Program-made: the position numbers and the translations under genes
Assembly: GCF_900110275.1 (NCBI RefSeq)
Contig: NZ_FODC01000002.1
Span: forward strand, 620,001-684,000
Reading direction: 5' to 3'
Length of the DNA stretch: 64,000 nucleotides
DNA from: Duganella sp. CF517
Lineage (GTDB): Bacteria; Pseudomonadota; Gammaproteobacteria; Burkholderiales; Burkholderiaceae_D
The notes under the pieces: generated by a model
The model's input: only the letters and a program-made list of their open reading frames with translations
What the model was told of the DNA's origin: nothing
Databases searched by the model: none
Shown: in pieces, positions 1 to 64,000 of the stretch
How positions within the stretch are numbered: the first letter of the stretch is position 1
Layout of the letters: each line of letters opens with the position of its first letter

Positions 1-464
1 CGACGGCGGTCCAGTTGGCGCGCCATTTGCCTGCCGATTTGAAGTGCACCGTCGTCACGCACAGTCCCAGCATCGCGGTCGAACTGGCAGACCATCCGCT
101 GATCGACGTGATCATGATCGGCGGCCGCCTGTTCAAGCATTCGATCGTCGCCATGGGACCGGCCGCGCTGGACGCCATCGCGCAGATCCGCACCGATATC
201 TACTTCATGGGCGTTTGCAGCCTGCATCCGGAGCAAGGCATCAGCACCGGCGACTACGACGAGGCCGGGGTCAAGCGCGCGATAGCGGCGGCGGCGCACA
301 AGACGGTGGTGCTGGCGTCGCCGGAAAAGCTCGACACCGCGTCACCGTTCCAGATCGCGCCGATGGACAGCGTCGGCGCGATCATCGTCAACGCCGGCGT
401 GCCGGACGCGCTGCTGGCGCCCTACCGCGACATGGGTATCGACGTGGTGCTGGCCGACGGCTAG
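1..464 (+). CDS. DeoR-family transcriptional regulator, C-terminal part (5' end outside window)
   Basis: The frame is open from the left edge (first whole codon at base 3, reading [10 protein letters not shown]) to a TAG at 462-464. About 153 residues remain. They match the ligand-sensing DeoRC domain: a '[17 protein letters not shown]' segment, '[16 protein letters not shown]', '[16 protein letters not shown]' and a late '[11 protein letters not shown]'. In this family the domain binds a phosphorylated sugar or similar metabolite, and an N-terminal helix-turn-helix binds DNA. The helix-turn-helix lies outside the window, so the target operon cannot be named. The gene converges on the chemoreceptor, and the two stop codons overlap. 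Confidence 0.85.
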
Positions 465-2587
465 AACTCTTCCCACTCGCTGTCCGCCTTCGCCGGCTTG
501 GAGGCCGGCCTGGAGGCGGCCTTCGCAGGCCGCGCGATAGCGGCACGCGGGGCGGCAACCGGCGCGGTCACGCGTGCAGGGACGGTCGCAGGCCTGCGCG
601 CGGGGATGGACAACGACGGCGCCGCGCCGCGATCGAGCTTGAACACGCTCACCGCCTGCGCCAGGTGGGCCGCCTGCTCCTGCAGGCTCTCGGCGGCGGC
701 GGCGGCCTGCTCCACCAGCGCCGCGTTCTGCTGCGTCACCCCGTCCATCTGCACGACCGCCTGGTTGACCTGCGCGATACCCTCGCTCTGCTCGGCCGTG
801 GCGACCGTGATCTCGCTCATGATCTCCGTCACGCGGCGCACGCTGGCCACCACCTCGTCCATCGTGCCGCCGGCCTCGTCGACCAGGCGGCTGCCCGCCG
901 CCACCTTGCCGACCGAGTCGTCGATCAGCGCCTTGATCTCCTTGGCCGCCGCCGCGCTGCGCTGCGCCAGATTGCGCACCTCCGATGCGACCACCGCGAA
1001 ACCGCGTCCCTGCTCGCCCGCGCGCGCCGCCTCGACCGCCGCGTTCAAGGCCAGGATGTTGGTCTGGAACGCGATGCCGTCGATGACGCTGATGATGTCG
1101 ACGATCTGGTTGGACGACGCATTGATCGAGGCCATCGTCGCCACCACCTGCGTCACCACCGCGCCGCTCTTTTCAGCCACCGCCGATGCCGATCCGGCCA
1201 GCTGGTTGGCCAAGCGCGCGTTCTCCGCGTTCTCCTTGACGGTGCTGGTCAACTCCTCGATCGAGGCGGCCGTTTCCTCCAGCGCGCTGGCCTGCTGCTC
1301 GGTGCGCGCCGACAGGTCGGCGTTGCCGTGCGAGATTTCGGAACTGCCTCGGGCGACGTTTTCCGCGCTCGCGCTCACCTGCAGCAGCACGTCGTGGATC
1401 TTGCCGACGAACTGATTGAAGCCGTTGCCGATCACCGCCAGCTCGTCTTTTCCAACGACGTCCAGCTTCACGCTCAAATCGGCGTCGCCGCTCGACAACG
1501 CCGTCATGCGCTCGCCCAGCACGCGCAAGGGGCTGGTCAGGCGGAACACCACGGCGATCAGGATCAGGGCCGTCGCCACCGCGCACACCAGCGAGACGAT
1601 CAGCGTGTACAGCAGCAGCTCGCGCGCGGGCGCGGTCGCCACGCTTTTCGGGAACGTCAGCTTCACCGACCATGGCGCGACTTCGGCGTGGATCGACAGC
1701 GGCTGCAGCAGATGCACCATGCCCTGCTCCTCGTATTCGTAGGATTTGCCCTCGCGGACCCGCGCCAGTCCTTCGGGCGGTACGTCGTCGGCCTTCTTGC
1801 CCAGCTTTTCTGCGACCGGATTGCTGGCATACAGGCCGCCATTGGAAATCAGGCTCAGTTTCGCGCCCTCGATGGTTTTCAGCTCGGCGAGGATTTTGCC
1901 AAGCCGTGTGAGCATGAAGTCGGCGCTGGCAACGCCTTTGAACTGGCCCTCGACGAGGATCGGCGCCACCAGGGACGCCATCAACACCGGTTTGCCCGCG
2001 ACCGGATAATTATAAGGTTCGGTGAAGAACACTTTGCCCGAACGCTTGGGAATGTCGTACCAGTCGTTGGCGCCCGGTGCGCTGTCGAACACGATCGGCT
2101 CGGCCTGCACGCCGCCGGCGCTGGTGCGGGTCCAGTACGGCATATAGCGCCCGGTGGCGTCGTACAACGGCGCCTTGCCCGCGAACTCGGCGTCCTTGCC
2201 GTCCAGGGCGTTCGGCTCCCAGGTGACGGCGGCGCCGATCAGGTCCTCCGAGCCGCCCAAGGTGGCCTTGACCATCTCGTTGACCTGGTCCCGCGCCAAC
2301 GGCAGCTTGGCCGCGCTGGTGGCGCGCATGGCGCCGCCCAGGTTGATGACCGCCGACAGATTGGTGACGATGCGCGCCTGCAGCGCGTCGGACACTTGGC
2401 GCGCCGAGGTGCGTGCCAGCTCCATCGCCGCAGCCTCCGCGCTGGCGCTGCTGCGGATGCCGATCACGGTCGCGGTGACCGCGAGGCTGAGCACCACCAG
2501 CGCGGTGGCGGCGGCGCAGATCTTGCCGTTGAGTGAGAGGCTGAAGCGCGAGCCGCGCACGGCGTTGGAGGAAGCTGCGTTAGTCAT
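461..2587 (-). CDS. Methyl-accepting chemotaxis protein with dCACHE-like sensor
   Basis: This 708-residue chemoreceptor has a short cytoplasmic N-terminus, a first membrane helix at about residues 27-48, and a periplasmic region of about 270 residues resembling a double-CACHE sensor (YMPYWTR and [10 protein letters not shown] segments). A second membrane helix lies at about 325-350, followed by HAMP and the methyl-accepting coiled coil. The conserved signalling tip reads '[20 protein letters not shown]'. The C-terminus is Ala/Pro rich and ends in EWEEF, which fits the xWxxF docking pentapeptide for CheR/CheB at the end of a flexible linker. The ligand is unknown; dCACHE domains commonly bind amino acids, organic acids or purines. 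Its stop codon overlaps that of the DeoR gene. Confidence 0.93.
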
Positions 2588-2609
2588 GGATGGCCTGTAC
2601 GCAAAAGGG

Positions 2610-3419
2610 TCAGAAGGTCCGGGTCAGCGACAGCACGAAAGTGCCCTCGGCCGGATTGGAGCTCTCGATCACGCCGGCGGAATTGGGTATCCCCAGCGTG
2701 TAGCGGTCGTAGGCGTCGGTGGCGCCGTGGGCGCGCGTGTAGGCGGCGGCAGCGCTCCACCCGGGCGCCAGCGCCTTGCTGACGCCAACCTTGTAGTCGC
2801 GCCAGTTCCAGACACTGTTGTTGGCCACCCGGCCCTGGCCGGCGTGCAGCTGCAGCGCGTAGCCGCCGCCAAGGTCGATATTGGCGCCGACATCCAGATA
2901 GCCGGTGCCGCGCGCGTTCTCGATGCCGAAGAACTCCTTGCTGACCGTGTAGTTGTATTTGGCGTAGGCGAACTTGTAGCTCAGGCCCAGCGCGAGCTCG
3001 GTGTAGTCGTAAGTGGTGGCGGTGGCGCGGTATTCGGCGCCGGGATAGATGTAGACATACAGCCCGCCGGAGTAGCCGATATCGCCGGCGCTGCCGTTGT
3101 AGGCGCCGTAGATGTCCCACTCGAGCGTGCCGTCCTCGATGTAGCGGTTGCTGACGGTCGACAGCCAGGTGCCGGCGGAAAAGCCGGCAGGGCCGGCGTA
3201 ATCGAAGCCGCCCTGCAGCGCGGGCTTGCCCCAGGTCTGGCGAAAGCCGCGCGAGATGTACTGCGACGCCAGCGTGACGTTCGCGCTGAATGGCGAGACG
3301 GCGGCCGGGTCCCGCGCCGGCTCGCCGACCGCGTTCTGCGCGCCGGCCCGCGGGCAGCACACGCCCAGCGCGGCCGCCATCGCCATCAGGCGGACCAGGT
3401 CCGCCGCGTGCTTATCCAT
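2610..3419 (-). CDS. TorF-family putative porin / outer-membrane beta-barrel protein
   Basis: The protein has 269 residues. It has a signal peptide (hydrophobic core [12 protein letters not shown], cleavage near AGA-QNA) and then the start typical of the TorF/Gcw_chp outer-membrane family, '[20 protein letters not shown]'. Alternating aromatic beta-strands follow and the last residue is Phe (LSLTRTF), as expected for BamA-dependent barrels. A strong GGAGGT Shine-Dalgarno lies just before the ATG. The gene is 22 bp upstream of the chemoreceptor on the same strand, so the two may be co-transcribed. The transported solute is not evident. Confidence 0.85.
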
Positions 3420-3583
3420 ATTACCTCCGACAGCGTTTGCCAGCGAAAAATCGGTTGCACGTGGGCGGGGTCGCGGCCTACGAAATCAAGAGCTTCGTCT
3501 CTAGCATAAGCAGTAGCGATGTCGGAAGTCAACAAAGCGCTCAACGGTACGAGCGATCCGTTGTTATGGCACCATCCCGGTCG
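3420..3583. other. Intergenic region, no gene seen
   Basis: These 164 bases lie between the nuclease stop and the porin start, both leftward. The stretch should hold the porin promoter. I saw no convincing terminator hairpin or small gene. Confidence 0.5.
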
Positions 3584-4660
3584 TCAGGGCCAGATGGCCT
3601 TGAGCACGGCGGCCAAATGGTAGCCGCCCCGGGTCAGCTGCGTCCTGGCGGCGGCCGAGGTCGGCACCGGATAATCGTCCGGCACCGACACCGGCCAGGT
3701 GTAGTAGACCGCGCCGGTGGTCTTGCTGGTCTGCGTGGACATGGCGCCCGGCACCACGCCGTCGTACGCCAGTTTGGATACCGCCAGCGCCTGTTCGGCC
3801 CATTGATAGGGCCAGCCGACCGGATCGCCGCTGTCGACGGCGACCGCAGGATTGGCCGCGATGACCAGCTTCGCGAATTGCTCCGGCGTGCGCGCGTCGA
3901 TGCGGCGGAAGGCGTAGTTCACCACCGAGCCGTCCCAATACGAATGTAGCGGGCGGGTAGTCCTGGGCGCGCGCGGCGGGCCGGGAGGATCGACGTTTTC
4001 GGCCTCTGGCGGCGGAATCAGGCGTCCACTGCTCTCGCCCAGTTTGACGTCGTCGAGCAGCAGGTTGTTGCCGCCCTGGGTGGCGAACGCCGCGCCGGCG
4101 TCGAGCTGCGCCTGCCCCGCCGGCACCACGAATCCGCCGTCCTTGCCGACATACGCTTCGCCCACGTGCAGCGGTTGCGCGATATCGCCGGTCAGATGGG
4201 TCAGAATCAGCAAAGCCTGGCGCGGCGTGAAGTTGCGCGGATTGCTGACCGAATCGCCCTTGCCCTGCAAAGTAACGATGCACTGCTTGAGCGTCTGCAC
4301 GATGTCGTCGTCTGCCGTCCCCACCGCGTGGTCGTGGTACTCGCTCAGCTGGAACGGCACGTTGGTGTAGTGGTACTCACTATGGCGGGGATTGGCCGCC
4401 ACATAGGCCTCCATCTCCGCCGTCTGCGGGCCGCAATAAGTCCCCTTGATGCAGTCCGCCCAGGTGGCGATCTTTTCCAGGCTCTCGCCGGGCAGCAGCA
4501 AGTCCCGCACGCGCTTTTCGGCGTTGCTGCCCATGATCAGTTGATCGGCGATGGCGCCGACCGCGCGGTGGCCGTCGTTGCCCCACGCCTGCGCGTCGGA
4601 GCAGACAAACGCGGAGGCGAAGGCGCCGCACACCGCCGCTACCACCAATAGCTTCTTCAT
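3584..4660 (-). CDS. Exported S1/P1-type zinc nuclease
   Basis: This is a 358-residue protein of the S1/P1 nuclease family, trinuclear zinc enzymes that cut single-stranded DNA and RNA and act as 3'-nucleotidases. The signal peptide ends at AQA-W, so the mature protein starts with Trp26, the N-terminal Trp that is itself a zinc ligand in this family. Other expected ligands are visible: His31 (WGNDGHRAVG), Asp69 (ATWAD), His97 (YHYTNVP), His155/Asp159 (HLTGDI), His165 (QPLHVG) and a late HSYWD. A Pro-rich loop (PPPEAENVDPPGPPRAPRT) precedes HSYWD. The ATG overlaps the stop of the upstream HKD-protein gene by 4 bp (ATGA), indicating translational coupling. The likely site of action is the periplasm or outside the cell. 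Confidence 0.93.
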   Translation of the reverse strand: MKKLLVVAAVCGAFASAFVCSDAQAWGNDGHRAVGAIADQLIMGSNAEKRVRDLLLPGESLEKIATWADCIKGTYCGPQTAEMEAYVAANPRHSEYHYTNVPFQLSEYHDHAVGTADDDIVQTLKQCIVTLQGKGDSVSNPRNFTPRQALLILTHLTGDIAQPLHVGEAYVGKDGGFVVPAGQAQLDAGAAFATQGGNNLLLDDVKLGESSGRLIPPPEAENVDPPGPPRAPRTTRPLHSYWDGSVVNYAFRRIDARTPEQFAKLVIAANPAVAVDSGDPVGWPYQWAEQALAVSKLAYDGVVPGAMSTQTSKTTGAVYYTWPVSVPDDYPVPTSAAARTQLTRGGYHLAAVLKAIWP

Positions 4661-5883
4661 TCCGCTTTGCCTTTGACCGGTTTTGGGTACTGCTTGTTGA
4701 TGTCGAGCGCCTGCGCGTACTGCGAGCTCCAGATCCGCTCCTGCGTGGCCGCCAGTCGCTGCGCCATTTTCTCGTTACGCATCACCACTTCCATATTACG
4801 CGACAAATCCATATAGCCGCCGGACCAGTTGCTGGTACCGACCCACGCGACCTGATTGTCGATCACCATGGTCTTGCTGTGGATGACGCGCGCGAACGGA
4901 ATGAAACCGCCCGACGCCGCCGGTATCGTCACCACGCGGATCTCCACGTTCGGCAGCATCGCCAGGCTTTTCAGATAGGCCTGCGCCGGTTGCTCCAGGT
5001 TCCAGTTGGAGACCATCAGCTTGATCTTGACGCCGCGATTGGCGGCGGCGCGCACCGCGTTGTCGATCACCGCGTAGTACGGGCGCGTGCCCTTCGGCCC
5101 ATAACTGAGCGGCGCGTACTCCAACAGCTGGATCCGCACTTCGCTTTTGGCGTCGGCCAGCAGCGCCGGCAAGCCGGACTCGGAGTCGCCGATGCCGGCC
5201 GGGTTATAGCGGTTCGGACTGGCCAGCAGGAAGGTCTCCTGGCGGTAGTTGGGTGCCGCCGTGATGGCGTTCAGCGCCGGCACCGCCGTGCCCTGCTCCG
5301 TCAGCGCCTGCGCGCGCCAGTCCTGGTTGAACACCGCCAGCACCTGGCCAACCAGCTTGGGATCGGTGATGCGCAGTCCCGTCTCGTGGATATGCTCGAA
5401 GGCGCGCCAGTCGAAGTTCTGGCTGCCGATGAAGGCCGTGGCGCCATCGACCACCATGTACTTGGCATGGATGATGCCGTTGCCGGTCAACTTGCTGAAA
5501 TCGAGCATGCGCAGTTCCAGGTTAGGAATCGCCCGCAACTGGTCCAAGGTCGGTTTCTCCGACAGGCCCAGGCCTTTTTGTTCGAGCAGGAAGCGGATCT
5601 TGACACCGCGCTTGCCGGCCGCCGCCAGGCGCTCGACGACCTTGTCGAACGCGCTGCCCGGCTTATTGACCGCGTAGAACTGGCCGATCACGATCTCGGT
5701 TTTGGCGTTGTCGAACATCTCGCTCCACACCGTCGCGGGATCGCGCAGGTCGTCGCTGCGCAGCGACGTTTCGACCGGCGCGGTTTGCACCAGTTCAAAG
5801 CCGGGGATGGAAAACTCGGCGCGCGCCGGCGCGGCGGAAGCCAGCAGCGTCGACACGGCGACGGAAAGTAAGGTACGACGCAT
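4657..5883 (-). CDS. Exported two-HKD phospholipase D-superfamily protein (PLD3/PLD4-like, probable nuclease)
   Basis: The protein has 408 residues with a signal peptide (cleavage near ARA-EFS). Two catalytic HKD motifs are intact: His139-Lys141-Asp146 (HAKYMVVDG) and His335-Lys337-Asp342 (HSKTMVIDN). Each is followed by the family's Gly-Ser/Thr-x-Asn segment: 'GSQNFDWRAFEHIHE' in the first half and 'GTSNWSGGYM' in the second. These segments recall animal PLD3/PLD4, which are 5' exonucleases on single-stranded DNA, more than cardiolipin synthases. Coupling to an S1/P1 nuclease also favours a nuclease role. That role is inference; a phospholipase activity is not excluded. A GGAG Shine-Dalgarno sits 8 bp before the ATG. 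Confidence 0.85.
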   Translation of the reverse strand: MRRTLLSVAVSTLLASAAPARAEFSIPGFELVQTAPVETSLRSDDLRDPATVWSEMFDNAKTEIVIGQFYAVNKPGSAFDKVVERLAAAGKRGVKIRFLLEQKGLGLSEKPTLDQLRAIPNLELRMLDFSKLTGNGIIHAKYMVVDGATAFIGSQNFDWRAFEHIHETGLRITDPKLVGQVLAVFNQDWRAQALTEQGTAVPALNAITAAPNYRQETFLLASPNRYNPAGIGDSESGLPALLADAKSEVRIQLLEYAPLSYGPKGTRPYYAVIDNAVRAAANRGVKIKLMVSNWNLEQPAQAYLKSLAMLPNVEIRVVTIPAASGGFIPFARVIHSKTMVIDNQVAWVGTSNWSGGYMDLSRNMEVVMRNEKMAQRLAATQERIWSSQYAQALDINKQYPKPVKGKAE

Positions 5884-5916
5884 AGCGGTTACTCCAATAA
5901 ATGTATTTAGTCTTGA

Positions 5917-7626
5917 TTACCGCAGGCGCCGGATGCGCTGCTGCGTCCCGGCCCTGCCGGCCGGCTTGCCCGCCTCCTCGCGCTTGACCAGGTAGGCGGT
6001 CAGCGCATCGACGGCGAGCACGCCCGTTTCGGCGCGGTTGCTGCCATTGGCGAACATCGGAAACGCATCGCCGCCTTCGGCCAGAAAGTTATTCACTATC
6101 ACGCGGTAGGACGACTCCCTCTGCAACGGCACGCCGTTCAGCGTCACGCTGTCGGGCAGCACCTTGCTGCCTTCGCCGCGTTTCGCATCCCACTGATAGG
6201 CGAAGCCGTCGGACACCTGCAGCAGCCCGCGCCACGAATCGCGCCCGCCGATCCACTGCTGTTCCAGCAGCTCGTGGATCTGCCAACCTTTAAGGTTCAT
6301 CGCCACCAGCTTGTTCCCGAACGGTAGCACCGCCTGCGCCTGGCCGACCGCGACACGGTTACCGGCGCCGCTTTCCAGGTCCCTGCGCATGCCGCCGTTG
6401 TTCATGAAGGCGATCTGCGCGCCGAACGGGCGTCCCGCCGCCAGCACCGAGTCGGCAACCAGGTCGCCCAGCGGCGACTCGCCGCCGTCATCGAGATCGC
6501 GCTCCACGCTGGGCACGGCCAGCGCCGCCACCGGACGCGCCAGTTGCGCCGCGCTGCGCTCGCGCGCCTTCTTCAGATACGCCTCGAGCGCTGGGTCGGC
6601 CGGCCAGGCACCCGGCACCATCACCTCCTGCGTGGCGCTGGCGTCGCGCAGCGTGTTGGTGGCGGTATCGATGCGCAGCTTGATGCGCGCCATCACGTGG
6701 CCGGCCGTATCGGACTGCGTCACCAGGCGGCCGTCCACCCGGCACAGATAGCCCTTGTGCGAGTGGCCGCTGACCACCACGCGGATCGCCGGATCGAGGC
6801 GTTTGACGACATCGACGACCGGGCCTTTCAGCTGCCCGCAATCGTGCTGGTCGAACTTCTCGACGGTGGTGCCGCCCTGGTGCAGCAGCACCACGAACAC
6901 GCCCACGCCCTGCTGGCGCAGTTCCGGCAACTGGCGGTTGATCGCGTCCGCCTCGTCGATGAATTCGAGGCCGGCGATGCCGGACGCCATCGAGGTTTCG
7001 GCGGTCTCGCGCAGCACGGTGCCGATGAAGGCCACCTTGACGCCATGCGCGGTCTCGATCTTGTAGGCCGGCAGGATCGGCTTGCGGGTGACCATGTCGA
7101 TCACGTTGGCGGCCAGATAACTGAATTTCGCGCCGGCGTAGTCCGGATCGAACTTGCAGGCCTTGTCGGCGCGCGGCGATTTGCAGCCGCCCTTCTGCTG
7201 GCGCAGCAGCTCGATGCGGCCGGCGTCGAATTCGTGATTGCCGACGGTGCTCGCGCGCAGTCCCAACAAATCCATCGCCGCCAAGGTCGGCTCGTCGGCC
7301 CACATCGACGAGATGGCCGGGCTGGCGCCGATCAAATCGCCGGCGCCGACCAGCAGCAGTTCCGGGTCCTGCTTGCGCCAGGCCCGCAGCGCCGCGCCCA
7401 GCGTATCGATACCGCCGGCCATCACCGTGCGCGCGTCGTCATGGCGCACGCTGTCGTACACGAATCGGCTCGGTTCGAGGTTGCCATGGAAGTCGTTGAG
7501 CGTGGCCAGTTGCACCTCGACGACGCCCGGCGGCAACGGTGGCGGTCCGAAGGCGCAGCCGCCGGACAAGGCCGCCAGCGCGCCCGCCAACACGGCGCCG
7601 GCGACGGAACTCAAAGGTTTAGTCAT
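5917..7626 (-). CDS. Exported 5'-nucleotidase / metallophosphatase (UshA-like)
   Basis: The protein has 569 residues. The N-terminus is hydrophobic and ends in SGGC, a slightly off-consensus lipobox, so it is either a lipoprotein or a periplasmic protein. The calcineurin-like metallophosphatase domain shows 'TLNDFHGNLEP', 'GAGDLIGASP', 'TVGNHEFDAG' and 'VVSGHSHKG'. The C-terminal 5'-nucleotidase domain follows (GESPLGDLVADS, 'FMNNGGMRRDLESG'). Family members dephosphorylate 5'-nucleotides, and some UDP-sugars, outside the cytoplasm. It lies 33 bp upstream of the HKD-protein gene on the same strand, forming a plausible three-gene operon (nucleotidase, HKD protein, S1/P1 nuclease) that turns nucleic acid into nucleosides. 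Confidence 0.9.
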   Translation of the reverse strand: MTKPLSSVAGAVLAGALAALSGGCAFGPPPLPPGVVEVQLATLNDFHGNLEPSRFVYDSVRHDDARTVMAGGIDTLGAALRAWRKQDPELLLVGAGDLIGASPAISSMWADEPTLAAMDLLGLRASTVGNHEFDAGRIELLRQQKGGCKSPRADKACKFDPDYAGAKFSYLAANVIDMVTRKPILPAYKIETAHGVKVAFIGTVLRETAETSMASGIAGLEFIDEADAINRQLPELRQQGVGVFVVLLHQGGTTVEKFDQHDCGQLKGPVVDVVKRLDPAIRVVVSGHSHKGYLCRVDGRLVTQSDTAGHVMARIKLRIDTATNTLRDASATQEVMVPGAWPADPALEAYLKKARERSAAQLARPVAALAVPSVERDLDDGGESPLGDLVADSVLAAGRPFGAQIAFMNNGGMRRDLESGAGNRVAVGQAQAVLPFGNKLVAMNLKGWQIHELLEQQWIGGRDSWRGLLQVSDGFAYQWDAKRGEGSKVLPDSVTLNGVPLQRESSYRVIVNNFLAEGGDAFPMFANGSNRAETGVLAVDALTAYLVKREEAGKPAGRAGTQQRIRRLR

Positions 7627-7728
7627 TACTGATCAATCGGAAATAATCAAATATTGTACAGCCCGGGCCGGCCGAAAAACGGCGCCGGGCCCGGCAAAAA
7701 TATTACGTTACAAACCGTCCCGCAATAA

Positions 7729-7760
7729 AAAAACGGCTGATGTCGCCACCAGCCGTTTTT
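7729..7760 (-). terminator. Rho-independent terminator after the TonB-dependent receptor
   Basis: On the minus strand the sequence forms an 11-bp stem (AAAAACGGCTG paired with CAGCCGTTTTT) around a 10-base loop and runs into further T residues. It sits 22 bases beyond the receptor stop codon, between the receptor and the nucleotidase operon, so the two units are probably transcribed separately. Confidence 0.85.
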
Positions 7761-7782
7761 GGATCAACAAGGAGTTACGAAC

Positions 7783-10700
7783 TTAGAATTCGTACTTCAC
7801 AGTCGCCTGGATGGCCCACTGCGATTCGCCCTTGTTCTGGCGAACGTCCAGCGATTCGACGTTGTCGCGCACCTTGTAGATGTAACGGCCGGCGGCGTCC
7901 AAACCAGCGAAGTCGACGAAGCTGCGGGCTTGGGCGCCAGCGGCCTGGAAGCCGACTTCGTTGATACGGCCCCACTTCTTGTTCAGCAGGTTGCCGAAGT
8001 TGAACAGGTCCAGCGTGAACGACGCCTTGTTGCCTTTGAACAGACCCGGGATCTCTTGCGCGATACGCAGATCGAAGGTGTTGGTCCAAGGCGAGAAGTC
8101 GCTGTTACGGTCGACGACGCGGCCTTTCGCATTACGCAGAACGCCATTGGCGTTGACGATCGACCAGAACTTGTTTTCGTTGGTCTTGTTGGTCGCGGTG
8201 TCGCCCAGGAACACCACCTGGCCCGAACCCGGCGCCGACGGAATGTACATCAGGTCGTTGCCGCCCAGGCCATCGCCGTTCAAGTCGTTGTTGATGGTCC
8301 AGCTGTATGGCTTGCCGGTGCGGCCTTCGTAGAACATGCCGAAGGTGGTCTTGTACGAACCGAAGAAACGCTTCTGGAAGTTGACCAGCGCGTTGATACG
8401 GTCTTTCACCAGATAGCTCGAGTTGGCGTTGACTTCCTCGTTCGGGTTGAACACCGAACGGCCGCTGTAGTTCGAGCTCGACGTCGACGACGTCAGGCCG
8501 GACACTTCCTTGGCATCGGTGTAGGTGTACGACAGCGACCAGCCGAAGCCGTTGGTCATCGGACGGCTCAGCGACGCGGTGGCCAGGTTGCTGCCGCCCT
8601 TGTCGGTCGCGGTGGCGACCAGCACGTTGTTGAAGCCGATGTTGCTGCCCGACTTGGTGCGCGCGGCGGCGCGGGCGGAGGTTGCCCCGCAGGTGGCGCC
8701 GGTGGTGGTCAGCGTACCGGTCGACGACCAGCAACGGGTATCGTAGGCGGCGTCGCTGTAGTACAGCTCACGGCCATCGGTACCGATGCGGGTGGCCGCG
8801 CCCAGGTTCAGGTTGCGGTAGTAGATGCCGTCCTTGACCTTGGTGTTCATGTACTCCAGGCCCAGCACCAGGCCGTACCATGGCAGTTCGGTGTCGAAGG
8901 CGATGTTCGATTTCCACACCGACGGCTGCTTCAGGCCCGGCGCCAGGGCGTCGACGTTCAACTGGGCGGTGCTGGTGCCGCCGCTCAGCGTGGTCGGCTG
9001 CTTGGTGATGTCCGGCGTGAAGGTGCCGCCGACGTTCGGGCAGGCCCGGGTCGAGGCGCTGCAGCTGATGCTGGAGGTGGCCACGCCAGGGTTGGAGAAC
9101 GGATTCGACAGCCACACGGTGGCGGCCGCGCCCTGGAACAAGCCGGCGCCGCCGCGGATTTGCATCTTGCGCACGGTGTCGAAGCTGTAGTTGAAGCCGG
9201 CGCGCGGCTGCCAGACATTCTGGCCGTCGAAGGTGACGGTGTTGTCCAGGCCGAAGCCGCCGGTCTGACGGTTGTCGGTGGCGCCGCTGGCGGCGACAGC
9301 GGCTTGCGCGACGCGGGTATTGAGCAGCGGACGGTCGTTCATGCGGGTGGCGTCCAGGCGCACGCCGTAGCTGACGGTCAGTTGCGGCGTGACGCTCCAG
9401 GTGTCTTGCAGGAACAGGCCGTAGTTCTTCATGCTGAAGCTCGACACGGCGCTGTCGAGCGAGAATCCATTGTTCGGCGTTTGCAACGTGTACGACGATG
9501 GACGGCCGATGCGGAAGTTCTCCAGCACGGCGGCCTGCATGTTGGCGTTGTTGCCGCAGTCGGTCAGCGTGCCGCCGCCCAGGAACGCGTAGTTCCAGTT
9601 CTGCACGCACGAGAACGTGTAGTTGCCCCAGATGTTCTGCAGGAAGGCGTTGTAGACATCGTTCTTGCTGTAGTCCGAGCCGAACTTGACTTCGTGATCG
9701 CCCAGCGACCAGTTGGCGCCCGCGTAGGCGTCCTTGGTCTTGGTGCCGAGGATGTTGCGGTGGCGGCTGTTATCGGTACCGAACGACAGCGTGCGGGCGG
9801 CGGTCGACACCGTCGACGGCGTGCCGGCCGGATTGGCGCCGGTGAACGACAGGTTCATCAGCGGCAGCGCGGAGTTCAGCGACGGCGTGCTGTCGTAGTC
9901 GCGCGACGACACTTTCACCTCGGTCGAGAAGGTCGGGCTCCAGTCGGCGGTCCACTGGCCGACCAGCGTCTCGATGACTTTCTCTTGCGAGAACCATTCC
10001 GAGTTGAGCGACAGGCCGGTGGCCGACATGCCGGTGAATTGCGGCTCCGCCTGCTTGGTCTTCGAGTAGCGGAACATGGCGCGGTGGTTGTCGTTGATGT
10101 TCCAGTCGACCTTGACCAGGCTATCGTCGACGGTCAGCTGGGAACCGGCCGACATCGACGAATCGCCGATGTTGATGCCATACGTGTTCTTGGCGATATC
10201 GGTGGCGCTGGCGATGGCCGCCGGCGTGATGCCGACGTTGGTCAGCGAACTGCCCAGCGGGCCGAACGATGGCGCGTTGCGGGTCGATTCCAGTTTCTCG
10301 TAGGCGGCGAACAGGAACAGCTTGTCCTGGATCAGCGGCAGACCGACGGTCGCGCCCTTGGTCGTTTCCTTGAACGGCGCCGGCTTGGAGTAGGTGTCGG
10401 TGGAGGCGTTGTAGCGATCGCCGGCCATGCTGTCGTTACGGAACACGTAGTAGACGCTGCCCTTGACGGTGTTGGTGCCGGACTTGGTGACCGCGTTGAT
10501 ATTGCCGCCGGTGTAGCCCTTTTGCGTGACGTCGTAGTTGGCGACGTTGACCTGCACCGACTGGATCGCTTCGATCGAGATCGGCTGCTTGGCGGTCGGG
10601 CTGCCGTTCGACTCCAGGCCGAACGTATCGTTGACGGCCACGCCGTCGATGGTCAGCGAGTTGTAGCGCGAGTTCTGGCCGGCGACGGACATCTCGCCGC

Positions 10701-11226
10701 GCTCCTTGTCGGTCTGCGACACGCGCGGATCGGCACGGGCATAGTCTTGCAGGTTGCGGTTGATCGAACCCTGGATCGCCAGTTCGGTGGCGCTGATGCT
10801 GGTGCCGGCGCCCATGTTGGTTTTGTTGAAGCGCTCCGAGCGGCCACCGGCGGTGCCGGCGATGGTCACGGTTTGCATCGAGCCGCCCAGGGTCGCGTCG
10901 ACCGTGGCGGTTTCCGCCAGTTGCGTGAAGACGCCTTCGCGTTTTTCCACAACGCCGTCTTTGGTGATCGTGATCGTGTACGGACCGCCGGTACGCAGAC
11001 CGCGCTGGACGTAACGGCCCTCGGCGTCGGTCACGATGTTGGTCACGGTACCGGATTCGGTATGGACGATGGTAACGGTCGCGCCCGCTGCTGGCTTGCC
11101 GTCGGCCACCGAGATGCGGCCGCCGATGGCCGACGTCGTGTTCTGTGCAAAGGCCGGTGCCGCCGCGAGCGCGATAGACAGGCTGAGCGCTATTTGCGTC
11201 AGCTTGAGCCGTTTATGATTGATCAT
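7783..11226 (-). CDS. Oar-like TonB-dependent outer-membrane receptor with carboxypeptidase-regulatory-like domain
   Basis: I start this 1147-residue protein at 11226 (MINHKRLKLTQ), because that begins a clear signal peptide ending at AFA-QN. An open frame extends 90 codons further upstream but has no signal-like content. After the signal comes a beta-sandwich domain (GGRISVADGKPAAGATVTIV), then a TonB plug ('NSRYNSLTIDGVAVNDTFG', 'GGNINAVTKSGTN') and a very large beta-barrel ending in a terminal Phe (ATVKYEF). This resembles the Oar subgroup, whose substrates are mostly unknown. It lies between the nucleotidase operon and adenosine deaminase, so import of nucleic-acid breakdown products is possible, but nothing in the sequence proves it. 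Confidence 0.9.
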   Translation of the reverse strand: MINHKRLKLTQIALSLSIALAAAPAFAQNTTSAIGGRISVADGKPAAGATVTIVHTESGTVTNIVTDAEGRYVQRGLRTGGPYTITITKDGVVEKREGVFTQLAETATVDATLGGSMQTVTIAGTAGGRSERFNKTNMGAGTSISATELAIQGSINRNLQDYARADPRVSQTDKERGEMSVAGQNSRYNSLTIDGVAVNDTFGLESNGSPTAKQPISIEAIQSVQVNVANYDVTQKGYTGGNINAVTKSGTNTVKGSVYYVFRNDSMAGDRYNASTDTYSKPAPFKETTKGATVGLPLIQDKLFLFAAYEKLESTRNAPSFGPLGSSLTNVGITPAAIASATDIAKNTYGINIGDSSMSAGSQLTVDDSLVKVDWNINDNHRAMFRYSKTKQAEPQFTGMSATGLSLNSEWFSQEKVIETLVGQWTADWSPTFSTEVKVSSRDYDSTPSLNSALPLMNLSFTGANPAGTPSTVSTAARTLSFGTDNSRHRNILGTKTKDAYAGANWSLGDHEVKFGSDYSKNDVYNAFLQNIWGNYTFSCVQNWNYAFLGGGTLTDCGNNANMQAAVLENFRIGRPSSYTLQTPNNGFSLDSAVSSFSMKNYGLFLQDTWSVTPQLTVSYGVRLDATRMNDRPLLNTRVAQAAVAASGATDNRQTGGFGLDNTVTFDGQNVWQPRAGFNYSFDTVRKMQIRGGAGLFQGAAATVWLSNPFSNPGVATSSISCSASTRACPNVGGTFTPDITKQPTTLSGGTSTAQLNVDALAPGLKQPSVWKSNIAFDTELPWYGLVLGLEYMNTKVKDGIYYRNLNLGAATRIGTDGRELYYSDAAYDTRCWSSTGTLTTTGATCGATSARAAARTKSGSNIGFNNVLVATATDKGGSNLATASLSRPMTNGFGWSLSYTYTDAKEVSGLTSSTSSSNYSGRSVFNPNEEVNANSSYLVKDRINALVNFQKRFFGSYKTTFGMFYEGRTGKPYSWTINNDLNGDGLGGNDLMYIPSAPGSGQVVFLGDTATNKTNENKFWSIVNANGVLRNAKGRVVDRNSDFSPWTNTFDLRIAQEIPGLFKGNKASFTLDLFNFGNLLNKKWGRINEVGFQAAGAQARSFVDFAGLDAAGRYIYKVRDNVESLDVRQNKGESQWAIQATVKYEF

Positions 11227-11843
11227 TGTATAACCCCAAAAAAGACTAATAGTTATGTGGAAATCCCGCTGATGGCGGCACTCCGCTTTACGTTTGCTGC
11301 AACTGGTCGAGCCGCCCAAATCCCGGCGTGCCAACGGCAGCGGGTGAGTGTAACGGCTTAATATGTCAGGGCTGTGACGTCGGTAGGTGACGCATCGCCT
11401 GGTTTGCCACTTATCTACTGAACTGTGAGAAAGCAATAATCTTGCTTTTTTTGGATCATCCGCGCCAACTATGCAGGATCGAAAAAAGCATGACAAATAC
11501 GATTTATTTTACGAATTCAGATGAAAAATATATAAATAAGGCTAGATTCACATGCGAGTGCAACTACGACGTGGAATAAGCCGGAATTATAAATCAGCCA
11601 TTCTCACGTGAAATCTTTTCATTGGTATTACTGCAAAAAGCAACACCACTGCCCGCGCATATGTCGTATCGCGGCCACAAGCGTTAAAAAACGGGGGCCG
11701 CGCATGCCACAGAGAGGAATTTATGACAACAGTCGAATGCTGCTGTGCGGCAGAATATTTTGTAACAAACCGCAGGTCGATGTGGATCGGACACCACACC
11801 GCCCTGCTGTTGAGCCAGCTTGCCGCTGGCGACGCTTGTACGC
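11227..11843. other. 617-bp AT-rich intergenic region upstream of the TonB receptor
   Basis: The stretch lies between adenosine deaminase and the receptor, both leftward, and is markedly richer in A+T than its surroundings, especially about 11440-11640. It should carry the receptor promoter and a long leader. A 7-bp hairpin followed by T residues on the plus strand (11430-11452) is visible. Short open frames here lack good ribosome sites or recognisable protein features, so I call no gene. Confidence 0.5.
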
Positions 11844-13319
11844 CTAGCGCGCCGCCTTGCTTTGCGACGCAGCAATTTCCGCTTCAAATTTGCTGAACTT
11901 GCCGTCCAAGCCCTTCAACAGCCGCTGTTTGTCGGCGTCGGCGAGGAAGGAATACCGGATGCTGTCGTACGACAGTTTTTTAACTTCCGCATATGTCGGC
12001 TGATAACGGGCCGCGTACAACACGAATTCGCCGGACAGGTTATTGCGCGACACGCCGGCGTCGTCGGTCGACAGCACGAACGGCACGCCATATTGCCGGT
12101 ACAGGGTGACCGGATGCGCGGCGCCCTTCACACCCAAAATAAAGTCGTTACTACTGAGGTTGACCTCGACCGGAATCTGTCGATCACGCATTTTTTTCAT
12201 GATCTGCAGCGGATTGGTCTCGTGGGCGATGTCCATGCCGTGGCCGATGCGGCTGGCGCCGGCGACGTCGATGGCGTCGCGGATGTGGAAGGTCAGGCCT
12301 TCCGGCGGCACCATGCCCAGCGACAGCTCGCCGGCGTGCAGCGCCAGTTTCACCTTCGGATACTTCGTCTTCAGGAATTTAAACATCTGCATGTGCATCG
12401 CATAGTCGCGCATCGACACGTGGACGCTCTCCTGGCCGACGATGTTGACGCCGACGATCATCGGGCTGGAGGACGCCAGCTTAAAGCTCGACACCATCTG
12501 CGAGAACACCTGCGACGGCGACAGGAAGCGCAGCGCGAACGGCTGGTAGCGCATCGTGAAGTCGGCGTCGTCGATGCCGGCGCCGGAGGTCTTGACGTTG
12601 TCCAGGTAGGCGGCGATCCAGCCCTGGTAGGCCTTGTCGTCCTGCAGTTTGGCGCTGAAGGCGGCCAGGTCGGCGTCGGTCACGCCGCCGGCGAGGGCTT
12701 TGTCGTCGAAGGCCTTGTCCTGCGCGATCGGCGCGATCTCGTAGATGGTCTCGATGTAGCTCAGGTTTTCCTGGATCGCGCGCTGCTTGAGCGTCTTCAG
12801 GCCTTCGGCCGCGTTGGTCGACGCGACCGGCGTGAAGTAGCCGAAGGTATCGAAGAACTGGCGGTCCGGCGGCGATTGGATCGCGCTATGGTTGTAAAAG
12901 TCCTTGTCCGACCATTTTTGCAGCAGGTTGGCCAGTACCGTGTTGTCCTGCAAAATATCCTGGCCGGACAGGCACGCGCGCTCGGCCAGCGGCTTGGCGC
13001 GCTCGCTGGCGACGGTCTCCTTGGTCTTGTCGATCATGAAGCTGGTCTTGTTGACGCAGTAGCCCTCCTTGTCCACCCACTCCAGATACTGCTCGGCGTA
13101 GATCGCGCCGGAATAATGGTGGTGCAGATCGCCGCCCTTGGGCATCATCGTAAAGAACATCGTCAGCTCGGCCAGTTTCGGCTCCTTGCCCGAAACCAGC
13201 GAGGCGAAGTGGCGCTTGACGATGTCCTCGTTGCTGGCCGCGTGCGCGCCTTGCGGCATGGCGCAGAACACGGCGGCGGCGAGGGCGACGGCCTTCAGGC
13301 TGGCGATATTTTTTTGCAT
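11844..13319 (-). CDS. Exported adenosine deaminase-family protein
   Basis: This 491-residue protein converts (deoxy)adenosine to (deoxy)inosine if it acts like its family. Visible metal and catalytic motifs are 'GDLHHHYSGAIYAE' (about residues 63-76), 'LHAGE', 'IGHGMDIAHETNP' and 'STDDAGVSRNNLSGEF'. Classical bacterial Add is cytosolic and about 330 residues long. This one is much longer and has a signal peptide (residues 1-27, ending GAHA), so it should act in the periplasm or outside, as the secreted ADA2/ADGF group does. It is the last gene of the leftward purine operon, 41 bp after guanine deaminase. Confidence 0.87.
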   Translation of the reverse strand: MQKNIASLKAVALAAAVFCAMPQGAHAASNEDIVKRHFASLVSGKEPKLAELTMFFTMMPKGGDLHHHYSGAIYAEQYLEWVDKEGYCVNKTSFMIDKTKETVASERAKPLAERACLSGQDILQDNTVLANLLQKWSDKDFYNHSAIQSPPDRQFFDTFGYFTPVASTNAAEGLKTLKQRAIQENLSYIETIYEIAPIAQDKAFDDKALAGGVTDADLAAFSAKLQDDKAYQGWIAAYLDNVKTSGAGIDDADFTMRYQPFALRFLSPSQVFSQMVSSFKLASSSPMIVGVNIVGQESVHVSMRDYAMHMQMFKFLKTKYPKVKLALHAGELSLGMVPPEGLTFHIRDAIDVAGASRIGHGMDIAHETNPLQIMKKMRDRQIPVEVNLSSNDFILGVKGAAHPVTLYRQYGVPFVLSTDDAGVSRNNLSGEFVLYAARYQPTYAEVKKLSYDSIRYSFLADADKQRLLKGLDGKFSKFEAEIAASQSKAAR

Positions 13320-13360
13320 GTGGCTTCCAATGTGAATTTAGTCCGTTCTTATCCCGACCT

Positions 13361-14671
13361 TCAAGTCGAGGCGCGGGCGTGCACCTTGCGGCCGGCGGAA
13401 TACGTCGCCGCGATGGCGCGGTCGTCGCCCAGCAGCGCCAGGGCGAACAGCAGCTCCTCCAGGCTTTCGATCCGGTCGGTGCGCCGCCGCAGCAGCGGCG
13501 TGGCCTGCGGGTCGACGACGATGAAGTCGGCCTCCGCGCCGGCGCTGAAATTGCCGATCGTGCCTTCGAGCTGCATGCTGCGCGCCGCGCCCAGCGTGGC
13601 CAGGTAGAACATCCGCAAAGCCGGCAGATAACTGCCGCCCAAGCGCGCTACTTTATAGGCTTCATTCATGGTTTGCAACATCGAGAACGAGGTGCCGCCG
13701 CCGACGTCCGTCGCCAGCGACAGCGGCACGCCGGCCTGGTCGGCGCGCTCGAAGTCGAACAGGCCGCTGCCGAGGAACAGGTTGGAGGTCGGGCAGATGG
13801 CGGCGGCGGAACTGGTTTCGGCCATGCGCTCGCGGTCGCGCGCATCGAGCCAGATGCAGTGGCCGTACATCGCGCGCGGGCGCATCATGCCGTAGCTGTC
13901 GTAGACGTCGATGTAGCTGCGCGACTTGGGGAACAGTTCGCGCACCCACGCGCATTCGGCTTCGTTCTCCGACACGTGGGTCTGGATGAAGGTGTCCGGG
14001 TAGGCCCGCGCCAGTTCGCCGGCCAGGTGCAGCTGCTCCTCGGTGGAGGTGGGCGCGAAGCGCGGCGTGATCGCGTACAGCGAGCGGCCGTGGTTGTGCC
14101 AGCGCCGGATCAGCGCCTCGGTGTCGCGGGCGCTCGATTCGGCCGTGTCGCGCAGGTAGTCGGGGCAGTTCCGGTCCATCATCACCTTGCCGGCGACCAT
14201 GCGCAGGCCGCGCTGTTCGCTGGCGGTGAAGAAGGCGTCCACCGATTGCGGGTGCACGCTGCAATAGACCATGGCGGTGGTGGTGCCGCAGCGCAGCAGC
14301 TCGTCGAGGAAGAAGTCGGCCACGCCGGCGGCGTGCGCCGGGTCGCCGAATTTGCTCTCGACCGGGAAGGTGTAGGTCTCCAGCCAGGGCAGCAGGCCCT
14401 CGGCCGGCGAGGCGATCATGTCGGTTTGCGGATAGTGGACGTGGGTGTCGATAAAGCCGGGCATCAGCAGCTTTCCGCTGTAGTCGTGCACTTCGGTTCC
14501 CGGCGGCAGGGTCGCGTGCAGCGTGGCGTAGTCGCCGGCCGCCTGGACTTTGCCGTCGGCGACGATCAGCAAGCCGTCCTCGTACCAGTCGTGCGACTGG
14601 TCGCTGAAGGCCGGGTCGGCGAGGAAGTGGAGCAAGCTACCCCGGTAGGCTTGCAGGTCTTGGTTCGACAT
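13361..14671 (-). CDS. guaD: Guanine deaminase
   Basis: The protein has 436 residues from the ATG at 14671 (MSNQDLQ), which has a GAGAG site just upstream; an in-frame TTG lies four codons earlier. It is an amidohydrolase with the GuaD pattern: 'MPGFIDTHVHYPQTDMI' (metal-binding HxH), 'QTHVSENEAECAW', 'MYGHCIWLD' and 'SLATDVGGGTSFSML'. The cytosolic enzyme hydrolyses guanine to xanthine and ammonia, feeding the xanthine dehydrogenase encoded just upstream. It is separated from xdhC by a REP-like inverted repeat. Confidence 0.95.
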   Translation of the reverse strand: MSNQDLQAYRGSLLHFLADPAFSDQSHDWYEDGLLIVADGKVQAAGDYATLHATLPPGTEVHDYSGKLLMPGFIDTHVHYPQTDMIASPAEGLLPWLETYTFPVESKFGDPAHAAGVADFFLDELLRCGTTTAMVYCSVHPQSVDAFFTASEQRGLRMVAGKVMMDRNCPDYLRDTAESSARDTEALIRRWHNHGRSLYAITPRFAPTSTEEQLHLAGELARAYPDTFIQTHVSENEAECAWVRELFPKSRSYIDVYDSYGMMRPRAMYGHCIWLDARDRERMAETSSAAAICPTSNLFLGSGLFDFERADQAGVPLSLATDVGGGTSFSMLQTMNEAYKVARLGGSYLPALRMFYLATLGAARSMQLEGTIGNFSAGAEADFIVVDPQATPLLRRRTDRIESLEELLFALALLGDDRAIAATYSAGRKVHARAST

Positions 14672-14703
14672 AGGTTCTCTCAAAAATTTCGTGGTTCCAC
14701 GTA

Positions 14704-14789
14704 GGGCGGATTAGGCGGAACGCCGTAATCGGCCGTCGATTGGGCGTCGGCGGCGCCGGCATGGCCGATTACGCTGCGCTAATCCGCCC
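14704..14789. repeat. REP-like imperfect inverted repeat
   Basis: Two arms of about 30 bases, 14704-14734 and 14763-14789, pair around a GC-rich centre. The outer ends are GGGCGGATTAG and CTAATCCGCCC, and the inner ends are CGTAATCGGCC and GGCCGATTACG. This looks like the GTAGGGCGGATTAG-type extragenic repeats scattered through many proteobacterial genomes. It lies between xdhC and guaD and contains the last codons and the stop of xdhC. A related single arm may occur at 34039-34054. Confidence 0.75.
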
Positions 14790-15785
14790 CGCGCGATCCT
14801 GATTCAACGCGACGCTCTGCTGCGCTTCCCACACGATCAGCAACTGGGCGCAGACGGAGGCCGCGATCGCGGCGGGCAGCTTGTTCGTGATGCCGGCCAG
14901 GCCGATCGGACAAACCATGGCGTCGATGCGGTCCCGCGGCAGGCCGCGCGCGGCCATCCTGCGTTCGAACTGCACCCGCTTGGTCTTGGAGCCGATCAGG
15001 CCAAACCAACCGACGTCGGGGCGCGCCAAAATCGCTTCGCTCAACCGCTGATCGAGCTCGTGGCTGTGGGTCATCACCAGGTAACTGGCGTCGGCCGGCG
15101 CGCCGGCGACCAGCGCCTCCGGCGTATCGGTCGCTTCGATCGTCACGTTGGCTGGTATCGTCGACGGGAACATATCCTCCCGCTCGTCGATCCAGGTTAC
15201 GGTGCACGGCAGCTCGCCCAGCATGCGGACGATGGCCGCGCCGACATGGCCCGCGCCGAACAATAGCAGATGCGCGCGCGGCGCCAGGCACGGGTCGGCG
15301 AGCCAGCGACGCCCGGCAGCGTCTTTCAATACATGCGTGCCGCGCGTGCGGTCGACCAGTGGCGCGCGCTCGCCCTGCCCCGCCACCGTCCTGCCATCGG
15401 CATCCAGCAGCAGCGCGGCGGACGGACCGTCGATGGCGCTCAGGCGCCAGCTCTCTTCGCGACGGCGACTTCTTAAACTCTCCAGCACCGCGCGCAGCGA
15501 AGCATCGACCAACTCGAACGCCAGGTGCACCACGCCGCCGCAGCACTGGCCCAAGGTCGGGCCGAGCGCATAGCGCTCCAGCCGCGCCGCAACCCCGCCG
15601 TCCAGCATCCGGCGCGCCACCTCGACCGCGCACATTTCCAGATGCCCGCCGCCGATGGTGTCGACCTGGCCTTGCGCCGTCACCAACATCTTGGCGCCCG
15701 GCTCGCGCGGACCGGAACCTTCGACGATGGCCACCGTCACCAGCACCGCCGGTTGCGTGATCCGCGCTGTCAGCCACTCGTTCAC
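14769..15785 (-). CDS. xdhC: XdhC, molybdenum-cofactor insertion factor for xanthine dehydrogenase
   Basis: The protein has 338 residues. The first codon is GTG, immediately after the xdhB stop (TAA then GTG), so it is translationally coupled. Visible features are the XdhC N-terminal motif 'GSGPREPGAKMLV', 'TIGGGHLEMCAVE', a central 'GPTLGQCCGGVVHL', and a C-terminal Rossmann-like domain (LLLFGAGHVGAAI; 'GLIGSKTKRVQFERRM'). XdhC binds sulfurated Moco and loads it into XdhB. Its last residues (GRISAA) and stop codon are encoded by the REP-like repeat, so the C-terminus may have been altered by that element. Confidence 0.95.
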   Translation of the reverse strand: MNEWLTARITQPAVLVTVAIVEGSGPREPGAKMLVTAQGQVDTIGGGHLEMCAVEVARRMLDGGVAARLERYALGPTLGQCCGGVVHLAFELVDASLRAVLESLRSRRREESWRLSAIDGPSAALLLDADGRTVAGQGERAPLVDRTRGTHVLKDAAGRRWLADPCLAPRAHLLLFGAGHVGAAIVRMLGELPCTVTWIDEREDMFPSTIPANVTIEATDTPEALVAGAPADASYLVMTHSHELDQRLSEAILARPDVGWFGLIGSKTKRVQFERRMAARGLPRDRIDAMVCPIGLAGITNKLPAAIAASVCAQLLIVWEAQQSVALNQDRAGRISAA

Positions 15786-18149
15786 TTAAGCCGCCATTTC
15801 CACTGCGGATACCGCGCGCAGTATCTCTTCGCTGGTCGCCGGCGCGTTCAGCGGCGGATTGACGCGATGGCCGCCGACGCTGGAAATCGCATCGCGGATC
15901 GCGAAGAACACCGAGAACGGCAGCAGCAGCGGCGGTTCGCCCACCGCCTTGGAGCGGTGGATGCTGTCCTCGACGTTGCCGTTGTCATACAGCGTGACGC
16001 GGAAGTCCTCGGGGCAGTCGGACACGCCGGGAATCTTGTAGGTCGACGGCGCGTGCGTCATCAGCTTGCCGGCCGGGTTCCACCACAGCTGCTCGGTGGT
16101 CAGCCAGCCCATGCCCTGGATGAAAGCGCCCTCCACCTGGCCGATATCGATGGCCGGATTGAGCGAGCGGCCGGCGTCGTACAACGCATCCGCGCGCAGC
16201 AGCTTCCACTCGCCGGTCAAGGTGTCGACCACCACCTCGGACACGGCGGCGCCGTAGGCATAATACGAGAACGGATGGCCGTTCATCGTCTTCGGGTCCC
16301 AGTGCAGGCCGGGCGTGGCGTAGAAACCGTCGGACCACAGCTGCACCCGCGCCAGATACGCCTTCTGCACCAGCTCCGGAAACGGTACGACGTGACCGTT
16401 CACGTGCACGGCGTTGTCGAAGAACCGCACCGGCTGGCCGTCCTCGTCGCCATACAGTTTGACCGCGTAGGCGGCCAAGCGCTCGCGGATCTGGCGCGCG
16501 GCGTCCTGCGCCGCCTTGCCGTTCAAATCCGCGCCGGTCGATGCCGCCGTCGCCGAGGTGTTCGACACCTTGCTGGTATCGGTCGCCGTCGCGCGCACGT
16601 GCTCCATGTCCACGCCCAGTTCATGCGCCACCACCTGCATCACCTTGGTGTTGATGCCTTGCCCCATCTCCGTGCCGCCATGGTTGACCAGTACCGAGCC
16701 GTCCACATACACGTGCACCAGCGCGCCGGCCTGGTTCAGGTGGGTGACGTTGAAGGCGATGCCGAATTTGAGCGGCGTCAGCGCCAGCCCTTTCTTCAGC
16801 ACCGGGCTGTTCGCGTTGTAAGCGTCGATGGCCTTGCGGCGCGCGCGGTATTCGCTGGTTTGCTCCAGCTCCGCCGTCAGCGCCTCGATCACGTTGTCGA
16901 CGATCTCCTGGCCGTAAGGCGTGACATTGCGCTCGGTCTTGCCATAGAAATTCAGGCGGCGGATGTCGAGCGCGTCGCGGCCAAGGTTGCGGGCGATTTC
17001 ATCGATCACGTATTCGATGGCGATGGCGCCCTGCGGGCCGCCGAAGCCACGGAAGGCGGTGTTCGATTGCGTGTTGGTCTTGCCGCAGGCGGCGCGGATG
17101 TCGACGTCCGACAAATAATAGGTATTGTCGAAGTGGCAGACGGCACGCGTGGCCACGGGCCCCGACAAGTCGGCCGAATAGCCGGCGCGCAGGGTCATGT
17201 CGACCTTCGCTGCGAGGATCTTGCCGTTGTCGTCGTAGCCGACTTCGTATTCGTAGAAGAAGCAATGGCGCTTGCCGGTGACGAGCATGTCGTCGTCGCG
17301 GTCGGCGCGCAGCTTGACCGGCCGGCGCAGCTTGGCGGCGGCGATGCCGGCGGCGGCGGCCCACAACGCCGATTGCGACTCCTTGCCGCCGAAACCACCG
17401 CCCATGCGGCGGCACTCGACCTGCACCTTGTGCGAATGCACGCCGATCGCATGGGCGACCACGTGCTGCATCTCGCTCGGATGCTGGGTCGAGCACTGCA
17501 CCAGCATGCCGTTGTCCTCCTTCGGGATCGCGTAGGCGATCTGGCCCTCCAGGTAGAACTGCTCCTGGCCGCCGACGAACAACTGGCCCTTGACCACGCG
17601 CGGCGCCGTGTCGAAGGCGGCCTGGAATTCCCCGCGCTTGAGCCGCATCGGCGGCAGCACATACGATTGCGCGGACTTGGCTTCCTGCGGCGTGAAGATC
17701 GCCGGCAGCTCGTCGTAATCGACGACGGCGCGGCGCGCGGCGCGGCGGGCGTTGTCGTGCGTGTCGGCGACGACGATGAAGATCGGCTGGCCGACGTACA
17801 TCACCTCCTCCACGCAGAAAATCGGATCATCGTGGATGATCGGCCCGCAGTCGTTGGTGCCGACGATGTCGCCGGCGGTGTAGACCGCCACCACGCCGGC
17901 CGAAGCGCGCACCGGCGCCAGGTCGATCGCGGTGATGCGCGCGTGCGCCTTCGACGACAGGCCCAGCGCCGCGTGCAAGGTGCCTTGCAGCTCGGGGATG
18001 TCGTCGGTGTACGTGGCCTGGCCGAGCACGTGCAGCTCGGCCGATTCATGCGGACGGGCGACGCCGACGGCTTTCCACGCCTCGGCGGCGGCGGCCTTGG
18101 CGGCGTCCAACGCGGTGGTCGCAAGTTCGGGAGCGGCTGGATGGTTCAT
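15786..18149 (-). CDS. xdhB: Xanthine dehydrogenase, molybdopterin-binding subunit
   Basis: The 787-residue catalytic subunit carries the usual motifs: 'VLGQATYTDDIPELQG' at the start, 'RRMGGGFGGKESQ' and 'AFRGFGGPQGA' for the cofactor pocket, 'GGTEMGQGINTK', and 'KAVGEPPLLLPFSVFFA', which contains the catalytic Glu of the VGEPP motif. It oxidises hypoxanthine to xanthine and xanthine to urate. A strong AAAGGAG site precedes the ATG. The gene lies 11 bp after xdhA and abuts xdhC, a classical xdhABC order. Confidence 0.97.
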   Translation of the reverse strand: MNHPAAPELATTALDAAKAAAAEAWKAVGVARPHESAELHVLGQATYTDDIPELQGTLHAALGLSSKAHARITAIDLAPVRASAGVVAVYTAGDIVGTNDCGPIIHDDPIFCVEEVMYVGQPIFIVVADTHDNARRAARRAVVDYDELPAIFTPQEAKSAQSYVLPPMRLKRGEFQAAFDTAPRVVKGQLFVGGQEQFYLEGQIAYAIPKEDNGMLVQCSTQHPSEMQHVVAHAIGVHSHKVQVECRRMGGGFGGKESQSALWAAAAGIAAAKLRRPVKLRADRDDDMLVTGKRHCFFYEYEVGYDDNGKILAAKVDMTLRAGYSADLSGPVATRAVCHFDNTYYLSDVDIRAACGKTNTQSNTAFRGFGGPQGAIAIEYVIDEIARNLGRDALDIRRLNFYGKTERNVTPYGQEIVDNVIEALTAELEQTSEYRARRKAIDAYNANSPVLKKGLALTPLKFGIAFNVTHLNQAGALVHVYVDGSVLVNHGGTEMGQGINTKVMQVVAHELGVDMEHVRATATDTSKVSNTSATAASTGADLNGKAAQDAARQIRERLAAYAVKLYGDEDGQPVRFFDNAVHVNGHVVPFPELVQKAYLARVQLWSDGFYATPGLHWDPKTMNGHPFSYYAYGAAVSEVVVDTLTGEWKLLRADALYDAGRSLNPAIDIGQVEGAFIQGMGWLTTEQLWWNPAGKLMTHAPSTYKIPGVSDCPEDFRVTLYDNGNVEDSIHRSKAVGEPPLLLPFSVFFAIRDAISSVGGHRVNPPLNAPATSEEILRAVSAVEMAA

Positions 18150-18160
18150 GATGGCTCCTT

Positions 18161-19630
18161 TCAGGCGCGGCAGGCGAAGGCGTTGACGGCATCGGCCGCG
18201 AGCGGCGCGTCGGCGCGGGTCTCGAACCAGAAGCGGCGCAGCAGGTTTTGCGCCGTCTGCATGCGATAGGTACTGGAGGCGCGCATGTCCGACAGCGGCG
18301 CGAAGTCCCGCGCCAGCATGTCCATCGCCACGCGCAGATTGGCCTCGTTCCAGCGCAGCCCAATCAGCGAGGACTCGGCACGCGGCGCGCGGCGCGGGGT
18401 GGCGGCCATGCCGCCGAAAGCGATGCGGGCGTCGACCACGACGTCGCCATCGAGCTTGAACGCGAACGCGGCGCAGACGGCGGAGATATCCTGGTCGAAG
18501 CGTTTGGCCAGCTTATAGGTGCGGAATGCGATCCCGGCGCGCGGCAACGGCACCCGCACGGCGACGACCAATTCGTCCGGCCGCATATCCTTTTTTTGAT
18601 AATCGAGGTAGAAGGCCTCCAGCGGCAGCACACGCCGGCCGGACGCGCTTTGCAGCACCACTTCGCTACCGAGCGCGATCATCCACGGCATCGAATCGCC
18701 GATCGGCGAACCGTTGGCGACATTGCCGCCCAGCGTGCCGGCGTTACGGATCGGCAGGGATGCGAAGCGCTGGCGCATCTCGCCCAGCTGCGACGGATAC
18801 CGTTCCGCCAGCGCCTGATACGCCTCGTCGAGCGAGACGCCGGCGCCGATTTCCAGCATGCCGTCTTTCTCGCCCATGGTTTGCAGCGCGGTGACGTGAC
18901 CAAGGTAGATGATGTCGCCCAGCTCGCGCATCTGTTTGGTGACCCACAGGCCGATATCGGTGGAACCGGCCAGCAGCGTCGCCTTCGGATGCGCGGCGCG
19001 CAGGGCCACCAACTCCTCGAGCGTGCGCGGCGCGTGGAAGCTCTGGCCGTGCGCGGTGTAGCTGGCGCCGGCGTCGCGCCGCAAGCCGCGCAATTGCTCC
19101 GCCAGGGCTTCGCGGTCGAAGCCGACCTTGGGCAGCTCCGTCATGCGGTGCGCGGCATCGATGATGGGGCGGTAGCCGGTGCAGCGGCACAGGTTACCGG
19201 ACAGGCAATCGTCGATTTCCTTGCGCTGCGCAGGCTGGCCGTCCTTGTCGAGATACATGCCCCACAGCGACATGACGAAACCGGGCGTACAGAAGCCGCA
19301 TTGCGAGCCGTGACATTCGACCATCGCCTGCTGTACCGGATGCAGCGCGCCGTCGGCCTGCTGCAAATCCTCGACCGTGAACAGCGCCTTGCCGTCCAGC
19401 GTGGGCGCGAACTGGATGCAGGAGTTCACGGACTTCATCTCCAGCTGGCCGCTGGCGTTCAGGCTGCCGACGACGACCGTGCAGGCGCCGCAATCGCCCT
19501 CGGCACAGCCTTCCTTGGTGCCGGTGCAATGCAGGTCTTCGCGCAGGTGCTGCAGCACGGTGCGCGTCGGCGCGGCGTTGGTGATCTCCTGGACCGCGCC
19601 ACGGAAATAAAAACGAATCGGTTCGGACAT
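18161..19630 (-). CDS. xdhA: Xanthine dehydrogenase, iron-sulfur and FAD subunit
   Basis: The protein has 489 residues from the ATG at 19630 (MSEPIRFYFRG); an in-frame TTG six codons upstream is less likely. The plant-type 2Fe-2S cluster motif is 'CAEGDCGACTVVVG', and the second 2Fe-2S domain shows 'CGFCTPGFVMS' and 'CRCTGYRPI'. The FAD-binding domain follows (LLAGSTDIGLWVTKQ; 'NAGTLGGNVANGSPIGD'). It passes electrons from the molybdenum centre of XdhB to NAD+. It starts 7 bp after the puuE stop, so puuE-xdhA-xdhB-xdhC are very probably one transcript. Confidence 0.97.
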   Translation of the reverse strand: MSEPIRFYFRGAVQEITNAAPTRTVLQHLREDLHCTGTKEGCAEGDCGACTVVVGSLNASGQLEMKSVNSCIQFAPTLDGKALFTVEDLQQADGALHPVQQAMVECHGSQCGFCTPGFVMSLWGMYLDKDGQPAQRKEIDDCLSGNLCRCTGYRPIIDAAHRMTELPKVGFDREALAEQLRGLRRDAGASYTAHGQSFHAPRTLEELVALRAAHPKATLLAGSTDIGLWVTKQMRELGDIIYLGHVTALQTMGEKDGMLEIGAGVSLDEAYQALAERYPSQLGEMRQRFASLPIRNAGTLGGNVANGSPIGDSMPWMIALGSEVVLQSASGRRVLPLEAFYLDYQKKDMRPDELVVAVRVPLPRAGIAFRTYKLAKRFDQDISAVCAAFAFKLDGDVVVDARIAFGGMAATPRRAPRAESSLIGLRWNEANLRVAMDMLARDFAPLSDMRASSTYRMQTAQNLLRRFWFETRADAPLAADAVNAFACRA

Positions 19631-19637
19631 CGTGGTC

Positions 19638-20591
19638 TCAATCTGCAAATGGGTGTGTGGCGTGCCAGTGATCGGCGATATCGATGCGGCGCGTGATCCA
19701 GACCTTGTCGTGCCCCTGCACGTAGTCGAGGAAGCGCGCCAGCGACGCCGCCCGCGCCGGCCGCCCGGCGATACGGCAGTGCAGACCGATCGACAGCATC
19801 TTCGGCTGGTTCAAGCCATTCGGATCGCCCTCCGCGTACAGCACGTCGAAGGCGTCCTTCAGGTAGTCGAAGAATTGCGTGCCGGAGTTGAAGCCCTGCG
19901 CGGCGGCGAAGCGCATGTCGTTGGTGTCCAGCGTGTACGGCACGATCAGCTGCGGCGCCGTCGCGGCCTTGCCGCCGGCGTCCGTGTAGCCGACCTTTTG
20001 CCAGAACGGCAAGTCGTCGCCGTAGTGGTCGGAATCGTAGCGGAAGCCGCCGTGCTCCACCACCAGCCGGCGCGTATTGGGCGAATCGCGGCCGGTGTAC
20101 CAGCCTTGCGGCGCGCTACCCGTCAGTTCGCGGATGATATCGACCGCTTCCTTCATGTGCGCGCGCTCGGTCGCCTCGTCCATGTTTTGGTAGGTGATCC
20201 AGCGCAGGCCGTGGCAGGCGATTTCGTGGCCCAGCGACTGGAACGCGGCCACCGCCTCCGGATGCCGCTTGAGCGCCATCGACACGCCGAACACCGTCAG
20301 CGGCAGCTTGCGCTCCTCGAACATGCGCAGCAGGCGCCACAGACCGGCGCGCGAGCCGTACTCGTACAGCGATTCCATGCTCATGTGGCGGTTGCTGAAC
20401 GAGGCGGCGCCGATGATCTCGGACAGAAATGTTTCCGATCCGGCATCACCGTGCAGCACGTTGTTTTCGCCGCCCTCCTCGTAGTTCAGCACGAATTGCA
20501 GGGCCACCCGGGCCTGGTTCGGCCACTGGGCGTGGGGCGGTTTCGGCCCGTAGCCGATCATGTCGCGCGGATAGTTGTCGTAAGTGGTCAT
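19638..20591 (-). CDS. puuE: PuuE-type (cofactor-independent) allantoinase
   Basis: The protein has 317 residues from the ATG at 20591 (MTTYDNYPRDMIGYG), which fits the family N-terminus (YPRDxIGYG). In-frame ATGs at 20630 and 20648 would add only an atypical leader. The fold is the polysaccharide-deacetylase type, with 'LNYEEGGENNVLHGD', 'MSMESLYEYGSRAG', 'EIACHGLRWI', 'GWYTGRDSPNTRRLV', 'PYTLDTNDMRF' and 'IGLHCRIAGRP'. PuuE hydrolyses allantoin to allantoate without a metal, unlike AllB. It is the first gene of the leftward purine operon and is divergent from 5-hydroxyisourate hydrolase. Confidence 0.95.
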   Translation of the reverse strand: MTTYDNYPRDMIGYGPKPPHAQWPNQARVALQFVLNYEEGGENNVLHGDAGSETFLSEIIGAASFSNRHMSMESLYEYGSRAGLWRLLRMFEERKLPLTVFGVSMALKRHPEAVAAFQSLGHEIACHGLRWITYQNMDEATERAHMKEAVDIIRELTGSAPQGWYTGRDSPNTRRLVVEHGGFRYDSDHYGDDLPFWQKVGYTDAGGKAATAPQLIVPYTLDTNDMRFAAAQGFNSGTQFFDYLKDAFDVLYAEGDPNGLNQPKMLSIGLHCRIAGRPARAASLARFLDYVQGHDKVWITRRIDIADHWHATHPFAD

Positions 20592-20700
20592 GGGCGCCGG
20601 CAAGTCGATGGGGAATATATCTGTAATCATATATGCGTAGGCCGTCATCGGTATATGATTTGTACAATAGATACTTATGACGTACACATATAGGACAACC
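20592..20700. promoter_or_regulatory. Divergent control region of the purine operon and 5-hydroxyisourate hydrolase
   Basis: This is a 109-bp AT-rich spacer between two divergent urate-pathway genes. It contains the perfect 8-bp palindrome TTGTACAA (20660-20667), and a second GTACA at 20682-20686 gives a looser dyad TGTAC...GTACA. Palindromes like this suit a GntR- or MarR-type repressor, but no regulator gene adjoins it. An AGGA site at 20692-20695 serves the rightward gene. Promoter boxes are not clear enough to place. Confidence 0.45.
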
Positions 20701-21054
20701 ATGGGCAAGCTCAGTACGCACGTTCTCGACATCACGCAAGGCAAGCCGGGGGCCGGCGTCAAGGTGGCGCTGTACGCCGTCGGCGCACAGGGGCGCACCC
20801 TGATCAAAACCGACGTCACCAACGCCGACGGCCGCTGTTCGGCGCCGCTGCTCGAGGGCGAGACCATGAAGGCCGGAAAGTATGAGCTGGTGTTCGGCGC
20901 CGGCGACTATTTCGCCGCGCAGGGGGTCGAGCTGCCGGAGCCGCGCTTTATCGACGAGGTGACCATCGCTTTCGGCGTGGCCGGCGCGGAGCAGAATTAC
21001 CATGTGCCGCTGGTGGTGTCGCCGTGGGCGTATTCGACGTATCGGGGCAGTTGA
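20701..21054 (+). CDS. uraH: 5-hydroxyisourate hydrolase (transthyretin-like)
   Basis: The protein has 117 residues from the ATG at 20701, with AGGA six bases upstream; in-frame codons before it are not family-like. It begins 'MGKLSTHVLDITQGKPG' and ends in YRGS, the C-terminal signature of HIU hydrolases that separates them from transthyretin. 'GRCSAPLLEG' and 'YHVPLVVSPWAYSTYRGS' match the active-site strands. It hydrolyses 5-hydroxyisourate, the urate oxidase product, to OHCU. There is no signal peptide, so it acts in the cytosol. Confidence 0.96.
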   Translation: MGKLSTHVLDITQGKPGAGVKVALYAVGAQGRTLIKTDVTNADGRCSAPLLEGETMKAGKYELVFGAGDYFAAQGVELPEPRFIDEVTIAFGVAGAEQNYHVPLVVSPWAYSTYRGS

Positions 21055-21072
21055 GTCTAAGATGCGCGCACC

Positions 21073-22581
21073 ATGACCGAATCCACTTCCGCGCTCGAAG
21101 CGTCCTTCCTGCAACAGGCCGTCGAACTCCATCAGCAAGGCCGCCTCCAGCCGGCGCAGGCGCTGTACCGCCAGGTGCTGGACCTCAATCCCCGCCAGTT
21201 CGACGCGCTACATCTGCTGGGCGTGATCGCCCGCCAGCAAGGCGACGCGGCGCAGGCCATCGCGCTGATCTCGCAGGCGATCGCCATCGATGGCCAGCAA
21301 GCCAAGGCCCACGCCAACCTCGGCGCGGCGCTGCTCGACGCCGGACGCGCCGACGAAGCGCTCGCCAGCCACGACCGCGCCATCGCCCTGCTGCCGGACT
21401 ACGCCATGGCCTGGAGTAATCGCGGCAACGCGCTGCGCAGGCTCGGGCGCCTCGATGACGCGCTGCGCAGCTACCAACGCGCGATCGAGATCCAACCGAA
21501 TTACGCCGAGGCGCACTGCAACCGCGCCATCGTGCTGCAGGACCAGGCCCGCTATCTGGAGGCGCTGGGCGCGGCGGAAGATGCGCTGAACATCAAGGAC
21601 CGCTACGCCGACGCCTGGTTCGCGCGCGGCAACGCACTGCACTGCCTGCGCCTGCTGCCGGACGCCGTCGAGAGCTTCGACCGCGCCATCCATCTGCGTC
21701 CGCAATGGGCCGAGGCGTACAGCGCGCAGGGTTCGAGCCTGTTCAAGCTTGGCGAGTTCGAGGCGGCGCTGGACAGCTACGATTACGCGCTCAAACTCAA
21801 ACCCGACCACGCGCTGGCGCACTACCATCGCGGCAACGCGCTGCGCTCGCTGGGCCGCAACGCCGAGGCGATCGCCGCCTACCGCGCCGCCTTGGCCCAT
21901 GGCGACAATCCGGAAACCATCGCCTTCGCGCTGGCGTCGCTCGGCGTGGGCGCGACGCCGGCGGTGCTGCCGGCCGAATACGTGCGCTCGCTGTTCGACC
22001 AGTACGCCAACCACTTCGACGAGCATCTGTTGCAGGTGCTGGACTACCAGACGCCGGCATTTCTTGACGGGATGCTGCGGCGCGTGGCGCCGGCGGCCGA
22101 TCTCGACACCGTGGACATCGGCTGCGGCACCGGCCTGTGCGCCCCGTATCTGAAGGCGTATTCGCGCCGCCTCGATGGCGTCGACCTGTCGCAACAGATG
22201 CTGGACAAGGCGGCCGCACGCGGCGGCTACGACGAACTGGCCTGCGCCGATCTGCTGGGTTATTTGGACGCCCATACGGACCGCTGGGATTTGGCGGTCG
22301 CCGCCGACGTCTTCGTCTACATCGGCGACCTGCAACCGGTGTTCGAGCGGGTGCGGCGCGCGTTGAAGCCCGGCGGGCGCTTCTGCTTCTCCGTCGAAGC
22401 CGGCGATGGCGCCGACTTCACCTTGCGCCCGACCAACCGCTATGCCCACACGCTGGGCTATATCGAGCGCCTGGCGAACGAGACGGGTTTCGAGCTGCTG
22501 GCTGCCGAGCCGCTTGCCGCCCGCCAGGAGAACGGCGCGACCATCGCCGGCCACGCCGTGGTCCTACGCAACACGACGTGA
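21073..22581 (+). CDS. TPR-repeat protein fused to a class I SAM-dependent methyltransferase
   Basis: The protein has 502 residues. Residues about 10-285 form seven or eight tetratricopeptide repeats (for example 'AHANLGAALLDAGRADEAL' and 'AYSAQGSSLFKLGEFEAAL'). The C-terminal third is a methyltransferase with motif I 'VDIGCGTGLCAPYL' and 'VDLSQQMLDKA', an acidic post-II strand, and 'ALKPGGRFCFSVEAG'. Proteins of this build are common in proteobacteria, and the substrates of most are unknown; TPRs would present a protein or peptide partner. It starts 18 bp after uraH and could share its transcript, but it has no obvious part in purine breakdown. It converges on the M20 peptidase with one base between the genes. 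Confidence 0.88.
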   Translation: MTESTSALEASFLQQAVELHQQGRLQPAQALYRQVLDLNPRQFDALHLLGVIARQQGDAAQAIALISQAIAIDGQQAKAHANLGAALLDAGRADEALASHDRAIALLPDYAMAWSNRGNALRRLGRLDDALRSYQRAIEIQPNYAEAHCNRAIVLQDQARYLEALGAAEDALNIKDRYADAWFARGNALHCLRLLPDAVESFDRAIHLRPQWAEAYSAQGSSLFKLGEFEAALDSYDYALKLKPDHALAHYHRGNALRSLGRNAEAIAAYRAALAHGDNPETIAFALASLGVGATPAVLPAEYVRSLFDQYANHFDEHLLQVLDYQTPAFLDGMLRRVAPAADLDTVDIGCGTGLCAPYLKAYSRRLDGVDLSQQMLDKAAARGGYDELACADLLGYLDAHTDRWDLAVAADVFVYIGDLQPVFERVRRALKPGGRFCFSVEAGDGADFTLRPTNRYAHTLGYIERLANETGFELLAAEPLAARQENGATIAGHAVVLRNTT

Positions 22582-22582
22582 T

Positions 22583-23800
22583 TTACTTGCTGTAGTCCAT
22601 GATCAAGCGTGTCAACAGGTACAGGCGCGGCGCGATGCTGTCGACCTCGATATATTCGTCCGGCGTGTGGATGCCGCCGCCGACGATGCCCAGGCCGTCG
22701 ATGGTCGGCACGCCGGCCGCCGCGATCAGGCTCGAATCGGCCGCGCCGCCGCTGCCTTCCAGCGTCAGCCTCTTGCCCAGCTCGCCGTAAATGGCCTGCG
22801 CGCGCGCCGCCATGGCGTCGGTCGCGGCGTTTTGCGGCATCGGCGGGAAGCCACGGCGCAGCTTGGCGCTGACCTGCGTGTCCGGAATCAGCTTGTTGGC
22901 GGCGATGCGCGCCATGTCCTTCTCGACCCGGTCGAACTCCTCCGCCACCGCCACCCGCACGTCGGCCTCGGCATGCGCCGCGTCCGGTATCACGTTGCTG
23001 CGCTCGCCCGCCTTGATGACCGTGAAATTGACCGTGGTCTGCTTGCCGGCGTCGCCCAGTTTGCTCAGTTGCAGCACCTGGTGCGCAGCCTCCATGGCGG
23101 CGTTGCGGCCCGAGTCCGGCGCCACGCCCGCGTGCGCCGCCTTGCCCTTGACGTCGAGCTCGATGCCGCCGCTGCCCTTGCGCCAGATCACCAGGCCGTC
23201 GGCCGGACGGCCCGGCTCCAGGTTGAAGGCCACATCGTGTTCGCGCGCCTGCTTGTCGATCAGCGCCAGCGTGCCGGTCGAGCCGGTTTCCTCGTTGGTG
23301 TTGAGGATCAGCGTCACCTTGGCGTAGCCGTCGAATCTGGCGTCGCGCAGCAGCTTCATCGCATACAACGCCATGACGATGCCGCCCTTGTCGTCCATGA
23401 TGCCGGGACCGTAGGCGCGCTTGCCGTCGACGCGGAACGGCCGCGCGGCGGCGGCGCCATCGCCGAACACCGTGTCCATATGCGCCACCAGCAGGATGCG
23501 GCCCTTGCCCTTGCCGGTCCAGGTGGCGACGATGTTGCGCGACCTGGCCGGCGACGCCGGCAGCACCTCGATGCGCGCGCCGAGTTTCTTCAACTCTTCC
23601 CGCGCGATGGCGCCGACCTTGTCCAGCCCCGCTTCGTTGTAGGTGCCCGAATCGATGTTGACCAGCCGCTCGAGCAGCGCCAATGCCTCCGGCTTGGCCT
23701 GTTCGGCCTGCGTCAGCAAAGCCTGGTTCAACGGCGCGGCGTGCGCCGCCGCGCCGCCCAACCCCAACATCAAGCCAAGCAAAACAAAGTCCTTACGCAT
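22583..23800 (-). CDS. Exported M20-family carboxypeptidase (glutamate carboxypeptidase-like)
   Basis: The protein has 405 residues from the ATG at 23800, with AAGGGTG upstream; a GTG three codons earlier is in frame. The signal peptide ends near AAAHA-APL. Dinuclear zinc motifs of the M20 family are present: 'LLVAHMDTVFGDG', 'GPGIMDDKGGIVMALYA' (bridging Asp) and 'NTNEETGSTG' (catalytic Glu-Glu). It most resembles carboxypeptidase G2-like enzymes, which remove C-terminal glutamate from folates or peptides. A broader periplasmic dipeptidase or aminoacylase role is also possible. Confidence 0.88.
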   Translation of the reverse strand: MRKDFVLLGLMLGLGGAAAHAAPLNQALLTQAEQAKPEALALLERLVNIDSGTYNEAGLDKVGAIAREELKKLGARIEVLPASPARSRNIVATWTGKGKGRILLVAHMDTVFGDGAAAARPFRVDGKRAYGPGIMDDKGGIVMALYAMKLLRDARFDGYAKVTLILNTNEETGSTGTLALIDKQAREHDVAFNLEPGRPADGLVIWRKGSGGIELDVKGKAAHAGVAPDSGRNAAMEAAHQVLQLSKLGDAGKQTTVNFTVIKAGERSNVIPDAAHAEADVRVAVAEEFDRVEKDMARIAANKLIPDTQVSAKLRRGFPPMPQNAATDAMAARAQAIYGELGKRLTLEGSGGAADSSLIAAAGVPTIDGLGIVGGGIHTPDEYIEVDSIAPRLYLLTRLIMDYSK

Positions 23801-23970
23801 GGTGGGCACCCTTATCGCAATATGAAAGTGGCTTCCATAGTACCGTGCGGACTCGGGGAAAACATAGGCAAACTTGCACCCAACTCATCCTTGCCTTAAA
23901 ATTCCGAGCTGATACGCTCTGGGCGTGCAGCAGCACGGTGCCCAGTTTTCCAGACTCTTTACGGTGACTA

Positions 23971-25257
23971 TTGGATACCGTGCCCTTATGGGTGCAACTT
24001 CTTGCACTCGCCCTTCTGATCCTGTGCTCGGCCTTTTTCGCCATGGCCGAAACCGCCCTGATGGCGGCCAACCGCTATCGCCTGCGCCACGAGGCCAAGC
24101 GCGGCAGCCGCGCCGCGATCACCACGTTGTGGCTGCTCGACCGCACCGATAAATTGCTGTCGCTGATCCTGATCGCCAACACCTTGGTCAACGCCATGGC
24201 CACCGCGCTGGTGACGTCGATCGCCATCGAATATTTCGGCCACGACGACAACGTCATCATCATCTCGACCGGCGTGGTGGCGTTCCTGCTGATCGTGTTC
24301 GCCGAGATCTCGCCGAAGATGATCGGCGCCACCTATCCGGAGCGCATCGCGCTGCCCACCAGCGTGGTGCTGCGGCCGCTGATGACCTTGTTCAAGCCGG
24401 TGCTGTGGTTCGTCAACCTGTTCGTCACGCAAGTGCTGCGGCTGTTCCGCACCAAGGCCGGCGCCCACCTGCAGGACGAGCGGGTGTCGCCCGAGGAACT
24501 GCGCTCGATCGTGCTCGAGGGCGGCAACTTCATTCCGCAAAAGCACAAGAGCATCCTGCTCAACCTGTTCGACCTGGAAACCATCGTCGTCGAGGACATC
24601 ATGACGCCGCGCTCGCAGATCGAGGCGCTGGACCTGGAACAGTCGGTCGAGGAGATCAAGCGCGAGCTGACCACCTGCTACCACAACAAGCTGCCGGTGT
24701 ACGAAGGCGAGATCAACCGCATCGTCGGCATCCTGCACGTGCGCAAGGCGGTGGCGCTGCTGAACCAGGAAGAAGAATTGACGGTCGAGCATTTCCGCGC
24801 GCTGCTGACCACGCCCTACTTCATTCCACAGGACACCGGCGTCTTCACGCAGTTGCAGTACTTCCAGGAGCGCAAGGAGCGCCTGGGCATCATCGTCGAC
24901 GAGTACGGCGAGGTGCAGGGCCTGGTCACCCTGGACGACATCATCGAGGAAATGATCGGCGAATTCACGACGTCGATGCCGGGCGACGCCCGCGCCGACA
25001 GCTTCGCCTGGAACGAGCAGGGCGAGTGTCTGCTGGAGGGCGCCACGGCGTTACGCGACGTCAACAAACGCCTGGGCTTGAACTTCCCGCTCGACGGCCC
25101 CAAAACGCTGAACGGCATGCTGCTGGAACTGTTGCAAGAAATTCCAGAAGCGCCGATCAGTATCAAAATCGGCAACTGCATCATCGAGGTGATCCAGGCC
25201 CATGATCAATCCATCAAAGTCGTCAAATTGATACGTCCCGGCAGCAAACGGGATTAA
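23971..25257 (+). CDS. CorC/CNNM-type membrane protein (DUF21, CBS pair, CorC_HlyC domain)
   Basis: The protein has 428 residues. The first codon appears to be TTG (MDTVPLWVQ). A DUF21 domain with three or four membrane helices covers residues about 1-140, with the typical 'CSAFFAMAETALMAANRYRL' and 'VVAFLLIVFAEISPKMIGA'. A CBS-domain pair covers about 205-330 ('DIMTPRSQIEALD', 'LGIIVDEYGEVQGLVTLDDI'), followed by a C-terminal CorC_HlyC domain. Family members are Mg2+/Co2+ exporters or Mg2+ homeostasis factors; 'hemolysin' in old annotations is misleading. It stands alone between a divergent peptidase and pilB. Confidence 0.92.
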   Translation: MDTVPLWVQLLALALLILCSAFFAMAETALMAANRYRLRHEAKRGSRAAITTLWLLDRTDKLLSLILIANTLVNAMATALVTSIAIEYFGHDDNVIIISTGVVAFLLIVFAEISPKMIGATYPERIALPTSVVLRPLMTLFKPVLWFVNLFVTQVLRLFRTKAGAHLQDERVSPEELRSIVLEGGNFIPQKHKSILLNLFDLETIVVEDIMTPRSQIEALDLEQSVEEIKRELTTCYHNKLPVYEGEINRIVGILHVRKAVALLNQEEELTVEHFRALLTTPYFIPQDTGVFTQLQYFQERKERLGIIVDEYGEVQGLVTLDDIIEEMIGEFTTSMPGDARADSFAWNEQGECLLEGATALRDVNKRLGLNFPLDGPKTLNGMLLELLQEIPEAPISIKIGNCIIEVIQAHDQSIKVVKLIRPGSKRD

Positions 25258-25412
25258 ACGCGGTGTCTGATTGCTAAGCCCACGCGGCTAACGCAACACC
25301 CGGGCGTACAATCGTTTCTTGGCAGCGAAAAATAGACGACAAGGCTTTACAAAATTAATGCTCAAGAGCATGATTCTTTGACCGCCCGTCCCCTATCAAG
25401 ATAGATGCTTCT

Positions 25413-27152
25413 ATGGCAGCAGTCCTACCCAACGCCGCGCCAGGCGCCCCGATGTCGGGGTTGGCGCGCGCATTGCTGCAAGCCGGACGGCTCTCCGCCC
25501 TGCAAGCCGAGGCGCTGCAAAAAAAGGCCGCGCTCGACAGGCTGGCCTTCATCGACGTGCTGCTCTCGAGCGGCGTGATCGACGCCCGCGCGCTGGCCGC
25601 CTTCTGCGCCGAAACGTTCGCCTATCCGCTGATGGATGTGGCCGCGCTGAACCTCGACGCGCTGCCCGCCAAGGCCATCGACAACAAGCTGATGCAGGCC
25701 CAGCGCGTCATCGCCCTGGCCAAGCGCGGCAACAAGATGTCGGTGGCCATTTCCGATCCGACCAATTTGCAGGCGCTCGACCAGATCAAGTTCCAGACCG
25801 AGTCCACGGTCGAGCCGGTGATCGTGCCGCACGACGCGCTGCTGCAACTGCTGGCGCGGCTCAACAAGACCAGCGAACAAAGCATTTCGGACCTGGCCGG
25901 CGACGAAGCGGACATCCAGTTCGCCGAGGAGGAAAGCGCGGCGGCGGCGGTGACGGCGGCGGCCGAGTCGGCCACCAATGACGTCGAGGACGCGCCGGTG
26001 GTGCGCTTCCTCAACAAAATGCTGATGGACGCGGTCAACATGGGCGCGTCGGACTTGCACTTCGAACCGTTCGAGAAATTCTACCGGGTGCGCTTCCGCG
26101 TCGACGGCGTGCTGATGGAACACGCCCAGCCGCCGATCTCGATCAAGGAAAAGCTGGTCTCGCGCATCAAGGTGCTCGCCAAGCTCGACATCTCGGAAAA
26201 GCGCGTGCCGCAGGACGGGCGCATGCGCCTGATCGTCTCGCCGACCAAGACCATCGACCTGCGCATCTCGACCCTGCCGACCCTGTTCGGCGAGAAGACC
26301 GTCATGCGTATCCTCGACGCCACGCAGGCGCAGATGGGCATCGACGCGCTCGGCTACGACCCGGACCAGAAGGAATTGCTGCTCGACGCCATCCAGCGGC
26401 CCTACGGCATGGTGCTGGTGACCGGCCCGACCGGCTCGGGCAAGACGGTGTCGCTGTACACCTGCCTGAACGTCATCAACAAGCCCGGCATCAACATCTC
26501 CACCGCCGAGGACCCGGCCGAGATCAACCTGCCCGGTGTGAACCAGGTCAACGTCAACGACAAGGCCGGCTTGACGTTCCCGGTGGCGCTGAAATCCTTC
26601 CTGCGCCAGGACCCGGACATCATCATGGTCGGCGAGATCCGCGACCTCGAAACGGCCGACATCGCCATCAAGGCGGCGCAGACCGGCCACATGGTGTTCT
26701 CGACCTTGCACACCAACGACGCGCCGTCGACCCTGACGCGGCTGATGAACATGGGCGTGGCGCCGTTCAACATCGCCTCGTCGGTGATCCTGATCACCGC
26801 GCAGCGGCTGGCGCGGCGCCTGTGCAGCTGCAAGCAGCCGGTCGAGATCTCGCACGACCTGCTGCTCAAGGCCGGTTTCAAGCAGCACGAGCTGGACGGC
26901 AGCTGGAAGCCCTACGGCCCGGTCGGCTGCGAGCGCTGCAACGGCGGCGGCTACAAGGGCCGGGTCGGCATCTACCAGATCATGCCGATCACGCCGGCCA
27001 TCGAGAGCATCATCCTGGCGCACGGCAACTCGATGGAGATCGCCGCCAAGTCCGAGGAGGAAGGCGTGAAGTCGCTGCGCCAGTCGGGGCTGGTGAAGGT
27101 CAGGAGCGGCCTGACCAGCCTGGAAGAAGTGCTCGGCTGTACCAACGAATAA
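25413..27152 (+). CDS. pilB: Type IV pilus assembly ATPase PilB
   Basis: The protein has 579 residues. The N-terminal MshEN/T2SSE_N domain covers about residues 10-170 ('AETFAYPLMDVAALNLDALP'). The hexameric ATPase core shows Walker A 'GPTGSGKT' (about 337-344), Asp boxes 'TAEDPAEINLPGVNQVNVN', Walker B 'IIMVGEIRDLETADIA', the His box 'TGHMVFSTLHTNDA', and the Cys-rich zinc segment CSCKQ ... CERCNGGG. It powers pilus extension. pilC follows at 22 bp. No pilA is in the window. Confidence 0.97.
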   Translation: MAAVLPNAAPGAPMSGLARALLQAGRLSALQAEALQKKAALDRLAFIDVLLSSGVIDARALAAFCAETFAYPLMDVAALNLDALPAKAIDNKLMQAQRVIALAKRGNKMSVAISDPTNLQALDQIKFQTESTVEPVIVPHDALLQLLARLNKTSEQSISDLAGDEADIQFAEEESAAAAVTAAAESATNDVEDAPVVRFLNKMLMDAVNMGASDLHFEPFEKFYRVRFRVDGVLMEHAQPPISIKEKLVSRIKVLAKLDISEKRVPQDGRMRLIVSPTKTIDLRISTLPTLFGEKTVMRILDATQAQMGIDALGYDPDQKELLLDAIQRPYGMVLVTGPTGSGKTVSLYTCLNVINKPGINISTAEDPAEINLPGVNQVNVNDKAGLTFPVALKSFLRQDPDIIMVGEIRDLETADIAIKAAQTGHMVFSTLHTNDAPSTLTRLMNMGVAPFNIASSVILITAQRLARRLCSCKQPVEISHDLLLKAGFKQHELDGSWKPYGPVGCERCNGGGYKGRVGIYQIMPITPAIESIILAHGNSMEIAAKSEEEGVKSLRQSGLVKVRSGLTSLEEVLGCTNE

Positions 27153-27174
27153 GCGCTAAAAAAGGACAACGATC

Positions 27175-28398
27175 ATGGCGACTTCGGGCAACGCGGGCAA
27201 CCAGGTCAAGGAAATGATCTTCGCCTGGGAAGGCAAGGACAAGACCGGCAAGACGGTGCGCGGCGAGATGCGCGCCGGCGGCGAAGCCGTGGTCAACGTC
27301 ACCTTGCGCCGCCAGGGCATCATGGTCACCAAGGTCAAGAAGAAAGCCTACCGCAGCGGCAAGCGCATCACCGACAAGGACATCTCGCTGTTCACGCGCC
27401 AGCTGGCGACGATGATGAAGGCCGGCGTGCCGCTGCTGCAATCGTTCGACATCGTCGGCAAGGGCCACGCCAACCCGTCCGTCTCCAAGCTGGTGATGGA
27501 CCTGCGCGCCGACATCGAAACCGGCACCAGCCTGAACCAGGCTTTCCGCAAGTTTCCGCTGTACTTCGACCCGCTGTTCTGCAACCTGGTCGGCGCCGGC
27601 GAACAGGCCGGCATCCTGGAGGACCTGCTGACGCGGCTGGCGATCTACAAGGAAAAAACGCTGGCCATGAAGGCCAAGATCAAATCGGCGCTGATGTATC
27701 CGGTGTCGATCCTGGCGGTGGCGTTCGTCGTCACGGCGGTCATCATGATCTGGGTGGTGCCGGCGTTCAAGGAGGTGTTCGCCAGCTTCGGCGCCAACCT
27801 GCCGGCGCCGACCTTGTTCGTCATGGCGCTGTCGGAGTTCTTCGTCACGTGGTGGCACGTGATCTTCTTCTCCATCGGCATGGGGCTGTACCTGTTCTTC
27901 CGGGCCTGGCAGCGCTCCTTGCAAATGCAGCGCTTCATGGACAAGCTGCTGCTCAAGCTGCCGGTGTTCGGCGAGGTGATCCGCAAAGCGACGATCGCCC
28001 GCTGGACCCGCACCCTGGCGACGATGTTCGCGGCCGGCGTGCCGCTGGTCGAATCGCTCGACTCGGTCGGTGGCGCGGCCGGCAACGCGGTGTACCTGGA
28101 CGCCACGCGCAAGATCCAGAACGAGGTCAGCACCGGCACCAGCCTGACGGTGGCGATGCAGAACGTCGAGGTGTTTCCCAACATGGTCACGCAGATGGTC
28201 GCCATCGGCGAGGAATCGGGCTCGCTCGACGCCATGCTGGGCAAGGTGGCCGATTTCTACGAAGAGGAAGTGGACGAGGCCGTGGCGTCGCTGTCGAGCT
28301 TGATGGAGCCGGCGATCATGGTCATCCTTGGCGTGCTGATCGGCGGACTGGTCATCGCGATGTATTTGCCGATCTTCAAATTGGGGTCGGTGGTGTAA
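27175..28398 (+). CDS. pilC: Type IV pilus inner-membrane platform protein PilC
   Basis: The protein has 407 residues with two tandem T2SF domains, each with the signature seen in GspF/PilC proteins ('LFTRQLATMMKAGVPLLQSF' and 'ARWTRTLATMFAAGVPLVES'). There are three membrane helices, at about 175-200, 220-240 and near the C-terminus ('IMVILGVLIGGLVIAMYLPI'). It anchors the assembly motor and couples PilB to pilin insertion. An AAGGA site lies before the ATG. pilD, normally next, is displaced by an inserted histidine kinase gene on the other strand. Confidence 0.97.
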   Translation: MATSGNAGNQVKEMIFAWEGKDKTGKTVRGEMRAGGEAVVNVTLRRQGIMVTKVKKKAYRSGKRITDKDISLFTRQLATMMKAGVPLLQSFDIVGKGHANPSVSKLVMDLRADIETGTSLNQAFRKFPLYFDPLFCNLVGAGEQAGILEDLLTRLAIYKEKTLAMKAKIKSALMYPVSILAVAFVVTAVIMIWVVPAFKEVFASFGANLPAPTLFVMALSEFFVTWWHVIFFSIGMGLYLFFRAWQRSLQMQRFMDKLLLKLPVFGEVIRKATIARWTRTLATMFAAGVPLVESLDSVGGAAGNAVYLDATRKIQNEVSTGTSLTVAMQNVEVFPNMVTQMVAIGEESGSLDAMLGKVADFYEEEVDEAVASLSSLMEPAIMVILGVLIGGLVIAMYLPIFKLGSVV

Positions 28399-28443
28399 AA
28401 CGGACGATGCGGAAGGCGGCGTTGGCGCTGCAGCCGGCCTCGG

Positions 28444-29253
28444 TCACCCGCGCGATTCGGTGCGGCCAAGCCAGGCCGCGAGCCGTCGCCGCCAGCGCCG
28501 CCCGCGCTGCGGCGCGTAACACACCTTGCCCGGCACCTTCAAAATCACTTCCGTCCCGCGCTCGGGCAAACTCAACACCTCCACGCCGCCCCCCATGCGC
28601 TCGGCCCGCTCGCGCATGCCCGCCAGGCCGCGATAGCCGGCCCCCGGCGCCAGCGCCGCATCAATGCCCTTGCCGTCATCGCGCACGAACAGCGAGAAGA
28701 ACTCGCAGCCGTACACCAGCTCCAGCTCGATATGCCCGGCCTGCGCATGCTGGAACGCATTGAACAGCGCCTCGCGCCCGATGCGGAAAATCTCGTCGCC
28801 GACGTCGCCGTCGAGCGGCAGCGCCGGGCCGGTGGCAATCATCCGGAACGGCGTCTTGAAGCTGTCCTGCAGCGAATGCCCGACCTGCGCGAACGCCCGG
28901 CTGACATTGTCCCCGTACACCAGCGGCGTGCGCAGCGCCAGCACCTGGTGGCGGCCGTCGGCCAGCACCTCGTCGGCCTGGTCGAGGATGTTGTCGATGG
29001 TGTCGCGCTCGGCGCTGCCGCCGGGCAGCCGCTGGCCGACGCTCTGCACGCGCAGCAGGACACCTTGCATGCTTTGCAGCAGCGTGTCGTGCAGATCGAA
29101 GGCGACGCGCTCGCGCTGCTCCAGTTGCTTGAGCCGGGCTTGGTAGCGGCGCGCGATGTTGCGCAGGCAAATCCGGAATAACACGCCCAGCAGCAAACAT
29201 TCCAGGGTTACGCCCAACATCGCAAATAAAGGGGTCTGTATGAACAACAGCAA
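28444..29253 (-). CDS. Short NarL/DegS-type sensor histidine kinase (orphan, possibly N-terminally truncated)
   Basis: The protein has 269 residues. A single hydrophobic segment at about residues 7-30 is followed by a HisKA_3 dimerisation helix with phosphoacceptor His54 (DLHDTLLQSMQG). The HATPase domain shows 'IGREALFNAFQHAQ', DDGKGID and 'GYRGLAGMRERAERMGGG'. The start is uncertain: TTG at 29253 has a GGAG six bases upstream, TTG at 29247 and ATG at 29220 are alternatives. The N-terminal segment resembles the last membrane helix of large propeller-type sensor kinases whose periplasmic part is absent here. No response regulator adjoins it. It lies between pilC and pilD. Confidence 0.85.
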   Translation of the reverse strand: MLLFIQTPLFAMLGVTLECLLLGVLFRICLRNIARRYQARLKQLEQRERVAFDLHDTLLQSMQGVLLRVQSVGQRLPGGSAERDTIDNILDQADEVLADGRHQVLALRTPLVYGDNVSRAFAQVGHSLQDSFKTPFRMIATGPALPLDGDVGDEIFRIGREALFNAFQHAQAGHIELELVYGCEFFSLFVRDDGKGIDAALAPGAGYRGLAGMRERAERMGGGVEVLSLPERGTEVILKVPGKVCYAPQRGRRWRRRLAAWLGRTESRG

Positions 29254-29274
29254 AAACGGCTCCGTGTGGTTTGA

Positions 29275-29290
29275 ATATCGGTTCCGATAT
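29275..29290. promoter_or_regulatory. Inverted repeat upstream of the orphan histidine kinase
   Basis: ATATCGG, a 2-base spacer, then CCGATAT form a 7+2+7 dyad 22 bp upstream of the likely kinase start and about 170 bp upstream of pilD. It could be an operator for the kinase gene. No other copy was noticed in the window. Confidence 0.35.
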
Positions 29291-29462
29291 CCCGTCCCCG
29301 CACATTGCCATCATTCCAATATCCTTCCCATATCCCCAACGAGGGAGGCAGCTTGCGCACCGTCCCGCGCCGCACGCCGTCAAAAACGCCCCGCAATGTT
29401 GCCGTGATGCTTTAATATGGGCCTGTGACCACCTACCCGCCCGTCCAGGGCCGCTGACCCGT

Positions 29463-30350
29463 ATGCTCGACTCGATGCCGCAATCGCCGCTGCTGTTCGC
29501 TCCCGCCGCCGACCTGGCCATCAGCCTGATCGCCGGCCTGTTCGGCCTGCTGATCGGCAGCTTCCTCAACGTCGTCATCCACCGCCTGCCGAAGATGATG
29601 CAGCGCGAGTCGGACAATTACTGCGCCGTCGAAGCGGGCAAGCCCGAGGTCCACATCGAGCGCTACAACCTGATGGTGCCGCGCTCGGCCTGTCCCCATT
29701 GCCACCATCAGATCACGGCGATGGAGAACATTCCGGTCGTCAGCTATCTGGTCCTGCGCGGCAAATGCAGCAACTGCAAGGCGCCGATCTCGCCGCGCTA
29801 CCCGGCCATCGAACTGCTGACCGGCGTGCTGTCGGCGCTGGTGGTGTGGAAACTGGGCACCGGCTGGCAGGGCCTGGGCGGCCTGTTCTTCCTGTATTTC
29901 CTGGTGGCGCTCACTTTCATCGACGCCGACACCCAGTTGCTGCCCGACGACCTGACCTATCCGCTGATCTGGGCCGGGCTGCTGATCAACATCAACGGCA
30001 CCTACGTGTCGCTGCACGATGCGGTGGTCGGCGCGGCGGCCGGCTATCTGGCGCTGTGGACCATTTATTGGGTGTATAAACTGGTGCGTCACCGCGAGGG
30101 CATGGGCTACGGCGACTTCAAGCTGCTGGCCGCGCTGGGCGCGTGGATGGGCTGGGCGACCTTGCCGGCCATCGTGCTGATGGCTTCGCTGGTCGGCGCG
30201 GTGACCGGCATCGCGCTGATGGTGGCGAACCGGCGCGGCTTCGATTACCAGATTCCGTTCGGGCCGTATCTGGCCGCCGCCGGCCTGATCACCTTCCTGT
30301 ACCGGGAGCCGCTGACCGCCTTCACCCGCGTCGTTTATCCTTACTATTAA
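29463..30350 (+). CDS. pilD: Prepilin peptidase / N-methyltransferase PilD
   Basis: The protein has 295 residues from the ATG at 29463 (MLDSMPQ). The N-terminal 'LFGLLIGSFLNVVIHRLP' is the standard PilD start. The zinc-binding loop has CPHC and CSNC pairs. The A24 aspartyl protease catalytic residues are in 'FIDADTQLLPDDL' and 'GMGYGDFKLLAALGAW'. About eight membrane helices are expected. It cleaves and N-methylates type IV prepilins in the inner membrane. coaE follows at 15 bp. Confidence 0.96.
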   Translation: MLDSMPQSPLLFAPAADLAISLIAGLFGLLIGSFLNVVIHRLPKMMQRESDNYCAVEAGKPEVHIERYNLMVPRSACPHCHHQITAMENIPVVSYLVLRGKCSNCKAPISPRYPAIELLTGVLSALVVWKLGTGWQGLGGLFFLYFLVALTFIDADTQLLPDDLTYPLIWAGLLININGTYVSLHDAVVGAAAGYLALWTIYWVYKLVRHREGMGYGDFKLLAALGAWMGWATLPAIVLMASLVGAVTGIALMVANRRGFDYQIPFGPYLAAAGLITFLYREPLTAFTRVVYPYY

Positions 30351-30365
30351 AAGCAAAGCCACGGC

Positions 30366-30971
30366 ATGAGCACTCCGCCCTTCTCCATCGGCCTGACCGG
30401 CGGCATCGGCAGCGGCAAGACCACGGTGGCCAATATGTTCGCCGAACGCGGCGCCAGCATCGTCGACACCGACATCATCGCCCACAGCCTGACCGCGCCC
30501 GGCGGCCCGGCGATGCCGGCCATCCTCGCCGAATTCGGCCCGGAGTTCGCCGACGCGGCCGGCGCGCTCGACCGCGCCCGCATGCGCCGGCTGGTGTTCG
30601 CCGACGCCGGCGCCAAGGCGCGCCTGGAAGCCATCCTCCATCCCCGCATCCGCGACGGCGCGCTGGCCGCCGGCGCCGCCGCGACCGGCAGCTACGTCAT
30701 CTACGCGGTGCCGCTGCTGGTCGAGTCGGGCACTTGGCGGTCCCGGGTGGCGCGCGTGCTGGTGATCGACTGCCGCGAGGAAGTGCAAATCGCCCGTGTA
30801 ATGGCGCGTAACAATCTTCCGGAATCGCAAGTGCTGGCCATCATGGCGGCCCAGGCGAGCCGCGCGCAGCGGCTGGCCGCCGCCGACGACATTATCGAAA
30901 ACAATGACGGAATCACCGCCCTGGCGCCCCAAATCGACCGTTTACACGCCCTGTACATGAAAATTCGCTAG
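30366..30971 (+). CDS. coaE: Dephospho-CoA kinase
   Basis: The protein has 201 residues with P-loop '[17 protein letters not shown]' at the N-terminus, then '[15 protein letters not shown]', the CoA-binding '[19 protein letters not shown]' and '[18 protein letters not shown]'-type lid residues. It catalyses the last step of CoA synthesis in the cytosol. The pilB-pilC-pilD-coaE-zapD-yacG order is conserved in beta- and gammaproteobacteria. Confidence 0.97.
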
Positions 30972-31034
30972 CATTTTCAAAAAGAACGGTAACAATACCT
31001 TCGCAACGTTTGTATTTTTGCTTGGCTTGCTTCA

Positions 31035-31048
31035 GAATCACGTGATTC
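31035..31048. promoter_or_regulatory. Perfect 14-bp palindrome upstream of zapD
   Basis: GAATCACGTGATTC reads identically on both strands and lies 31 bp before the zapD start in the 108-bp coaE-zapD gap. The position suits an operator or a transcription-factor site controlling zapD-yacG. The binding protein is unknown. Confidence 0.4.
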
Positions 31049-31079
31049 ACCGCAGGTCCACAAATAGAGGGATGTTATT

Positions 31080-31835
31080 TTGATTGTCTACGAATATCCT
31101 TTCAACGAGCGCATCCGCACGTTGTTGCGATTAGAGGATCTGTACGAGAAATTCAAATTCTTTGTGCATCAGGAACATCCGATGCAGCATCACGTCGCCC
31201 TGTCGACGATCTTCGATATGCTGGAAGTGGCCGGCCGCGCCGACCTCAAATCCGACCTGCTGCAAGAACTGGAACGCCAGCGTCAAAGCCTGCTGGGCTA
31301 CCGCATGAATCCGAATGTCCAGACCGAAACCCTGGACGCGATTCTCGCCGAGCTCGACGGCGTGAGCGGCGCGCTGGTCGCGGCCCAGGGCAAGACCGGC
31401 CAGAACGTGCGCGACAACGAATGGCTGATGAGCATCCGCGGCCGCACCATCATTCCCGGCGGCGCCTGCGAATTCGACCTGCCGTCGTATTACGCCTGGC
31501 AAAAGCGACCGGCCCAGCAGCGCTTCAACGACATCGCCGCCTGGTTCGCGCCGCTGGCGCCGCTGTTCGACGCGCTGGCCTTGGTGCTGCGCCTGCTGCG
31601 CGACTCCGGCGGACCGGTCAAGATGATCGCCGTCGCCGGCAGTTACCAGCAAATGTTGCAGGGCAAGGTCTATCAAATGCTGCGGCTGACCCTGGACGAA
31701 TCGCTGGGCGCGATCCCGGAGATCTCCGCCAACAAGTACATGCTGTGGGTGCGCTTCACCACCCAGGGCGGCGACCTGAAACCCAAGGCGCTGGAAGATG
31801 ATGTACCATTCGAGCTCACACTCTGTAACTTCTAA
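31080..31835 (+). CDS. zapD: Cell division protein ZapD
   Basis: The protein has 251 residues. The start codon is TTG (reading [19 protein letters not shown]), chosen because this is the family N-terminus and a GAGGG site lies 9 bp upstream. Other ZapD blocks are '[20 protein letters not shown]', '[13 protein letters not shown]', '[16 protein letters not shown]' and '[10 protein letters not shown]'. ZapD (DUF1342) cross-links FtsZ filaments at the Z ring. Its target, ftsZ, lies about 20 kb away in this window. Confidence 0.96.
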
Positions 31836-31844
31836 AGAATTATC

Positions 31845-32018
31845 ATGGCCACCGTAGTTGACTGCCCTACCTGCTCCGCCAAAGTGGAGTGGAAGGAAGA
31901 GAATAAGTATCGCCCGTTCTGCTCGGAACGCTGCAAACAGATCGATCTCGGCGCCTGGGCCGAGGAAAAGTACGCCATCCCCGCCGCGCCGCCCAAAGAT
32001 CCATTGGAAGAAGAGTAA
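31845..32018 (+). CDS. yacG: DNA gyrase inhibitor / zinc-binding protein YacG
   Basis: This short 57-residue gene sits 9 bp after zap[17 protein letters not shown] ... and ends PKDPLEEE. Four zinc ligands are in the YacG arrangement: Cys7-x2-Cys10 and Cys26-x3-Cys30 ([19 protein letters not shown]). In E. coli, YacG binds GyrB and inhibits gyrase. The zapD-yacG neighbourhood is the standard one, which supports the call despite the size. Confidence 0.95.
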
Positions 32019-32033
32019 GGCCGCGACTGCCGC

Positions 32034-32744
32034 TTACATGGCGGTCGATTTCACCTTGACGGCCCTGCCGATGTACAGGATCGGCCCGGTCGGACGGCCG
32101 GTCGGCGAGCCGGCTTCCGGCTCCAGGGTGATTTCAAACAGTTGCCCGGCCTCGACCTGCGGCAGCTTGCCCAGCGCCACCTTCAGCGGCTGGTTCGGCG
32201 TCACCAAGCCCAGCGATGCCGGCTTGCCCCAGTTTTTCCCCTTGGTCCAGAACTGCAGCGATTTTTGGCTCGGCACCGGCGTGCCTTCGAGCGGCGTCAG
32301 GGTCAGCTGATTGTTCATGCCGGCCTGCACCACATAGCCGGCGTTGCGTTCCTGCGGCGACACCAGCACCACCATATAGGCCGGCTGCGCCGGCTCGGGA
32401 CGCACCAGCACGATGCTGCCCAGCACGAAGGTGGCGACCATCGCCAGGCCCGCGAGCGAGCGCCACAGCCGCAGATCGTCCCACCAGCGGCGCCAGCCGC
32501 CGGCGTCGGCCACCGCCTGCGGGCGCAGGTTGCCGACGATGCGCGGCCACAGCCTGGCGGACGGTTCGACCGGCTCGGCCAGCGCCGTCAACGGCAGCAG
32601 GCGGCGCTCCCACGCGTCCACTTCGGCGCGCAGCAGCGGTTCGTCCTGCATGCGGCGCTCCACCCGCAGGCGCGCGGCCAGCGGCAGGGTGCCCAGCACA
32701 TATTCGCCGGCCAACTGCTGCAGTTCCTCCAGTGATTCGTTCAT
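32034..32744 (-). CDS. RskA-family anti-sigma factor
   Basis: The protein has 236 residues from the ATG at 32744 (MNESLEELQQLAGEYVLGTL), which overlaps the sigma gene stop by 4 bp. The N-terminal zinc-less anti-sigma helices include 'GEYVLGTLPLAARLRVERRM' and 'WERRLLPLTALAEP'. One membrane helix lies at about 117-137 ('LAGLAMVATFVLGSIVLV'). The extracytoplasmic RskA domain follows ('SLGLVTPNQPLKVALG', 'EAGSPTGRPTGPILYIG'). It should hold the ECF sigma factor at the membrane until regulated proteolysis releases it. Confidence 0.93.
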   Translation of the reverse strand: MNESLEELQQLAGEYVLGTLPLAARLRVERRMQDEPLLRAEVDAWERRLLPLTALAEPVEPSARLWPRIVGNLRPQAVADAGGWRRWWDDLRLWRSLAGLAMVATFVLGSIVLVRPEPAQPAYMVVLVSPQERNAGYVVQAGMNNQLTLTPLEGTPVPSQKSLQFWTKGKNWGKPASLGLVTPNQPLKVALGKLPQVEAGQLFEITLEPEAGSPTGRPTGPILYIGRAVKVKSTAM

Positions 32745-33295
32745 CCCATGCACTCCCGCAATGCGGCCAGGCCGCGCTTGAGCCAGGCCTTGACCGTGCC
32801 CAGCGGCGCGTTCAGCCGCGTCGCGATCTCGCTGTGGCTGCAGCCATCGACATAGGCGCAAACGATGCTGTTGCGCTTGGCGCTATCGAGATGGCCGAGG
32901 CAATCGTTCAGGCGGCCCATGCTGGCTTGCAGTTCAAATTGTTCGGCCACGGTGTCGGTCCGGTCTTCCTGCAAGGCGTCGAGCGTGTCGGCCTCGGCAT
33001 ACACTTCCCGCTCGCGCGAACGCAGCGTGTTGAGCGCCTGGTGGCGCACGACGGTGAAAATCCAGCCGCGCGCGGCGCCGCGTTGCGGGTCGAAGCTGGC
33101 GGCCTTTTGCCAGATGCTGACGAAGGCGTCGTGCAGCACGTCCTCGGCCACGTCGCGGCGGCGCACGATGCGCAGCGCCACGCCCAGCAAATGGCGGCCG
33201 TCCTGTTCGTACAGGCGCTGCAAGGCACGCTGGTCGCCTTGGGCACAGGCGTGCAGCGCGGCGTCGTAGTCAAAACCGTCCGGGGCGTTCGGCAT
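32741..33295 (-). CDS. ECF RNA polymerase sigma factor (SigK/RpoE type)
   Basis: The protein has 184 residues. Region 2 is 'VAEDVLHDAFVSIWQKAASF' followed by 'GAARGWIFTVVRHQALNTLR'. Region 4 is 'YVDGCSHSEIATRLNAPLGT' followed by VKAWLKRGLAAL. It pairs with the anti-sigma gene through a 4-bp ATGA overlap. Its own promoter, usually autoregulated in this class, should lie in the 104 bp upstream, but I could not fix the boxes. The DUF3455 gene upstream on the same strand is a candidate regulon or operon member. Confidence 0.95.
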   Translation of the reverse strand: MPNAPDGFDYDAALHACAQGDQRALQRLYEQDGRHLLGVALRIVRRRDVAEDVLHDAFVSIWQKAASFDPQRGAARGWIFTVVRHQALNTLRSREREVYAEADTLDALQEDRTDTVAEQFELQASMGRLNDCLGHLDSAKRNSIVCAYVDGCSHSEIATRLNAPLGTVKAWLKRGLAALRECMG

Positions 33296-33399
33296 CAGCA
33301 GTCGGGAAAAAAGGGTGGGCGCGGCCCCGGCGGTGATCTGCTGAGTGTCGGCCGATTATAGCCGATCACATCCGCGCAACCGCCGGTCCCGCTACGGAA

Positions 33400-33936
33400 T
33401 TACGCGGCTTTCCAGAAGATGTAGTCGGCCTGGTACTTCACGGTTTCCTTGGCGCCCAGGTTGGCGGCGGCGCAGGCGCCGGCCGGGGCCACGCCGCCCT
33501 TGGTGGCGACGCGCTGGATATAGGTGACGCCGGTCATGGCGCCGCTGCCCGTGGCCGGATTGGCCTTGACCAGCTGCGATGGAATATTGCCGGCGCCGGC
33601 CGGGGCGACCGCGACCTGGGTGGCGGTGACCTTGGAGCCGTCGTTGCCCTGCCACGTGGCCGGCGGGCCGAAGTATTTACCGACGCTCATGCCGCTGCGG
33701 TCGCTCAGGACGGCGTCGGGGCCGACGAAGGTCCATTCGAACTGGCCGGCGGCGTCCTTCTTGGCCTTGCATTCATAGGTGATATCGCCGGCGCCGACGG
33801 TTTCCATGGCGACCTTGTTACCTTCCGGTACCTGGACGGCGGCGGGCAAGGCCTGTTGGCTGAAGGTCGGGGCGCTGGCGCAAGCGGACAGCAGGACGGC
33901 GGCGGCGAGGATGGCGGCGGAATGATGGATTTGCAT
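33400..33936 (-). CDS. DUF3455 domain lipoprotein
   Basis: The protein has 178 residues. The N-terminal signal with lipobox LSAC (residues 16-19) predicts a lipoprotein. The body matches DUF3455: 'VPEGNKVAMETVGAGDITYE' near the start, 'GPDAVLSDRSGMSVGKYFGP', and a repeated Gly/Ala-rich strand pattern ending 'KYQADYIFWKAA'. Function is unknown. It lies just upstream of the ECF sigma operon on the same strand, a pairing that hints at envelope-stress involvement. Confidence 0.85.
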   Translation of the reverse strand: MQIHHSAAILAAAVLLSACASAPTFSQQALPAAVQVPEGNKVAMETVGAGDITYECKAKKDAAGQFEWTFVGPDAVLSDRSGMSVGKYFGPPATWQGNDGSKVTATQVAVAPAGAGNIPSQLVKANPATGSGAMTGVTYIQRVATKGGVAPAGACAAANLGAKETVKYQADYIFWKAA

Positions 33937-34065
33937 GTCAGGCTCCTGGGTAGTGTGTAAGACCAGCGGGATTTTCCCGTTGATGGCAGTACTACACGCG
34001 AGCGCCGGGTTTGGATGCAGCGGGATGCAAATATATTTGTAGCGCGGATTAGCGTGGATGCCTGA
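33937..34065. other. Intergenic region with a partial REP-like motif
   Basis: The 129 bp between DUF3455 and mutT, both leftward, contain GTAGCGCGGATTAGCG (34039-34054). This resembles one arm of the repeat at 14704-14789, but no matching second arm is visible. It may be a decayed copy or a coincidence. Confidence 0.35.
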
Positions 34066-34488
34066 CTAACCACCCGACTCGGCGCGGACGGCGTCGAGCC
34101 ACTCGAGCAAAGGGATCGTGGCCGGCAGCAGCGGTTCGACGCCGACCGCGCCCTGCCAGGCGAAGGCCTGGCCTTCGAGGCTTTGCGGCTCGCCATGCCA
34201 GTCGCGGCTGATGTAGAAATGCAGCCGCACGTGCGCGTGCGGATACACGTATTCGACCCCGCACCATTCCTCGGCGCTGTTGATCGTCAACCCCAGCTCT
34301 TCGACGAACTCGCGCTTGAGCGCTTGCAGTATCGTTTCGCCGGGATCGACTTTACCGCCCGGGAATTCCCAGTAGCCGTCGTACGGCTTGCCGGCCGGAC
34401 GCTGGCCCAGCAGCACGTCGCCGTTCGGCTTCATCAGGATGCCGACGGCGACATCGACCGGTTTGATCTTCGCTTCGCCGCCGCTCAT
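34066..34488 (-). CDS. mutT: MutT-like NUDIX hydrolase (8-oxo-dGTP diphosphatase)
   Basis: The protein has 140 residues from the ATG at 34488, overlapping the upstream ATPase stop by 4 bp. The NUDIX box is intact: Gly, then Glu, then REFVEELGL (GGKVDPGETILQALKREF and on, about residues 44-66). 'WEFPGGKVDPGET' and the small size match MutT, which removes 8-oxo-dGTP. The position next to DUF815-argJ near secA is the usual one for this gene in Burkholderiales. Confidence 0.9.
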   Translation of the reverse strand: MSGGEAKIKPVDVAVGILMKPNGDVLLGQRPAGKPYDGYWEFPGGKVDPGETILQALKREFVEELGLTINSAEEWCGVEYVYPHAHVRLHFYISRDWHGEPQSLEGQAFAWQGAVGVEPLLPATIPLLEWLDAVRAESGG

Positions 34489-35372
34489 GCCTGGCCGTCC
34501 CGCGGCAGCTTGCCGGCGTAGTCCTTGGCGAACTGCCACGCCACCCGGCCCGAACGCGAACCGCGCTGCAAGGCCCAGCGCAGGGCGTCGCCGCGCGCCG
34601 CTTCGATCTGCTGCTCGGTACAACCCAGCGACGACAGCCAGTGGCCGACGATGGCCAGGTAATCATCCTGCTTGAACGGGTAGAACGACAGCCACAGGCC
34701 GAAGCGCTCCGACAGCGAGATCTTCTCCTCCACCGTCTCGCCGGGATGCAGGTCGCCATCCTCGTCGTGCTTGTAGCTGGTGTTGTCCGACATCCGCTCC
34801 GGCATCAGGTGGCGGCGGTTGGAGGTGGCGTAGATCAGCACATTGTCCGACTGCGCCGAGATGCTGCCATCGAGCGCCACCTTCAGCGCCTTGTAGCCGC
34901 TCTCGCCCTCTTCGAACGACAGGTCGTCGCAGAAGATGATGAAGCGCTCCGGCCGGCCGGCGACGATGTCGACGATGTCCGGCAGCTCGGCCAGATCGGC
35001 CTTGTCCACTTCGATCAGGCGCAGGCCGTCCTTGCCGAACTGGTTCAGGCACGCCTTGATCAACGACGATTTGCCGGTGCCGCGCGCGCCGGTGAGCAGC
35101 ACGTTGTTGGCGGGCCGCCCCTGCACAAACTGGCGCGTATTCTGCTCGATCTGCTCCTTCTGCGGGCCGATATGCTGCAAGTCGTCCAGCGCGATCGGCG
35201 ACACGTGCGCCACCGCCTGCAGGTAGCTGGCGCCGCCGCCGCTGCGTTTGCGCCAGCGGAAGGCGAAGCCCAGCTTCCAGTCGGGTTCACGCGGCGCCTG
35301 CGGCAGCACCGCCTCCACGCGCGCCAGCAGGGCCTCGGCGCGCACCAGGAATTGTTCGAGGGGAGTCGCCAT
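34485..35372 (-). CDS. DUF815 family AAA-type ATP-binding protein
   Basis: The protein has 295 residues. Walker A is 'LLTGARGTGKSSLIKACL' (about residues 92-109), Walker B is 'RFIIFCDDLSFEEGE', and an arginine-rich sensor region follows ('VLIYATSNRRHLMPERM'). It resembles DUF815 (YcaO-neighbour/DnaA-like) ATPases of unknown role that sit between argJ and mutT in many betaproteobacteria. It starts one base after the argJ stop and overlaps mutT by 4 bp, so argJ, this gene and mutT form one transcript. Confidence 0.9.
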   Translation of the reverse strand: MATPLEQFLVRAEALLARVEAVLPQAPREPDWKLGFAFRWRKRSGGGASYLQAVAHVSPIALDDLQHIGPQKEQIEQNTRQFVQGRPANNVLLTGARGTGKSSLIKACLNQFGKDGLRLIEVDKADLAELPDIVDIVAGRPERFIIFCDDLSFEEGESGYKALKVALDGSISAQSDNVLIYATSNRRHLMPERMSDNTSYKHDEDGDLHPGETVEEKISLSERFGLWLSFYPFKQDDYLAIVGHWLSSLGCTEQQIEAARGDALRWALQRGSRSGRVAWQFAKDYAGKLPRDGQA

Positions 35373-35373
35373 C

Positions 35374-36609
35374 TTACGAACGGTAGTCGGCGTTGATGCT
35401 GACGTAGTCGTGCGACAGGTCGCAGGTGTAGACGGTGGCCGCCGCCGCGCCGCGCGCCAGCTTGACGCGCACGGTGATCTCGCTTTGCTTCATCACGCGC
35501 TGGCCGTCTTCTTCCTTGTAGTCCGGATTGCGGCCGCCGTTCTTGGCCACCCAGACATCGTCCAGGTACAGATTCAGTTTGCCGACATCCAGATCGACGC
35601 CGGCGTAGCCGATGGCGGCCAGGATGCGGCCCAGGTTGGGGTCGGAGGCGAAGAACGCGGTCTTGACCAGCGGCGAGTGGCCGATCGAGTAGGCGATCTT
35701 GCGGCACTCTTCGACGCTCCCGCCCTCTTCCACCGTGATGGTGATGAATTTGGTCGCGCCTTCGCCGTCGCGCACGATGGCCTGCGCCAGGAACAGCGAC
35801 AGCTCGGTGACGGCGGCGGCCAGTTCGGCGTACTCCGGCGAGTCGACCGAGTTCACTTCCAGGGCGCCGGCGCCGGTGGCGATCAGTATGAAGGAGTCGT
35901 TGGTCGAGGTGTCGCCGTCGATGGTGATGCAGTTGAAGCTCTGGTCGGCGACCTGCTTGACCAGCACGTCGAGCACCGGCTGCGCGACCTTGGCGTCCAG
36001 CGCCAGGTAGCCGAGCATGGTGGCCATGTTCGGCTTGATCATGCCGGCGCCCTTGCTGATGCCGCTCATCGTGACCGTGTGGCCGCCGATGGTGACCGTG
36101 CGCGAGCCGGCCTTCGGCTGGGTGTCGGTGGTCATGATGGCTTCGGCGGCGTTGTACCAGTTGTCGGCCTTCAGGCCGGCGATCGCCTGCGGCAGGCCGG
36201 CGATGACTTTGGCGGCCGGCAGCGGCTCGAGGATCACGCCGGTGGAGAACGGCAGGATCTGCGACGGCTCGCAACCCAGTTGCGCGGCCAGCGCGGCGCA
36301 GGTTTCGTTGGCCAGCGACAGACCCAGCTCGCCGGTGCCGGCGTTGGCGTTGCCGGTGTTGATCAGCAGCGCCGCGATCGGCTTGCCGCTCTCCCTGGCG
36401 GCGGCCAGGTGGGCCTTGGCGATCTGCACCGGCGCGGCGCAGAAGCGGTTGAGCGTGAACACCCCGGCCACGGTGGCCGTCGGCGCGACCTTCAATACCA
36501 GCACGTCCTTGCGGTTCGGTTTCTTGATGCCGGCTTCGGCGAAACCGATGTCGACGCCGGCGACAGGCTTGAGGGCGGAGGCAACGGGCAGAGGGGAATT
36601 GACGGCCAT
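35374..36609 (-). CDS. argJ: Bifunctional ornithine acetyltransferase / N-acetylglutamate synthase
   Basis: The protein has 411 residues. The precursor is self-cleaved before the nucleophilic Thr of '[15 protein letters not shown]'. Other landmarks are '[14 protein letters not shown]', '[14 protein letters not shown]', '[12 protein letters not shown]', '[13 protein letters not shown]' and the C-terminal '[10 protein letters not shown]'. It recycles the acetyl group from N-acetylornithine to glutamate in arginine synthesis, in the cytosol. In relatives it lies directly beside secA; here a porin/PBP/kinase unit separates them. Confidence 0.97.
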
Positions 36610-36986
36610 ATAAGTGATCTCGTGGGTGGAAAGTGGGAGCCGCTATTGTAATACCTGCAGGGTAAAACGTCGCAAGCCATCGCGCCCTCGCCGGCGGCGC
36701 CCCGGGCAGCGACGGTCCGTAACTATTGGTCACACGCCGCACGGCCGTCAGACTACTGGTGCAATTGATTAATACGCGTCAAAGAATCGTGACGCTGCAA
36801 CTCAAGCCCATGAATGCAGGGAGTTTTTGCACAAAAACCACATCCTTTTAGCACGACCGTACATTTTATTGCTTTCGGTTTCATGCATTTGAGAAATTAG
36901 TTTAACGTGAGCAACGAATGCCGCAACCCCGCATTGTCTTACACAAAACCAACGAAAAATCGAACACGACCAAGGATTTGGATTAC
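36610..36986. other. 377-bp divergent intergenic region between argJ and the porin
   Basis: The first half is GC-rich, and the second (about 36750-36970) is richer in A+T and runs towards the porin start, where the porin promoter should be. An AAGGA site at 36972-36976 serves the porin. I saw no RNA gene, repeat or small gene. Confidence 0.5.
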
Positions 36987-38213
36987 ATGAAAAAGCAACT
37001 CTTAGTAGCGGCGGTGCTGTCCGCCTTCACCGCCACCGTCGTCACGCAGGCGCGCGCCGGCGTGCTGGACGACGGCAACCTGACCATCAGCGGCTTCGGC
37101 ACCTTGGGCGTCGCCAAGAGCAACACCGACGACGCGCAATTCGCCCGCTATAACCAGGCCGAAGGCATCGGCGACAAGGCCCGTATCGGCCTCGATACCA
37201 ACCTGGGTCTGCAAGCGACCTACAAGATGAACGACTGGCTGTCCGGCACCGTGCAGGTACTGACCCGCAAGTCCACCAGCGACAGCTACTCCACCGACCT
37301 GACCTGGGGTTTCCTGAAGGCGCGCGTCAACGATGAAGTGAGCGTGCGCGTGGGCCGCATCGTTATGCCGATCTTCCTGATCTCCGACTACCAGAACGTC
37401 GGCTACGCCAACACCATGATGCGTCCACCGATCGAGATGTACGGCCAGGAACCGATGGAGAACGCCGACGGCGCCGACATCAACTACCAGCGCGCCTTCG
37501 GCGACTTCAACTTCACCGGCCAGGCCTTCGTCGGCCGCAGCCGCGGCAAGCTGTTCGTGCCGACCGGCGCCGGCTCGGTGGCCAACTACCGCGCGCCCGC
37601 CGCCGGCATCAGCCTGGGCGGCGAATACGGCCCGTTCACGGTGCGCGTCGGCCACGCCCGCGCCGACTTGAAGATCAAGGATCTGGCGCCGATCAACAGC
37701 CTGGGCGCGACCTTGCGCCAGGTCGGCTTCGCGCAACTGGCCAGCGACATCAATCTGACCGATGGCAAGAAGATCGCCTTCACGTCGCTCGGCGCGACCA
37801 TGGACTGGAACAACATCCTGGTGCAGACCGAGTACGCGCAGCGCCGCGCCAAGGACCCGGTCTACATCCCGGACACCAACGCCTGGTACTTCATGACCGG
37901 CTACCGTTTCGGCAAATTCCTGCCGTACTACTCGCACGCGGCCACCAAGGACGCCGGCAGCTCGGTGAACCTGCCGGCCAACTTCCCGCGCGCCGGCGTG
38001 CTGTCGTCGACCGTGCGCAGCACGCTGACGTCGGCCGAGCAGAGCTCCGACTTGGTCGGCGTGCGCTGGGACTTCGCCAAATCGCTGGCGCTCAAGGTGC
38101 AGGTCGACCATGTCAAGCCCAAGACCAAATCGGGTATGCTGATCTTCGCGCCGGCCGCCGGCTACCGCAATAGCGTCACCGTCGTCGGCGCCTCGCTCGA
38201 CTTCGTATTCTGA
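36987..38213 (+). CDS. Porin-like outer-membrane protein
   Basis: The protein has 408 residues from the ATG at 36987, which begins a clean signal peptide (MKKQLLVAAVLSAF, cleavage near ARA-GVL). An upstream in-frame extension of 23 codons is not signal-like. The mature protein starts 'NLTISGFGTLGVAKSN' and has alternating strands and short turns ('GLDTNLGLQATYKMNDWLS', 'VRVGRIVMPIFLISDYQNVG'), ending VVGASLDFVF with a terminal Phe. It is a 16-strand-type general porin relative of unknown selectivity. It is followed at 11 bp by the PstS-like gene, suggesting co-transcription. Confidence 0.88.
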   Translation: MKKQLLVAAVLSAFTATVVTQARAGVLDDGNLTISGFGTLGVAKSNTDDAQFARYNQAEGIGDKARIGLDTNLGLQATYKMNDWLSGTVQVLTRKSTSDSYSTDLTWGFLKARVNDEVSVRVGRIVMPIFLISDYQNVGYANTMMRPPIEMYGQEPMENADGADINYQRAFGDFNFTGQAFVGRSRGKLFVPTGAGSVANYRAPAAGISLGGEYGPFTVRVGHARADLKIKDLAPINSLGATLRQVGFAQLASDINLTDGKKIAFTSLGATMDWNNILVQTEYAQRRAKDPVYIPDTNAWYFMTGYRFGKFLPYYSHAATKDAGSSVNLPANFPRAGVLSSTVRSTLTSAEQSSDLVGVRWDFAKSLALKVQVDHVKPKTKSGMLIFAPAAGYRNSVTVVGASLDFVF

Positions 38214-38224
38214 TTGGAGCGCAC

Positions 38225-38638
38225 ATGAAAAAAATCGCTATCTCGCTCGCGCTGTCCGCGCTGACCATGGCCTCCTTCGCGCTGTCGGCGTCGGCGGAAA
38301 CCGTTGTTATCGTCAGCCAGAAAAATCCGGCCACCCGCATGTTCTCGGAACAGGCGTCGCAATTCTTCCTCGGTAAATCGACGCTGTTTACGCCGATCGA
38401 CCAGCCCGAGGGTTCGGCGATCCGCGCCGACTTCTATCGCAAGGTGGCCGACAAGGACCCCGCGCAGGTCAAGGCGCTGTGGTCCAAACTGGTGTTCACC
38501 GGCAAGGGCACGCCGCCGAAGGAACACGCCGGCAACGCGGAGGTGAAAAAAGCCGTTGCAGCCGATCCCAAGGCGATCGGTTATATTGACAAGTCGGCGG
38601 TGGACGACACCGTCAAGGTGATTCTGACGCTGCCTTAA
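38225..38638 (+). CDS. Small periplasmic PstS-like (phosphate-binding type) protein
   Basis: The protein has 137 residues with a signal peptide (residues 1-24, ALSASA-ETV). It resembles a single-lobe, cut-down PBP-like protein: 'VVIVSQKNPATRMFSEQASQ', FFLGKSTLFTPIDQ, then 'DPKAIGYIDKSAVDDTVKVI', which is the segment seen at the end of PstS-type proteins. It is far shorter than PstS (about 320 residues), and no pstCAB genes follow. It lies between a porin and a sensor kinase, which suggests a sensing role rather than transport. That is inference. Confidence 0.8.
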   Translation: MKKIAISLALSALTMASFALSASAETVVIVSQKNPATRMFSEQASQFFLGKSTLFTPIDQPEGSAIRADFYRKVADKDPAQVKALWSKLVFTGKGTPPKEHAGNAEVKKAVAADPKAIGYIDKSAVDDTVKVILTLP

Positions 38639-38662
38639 TTTCCACCCCGCTTCAACCCATCA

Positions 38663-38695
38663 TGCCGGGCCGGCCGATCAACGGCCGCCCCGGCA
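38663..38695 (+). other. Strong hairpin between the PstS-like gene and the histidine kinase
   Basis: TGCCGGGCCGGCC pairs with GGCCGCCCCGGCA (12 of 13 positions) around a 7-base loop. There is no T-run after it, so it is not a standard Rho-independent terminator. It could stabilise the upstream mRNA end, attenuate read-through into the kinase gene, or be a short extragenic palindrome. Confidence 0.5.
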
Positions 38696-38725
38696 CGGCG
38701 AAGCGACTATTGTGAGCCGACCATT

Positions 38726-40369
38726 GTGAGCCTATCGCTGCGCGCCAAATTCTTGTTGCTGAGTGCCGTGATCCAGGCGCTGGTGGTCGGCCTGTTGATA
38801 TGGAACAGCATCCGGCTGATGAACCACGCGGTCGGCACCAACGCCGAGCGGGTCGCGCAGGAGTACGCGGTCACGCTCAACCTCTCCCTCAGCCCCTACG
38901 CCACGCGCGGCCGCCTGCCGGAGCTGCGCGGCTACCTGGCCGAAATGCTGGCCGACCCGGACGACAGCCTGCTGCGCTACCTGCTCATCCTCGACGAAAA
39001 CGAACAACCGATCATTGAAGTTGGCAAGCGCGACGAGCCGCTGCCGGCGCTGCTCAAACAAGGTGGCGGCACCAGCTTCAAGGGCGTCCACACCACCATC
39101 GACGACGCGACCTTGCATGCGCGCTCGCCGCTGCTGCTGCAGAATAACCACATCGGCAGCATCAACTTCGGCCTCGCCACGGAAGACCTGAAACACGCGC
39201 GCGACAAGGTCATGCTGCAGGGCGGCGCGATCTCGCTGGCCGGCCTGGCTTTCGGGCTGCTGCTGTTTTACGCCTTCACCCACGGCATCGGCCGCAGGCT
39301 GCACGCGCTGATGGGACAGTCCGCGCAAATGGAACTGGGCGACTACAACAAGGCGCTGGCGGTCGACGGCGACGACGAAATCGCCGCCTTCGCGCGCGCG
39401 CTCAACACGATGAGCGCGGCGCTGCGCGAACGCATCGCGCAGCTGGAACACTCGGAGCTGCGCCTGTCCGAAGCCAAGCGCGATCTGAAGGACCTCAACA
39501 TCTCGCTGGAGAGCCGCGTGACCGAGCGCTCGGCCGCGCTGGAACGCGCCAACGCCGACTTGAGCGCCGCCCTGTCCACCTTGCAGCGCACGCAGGTCGA
39601 ACTGCTGGCGTCGGAGAAAATGGCGTCGCTCGGATCGCTGGTGGCGGGCATCGCGCACGAGCTCAATACGCCGATCGGCAACAGCCTGCTGGCCTCGACC
39701 TCGCTGCGCGACCGCGTCGAGGATTTCGAAAACCATGTCGCCGCCGGCGCGCTGCGCCGCTCGGAGTTGATCGTGCATCTGGAGGAGGTGCGCATTGCCA
39801 GCGAGCTGATATCGAACTCGCTGCACAAGGCGGCGGAGCTGATTTCGTCGTTCAAGCAGATCGCCGTCGACCAGACCAACGACCAGCGGCGCCAATTCGA
39901 CCTGCAGGAGGCGGTGCGCGACACCATCGCCACCTATACGCCGCGCTTGCGGCGCGCCGGCTGCGAGGTGGTGCTGGAGGTGCAGGAGGGCCTGCGCTTC
40001 GACTCCTATCCGGGCGGTCTGTATCAGGTGCTCAATAACTTGATGAACAACGCGCTCAATCACGCCTTCGAGGCCGGCCGGAGCGGAACCATCACCGTGC
40101 ACGCGGAGGCGGCGGCGGACGGCATGGTGGCGCTGACGTTCAGCGACAACGGCGCCGGCATGACGGACGAGGTGCTGCGGCGGGTGTTCGATCCGTTCTT
40201 CACCACCCGCATGGGACAGGGCGGCACGGGCTTGGGGATGCACATCGTGTACAACATCGTCAACGCGGTGCTGGGCGGGCGGATCACGGTATCGTCGGCG
40301 CCGGGCGCCGGAACGGCGGTGCGGATGTTGTTGCCGCGTTCCGCCCCGCAGCGCGATACCGGCCGTTAG
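38726..40369 (+). CDS. Membrane sensor histidine kinase with HAMP domain
   Basis: The protein has 547 residues with a GTG start. Membrane helices at about 8-28 and 165-187 enclose a periplasmic sensor of about 135 residues. A HAMP domain and coiled coil (about 190-310) lead to the H-box 'LGSLVAGIAHELNTPIGNSL' with phosphoacceptor His. The kinase domain has N-box 'LNNLMNNALNHAF', DNGAGM, 'FDPFFTTRMGQGGTGLGMHI' and a late Gly-rich strand. No response regulator adjoins. The HELNTPIGN H-box type often occurs in metabolite-sensing kinases. The ligand could be presented by the upstream PstS-like protein (inference). The gene ends at a bidirectional terminator shared with secA. Confidence 0.9.
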   Translation: MSLSLRAKFLLLSAVIQALVVGLLIWNSIRLMNHAVGTNAERVAQEYAVTLNLSLSPYATRGRLPELRGYLAEMLADPDDSLLRYLLILDENEQPIIEVGKRDEPLPALLKQGGGTSFKGVHTTIDDATLHARSPLLLQNNHIGSINFGLATEDLKHARDKVMLQGGAISLAGLAFGLLLFYAFTHGIGRRLHALMGQSAQMELGDYNKALAVDGDDEIAAFARALNTMSAALRERIAQLEHSELRLSEAKRDLKDLNISLESRVTERSAALERANADLSAALSTLQRTQVELLASEKMASLGSLVAGIAHELNTPIGNSLLASTSLRDRVEDFENHVAAGALRRSELIVHLEEVRIASELISNSLHKAAELISSFKQIAVDQTNDQRRQFDLQEAVRDTIATYTPRLRRAGCEVVLEVQEGLRFDSYPGGLYQVLNNLMNNALNHAFEAGRSGTITVHAEAAADGMVALTFSDNGAGMTDEVLRRVFDPFFTTRMGQGGTGLGMHIVYNIVNAVLGGRITVSSAPGAGTAVRMLLPRSAPQRDTGR

Positions 40370-40376
40370 CGGGAAT

Positions 40377-40407
40377 AAAAAAACCGGAGCTGGCTCCGGT
40401 TTTTTTG
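40377..40407. terminator. Bidirectional Rho-independent terminator between the kinase and secA
   Basis: AAAACCGGAGC, a TG loop, and GCTCCGGTTTT form a long perfect stem flanked by A-run and T-run on both sides. It lies between the convergent kinase (+) and secA (-) stop codons and can end both transcripts. Confidence 0.92.
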
Positions 40408-40409
40408 TC

Positions 40410-43202
<2,793 letters not shown>

Positions 43203-43331
43203 GCTTGAATTCTTGAAAAAACGCCGTTAAAAAAAGCTCTGTAGGTGAAAAACGCCTTACCGCACGGAGTTCGACTATGGCAAAAGACGGTGATTTTATC
43301 ATGCGTCCGTGCCAAGGTTGGGTTATTGGCC

Positions 43332-43359
43332 TATATAACAATACCCCGGCCGCAAACAA
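43332..43359 (-). promoter_or_regulatory. Candidate secA promoter
   Basis: On the minus strand TTGTTT (43354-43359), a 16-base spacer and TATATA (43332-43337) make a plausible sigma-70 promoter about 125 bp before the secA ATG. The region is divergent with the DUF721 gene. The assignment rests on sequence only. Confidence 0.35.
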
Positions 43360-43459
43360 TGTCACAAAATCAACCTATTTCAGCGGCCGGCGACGGCTGC
43401 GGACGCCTCGACGTAGCGGGCTGATGACGGGAATCCGGCGTCGTGCTATGGTTCGCCGC

Positions 43460-43939
43460 ATGCGATTTAATTCCTCCAACGTCTCGATCAACCGCCGCAA
43501 CCCGGTCGGGGCCACCGACTTCCTGCGCCGCGACGACAAGTTGGCGGCCATGATGCCGGCCATCGAGCGCATGGCGGCGCTGCAAAAGGATTGTGCGACC
43601 GCGTTGCCGGCGATGTTCAAGTATTGCGAGATCCTCGCGTTCGACGACGGCCAGCTGACCTTGTCGCTGCCGAACGCCTCGCTGGCGGCCAAGCTCAAGC
43701 AGCAAATCCCGAAGCTGCAGGAAACCTTGGCGCGGCGCGGCTGGCAGGTCAACGGCGTCAAGCTGCGGGTGCAGATGACCAAGCCGGCCGAAATCAAGGA
43801 ACAGATGCGGGCGCTGTCGCTGCCGGAAGCGGCCGTGACGGCCTTCGACGAACTGGGCGAGACGCTGGAGGACACGCCGCAGAACGCCACCCTGATCGCC
43901 GCGCTAAAAGCGATGGTGGCCCGGCGGCGCCCCGGTTAA
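43460..43939 (+). CDS. DUF721 (DciA-like) protein
   Basis: The protein has 159 residues from the ATG at 43460 ([13 protein letters not shown]); an ATG at 43448 is equally in frame and neither has a strong ribosome site. The DUF721 core follows: '[20 protein letters not shown]' and '[14 protein letters not shown]', a KH-like fold. Proteins of this family include DciA, the loader or recruiter of replicative helicase DnaB in bacteria lacking DnaC. A DUF721 gene between secA and lpxC is conserved in this group. Its stop overlaps the convergent lpxC stop by 4 bp. Confidence 0.82.
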
Positions 43940-44871
43940 GTTAGCGCCCACTCACGCGCCATCTGGCGCAGATACGACGGCGGCGCCGACTCGTTGGTCG
44001 GGAACGAAACGATCTCGTAGGCATCGGGATGCTTGAGCAACTCCAGCAACAGCTGGTTGTTCAGCGCGTGGCCGGATTTGTGCGCCTCGTAGCTGGCCAA
44101 CAGCGGGTGTCCGACCAGATACAAATCGCCGATCGCGTCCAGGATCTTATGGCGGACGAACTCGTCGTCATAGCGCAGCCCGTCCGAATTGAGGATGCGG
44201 TACTCGTCCATCACGATGGCGTTCTCGAGCGAACCGCCGCGCGCCAGGCCGATGCCGCGCAACATTTCCACATCCTGCATGAAGCCGAAGGTGCGCGCGC
44301 GCGCCACGTCGTGCACATACGACACGTCGCCGAAGTCGACATTGGCGCGCTGCTGCGTGCCGTCGACCGCCGGATGGTTGAATTCGATGAAAAAGTCCAG
44401 CTTGAAGCCGTTGTGCGGCGTCAGGCGCGCCCATTTTTCCTTGTCGCCCTTGCCTTCGCGCACTTCGACCGGTTTCAGCACGCGGATGAATTTCTTCGCG
44501 ACCGGTTGCTCGAGCACGCCGGCTTGCTGCAGCAGGAACACGAACGACGACGCCGAGCCGTCCATGATCGGGATTTCCTCGGCGCTGACCTCGATGTACA
44601 GGTTGTCGATGCCCAGGCCGGCGCAGGCCGACATCAGGTGCTCGACGGTCGAGACCCGGGCGCCGTCCTTGACCAGCACCGACGCCATGCGCGTGTCGCC
44701 GACGGCCATGGCGCTGGCGGGGAATTCGACGACGGGCGTCAGGTCGACCCGGCGGAAGACGATGCCCGTATCGGGCTCGGCCGGACGCAGGGTCAGCTCG
44801 ACCTTGGTGCCGGAGTGCAGGCCCACACCCGTGGTGCGGACCAGTTCTTTGATGGTGCGTTGTTTTAACAT
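43936..44871 (-). CDS. lpxC: UDP-3-O-acyl-N-acetylglucosamine deacetylase
   Basis: The protein has 311 residues: '[20 protein letters not shown]', the zinc ligand His79 region ([17 protein letters not shown]), '[16 protein letters not shown]', the second zinc pair in '[17 protein letters not shown]' (His and Asp), and the catalytic His in KSGHALNN. It catalyses the committed step of lipid A synthesis. In related genomes it follows ftsZ and the peroxiredoxin closely; here about 6.4 kb of accessory genes intervene. Confidence 0.98.
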
Positions 44872-44925
44872 GGTCCGATTATAGCGAAGTTGAGATCGCC
44901 GCGCTGCGCCCGGCGTTTCCCATGG

Positions 44926-45825
44926 TCAAGGATGCTCGGCCTCGGCATGCACGGCCTCGCGCCGCACCAGGTAAATGCCGCTGGCGATGATGATGCCGGC
45001 GCCGAGCAAGGTATAGCCGTCGGGCAGCGTCTGCCACAGCAGCCAATCGATCGCCACGCCCCAGGCCAGCGCCGAGTATTCGAACGGCGCCACCACCGAC
45101 GCCTTGCCGGTGCTGAAGGCCTTGGTGATGGCCAGCTGGCCGAAAAAGCCCGACAGCGCCAGCGCCACCAGCACCCAGCTGTCCTCGGCGCGCACCGGCA
45201 CCCAATCGCGGTACGACAACGCCACGGCGCCGGCCGCCATCATGGTCAGCAGCCAGAACATCATCGACTCGGTGCTGTCGGAGCGCGCCAGCACGCGCGC
45301 GGCGATGGCCGACATCGCATAGCAGGCGGCCGCGGCCAGCACGGCCAGGCCGCCGATGGTCAGGAAGCCGGTGCCTTCGGGACGCAGCACCACCAGCACG
45401 CCGATCAGGCCGACGACGATGGCGACCCACTGGCCCGGGCCGACCTTCTCCTTCAGCACGAACACCGACAGCGCCGTGATCAGCGACGGCGCGATGAAGA
45501 AGATCGAATACGCCTCGGCCAGCGACAGCGACTTCAGGCCGAAGGCGAAGGTGGTCAGCATCGCGATGCCGAGCACGGCGCGGAAAATCTGCATCGACCA
45601 GCGGACCTGGAAGATGCCGCGGAAGGCGCCGCGATAGACAATGTAGCCGCACAACAGCGGCAGCGAGCTCAGCGCGCGCAAGGCCGTCACCTGCATGGCG
45701 GGATAATGGGCGGACAGCAGCTTCATGGCCGTATCCATGAACGAGAACATGGCCACGGCGGTCAGCATCGCGTAAATGCTGTGCAGATTTTCTTTACGGG
45801 AAATGGGAGTGGAAACGGAAGACAG
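44926..45825 (-). CDS. DMT-superfamily (EamA) transporter, probable CTG start
   Basis: Ten membrane helices in two EamA halves fit the drug/metabolite transporter family ('GAMLTTFAFGLKSLS'-type loops, 'EKVGPGQWVAIVVGLIGVLV', 'GFFGQLAITKAFSTGKASVV'). The first ATG (45768, 280 residues) falls inside the first helix. Upstream the frame stays open to a CTG at 45823-45825 that has AAGGAG six bases before it. Starting there gives about 299 residues and a normal cytoplasmic lead (SSVSTPISRKENLHSIYA) before helix 1. No ATG, GTG or TTG gives that. The substrate is unknown. Confidence 0.78.
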   Translation of the reverse strand: MSSVSTPISRKENLHSIYAMLTAVAMFSFMDTAMKLLSAHYPAMQVTALRALSSLPLLCGYIVYRGAFRGIFQVRWSMQIFRAVLGIAMLTTFAFGLKSLSLAEAYSIFFIAPSLITALSVFVLKEKVGPGQWVAIVVGLIGVLVVLRPEGTGFLTIGGLAVLAAAACYAMSAIAARVLARSDSTESMMFWLLTMMAAGAVALSYRDWVPVRAEDSWVLVALALSGFFGQLAITKAFSTGKASVVAPFEYSALAWGVAIDWLLWQTLPDGYTLLGAGIIIASGIYLVRREAVHAEAEHP

Positions 45826-45975
45826 AGGAAGCTCCTTGCTACGGGCCCGGCGCGGGCCACTGGGAACGTCATCATGGCGACGTCCGGAGCCAGGATCGCT
45901 TACGGTGGCGCATGGTCATCGGCCGCGCGATCGACACCGATTATAGCAAGTTGACAATTGCTTTGCAGCAGGTGG

Positions 45976-46081
45976 CGAACGCCGGGGTCAAGTCTGTCAT
46001 TCGGACACGTCCTGATCAATAAGATGCCCGAACGCCGGGGTCAAGTCTGTCATTCGGACACGTCCTGATCAATAAGATGCC
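45976..46081. repeat. Perfect tandem duplication of a 53-bp unit (A repeats)
   Basis: Units 45976-46028 and 46029-46081 are identical. Each starts CGAACGCCGGGGTCAAGTC and includes TTCGGACACG. The core is the inverse complement, with one or two differences, of the core of the B repeats just downstream. The motif looks like the REP-type extragenic repeats of this bacterial group. Confidence 0.9.
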
Positions 46082-46100
46082 GGCTGACGCGAAGGACGTT

Positions 46101-46210
46101 GGCGGCTGCAGCCGGGGCCGTGTCCGAATGTCAGACTTGACCCCGACGGTTTGCGGGCGGCTGCAGCCGGGGCCGTGTCCGAATGTCAGACTTGACCCCG
46201 AGGGTTTGCG
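46101..46210. repeat. Tandem duplication of a 55-bp unit (B repeats), inverted relative to A
   Basis: Units 46101-46155 and 46156-46210 differ at a single position (46147 C versus 46202 G). Each begins with GGCGGCTGCAGCCGGGGCC, containing the 12-bp palindrome CGGCTGCAGCCG, and carries TGTCCGAATGTCAGACTTG, the reverse complement of the A-repeat core. A and B together form a large inverted arrangement around about 46091. Confidence 0.9.
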
Positions 46211-46376
46211 ATTCGGACGAATACGGCGACTTGATCAACCGCGAGGACGCTGCGTTGTCGTAGGCTGGCGCATGGCTAGCCAACAAATCTCGCGCCCGGA
46301 TGTCGAATTCCTCCCCCCTTGTTCGTCGTCACCATGAAATACCCTTAACTCAACCGGTGTTTAATATGGAGGCGTC

Positions 46377-46775
46377 GTGAATAAACAGATCATCTTCAAC
46401 CTCGCGGTCAAGGACCTGGGCAAGTCCAAGGCGTTCTTTTCCGCGCTGGGCTTTGGTTTCAAGCCGGAATTCAGCAACGAGGACGCGGCGTTCATGGTCA
46501 TCGTGGACGACAACATATGTGCCATGCTTATGACCGAAACGTTCTTCCAGTCCCTGATCGACAAGCCGCTCGCGCAAGCCAGGGAGGCCAACGAAGTCAT
46601 CATCTGCCTGAGCTGCGAGAGCCGCGACGAGGTGGACAGCCTGATCGCCAAAGCGGTAGCCGCCGGCGGCCGCACCCCGCATCCGCCCGAGGATCACGGT
46701 TTCATGTACGACCAGGGCTTCGAGGATCTGGACGGCCATCTGTGGAACCTGGTGTGGGTGGCGCCTGCGGGCTGA
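46377..46775 (+). CDS. VOC-family (glyoxalase/bleomycin-resistance-like) protein
   Basis: The protein has 132 residues with a GTG start and GGAG six bases upstream. Two beta-alpha-beta-beta-beta modules are visible: 'FNLAVKDLGKSKAFFSALGF' opens the first and 'AAGGRTPHPPEDHGFMYDQG' the second, closing 'FEDLDGHLWNLVWVAP' with the usual metal-ligand region. It is of the PhnB-like or lactoylglutathione-lyase-like group. The substrate is not predictable, and nothing nearby points to one. Confidence 0.87.
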   Translation: MNKQIIFNLAVKDLGKSKAFFSALGFGFKPEFSNEDAAFMVIVDDNICAMLMTETFFQSLIDKPLAQAREANEVIICLSCESRDEVDSLIAKAVAAGGRTPHPPEDHGFMYDQGFEDLDGHLWNLVWVAPAG

Positions 46776-46929
46776 CCGAGCCAAGCCGCCCCCCTGCTCG
46801 GACAGTCCCGCCGCACTCCGGATTTTTCCGAAAAAACGCTAGCGCCGGCGCCTACGCCGACGCGGCGTGCACGGCGACAGGCGCCGCGCTTCGCTCGTCA
46901 TATGCTGGCCTGACTCAGGGAGCACCATC

Positions 46930-48576
46930 ATGGCCATCGAGACGATCGACGAAGCATTCGAACCCACCGCCAAAGCCACCCCGCAGGGTTTTGTTCACGC
47001 CGAGGACCTGAGGCCCGCGACGGAACACGCGCGGCACCACCCGCACGGCTGGCGCCGCTGGCTGTACGCCACCAACCATAAAGACATCGGCACGCTCTAC
47101 CTGTGGTTTGCGCTGGCGATGCTGATGGCCGGCGGCCTTCTTGCGATGCTGATCCGGGTCGAACTGTTCCAGCCGGGGCTGCAGTTCTTCCAGCCCGAGT
47201 TCTACAACCAGATGGTCACCCTGCACGGCCTGGTGATGATCTTCGGCGCCATCATGCCGGCCTTCGTCGGCTTCGCCAACTGGATGATCCCGTTGCAGAT
47301 CGGCGCCGCCGACATGGCGTTCGCGCGCCTGAACAACTTCTCGTTCTGGCTGCTACCGCCGGCGGCGCTGCTGCTGATGGGCTCGTTCTTCAGCGCGGGC
47401 GGCGCCAGCGCCGCCGGCTGGACCCTGTACCCGCCGCTGTCGACGCAAATGGGCGTGGGCATGGATATGGCCATCTTCGCCATCCACCTGATGGGGGTGT
47501 CGTCGATCATGGGCGCGATCAACATCATCACCACCATCCTCAACCTGCGCGCCCAGGGCATGAGCTTGATGCGCATGCCGATGTTCTGCTGGACCTGGCT
47601 GATCACCGCCTACCTGCTGATCGCCGTCATGCCGGTGCTGGCCGCCGCCATCACCATGATCCTGACCGACCGCCACTTCGGCACCACCTTCTTCAACGCG
47701 GCCGGCGGCGGCGATCCGGTCATGTACCAGCACATCTTCTGGTTCTTCGGCCACCCCGAGGTGTACATCCTGATCCTGCCAGCGTTCGGCATGATCTCCG
47801 AGATCATCCCGGCGTTCTCGCGCAAGCCGCTGTTCGGCTATGCGTCGATGGTGTACGCGGCCGGCGCCATCGCCATCATTTCGTTCATCGTCTGGGCGCA
47901 CCACATGTTCGCCACCGGCATGCCGATCACCGGCCAGCTGTTCTTCATGTACGCGACCATGCTGGTGGCCGTGCCCACCGGCGTCAAGGTCTTCAACTGG
48001 ATCGCCACGATGTGGCGCGGGTCGATGACGTTCGAGGCGCCGATGCTGTTCGCGGTCGGCTTCCTGTGGGTGTTTACGATCGGCGGCTTCTCGGGCCTGA
48101 TCCTGGCGGTCGCGCCGATCGACATCCAGGTGCACGACACTTACTACGTCGTCGCGCACTTCCACTACGTGCTGGTGGCCGGGTCGCTGTTCGCGCTGTT
48201 CGCCGGCTACTATTACTGGGTACCGAAGTGGACCGGGCACATGGTCGATGAATGGCGCGCCGCCTTCCACTTCTGGAACTCGCTCGTCTGGGTCAACGTC
48301 ACCTTCTTCCCGATGCACTTCCTCGGGCTGGCCGGCATGCCGCGCCGCTACGCGGACTACTCGACCCAGTTCACCGACTACAACCAGGTGGCGACGGTCG
48401 GTGCGCTGCTGTTCGGGCTGACGCAGGTATACTTCCTGTTCGCCATCGTGCTGCCGACCCTACGCGGCGGCAAGCCGGCCCCGGCCAAGCCGTGGGAAGG
48501 CGCCGAGGGCCTGGAATGGACGGTGCCGAGTCCGGCGCCGTTCCACACCTTCGAAAAACCGCCGCAGGTGATGTGA
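46930..48576 (+). CDS. ctaD: Cytochrome c oxidase subunit I (aa3-type), orphan copy
   Basis: The protein has 548 residues from the ATG at 46930 (AGGGAG upstream). It has twelve membrane helices. Haem and copper ligands: His in 'NQMVTLHGLVMIFGAIMPAF', the Tyr-His crosslink motif 'HPEVYILILPAFG', 'WAHHMF' for CuB, and 'YYVVAHFHYVL' for the haem ligands. The proton-channel Glu (GHPEVYI) and the K-channel Lys (VPTGVKVFNW) are present, so it should be active. Genes for subunits II and III, the assembly factor CtaG and haem synthesis are absent here. It must pair with subunits encoded elsewhere or be a second copy. Confidence 0.95.
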   Translation: MAIETIDEAFEPTAKATPQGFVHAEDLRPATEHARHHPHGWRRWLYATNHKDIGTLYLWFALAMLMAGGLLAMLIRVELFQPGLQFFQPEFYNQMVTLHGLVMIFGAIMPAFVGFANWMIPLQIGAADMAFARLNNFSFWLLPPAALLLMGSFFSAGGASAAGWTLYPPLSTQMGVGMDMAIFAIHLMGVSSIMGAINIITTILNLRAQGMSLMRMPMFCWTWLITAYLLIAVMPVLAAAITMILTDRHFGTTFFNAAGGGDPVMYQHIFWFFGHPEVYILILPAFGMISEIIPAFSRKPLFGYASMVYAAGAIAIISFIVWAHHMFATGMPITGQLFFMYATMLVAVPTGVKVFNWIATMWRGSMTFEAPMLFAVGFLWVFTIGGFSGLILAVAPIDIQVHDTYYVVAHFHYVLVAGSLFALFAGYYYWVPKWTGHMVDEWRAAFHFWNSLVWVNVTFFPMHFLGLAGMPRRYADYSTQFTDYNQVATVGALLFGLTQVYFLFAIVLPTLRGGKPAPAKPWEGAEGLEWTVPSPAPFHTFEKPPQVM

Positions 48577-48589
48577 CCGGGAGCGAGCG

Positions 48590-49057
48590 ATGCCGCGCGA
48601 TGTGCCTTCGGAACGACGTAGCTGGGTGTTGCGGCGGCGCGCGGTGCTGCGGCGGCCGCAGTTGTCGCTGCTGTTTGCCACGCTGTGCTGCCCGACCTTG
48701 GCAATCAGCATCGTATTTCTCTGTTGGGGCTACTGGCACATGCTGGCGTACGCGCTGCTTGAGATGACCGCACTGGCCGCCTGCCTGGGGTACTACGGCC
48801 GCCACCTCGACGACTACGACCGCATCGACATCTCGGAAGACGGCATTGTCATTGAACAGCGCAGCGGCCATCGGTGCAGCTACCGGCATCTAGACCTATG
48901 GAGCACCCGCCTGCTGTCGCCGCGACGTGATGGCGATCCGGTGCGCCTCAACGACAGACAACATCGCACGGTCGAGCTCGGACGTTTTCTTGGTGCCGAG
49001 GAACGCCGCCACCTCGCCTATGAACTAAATCAATGTCTACGCCGCCCGGGTGCTTGA
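48590..49057 (+). CDS. DUF2244 membrane protein
   Basis: The protein has 155 residues with two close membrane helices (about 27-68: 'SLLFATLCCPTLAISIVFLC', 'MLAYALLEMTALAACLGYYG'). A C-terminal soluble domain of the DUF2244 type follows ('ISEDGIVIEQRSGHR', 'VELGRFLGAEERRHLAYEL'). DUF2244 genes commonly accompany cytochrome oxidase genes, and this one follows ctaD at 13 bp, so it is probably co-transcribed. Its biochemical role is unknown. Confidence 0.82.
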   Translation: MPRDVPSERRSWVLRRRAVLRRPQLSLLFATLCCPTLAISIVFLCWGYWHMLAYALLEMTALAACLGYYGRHLDDYDRIDISEDGIVIEQRSGHRCSYRHLDLWSTRLLSPRRDGDPVRLNDRQHRTVELGRFLGAEERRHLAYELNQCLRRPGA

Positions 49058-49135
49058 ACAGGCGTGCAATTGCCAAATATCAACTTTCATTCGATTTTGG
49101 CATGACATGATGGACTCTCTTTCAAGGAGGATCTC

Positions 49136-49588
49136 ATGTCGACCTGCCAGCATTGCGGTATCGGAAATTCACCCATTCGTTCGCTCTGTACCACCTGCGG
49201 AAGCGCGCTTCCCAAACCAGCCGCCGGCATGGAAGCCGACCTGTCGGCGCTATGGCGCATCCGATTCGATTTGATTGAAAAAGCTGGCGGCCCGACCCGG
49301 CCGCGGTTCAAGCAGCTCAGCCTGGGCGAGCGCTTTCGACTCGGATTCAATCTATGGGCCCTGCTTTTGGGACCGCTCTATTATCTAGCCAAAGGCATGT
49401 GGCGTAAGGCGATCACCATGGTGGTCCTGACACTATCCGTAGTGGTACTCTCCGGCACATTGGCGCCAGACGGCAGTCTCGTTTTTCTCGAGAACATGCT
49501 GACAACCATGATCAGTTTTTGGTTTTTCCTCAACGCCAACGTCAACTATTATAGGAAAGTCGTCTTAGACGACAATGGTTGGTGGTGA
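49136..49588 (+). CDS. Zinc-ribbon / DUF2628 membrane protein
   Basis: The protein has 150 residues after a near-perfect AAGGAGGAT ribosome site. The N-terminal zinc ribbon has CQHC and CTTC pairs (residues 4-7 and 18-21). A DUF2628-like region follows with 'FNLWALLLGPLYYLAKGMWR' and two further hydrophobic segments ('AITMVVLTLSVVVLSGTLA', 'MISFWFFLNANVNYYRKVV'). Function is unknown. Its A+T content is visibly higher than that of its neighbours, consistent with acquisition. Confidence 0.75.
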   Translation: MSTCQHCGIGNSPIRSLCTTCGSALPKPAAGMEADLSALWRIRFDLIEKAGGPTRPRFKQLSLGERFRLGFNLWALLLGPLYYLAKGMWRKAITMVVLTLSVVVLSGTLAPDGSLVFLENMLTTMISFWFFLNANVNYYRKVVLDDNGWW

Positions 49589-49631
49589 GCAGCACCAGTG
49601 CAGGTCCGCCATTGCTACACGATCCCGACCG

Positions 49632-50396
49632 TTATGCGCCCACCGGCAACAGCATCACCAACTTGAGGTCGTGACGCTCGGCCAAATGCAGCGTTACCTG
49701 ATTGAAGCGGAGCTCCCCGCCCGACGGCGGCTGGAAACGCCGCAGCCCGCCCTCCCTGCCGACCACGTCCTGCAGACGCCACAGCTGTCGGAACTCGGCG
49801 CTGCCGCGCGCCACGTCGGCGATCAGTTCACGCACCGCGGGATGCTCGGCGTGCTTGCCGATGTCGGCGCGGAACTCGGCCACCAGCCGCCGCGCGCGCT
49901 CCGGCCAGTCGACGATCATCCCGCGCGCGGCCGCCGACTGGAACGTGAAGCGCAGCAGGTTCGGCGACGGCCCATCGAGCCAGCCGGCGAACAACCGCGC
50001 CGCCGCGCCGTTCCAGGCCACCGCGTCCCAGCGCAAATCGAGGATATAGGCCGGCGCATCGACGGCCGCCACGATCGCGTCGAGCGCCACGTCGGCCTCA
50101 GTGCCGCCAGCCTCGCCCTGCGGATCGAGCCGCTCAGCCAGACTGAACAAATAACCCCGCTCGGCCGCGCTCAGTTGCAGCACCTCGGCCAGGCGCGCCA
50201 GCATTTTGACCGACGCCGACACCGGCCTGCCCTGCTCCAGCCAGGTCAGCCACGTCGGGCTGACCTGGCACAGCTGCGCCAGTTCCTCGCGCCGCAAGCC
50301 CGGCGTGCGCCGCCGCCCTGCTCCGGGCAAGCCGACGCTGGCCGGCGTCGTGCGCTCCCGATGGGCCCGGATGAAATCGCCTAACTTGTTGTGCAT
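49632..50396 (-). CDS. XRE-family transcriptional regulator with MmyB-like ligand domain
   Basis: The protein has 254 residues. The N-terminal helix-turn-helix is 'GLRREELAQLCQVSPTWLTW' (about residues 33-52) with 'LEQGRPVSASVKMLARLAEV'. The C-terminal MmyB-like PAS domain (about 105-250) has 'YILDLRWDAVAWNGAAARLF' and 'FNQVTLHLAERHDLKLVMLL'. Such regulators often control a divergent neighbour, here the SAM methyltransferase, with operators in the 91-bp spacer. The GC-rich coding differs little from the backbone. Confidence 0.9.
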   Translation of the reverse strand: MHNKLGDFIRAHRERTTPASVGLPGAGRRRTPGLRREELAQLCQVSPTWLTWLEQGRPVSASVKMLARLAEVLQLSAAERGYLFSLAERLDPQGEAGGTEADVALDAIVAAVDAPAYILDLRWDAVAWNGAAARLFAGWLDGPSPNLLRFTFQSAAARGMIVDWPERARRLVAEFRADIGKHAEHPAVRELIADVARGSAEFRQLWRLQDVVGREGGLRRFQPPSGGELRFNQVTLHLAERHDLKLVMLLPVGA

Positions 50397-50410
50397 GGTG
50401 GTTTTTATAC

Positions 50411-50456
50411 CAGGATAAGTACTTGTCTTGTTACAGGATATAAACCCGCCTATTCT
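50411..50456 (+). promoter_or_regulatory. Methyltransferase promoter with CAGGATA direct repeats
   Basis: TTGTTA (50428-50433), a 17-base spacer and TATTCT (50451-50456) make a good sigma-70 promoter for the methyltransferase. The heptamer CAGGATA occurs twice, at 50411-50417 and within the spacer at 50434-50440 (23 bp apart), placed as expected for operator half-sites of the divergent XRE regulator. On the other strand TATAAA at 50405-50410 could be the regulator's own -10 box, leaving almost no leader. Confidence 0.55.
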
Positions 50457-50487
50457 GCCCTGACCCGCACATTTCAGGAGAAATAAA

Positions 50488-51261
50488 ATGCAACAGCAAG
50501 CCGTCGTCGCCCGCCAGTTCGGCCAAACCGCCAGCGCCTACCTGACCAGCACGGTCCACGCGCAGGGCGCCGACCTGGCCAAGCTGCGCGAGCTGGCCGC
50601 CGGACTCGGAACCCCGCTGGTGCTCGATCTGGGCTGCGGCGCCGGCCACGCCAGCTTCGCCGTCGCCCCGGTTGCGCGCTCGGTCACCGCGTTCGACCTG
50701 TCGTCCGAAATGCTGGCCGTGGTGGCCGGCGCCGCGCAAGCGCGCGGCCTGCACAACGTCGTCACCGAACAAGGCAACGTCTCCCGCCTGCCGTTCGCGG
50801 ACGACGCATTCTGCATGGTCGTCACGCGCTTCTCGGCGCACCACTGGCTCGATGTGCCGGCCGCGCTGCGCGAAGCCAAGCGCGTGCTCAAACCCGACGG
50901 CCTGCTGGTCGTCATCGACATCACCGCCCCCGAAGCGCCGCTGCACGACACCACCCTGCAAGCGGTCGAGCTGCTGCGCGACGGCTCGCACGTGCGCGAC
51001 TATCGTCCGTCCGAATGGACCGCGATGCTGCGCGCGGCCGGCTTCCAGCCGCGGCGCGGCGGCGACTGGACACTGCACATGGTATTCGACGAATGGACCG
51101 CGCGCATGCGCACGCCGCCCGAGCGGGTGGCCGCGATCCGCAGCCTGTTCGCCAGCGCGCCGGAAGAAACGCTGAAACACTTCGACGTGCAAGCCGACGG
51201 CTCATTCGCGATCGGCTCGACGCTGTTCACCGCCACCCACGACGCCGACGACATCTACTAA
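50488..51261 (+). CDS. Class I SAM-dependent methyltransferase (UbiE/Methyltransf_11 type)
   Basis: The protein has 257 residues with an AGGAG site upstream. Motif I is 'VLDLGCGAGHASFAVAP', with 'VTAFDLSSEMLAVVAGAAQA' for motif post-I, 'GNVSRLPFADDAFCMVVTRF' for motif II and 'AKRVLKPDGLLVVIDI' for motif III. It resembles YafE/UbiE-like small-molecule methyltransferases; the substrate is unknown. It is divergent from the XRE regulator that probably controls it and ends at a strong terminator. Confidence 0.9.
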   Translation: MQQQAVVARQFGQTASAYLTSTVHAQGADLAKLRELAAGLGTPLVLDLGCGAGHASFAVAPVARSVTAFDLSSEMLAVVAGAAQARGLHNVVTEQGNVSRLPFADDAFCMVVTRFSAHHWLDVPAALREAKRVLKPDGLLVVIDITAPEAPLHDTTLQAVELLRDGSHVRDYRPSEWTAMLRAAGFQPRRGGDWTLHMVFDEWTARMRTPPERVAAIRSLFASAPEETLKHFDVQADGSFAIGSTLFTATHDADDIY

Positions 51262-51273
51262 CGCCGCGGACGT

Positions 51274-51303
51274 AAAAAAAGGCGCCGTCGCCGGCGCCTT
51301 TTT
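51274..51303. terminator. Bidirectional terminator between methyltransferase and peroxiredoxin
   Basis: GGCGCCG pairs with CGGCGCC around a short loop, flanked by seven A residues on the left and five T residues on the right. It can terminate the rightward methyltransferase and the leftward peroxiredoxin transcript. Confidence 0.9.
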
Positions 51304-51320
51304 CACTGCGTCAAGCCGGC

Positions 51321-51824
51321 TTACGCCTGGCCCAGCAGGGTCTCGGCGTTCGATACTTCGAACTTGCCGCCTTGTTCCACGTTCAGCTGCTTGACGACGC
51401 CGTCTTCGACCAGCATCGAATAACGCTGCGAGCGCGTGCCCATGCCGTGCTTGCTGAAGTCGGCGTCCAGGCCCAGCGCCTTGCTGTAGGCGGCGTTACC
51501 GTCAGCCATCATGCGCACGGTGCCGGTGGCATTCTGGTCGCGGCCCCAGGCGCCCATGACGAACGCGTCGTTGACCGAGATGCACCAGATTTCATCGACG
51601 CCCTTGGCCTTCAGGTCGGCGGCGTGCTTGACGTAGCCTGGCACGTGCTGTGCCGAGCAGGTCGGGGTGTAGGCGCCCGGCAGGCCGAAGATCGCGATCT
51701 TCTTGCCCTTGACCAAGTCCTGCACATTGAACGTGTTCGGGCCGAGCGAGCAGCCTTCGGTTTCGGTTTCGACGAATTCGGACAGGGTGCCTTCCGGCAG
51801 GGTATCGCCAATTTTGATGGTCAT
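51321..51824 (-). CDS. Peroxiredoxin (Prx5-like)
   Basis: The protein has 167 residues from the ATG at 51824 (MTIKIGDTLPEGTL), with AAAGGAG upstream; the open frame extends 25 codons further but without family features. The peroxidatic Cys is in 'FGLPGAYTPTCSAQHVPGY' (about residue 50), and 'WCISVNDAFVMGAWGRDQNA' follows. It reduces peroxides using glutathione or a glutaredoxin partner. A peroxiredoxin gene immediately after ftsZ is characteristic of Burkholderiales, where lpxC usually comes next. Confidence 0.95.
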   Translation of the reverse strand: MTIKIGDTLPEGTLSEFVETETEGCSLGPNTFNVQDLVKGKKIAIFGLPGAYTPTCSAQHVPGYVKHAADLKAKGVDEIWCISVNDAFVMGAWGRDQNATGTVRMMADGNAAYSKALGLDADFSKHGMGTRSQRYSMLVEDGVVKQLNVEQGGKFEVSNAETLLGQA

Positions 51825-51856
51825 GTGTGACTCCTTTTGTTGGGGTATCGAACGTG

Positions 51857-51880
51857 AAAAAGCCGCGGCAAGCGCGGCTC
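51857..51880 (-). terminator. Terminator after ftsZ
   Basis: On the minus strand AGCCGCG and CGCGGCT pair around a 5-base loop and run into TTTTC. It sits between the ftsZ stop and the peroxiredoxin start, so the peroxiredoxin probably has its own promoter or depends on read-through. Confidence 0.7.
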
Positions 51881-51963
51881 TTCCCGGCATAGAAACCACA
51901 GTATGCCTGAAGCCCGGCGTTCCTGCACAACGTGCCCGGACGCCGGAAAACGTCCAGAACGAC

Positions 51964-53187
51964 TTAGTCGGCCTGCTTGCGCAGGAAGGCTGGAATGTCG
52001 TACGTCTCCATGCCGTTCTTCTCCATCGCGCGCACCTGCTCGGAGGCCGACTCGCGACGCCATACCGCCGGCGCCTTCATGCCGTCGAAGGCCGGGGCGC
52101 CACCGCCGCCCATGCCGCTCGTCGCGCCCATCGACACGCCGGCCGACGCCGCGCCGCCCAGCGCGCCCGAAGGCATCATCGGGCTGTTGTGGGTACCGGT
52201 GCGCAGCAGCTGCTGCGGCACCAGCTGCACGTGCTTCTTGCCCTTGCCCAGGCCCGTGGCCACCACGGTGACGCGGATCTCGTCGCCCATCGTGTCGTCG
52301 TAGGCGATACCCTGCGCGATCGACGCGTCCGGCGCCGCGAAGGCGCGCACCGCCGCCATGACTTCCTTGATCTCTTTACCTTTGAGGCCACGGCTTGCGG
52401 TCACGTTGACCAGCACACCGCGCGCGCCCGACAGGTCGACGCCGTCCAGCAGCGGCGAAGCGACCGCCTGTTCGGCCGCGATGCGCGCGCGGTCGATGCC
52501 CGACGCGGTCGCGGTGCCCATCATGGCCTTGCCCTGCTCGCCCATGATGGTTTTCACGTCGTTGAAGTCGACGTTGATGTGGCCCGGGACGTTGATGATC
52601 TCGGCGATACCGGCGACGGCGTTGTTCAGCACATCGTCGGCGTGCTGCAGCCACTCGATCAGCGATTCGTCTTCGTAGATCTCTTCGAGCTTCTCGTTCA
52701 GGATGACGATCAGCGAGTCGACGTGTTCCGACAGCTGCTCCAGGCCTTCGTCGGCGATGTCCATGCACTTCTGGCCTTCGTGCGAGAACGGCTTCGAGAC
52801 CACCGCCACGGTCAGCGCGCCGAGCGACTTGGCCACTTCGGCCACGATCGGCGCGGCGCCGGTGCCGGTGCCGCCGCCCATGCCGGCGGCGATGAACACC
52901 ATGTGCGCGCCGCGCAGCGCGTCTTCGATGCGCGAGCGCGATTCCTCGGCCAGCTTGCGGCCGACGTCGGGCTTCATCCCCGCACCCAGGCCGGTCTCGC
53001 CGATCTGGATGACGTTGTGCGCGCGCGAGGTCGACAGCGCCTGCGCGTCGGTGTTGGCGGCGATGAACTCCACGCCGGACATGCCTTTGACGATCATGTG
53101 TTGAACTGCATTGCCACCTGCTCCGCCGACGCCGACGACCTTGATGACGGTGCCCAAAGCTGCGTTATCGACCATATCAAACTCCAT
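51964..53187 (-). CDS. ftsZ: Cell division GTPase FtsZ
   Basis: The protein has 407 residues from the ATG at 53187 (MEFDMVDNAALGTVIKVVGV), with AGGGAG upstream; the open frame extends 28 codons further and lacks family features. The tubulin signature is 'GMGGGTGTGAAPIVAEVAK' (about 105-123). The T7 loop is 'VNVDFNDVKTIM'-like (residues about 205-217). The disordered Gly/Ala-rich linker leads to the conserved C-terminal peptide 'YDIPAFLRKQAD', which binds FtsA. It assembles the Z ring. Confidence 0.98.
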   Translation of the reverse strand: MEFDMVDNAALGTVIKVVGVGGAGGNAVQHMIVKGMSGVEFIAANTDAQALSTSRAHNVIQIGETGLGAGMKPDVGRKLAEESRSRIEDALRGAHMVFIAAGMGGGTGTGAAPIVAEVAKSLGALTVAVVSKPFSHEGQKCMDIADEGLEQLSEHVDSLIVILNEKLEEIYEDESLIEWLQHADDVLNNAVAGIAEIINVPGHINVDFNDVKTIMGEQGKAMMGTATASGIDRARIAAEQAVASPLLDGVDLSGARGVLVNVTASRGLKGKEIKEVMAAVRAFAAPDASIAQGIAYDDTMGDEIRVTVVATGLGKGKKHVQLVPQQLLRTGTHNSPMMPSGALGGAASAGVSMGATSGMGGGGAPAFDGMKAPAVWRRESASEQVRAMEKNGMETYDIPAFLRKQAD

Positions 53188-53304
53188 GATGTGCTCCCTA
53201 TCAGAATGCGGTTTCCAAGCGCCAGTCCTCATATTTGTAGGAGAACTGGGGATTGAAAACTGCTGGTTCAATTTAAAAAAAGTTTAGTGAAAAAACCACC
53301 CGTA

Positions 53305-53328
53305 TTTTGCTGCGTGTTTTGCTGCGTA
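53305..53328. repeat. Tandem 12-bp repeat upstream of ftsZ
   Basis: TTTTGCTGCGTG and TTTTGCTGCGTA follow directly on each other in the 159-bp ftsA-ftsZ spacer. They lie about 120 bp before the ftsZ start, where an ftsZ promoter or control site would be expected. Confidence 0.6.
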
Positions 53329-53346
53329 TCTTTTACCCGTGCCGCC

Positions 53347-54579
53347 TTAAAAATTACCTAAGAACCATTCCTTCATGCGCTGCCACACCGCCTTCACCGA
53401 CCCATCCTGCCGCGTGACGATGTGACCACGCAGGTACTGCTTTTTCGCTTCCAACAACAGGCCAAGCACGGTCGCGTAGCGCGGGCTGCGCACCACGTCG
53501 GCCAACTGGCCGCGATAGTCCGGCGTGCCAAGGCGCGCCGGCTTGAGGAAGATGTCTTCCGCCATTTCGACCATGCCCGGCATGATCGCCGTGCCGCCGG
53601 TGAGCACGATGCCCGACGAGAGCACGCCCTCGTAGCCGGACTCGCGCACCACCTGGTGCACCATCGCGAACAACTCCTCCACGCGCGGCTCGATCACCGC
53701 CGCCAGCGCCTGGCGCGACAGGTTGCGCGGACCGCGGTCGCCCAGTCCCGGCACCTCCAGGCTCTCGCCCGGATCGGCCAGCACCTGCTTGGCCACGCCG
53801 TAGCGGATCTTGATCTCTTCGGCTTCCGAGGTCGGCGTGCGCAGCGCCATCGCGATGTCGTTGGTGATCTGGTCGCCCGCGATCGGGATCACGGCCGTGT
53901 GGCGGATCGCGCCGTCCGAGAACACCGCCACGTCGGTGGTGCCGCCGCCGATATCGATCAGCACAACGCCAAGCTCTTTTTCGTCCGGCGTCAGCACCGC
54001 GTCGGCCGATGCCATCGGCTGCAAAATCAGGTCCGACACTTCAAGTCCGCAACGGCGCACGCACTTGACGATGTTCTGCACCGCCGACACGGCGCCGGTG
54101 ACGATATGGACTTTCACTTCAAGGCGGATGCCGCTCATGCCGATCGGTTCGCGCACATCTTCCTGGCTGTCGACGATGAATTCCTGCGGCACCGTATGCA
54201 GCAGCTGCTGGTCAGTCGGGATGTTAACCGCCTTTGCCGTTTCGATGACGCGCGCCACGTCGGTCGCCGTCACTTCCTTTTCCTTGATCGCCACCATGCC
54301 GCTCGAATTGAAGCTGCGGATATGGCTGCCCGCGATGCCCGCGTAGACATTGCGGATCTTGCAGTCGGCCATCAGCTCCGCTTCTTCCAGCGCGCGCTGG
54401 ATCGATTCGACGGTCGCTTCGATGTTGACCACCACGCCCTTCTTCAGGCCTCTCGATTCGTGCTGACCCAGCCCGATCACTTCGTGGCGTCCATCGCCCA
54501 TCACCTCGGCCACCACGGCCACCACTTTCGAGGTGCCGATGTCGAGACCGACGATCAGGTTTTTAGCGTCTTTTGTCAT
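53347..54579 (-). CDS. ftsA: Cell division protein FtsA
   Basis: The protein has 410 residues of the actin-like ATPase fold: 'IVGLDIGTSKVVAVVAEVMG' (phosphate 1), 'VVLIDIGGGTTDVAVFSDG' (phosphate 2), 'GVLSSGIVLTGGTAIMPGMV' (adenosine motif). The C-terminus ends in an amphipathic membrane-binding helix ('VKAVWQRMKEWFLGNF'). It tethers FtsZ to the membrane and recruits later division proteins. It is 12 bp after ftsQ. Confidence 0.98.
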   Translation of the reverse strand: MTKDAKNLIVGLDIGTSKVVAVVAEVMGDGRHEVIGLGQHESRGLKKGVVVNIEATVESIQRALEEAELMADCKIRNVYAGIAGSHIRSFNSSGMVAIKEKEVTATDVARVIETAKAVNIPTDQQLLHTVPQEFIVDSQEDVREPIGMSGIRLEVKVHIVTGAVSAVQNIVKCVRRCGLEVSDLILQPMASADAVLTPDEKELGVVLIDIGGGTTDVAVFSDGAIRHTAVIPIAGDQITNDIAMALRTPTSEAEEIKIRYGVAKQVLADPGESLEVPGLGDRGPRNLSRQALAAVIEPRVEELFAMVHQVVRESGYEGVLSSGIVLTGGTAIMPGMVEMAEDIFLKPARLGTPDYRGQLADVVRSPRYATVLGLLLEAKKQYLRGHIVTRQDGSVKAVWQRMKEWFLGNF

Positions 54580-54591
54580 GTCTGTTGCTAC

Positions 54592-55398
54592 CTAGTGTTG
54601 GGGTTTAACGCTTATCGTTTTTTTTGCTGCCGCTTTTGGCTTGGCGCCTTCCTTCGGGATCTTCAATCCCGCCGCGCTCAGGGCCAAACCGTTCTGGTAC
54701 CGCATATCTATCGTCTCTATATCGGGCAAATGCTCCACCAGTTGCGGATAAATCCCCGTCAGCCGGTCCACCCTTTCCTTCAACGTGGTGCTGGTCTGCT
54801 CGCGCCCCAGCGCCACGCTCATGCCGTTATCGAGCCGCACCGTCCACGCATAGCGGCTCGACAGCGACAGCGCCTGCGGCACCAGCTTGAGCGGCGCGAA
54901 CCAGCCACGCAGCTCCTCGTAACGCGATATCACTTCCTTCTCGCTGCCATCGGGGCCGTCGAACGCCGGCAGCTCGTGGTCCTCTTCCGCCTCGGCCAGG
55001 TTGGCGGTGAACACATCGCCCTTGACCGACAGCAGCCGGCCGTCCTCGCCCCACGTGCCAAGCGCCTCATGCTCCTCCAGCGCCACGATCAACTGGTCCG
55101 GCCACTCGCGGCGCACCGTCGCGCGGCGTACCCAGGGCACCGACTCGAACGCCTGGCGCACCGCGTCCAGGTTGGTCGTGAAGAAGTTGCCCTTGAGGCG
55201 GCCCAGCGCGTTGTTGCGCAAGGTCAGGTGGTTCACGTGCTGTAACTCGTCATGCCCGATGCTCTCGATACGAATGGTGCGCAGGTTGAACGCCGGGCGC
55301 TGCGCCACCCACCACACGCCGGCGGCGATGCATGCCAACAGCACCAGGGCGAAAATGCCGTTGGCGGTCGCATTCAAGGCTTTAGCGTCTTGCCACAT
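54592..55398 (-). CDS. ftsQ: Cell division protein FtsQ
   Basis: The protein has 268 residues: a short cytoplasmic lead, one membrane helix (about 14-33), a POTRA domain ('FNLRTIRIESIGHDELQHVN', 'VRRATVRREWPDQLIVALEE') and a beta domain ('GLALSAAG' near the end). A basic Lys-rich tail ends the protein. FtsQ links FtsB/FtsL to the divisome. It starts 7 bp after the ddl stop. Confidence 0.96.
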   Translation of the reverse strand: MWQDAKALNATANGIFALVLLACIAAGVWWVAQRPAFNLRTIRIESIGHDELQHVNHLTLRNNALGRLKGNFFTTNLDAVRQAFESVPWVRRATVRREWPDQLIVALEEHEALGTWGEDGRLLSVKGDVFTANLAEAEEDHELPAFDGPDGSEKEVISRYEELRGWFAPLKLVPQALSLSSRYAWTVRLDNGMSVALGREQTSTTLKERVDRLTGIYPQLVEHLPDIETIDMRYQNGLALSAAGLKIPKEGAKPKAAAKKTISVKPQH

Positions 55399-55405
55399 CT
55401 GATAC

Positions 55406-56377
55406 TTATCCCTTCATCTTCAAACGGGCCGTGCGCAAAATCTCCACGCACAGGTCTTCATAGCTGATGCCCGTCGCGCGCGCCGCCATCGGCACCAGCG
55501 AGTGCGTCGTCATGCCCGGCGAGGTGTTCACCTCCAGCAGGAACGGTTTCTGATCGCGCTCGCGCAGCAGCACGTCGACCCGTCCCCAGCCCTCGCAACC
55601 GAGCGCGCGGTATGCTTCCACGGCGATGCGCTGCATCTCGGCGGCCAGCGCCTCCGGCAGCACGGCCGGGCAAACGTATTTGACGTCGTCGGTGAAGTAC
55701 TTGTTCTGGTAATCGTAGTTACCGGCCGGCGCGATGATCTCGACGATCGGCAGCGGGCGCGCGTCGGCGCCGCCGCCCAGCATCGCGACCGTGAATTCGC
55801 GGCCGGTGACGAATGCCTCGGCCAGCACCGAGTCGTCCAGCGCGGCGGCGATGTCGTAGGCCGCCTTGAATTCTTCGGCGGCGTTGACCTTGGTGATGCC
55901 GATGGTCGAACCCTCGTGCGGCGGCTTGACGATCAGCGGCAGGCCCAGGTCGGCGGCGACCTTGTCCAGATCCAGGTTCGCATTCGAGCGCGCATCCAGC
56001 ACCGCGTAGTTCGGCGTCGGCAGGCCGGCCGCCAGCCACACGATCTTGGTGGTGATCTTGTCCATGCCCACCGAGCTGGCCATCACGCCGCTGCCGGTGT
56101 ACGGAATGCCCAGCAGTTCCAACGCGCCCTGCAGGCTGCCGTCTTCGCCGTAGCGGCCGTGCAGCGCGATGAACACGCGGTCGAATTTTTCCGCCGCCAG
56201 TTCGGCCAGCGAACGCTCGGCCGTGTCGAAGGGATGGGCGTCGACGCCCTTGCTGCGCAGCGCGGCCAGCACGCCGGTGCCGGACATCAGGGACACTTCG
56301 CGCTCGGCCGAGCGGCCGCCGAACAGCACGCCGACCTTGCCGAAAGTTTTTACATCGATAGGAGTAAGCTGGTTCAC
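55406..56377 (-). CDS. ddl: D-alanine--D-alanine ligase
   Basis: The protein has 323 residues. The start codon is GTG with AGGT upstream, 2 bp after murC. ATP-grasp landmarks are '[20 protein letters not shown]', '[20 protein letters not shown]', '[19 protein letters not shown]' and the C-terminal '[16 protein letters not shown]'. It makes the D-Ala-D-Ala dipeptide used by MurF. Only this DdlB-type copy is in the window. Confidence 0.97.
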
Positions 56378-56379
56378 GA

Positions 56380-57771
56380 TCAGACCTTTGGATAATTAGT
56401 CAGTTTCGCCGGGACGCCGCTGATCGAGCCTGCGCCCATGGTCATGACGACGTCGCCGTCGCGCACCACGTTCATGATGGTTTCCGGCATATCGCCGATT
56501 GTCTCTACGAAAATCGGTTCCGTCTTGCCGCGCGCGCGCAGGGCATGCGCCAGCGCGCGGCCGTCTGCCGCCACGATCGGCGCCTCGCCGGCGGCGTAGA
56601 CTTCGGCCAGCACCAGCACGTCGGGCGTGCCCAATACCTTGACGAAGTCCTCGAACAGGTCGCGCGTGCGGCTGTAACGGTGCGGCTGGAACGCCAGTAC
56701 CAGGCGCCGGCCCGGATAGGCGGCGCGCGCGGCGCCGGTGGTCACTTCCATCTCCAGCGGGTGGTGGCCGAAGTCGTCCACCAAGGTGAAGCTACCGCCG
56801 CCGGGAATGGCGACCTCGCCATATTTGGTGAAGCGGCGGCCAACGCCGGCGAAACCGGCCAGGCCGGCCTGGGTGGCGCTGTCCTCGATGCCGATCTCGC
56901 GGGCGATGGCGATCGCCGAGCAGGCGTTCTGCACGTTGTGCATGCCGGGCTGGTTCAGCACCACGTCCAGGTCCGGATAACCTTCCTGGATCACGGTGAA
57001 GTGCATCTCCACGCCGACGGCGCGGGCGTTCACGGCGCGCACCTCGGCGTCCTCGTGGAAGCCGTAGGTGGTCACCGGCTTGGTCACGTGCGGAATGATC
57101 GAGCGCACGTTGGCGTCGTCGATGCACAGCATGGCGCGGCCGTAGAACGGCAGGCGGTGCGTGAAGTGGACGAAGGCCTGCTTGAGCTTTTCGAAATCGT
57201 GCTCGTAGGTTTCCATGTGATCGGCGTCGATATTGGTGATCACCTCGATCATCGGCGTCAGGTTCAGGAACGACGCATCCGATTCATCGGCTTCCGCCAC
57301 CAGGTATTCGCCGCTGCCCAGTTTCGCGTTGGCGCCGGCGGCGGTCAGGCGGCCGCCGATGACGAAGGTCGGATCGAGGCCGCCCTGCGCCAGCACCGAC
57401 GCCACCAGGCTGGTGGTGGTGGTCTTGCCGTGGGTGCCGGCGATGGCGATGCCGCGTTTAAGGCGCATCAACTCGCCCAGCATCACCGCGCGCGGGACGA
57501 TCGGGATCTTGCGGCTGCGCGCCGCGACCACTTCCGGATTGTCCTGCTGGACCGCGGTCGAGGTGACGACGGCGTCGGCCTCGCCGATGTTCTCGGCCGC
57601 GTGGCCCTGGAACACTTTCGCGCCCATGTCCGCCAGACGCTGGGTGACAGCGTTGCTGCCCAGGTCCGAGCCGGAGACGGTGTAGCCGAGCGTCAGCAGC
57701 ACTTCGGCGATGCCGCTCATGCCGCTGCCGCCGATGCCGACGAAGTGTATGTTCTGTACTTTATGCTTCAC
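56380..57771 (-). CDS. murC: UDP-N-acetylmuramate--L-alanine ligase
   Basis: The protein has 463 residues with a GTG start (reading [20 protein letters not shown]). The UDP-binding Rossmann motif is '[16 protein letters not shown]', the ATP P-loop is '[19 protein letters not shown]', and the later blocks are '[14 protein letters not shown]' and '[14 protein letters not shown]'. It adds the first amino acid of the peptidoglycan stem in the cytosol. It starts 3 bp after murG. Confidence 0.98.
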
Positions 57772-57774
57772 TGC

Positions 57775-58878
57775 TTAGCCTTTTGCCTGTTTCAGTTGTA
57801 ATGCAGATTGTTCCAATACCTGGGCGATCGATTCGTTCGAATCGCGCTTGCCGACCTTGTGCGCCGCCGTCGCCATCGTCAGGCAGGCGTTGCGGGTCAG
57901 CGTTTCCAGCAGCGTCGCCACACTCTGCGCGCTCATTTCGGTCTGCGGCATGTGGATCGCCGCGTTCTGTTTCGCCATCCACTGCGCGTTGTCGCGCTGG
58001 TGGCTGGTGGTGGACGCCACCAGCGGCACCAGCACGCTGGCCACGCCGGCGGCGGTCAGCTCCGACACGGTGATCGCGCCGCCGCGGCAGACCACCACGT
58101 CGGCCGCGCTGTAGGCGGCGGCCATGTCGTCGATGAAGTCGACCACGTTGGCCTGCACGCCGGCCTGCGCGTACGACGCGCGCAGCGCATCGATGTTCTT
58201 CTTGCCCGACTGGTGCGTCACCAGCGGCCGTTGGCCGGCCGGGATCAGCGCCAGCGCCGCCGGCAGGTTGTCGTTGAGCGCCTTCGCACCCAGGCTGCCG
58301 CCCACGACCAGTATCCGCAACGGGCCTTCGCGTCCGGCGAAACGCAGCGCCGGCGCCGGCATGTCCAGAATCTCCTTGCGCACCGGATTGCCGGTGACGA
58401 CGGCCTTGTCGGCGGCCTTGCCGAAATCGGCCGGGAAGCCGAAGCACACGCGGTCCGCGAACGGCACCAGCGTCTTGTTCGACAACAGCAGCGCGGCGTC
58501 GGCATTGACCAGCACCAGCGGCACGCCGCCCATGCGCGCCATCAGTCCGCCCGGCACCGTCACGTAGCCGCCCATGCCCAGCACCACATCCGGCTTGCGG
58601 CTGCCGATGTAGCCACGGCAGGCGATGAACGCCTTGACCATCTTCAGCGCCCCGCCCAGCGAGTGCTTCAAACCCTTGCCGCGCATGCCGGTGAAGTCGA
58701 TGCTGTCCATCGCGATGCCGTGTTTCGGCACCAGTTCCTGCTCCATGCCGGTGGAAGTACCCAGCCAGGTCACGTCCCAGCCGCGCGCGCGCATCGTCTG
58801 CGCGATCGCCAGGCCGGGGAAAATGTGGCCGCCGGTGCCGGCCGCCATAATCATCAATTTCTTCGTAGTCCGCGTCAT
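57775..58878 (-). CDS. murG: UDP-GlcNAc transferase MurG
   Basis: The protein has 367 residues. The N-terminal glycine loop is '[20 protein letters not shown]' and the second is '[20 protein letters not shown]'. The nucleotide-binding C-domain has '[20 protein letters not shown]' and '[20 protein letters not shown]'. It makes lipid II from lipid I at the inner membrane face. Its ATG overlaps the ftsW stop by 4 bp. Confidence 0.98.
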
Positions 58879-60095
58879 AATCTGCCACCACGCATCAGAA
58901 CCCGGTTCTCGTAGTCGATCCGGAGCAGGATCGCGAGTCCGACGCAGTTAATCACAACGCCCGTGCCCCCATAGCTCATCAGCGGCAGGGTCAGGCCCTT
59001 GGTCGGCAGCAGGCCAAGGTTCACACCCATGTTGATAAACGTCTGCACGCCGATCCAGATGCCGATGCCCTTGGCCGTCAGGCCGGCGAAGGTCTGGTCG
59101 ATGGCGATCGCCTGGCGGCCGATATCGAAGGCGCGCTTGACGATCCAGTAGAAGCAGCCGATCACCACCAGCACGCCCACCAGGCCCAGTTCCTCGCCGA
59201 TCACCGCCATCAGGAAGTCGGTATGCGCCTCCGGCAGGTAGTGCAGTTTCTCGACGCTGCCACCCAGGCCAACGCCGAAGATCTCGCCGCGCCCGAAGGC
59301 GATCAGCGAATGGGTCAGCTGGTAAGCCTTGTTCAAGGCGTTGTCCTCTTCCCACGGATTCAGGTAGGCGAAGTAACGCTCGCGGCGGAATTTGGACAAC
59401 GCGATGATCGAACCGAAAATCGCCACCAGCATGACGCCGATGCCGCCGAACCAGATGGCGTTGATCCCGCCCAGGAACAGGATGCCCATCGCGATGCAGA
59501 CGATCACGCCGAAGGCGCCCAGATCCGGCTCCAGCAGCAGCAGCAGGCCGACGAAGCCGACCGCCGCCGCCATCGGCATGAAGCCCTTGGTCAGCTTGTG
59601 CATGTATTCCTGCTTGCGCACCGTGTAGTCGGCCGCGTACAGCACCGCGACGACCTTCATCAGTTCCGACGGCTGGATCTTGATCACCACCAGCGACAGC
59701 CAGCGGCGGCTGCCGTTGACGACCGAACCGAGGCCCGGGATCAGCACCATCACCAGCAGCACCAGCGTGGCGATGAACAGGTACGGCGCCGCCTTCTGCA
59801 AGGTCGAGATGCGGGTGCGGAACACGAACAGGCCGATGATCAGCGAGACCACGACGAACATCGCCTGGCGCTGCAGGAAGTAGGTGTTCTGCCAGCGGAT
59901 GTAGTTGGCGAACTTGGGCGAATCGGGCAGCGAGATCGACGCCGAATACACCATCACCATCCCCAGCAGCATCAGCAACAGGGTGACCCAGACCAGCGGC
60001 TGGTCGTATTCCATCATCTTCGATTGCCGCGCGCGGCTGTCGATCGACGGTACCGTCGATTTCGCGCCAAAACGGAACGGCATCTGGAGCGCCAT
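58875..60095 (-). CDS. ftsW: Peptidoglycan glycosyltransferase FtsW
   Basis: The protein has 406 residues with ten membrane helices of the SEDS family. Landmarks are '[20 protein letters not shown]', '[20 protein letters not shown]' with the catalytic-region 'QPSELMK', '[20 protein letters not shown]', '[20 protein letters not shown]' and '[19 protein letters not shown]'. It polymerises septal peptidoglycan with FtsI. Start and stop overlap with murD (TGATG) and murG (ATGA). Confidence 0.97.
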
Positions 60096-61603
60096 CAGAT
60101 CTCCTGTCCGTTGTCGAGGGCGATATCGCGCACGGTGTCGATAAACACCTGGGCGCGATGCGCGTAGTTCTTGAACATGTCCATGCTGGCGCAGGCCGGC
60201 GACAGCAGCACGGCGTCGCCGCCCCTGGCCAGTTCGCTGGCGCGCTTGACGGCCAGCGGCAGGTCGGTGCCGCAGTCGATAAGTTCAACACCGGACGGCT
60301 CCAGCGCGGCGCGCAGCAGCGGCGCGTCGCGGCCGATAAGCAGCACGGCGCGCGCGTAGCGCGATACCGGTTCGGCCAGCGGCGCGAAGTCCTGGCCCTT
60401 GCCGTCGCCGCCCATGATCACCAGCAGGCGCTGGTCGGCGCCGGTGAACGCCTGGCCCAGGCCATTGAGCGCGGCCACGGTGGCGCCGACGTTGGTGCCC
60501 TTGCTGTCGTCGTAATATTCGATCTCGTTGATCGCGCCGACCAGCTCCACGCGGTGCGGCTGGCCGCGATACTCGCGCAGGCCGTGCAGCAGCGGCGCCA
60601 ATGGCAGGTCGATGGCGCGGCACAGCGCCAGCGCGGCCAGCGCGTTGGCGGCATTGTGCACGCCGCGAATTTGCAGCGCGTCGGCCGGCATCAGGTTCTT
60701 GACCATGCATTCTGCCGGCGGTGGCGGCGGATCGTTCTTCTTGCGTTTTTTCGGTTCGGCTTCTTCTTCGGATGGAATCGCCGTTGCCAGCCACAACACG
60801 CCGCGCTCGTTGTTCAAGCCGAAATCGTCGCGCAGCGTCGGCGCGTCGGTGCCGAAGGTGACGTTGTGGCCGTTGGCGCTGGCCATGCGCATGACGGTGG
60901 CGTCCTCCCGATTGAGCACGCGCACGGTATCGGCCGCGAATACGCGATGCTTGGCGGCGGCGTAGGACGCCATGTCGCCATGCCAGTCCAGATGGTCCTG
61001 GGTCACGTTCAGCACCGTGGCGGCATCGGCCTCCAGGGTATAGGTGGTTTGCAGCTGGAAGCTCGACAGCTCGAGCACCCAGATCTCCGGCAAGGCGTCT
61101 TCGTCCATCACCTGGCGCAGCACGTCCAGCGCCGCCGGGCTGATATTGCCGGCCACGCGCACGCTTTTGCCTGCGCGCTCGCACAGCTGGCCGACCAGCG
61201 TGGTGACGGTGGTCTTGCCGTTGGTGCCGGTGATGGCGATGATCTTCGGCGTATAGGCGCGTTCCTTCTCCAGCGATTCCAGTGCCTGCGCGAACAGTTC
61301 GATCTCGCCCCAGACGGGAATGTTGGCGGCGCTGGCGGCCGGACCGATTTCGGCCAGCTCGCGGTAAGGCGCCAGGCCGGGGCTGACGGCGACGAAGTCG
61401 ACGCCTTCCAGCAGCGAGGCACTAAACGGACCGGCGACGAATTCGACGTCGGCGATCGCCTCCCTCAACGCCGGCAGACGCTCCGGCGACTCACGGGTAT
61501 CGGCAACGCGCACGCGCGCGCCGCTGCGGGCGAGCCACAGCGCCATCGCCAGGCCCGATTCTCCGAGCCCCAGTACCAGTGCGTTTTTGCCTTCGTAGAT
61601 CAT
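60095..61603 (-). CDS. murD: UDP-N-acetylmuramoyl-L-alanine--D-glutamate ligase
   Basis: The protein has 502 residues, longer than E. coli MurD (438). It has '[20 protein letters not shown]', P-loop '[20 protein letters not shown]', '[20 protein letters not shown]' and '[20 protein letters not shown]'. The extra length includes a charged, Pro-rich insert at about residues 276-297 ([19 protein letters not shown]) in the central domain. It adds D-Glu to the peptidoglycan precursor. It abuts mraY and ftsW through TGATG overlaps. Confidence 0.97.
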
Positions 61604-62772
61604 CAGCGCAGTTTCAAAGTAGACAGTCCAACCAGCACCAGCATCATCGTGATAATCCAGAAGCGCACGACGACCTGAGTCTCTTTCCAGCCTTTTTGTT
61701 CGAAGTGGTGGTGCAAGGGCGCCATCAGGAACACGCGGCGGCCGACGCCGAAACGCTTCTTGGTGTACTTGAACCAGCCCACCTGCATGATCACCGACAC
61801 CGTCTCGGCGACGAAGATACCGCCCATGATGAACAACACGATTTCCTGGCGCACGATCACGGCGATGGTGCCCAGCGCGCCGCCCAGGGCCAGCGCGCCG
61901 ACGTCGCCCATGAACACTTGCGCCGGGTGCGTGTTAAACCACAGGAAAGCCAGACCGGCGCCGGCCAGCGCGCCGCAGAAGATAATCAATTCGCCCGCGC
62001 CGGGAATGTGCGGAATGAACAGGTACTTCGAATACGTGGCGCTGCCGGTCAGGTACGCGAACAGGCCGAGCGCCGAACCGACCATAATCGTCGGCATGAT
62101 CGCCAGGCCGTCCAGGCCATCGGTGAAGTTAACGGCGTTGCTGGTGCCGACGATGACACAATATGTCAACGCAATGAAACCCCACACGCCGAGCGGATAG
62201 CTGATGGTCTTCACGAACGGGACGATCAAGTCGGCCTTCGGCGGCAAATCCATCGAAAAGCCCGACTGCACCCAGGCGAAGAACAGCTCGAACACCTTGC
62301 CGGCGTTGGGCGCCGACACCGAGAACGCCAGGTACAGCGCGGCGGCCAGGCCGACCAGCGACTGCCAGAAGTACTTTTCCGCCGAACGCATGCCTTCCGG
62401 GTCCTGGCGCACCACCTTGCGGTAGTCGTCGACCCAGCCGACGGCGCCGAAGCCCAGGGTGACGACCAGCACCGGCCAGATCAAGCGGTTCGACAGGTCG
62501 CACCACAGCAGGGTCGAAACGCCGATGGCGATCAGGATCAACAAGCCGCCCATGGTCGGCGTGCCGTGTTTTTTCAGGTGGGTCTGCGGACCATCGGTGC
62601 GCACGGCCTGGCCGTACTTCATCGCGGTCAGCATGCGGATCACGGCCGGACCGGCGCACAGGCCGATCAGCAAGGCGGTGGCGGCGGCGAACACCGCGCG
62701 GAAGGTGATGAAGTTGAAGACCCGCAGCGGGCCGATCTCGTCCTGGAAAAACTGTGCGAGCCAGAGCAGCAT
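61603..62772 (-). CDS. mraY: Phospho-N-acetylmuramoyl-pentapeptide transferase MraY
   Basis: The protein has 389 residues with about ten membrane helices. Signature sequences are '[20 protein letters not shown]', '[14 protein letters not shown]' (the catalytic DDxxK-type Asp pair), '[20 protein letters not shown]' and '[20 protein letters not shown]'. It makes lipid I on undecaprenyl phosphate in the inner membrane. The stop overlaps the murD start; murF ends 2 bp upstream. Confidence 0.98.
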
Positions 62773-62774
62773 GA

Positions 62775-64000
62775 TTAGTGACTTTCCTTGTTAGCTTGTT
62801 GCGATCCAATCAAATGCTGCACGACCCGTTCCATTTTCATGAAGCGGGAGCCCTTGATTAATACGGTTGCATTCGGTGCGACGGCTGCCTCCACGGCAGC
62901 GAGCAAGTCGCCGAACTGTTCAAAATGGCGAATCGCGCCCCCCTTCATGTGGGATGCCAGTTCGCCGGTGGCCAGCACCTGTTCGATGCCTTTACTGTGC
63001 GCGTAAGCGCCTATCTCTTCGTGGAACTCGCGTCCTTGCGTGCCCACTTCGCCCATGTCGCCCAGCACCAGCACGCGCGGCGCGGCCGCTTTCGACAGCA
63101 CGTCGATGGCGGCGCGCACCGAATCCGGGTTGGCGTTGTAGGTGTCGTCGATGACGACGGCGCCGTTGGCGGCCGCCTTCTTCTGCAAGCGCCCGCTGAC
63201 CGGCGCGAAGGTGTCGAGTCCCAGCTTGATTTTTTCCAGCGCGATGCCTGCGGCATACGTGCATGCCACCGCGGCCAGCGCGTTGCGCACATTGTGTTCA
63301 CCGGCGGCCTGCAGATTCACGAAGAACTGCTCGGGCTCCACGCCATCGGCCGCACGGATGGTGATGAACATCTCGCTGCCGAAGTCGCCGGCACGGAAGG
63401 TGCAGCTCACTTCAGCGTCCTTGGTCAGGCCGAAGCGGATCATGCGGCGCCCGGCCGACAGCTCTTCCCACACCGGCGTGAACTCGTCGCCATGCGGGAA
63501 CACCGCCACGCCGTCGGCGGGCAGGCCGGCCAGCACGGCGCCGTTCTCGCGCGCCACCGCTTCCACCGTGTGCATGAATTCCTGGTGTTCGCGCTGGGCG
63601 TTGTTGACCATGGCGATGGTCGGCGCGGCGATGGCGACCAGGCGGCCGATCTCGCCCGGATGGTTCATGCCCATCTCGATGACGGCCGAGTGCTGCTTCG
63701 CCTCCATGCGGAACAGCGTCAGCGGCACGCCGATTTCGTTATTCAGGTTGCCGCGCGTGGCCAGGCGGCCTTCTTCGCCATGGGCGGCGGCCAGGATCGC
63801 GGCGATCATTTCCTTGACCGTGGTCTTGCCGTTGCTGCCGGTGACGCCGATGACCGGCATGGCGAATTGGCGGCGCCAGTGATTGGCGATCTGCCCCAGC
63901 GCGGTCAAGGTATCGGGTACGACAACCGCAGGCAAGGACCATCCTTCCGGCAGCTCCTCGACGACAACGGCGGCGACGCCCTTCTGCGCGACCTGCGCGA
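62775..64000 (-). CDS. murF: UDP-MurNAc-tripeptide--D-Ala-D-Ala ligase, 5' end outside window
   Basis: About 408 codons are present, and the frame is open to the right edge ([20 protein letters not shown]), so the true start lies beyond 64000. P-loop is '[20 protein letters not shown]', followed by '[20 protein letters not shown]', '[20 protein letters not shown]', the Asp pair in '[20 protein letters not shown]' and '[10 protein letters not shown]'. It finishes the UDP-MurNAc pentapeptide that MraY uses next. Confidence 0.97.

Follow-up and report, generated by a model that had tools for sequence, protein, structure and literature searches.

The window, that is, the whole stretch of 64,000 nucleotides of the soil-type bacterium Duganella sp. 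CF517 that was analysed, carries on its minus strand a co-directional run of genes for most of the steps that lead from nucleic acids to the breakdown of allantoin (Table 1). Read from upstream, the order is PuuE, XdhA, XdhB, XdhC, guanine deaminase, adenosine deaminase, the Oar-like receptor, the 5'-nucleotidase (NT5), a protein with two HKD motifs of the phospholipase D type (PLD), and an S1/P1-type nuclease. The 5'-nucleotidase gene precedes the PLD gene by 33 bp. Scans for sigma-70 promoters and terminators across the locus stayed near chance level, so the limits of the operon rest on spacing and conservation.

Table 1. Features of the PLD locus, in coordinates of the window.
Feature	Coordinates	Strand	Evidence
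TorF-type putative porin	2610-3419	(-)	
Exported S1/P1-type nuclease, 358 aa	3584..4660	(-)	PF02265 1.9e-25; alignment to solved S1/P1 nucleases 8qjl, 3w52
Stop/start overlap of the PLD and S1/P1 genes, ATGA, 4 bp	4657..4660	(-)	sequence
Exported two-HKD PLD, PLD3/PLD4-like	4657..5883	(-)	ORF ATG to TGA, 408 aa; two PLDc_2 (PF13091) stretches, 1.6e-41
Exported 5'-nucleotidase / UshA-like metallophosphatase	5917..7626	(-)	PF02872 2.6e-36, PF00149 4.7e-7; NCBIfam nucleotidase models below cut-off
TonB-dependent, Oar-like outer-membrane receptor	7783..11226	(-)	PF25183 3.8e-57, PF13620 5e-14; start taken as ATG at 11226
Adenosine deaminase, signal-peptide-like N-terminus	11844..13319	(-)	PF00962 7.4e-21; TIGR01430 below cut-off
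Guanine deaminase	13361..14683	(-)	TIGR02967 3.9e-179, over cut-off
Xanthine dehydrogenase XdhC, XdhB, XdhA	14769..19648	(-)	TIGR02964, TIGR02965, TIGR02963, all over cut-off
Allantoinase PuuE	19638..20867	(-)	TIGR03212 3.3e-156, over cut-off

The PLD gene is real. An earlier reading made from the sequence only had described a two-HKD protein at this position and quoted the segments that follow its motifs, and both segments were confirmed: HAKYMVVD is followed by GSQNFDWRAFE, and HSKTMVID by GTSNWSGGYM. In residue numbers, the first motif comprises H139, K141 and D146, with GSxNxDWR at 153-160, and the second H335, K337 and D342, with GTSNW at 349-353. The N-terminus resembles a signal peptide (MRRTLLSVAVSTLLASAAPARA before the apparent cleavage site and EF after it, judged by eye without a predictor). 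Homologues with 60-83% identity occur in other genera, and of the 47 related loci in which S1/P1 adjoins PLD, 40 show the same overlap of the two genes; neither the ORF nor the overlap can therefore be put down to chance. The coupling of the two genes, also part of the sequence-only reading, was in this way borne out both by the four shared bases and by the conservation of the operon.

The S1/P1 ORF scores 90.6 bits against PF02265, for which the gathering score is 29.5. It has in common with its family this domain, the N-terminal Trp of the mature protein (start predicted at W26, as in S1/P1 nucleases) and the metal-ligand motifs THLTGDIAQPLH and PLHSYWD, as aligned to solved S1/P1 nucleases. 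However, it is a distant member, weakly similar to characterised nucleases (the best solved one scores 33 bits), and has a proline-rich stretch near residues 210-235. Downstream of S1/P1 lies the gene for the TorF-type putative porin, which is also found in some relatives at varying distance.

Neighbours of the PLD gene in related genomes

Of 145 genomes of the same family, 34 have PLD and 38 have S1/P1. The 5'-nucleotidase adjoins PLD in 24 of the 34 PLD-bearing genomes and adjoins S1/P1, either directly or with PLD between, in all 38 genomes that have it. The NT5-PLD-S1/P1 triple is present in 18 genomes, NT5-PLD without S1/P1 in six, and an NT5-S1/P1 pair without PLD between in 20 (for instance, G400, G408 and G450). 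By these counts, the nucleotidase has PLD, S1/P1 or both attached to it, and the 20 genomes with the bare pair imply that PLD was gained or lost at that spot. The presence of PLD and that of S1/P1 are associated in a Fisher test over the 145 genomes (p 2.6e-5), a value that ignores kinship and is descriptive only.

At the level of the phylum the PLD family is patchy, with members in 11 of 398 sampled genomes. Some Collimonas-like genomes carry the order ExbD, TonB receptor, ExbB, nucleotidase and PLD, and others the same order without the nucleotidase. PLD follows ExbD, TonB receptor and ExbB in Herbaspirillum, Pseudomonas and enteric relatives, without an adjoining nucleotidase or nuclease. 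The neighbour genes in these loci were called by a simple composition score, by which single small genes may be missed and by which PLD itself was missed in several loci. A TonB receptor is a second recurrent partner of PLD, and its type differs from that of the Oar-like receptor of the window. Loci with the ExbD-TonB receptor-ExbB-PLD order were seen at L043, L093, L069, L097 and L098. A phytase-like esterase (PF13449) is encoded near PLD at L098:7534-8910, in an enteric genome close in the tree to SpPLD, the solved bacterial protein described below, and hints at the use of phosphate esters there. It is possible that the Pseudomonas and enteric relatives, which are without the nucleotide genes, act on other substrates.

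Kinship of the window PLD

In a sequence search of the PDB, the best match of the window PLD was 7e0m (518 bits), the structure of SpPLD from Serratia plymuthica AS9, which was deposited as a phospholipase D and is the nearest solved relative. It was followed by PLD3 (115 bits), vaccinia K4 (106) and PLD4 (105), and lipid PLDs other than vaccinia F13 were absent from the matches at E up to 1. A profile built from an alignment of 39 family members and run against the PDB sequences gave the same groups: 627 bits for 7e0m, 195-214 for PLD3, 202 for K4, 192 for PLD4 and 109 for F13. NucT scored 41.5 bits, and Streptomyces-type PLDs, human PLD1/2 and other lipid PLDs scored at most 29 bits, over local stretches only.

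The predicted structure, an AlphaFold model of the monomer with a pLDDT of 91.5, ranks the relatives similarly. Its Z-scores are 63.7 with 7e0m, 44-46 with PLD3 and PLD4 (352-368 residues), the comparison that the sequence-only reading had proposed for PLD3, and 42-43 with F13. Outside this group the values fall to 28-29 for phosphatidylserine synthase and 24-28 for lipid PLDs, which have the same superfamily fold. Foldseek agrees with this ranking. In a tree, a 100/100 split separates 23 family members, together with two PLD3 sequences and one partial PLD4 sequence, from E. coli ClsA/B/C and from two Cls-like proteins encoded in the Duganella genome itself; the Cls branches in this sample are long, Cls-type proteins are the sole outgroup, and K4 and F13 were left out.

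The structure of PLD3 with ssDNA reports contacts by H201, K203, N218, H416, K418 and N432 and, around the first nucleoside, by Y126, D220 and Y411 (PMC10783504). By alignment, the former correspond to H139, K141, N156, H335, K337 and N352 of the window PLD, and the latter to Y70, D158 and F330. All of these contact residues are kept in 23 family members, with Phe or Tyr at position 330; PLD4 also has Phe where PLD3 has Tyr411. In the Cls proteins the position of Y126 is occupied by Ile, and that of Y411 lacks an aromatic residue. A deeper branch of the family (L100:465-1610 and L101:9235-10440, one of them in a 1.5-Mb genome) is 36-38% identical to the window PLD and retains every one of the PLD3 contacts, but reads GTGN where the window PLD has GTSN.

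Taken together, the profile, the tree, the structural model and the residues of the active site place the window PLD with PLD3/PLD4 and vaccinia K4/F13, not with the cardiolipin synthases or the lipid PLDs. The sequence-only reading had likened the protein to PLD3/PLD4 more than to cardiolipin synthases, a placement among which would have spoken against it. The tree sets the protein apart from the latter, and all four lines of evidence agree on the closer kinship with PLD3, PLD4 and K4, that with K4 coming from the profile and not from the tree. Two things lie beyond that reading: the solved bacterial relative SpPLD and the wider set of purine genes around PLD.

Proposed function and alternatives

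The window PLD is most likely an exported PLD3-type phosphodiesterase that trims single-stranded nucleic acid for scavenging; its nuclease activity and 5' direction are what we infer. Nucleic acids are its probable main substrate, and the full picture of a 5'-exonuclease at work in scavenging is more tentative.

The name given to SpPLD implies another function, that of a true phospholipase D or transphosphatidylase that scavenges phospholipid head groups or phosphate. The PDB name of 7e0m is 'Phospholipase', and in other lineages PLD has as neighbours not nucleotide genes but TonB systems and, in one case, a phytase-like esterase. Moreover, the structural clade includes a phospholipase, F13 (PMC11879855), so clade alone neither fixes the substrate nor proves nuclease activity. 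We nevertheless consider a lipid substrate unlikely: with the profile, lipid PLDs reach at most 29 bits as compared to 195-214 for PLD3, their Z-scores are 24-28 as compared to 44-46, and the context in the window is purine and nucleotide use. The label of SpPLD is based on family and structure, not on an assay in its paper, which describes nuclease-like motifs, a missing lipid gate loop and a loop whose charges do not suit acyl chains, and which asks at its end whether SpPLD hydrolyses nucleic acids (PMC8004604).

The adjoining 5'-nucleotidase, the phytase-like esterase in one relative and the export signals on the enzymes would also suit a general phosphodiesterase of the phosphorus-starvation (Pho) regulon, active on several phosphodiesters including nucleic acids. 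This appears quite improbable, since the upstream run of purine deaminases, Xdh and PuuE speaks for the use of carbon and nitrogen rather than of phosphate alone, and Pho-box-like sites do not exceed shuffled expectation: the best one upstream of the window operon matches 10 of 14 positions (8-11 in shuffles), and those upstream in 15 relatives match 8-10 of 14, with nothing above shuffles. Matches to DrmC below cut-off (100.5 bits in NCBIfam, where the cut-off is 133, and also in PADLOC) would suggest a defence or DNA-processing PLD of the DISARM kind. However, the window PLD has two HKD domains and an export signal, it lies among salvage genes, and the neighbours examined include no recognised DISARM gene; this identity is very improbable and was rejected, the match being explained by the common HKD domain. 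A cardiolipin synthase, to which an NCBIfam bac_cardiolipin score of 64.5 bits (far below the cut-off of 290) would point, is hardly credible for an exported protein that differs in its contact residues, is split 100/100 in the tree from E. coli ClsA/B/C and from the Cls-like proteins of its own genome, and coexists there with separate genes for the latter.

Read as a PLD3-type nuclease, the single-chain exported PLD would act on single-stranded nucleic acid, hydrolysing its phosphodiester bonds most likely from the 5' end, and the operon would scavenge extracellular or periplasmic DNA and RNA. By analogy to PLD3, the two HKD motifs would form one metal-free active site, in which one His would give a phospho-histidine intermediate and the other would activate water. 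The terminal nucleoside would be held by Y70, D158 and the aromatic F330, as it is by Y126, D220 and Y411 in PLD3.

Cuts by S1/P1 enzymes leave 5'-phosphates, and 3'-nucleotidase activity is also known for these enzymes. Since a 5'-phosphate blocks PLD3 (PMC8497607), a plain relay in which the endonuclease feeds the exonuclease is doubtful, and the products of S1/P1 would not be direct substrates of PLD if the bacterial enzyme behaves like PLD3. A division of labour between the two fits better, and we propose it here. PLD may take 5'-OH ends and release 3'-nucleotides, which the 3'-nucleotidase activity of S1/P1 could dephosphorylate, and cutting by S1/P1 would yield 5'-nucleotides to be dephosphorylated by the 5'-nucleotidase. 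Use of the purines would then fall to adenosine deaminase, which is exported, and to guanine deaminase, xanthine dehydrogenase and allantoinase in the cytosol. With some hesitation, we extend this proposal to the bacterial branch of the PLD3/PLD4 clade as a whole, including the crystallised 'phospholipase': its members may be exported nucleic-acid exonucleases of nucleic-acid-feeding systems, where PLD, as the maker of 3'-nucleotides, and S1/P1, as the maker of 5'-nucleotides and a 3'-nucleotidase, would attack different ends and share phosphatases.

The bacterial family is filed as 'phospholipase', but its members are more likely nucleases by which bacteria feed on DNA and RNA. In the literature searched, we found no measured activity of bacterial members of the PLD family, no paper naming both PLD3 and 7E0M, no mention of bacterial relatives in the two PLD3 structure papers, and nothing relevant on operons for TonB systems or nucleic-acid feeding that contain a PLD. 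A nuclease function would settle what the authors of SpPLD asked and put right the names of the bacterial genes at present called phospholipase D, and the window PLD is a likely addition to the enzymes with which bacteria grow on environmental DNA and RNA. A simple model enzyme would also come from a bacterial sister group that has the PLD3 contact residues and a solved member; as an exported protein, it should express easily.

Comparison with known relatives

PLD3 and PLD4 are animal lysosomal 5'-3' exonucleases of ssDNA and ssRNA and are linked to disease. The window PLD has in common with them 25-27% identity over the whole domain, the fold (Z 44-46), every residue reported to contact ssDNA, a pair of HKD motifs in a single chain and a destination in an extracytoplasmic compartment. 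In contrast to these type II membrane proteins, it is a soluble exported protein encoded in a bacterial operon, and its second HKD motif has Asp where PLD3 (E423) and PLD4 have Glu.

The nicking-joining enzyme K4 and the envelope phospholipase F13 of vaccinia fall in the clade of the window PLD by profile (202 and 109 bits). F13 also has its fold (Z 42-43), in a comparison that did not include the K4 structure. Both viral proteins have been proposed to derive from a captured PLD3-like gene, K4 having kept nuclease activity and F13 having gained phospholipase activity (PMC11879855).

SpPLD is far closer, with 60% identity over 383 residues, a Z-score of 63.7 at an rmsd of 1.0 A, the same GS/GT motifs and contact residues, and export in common with the window PLD. 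Unlike the window, the genomes closest to SpPLD in the tree carry ExbD, TonB receptor, ExbB and PLD without an adjoining nucleotidase or S1/P1. Set beside these relatives, the window PLD represents a bacterial, exported and operon-borne branch of the PLD3/PLD4 clade, and the one solved member of this branch is filed as a phospholipase.
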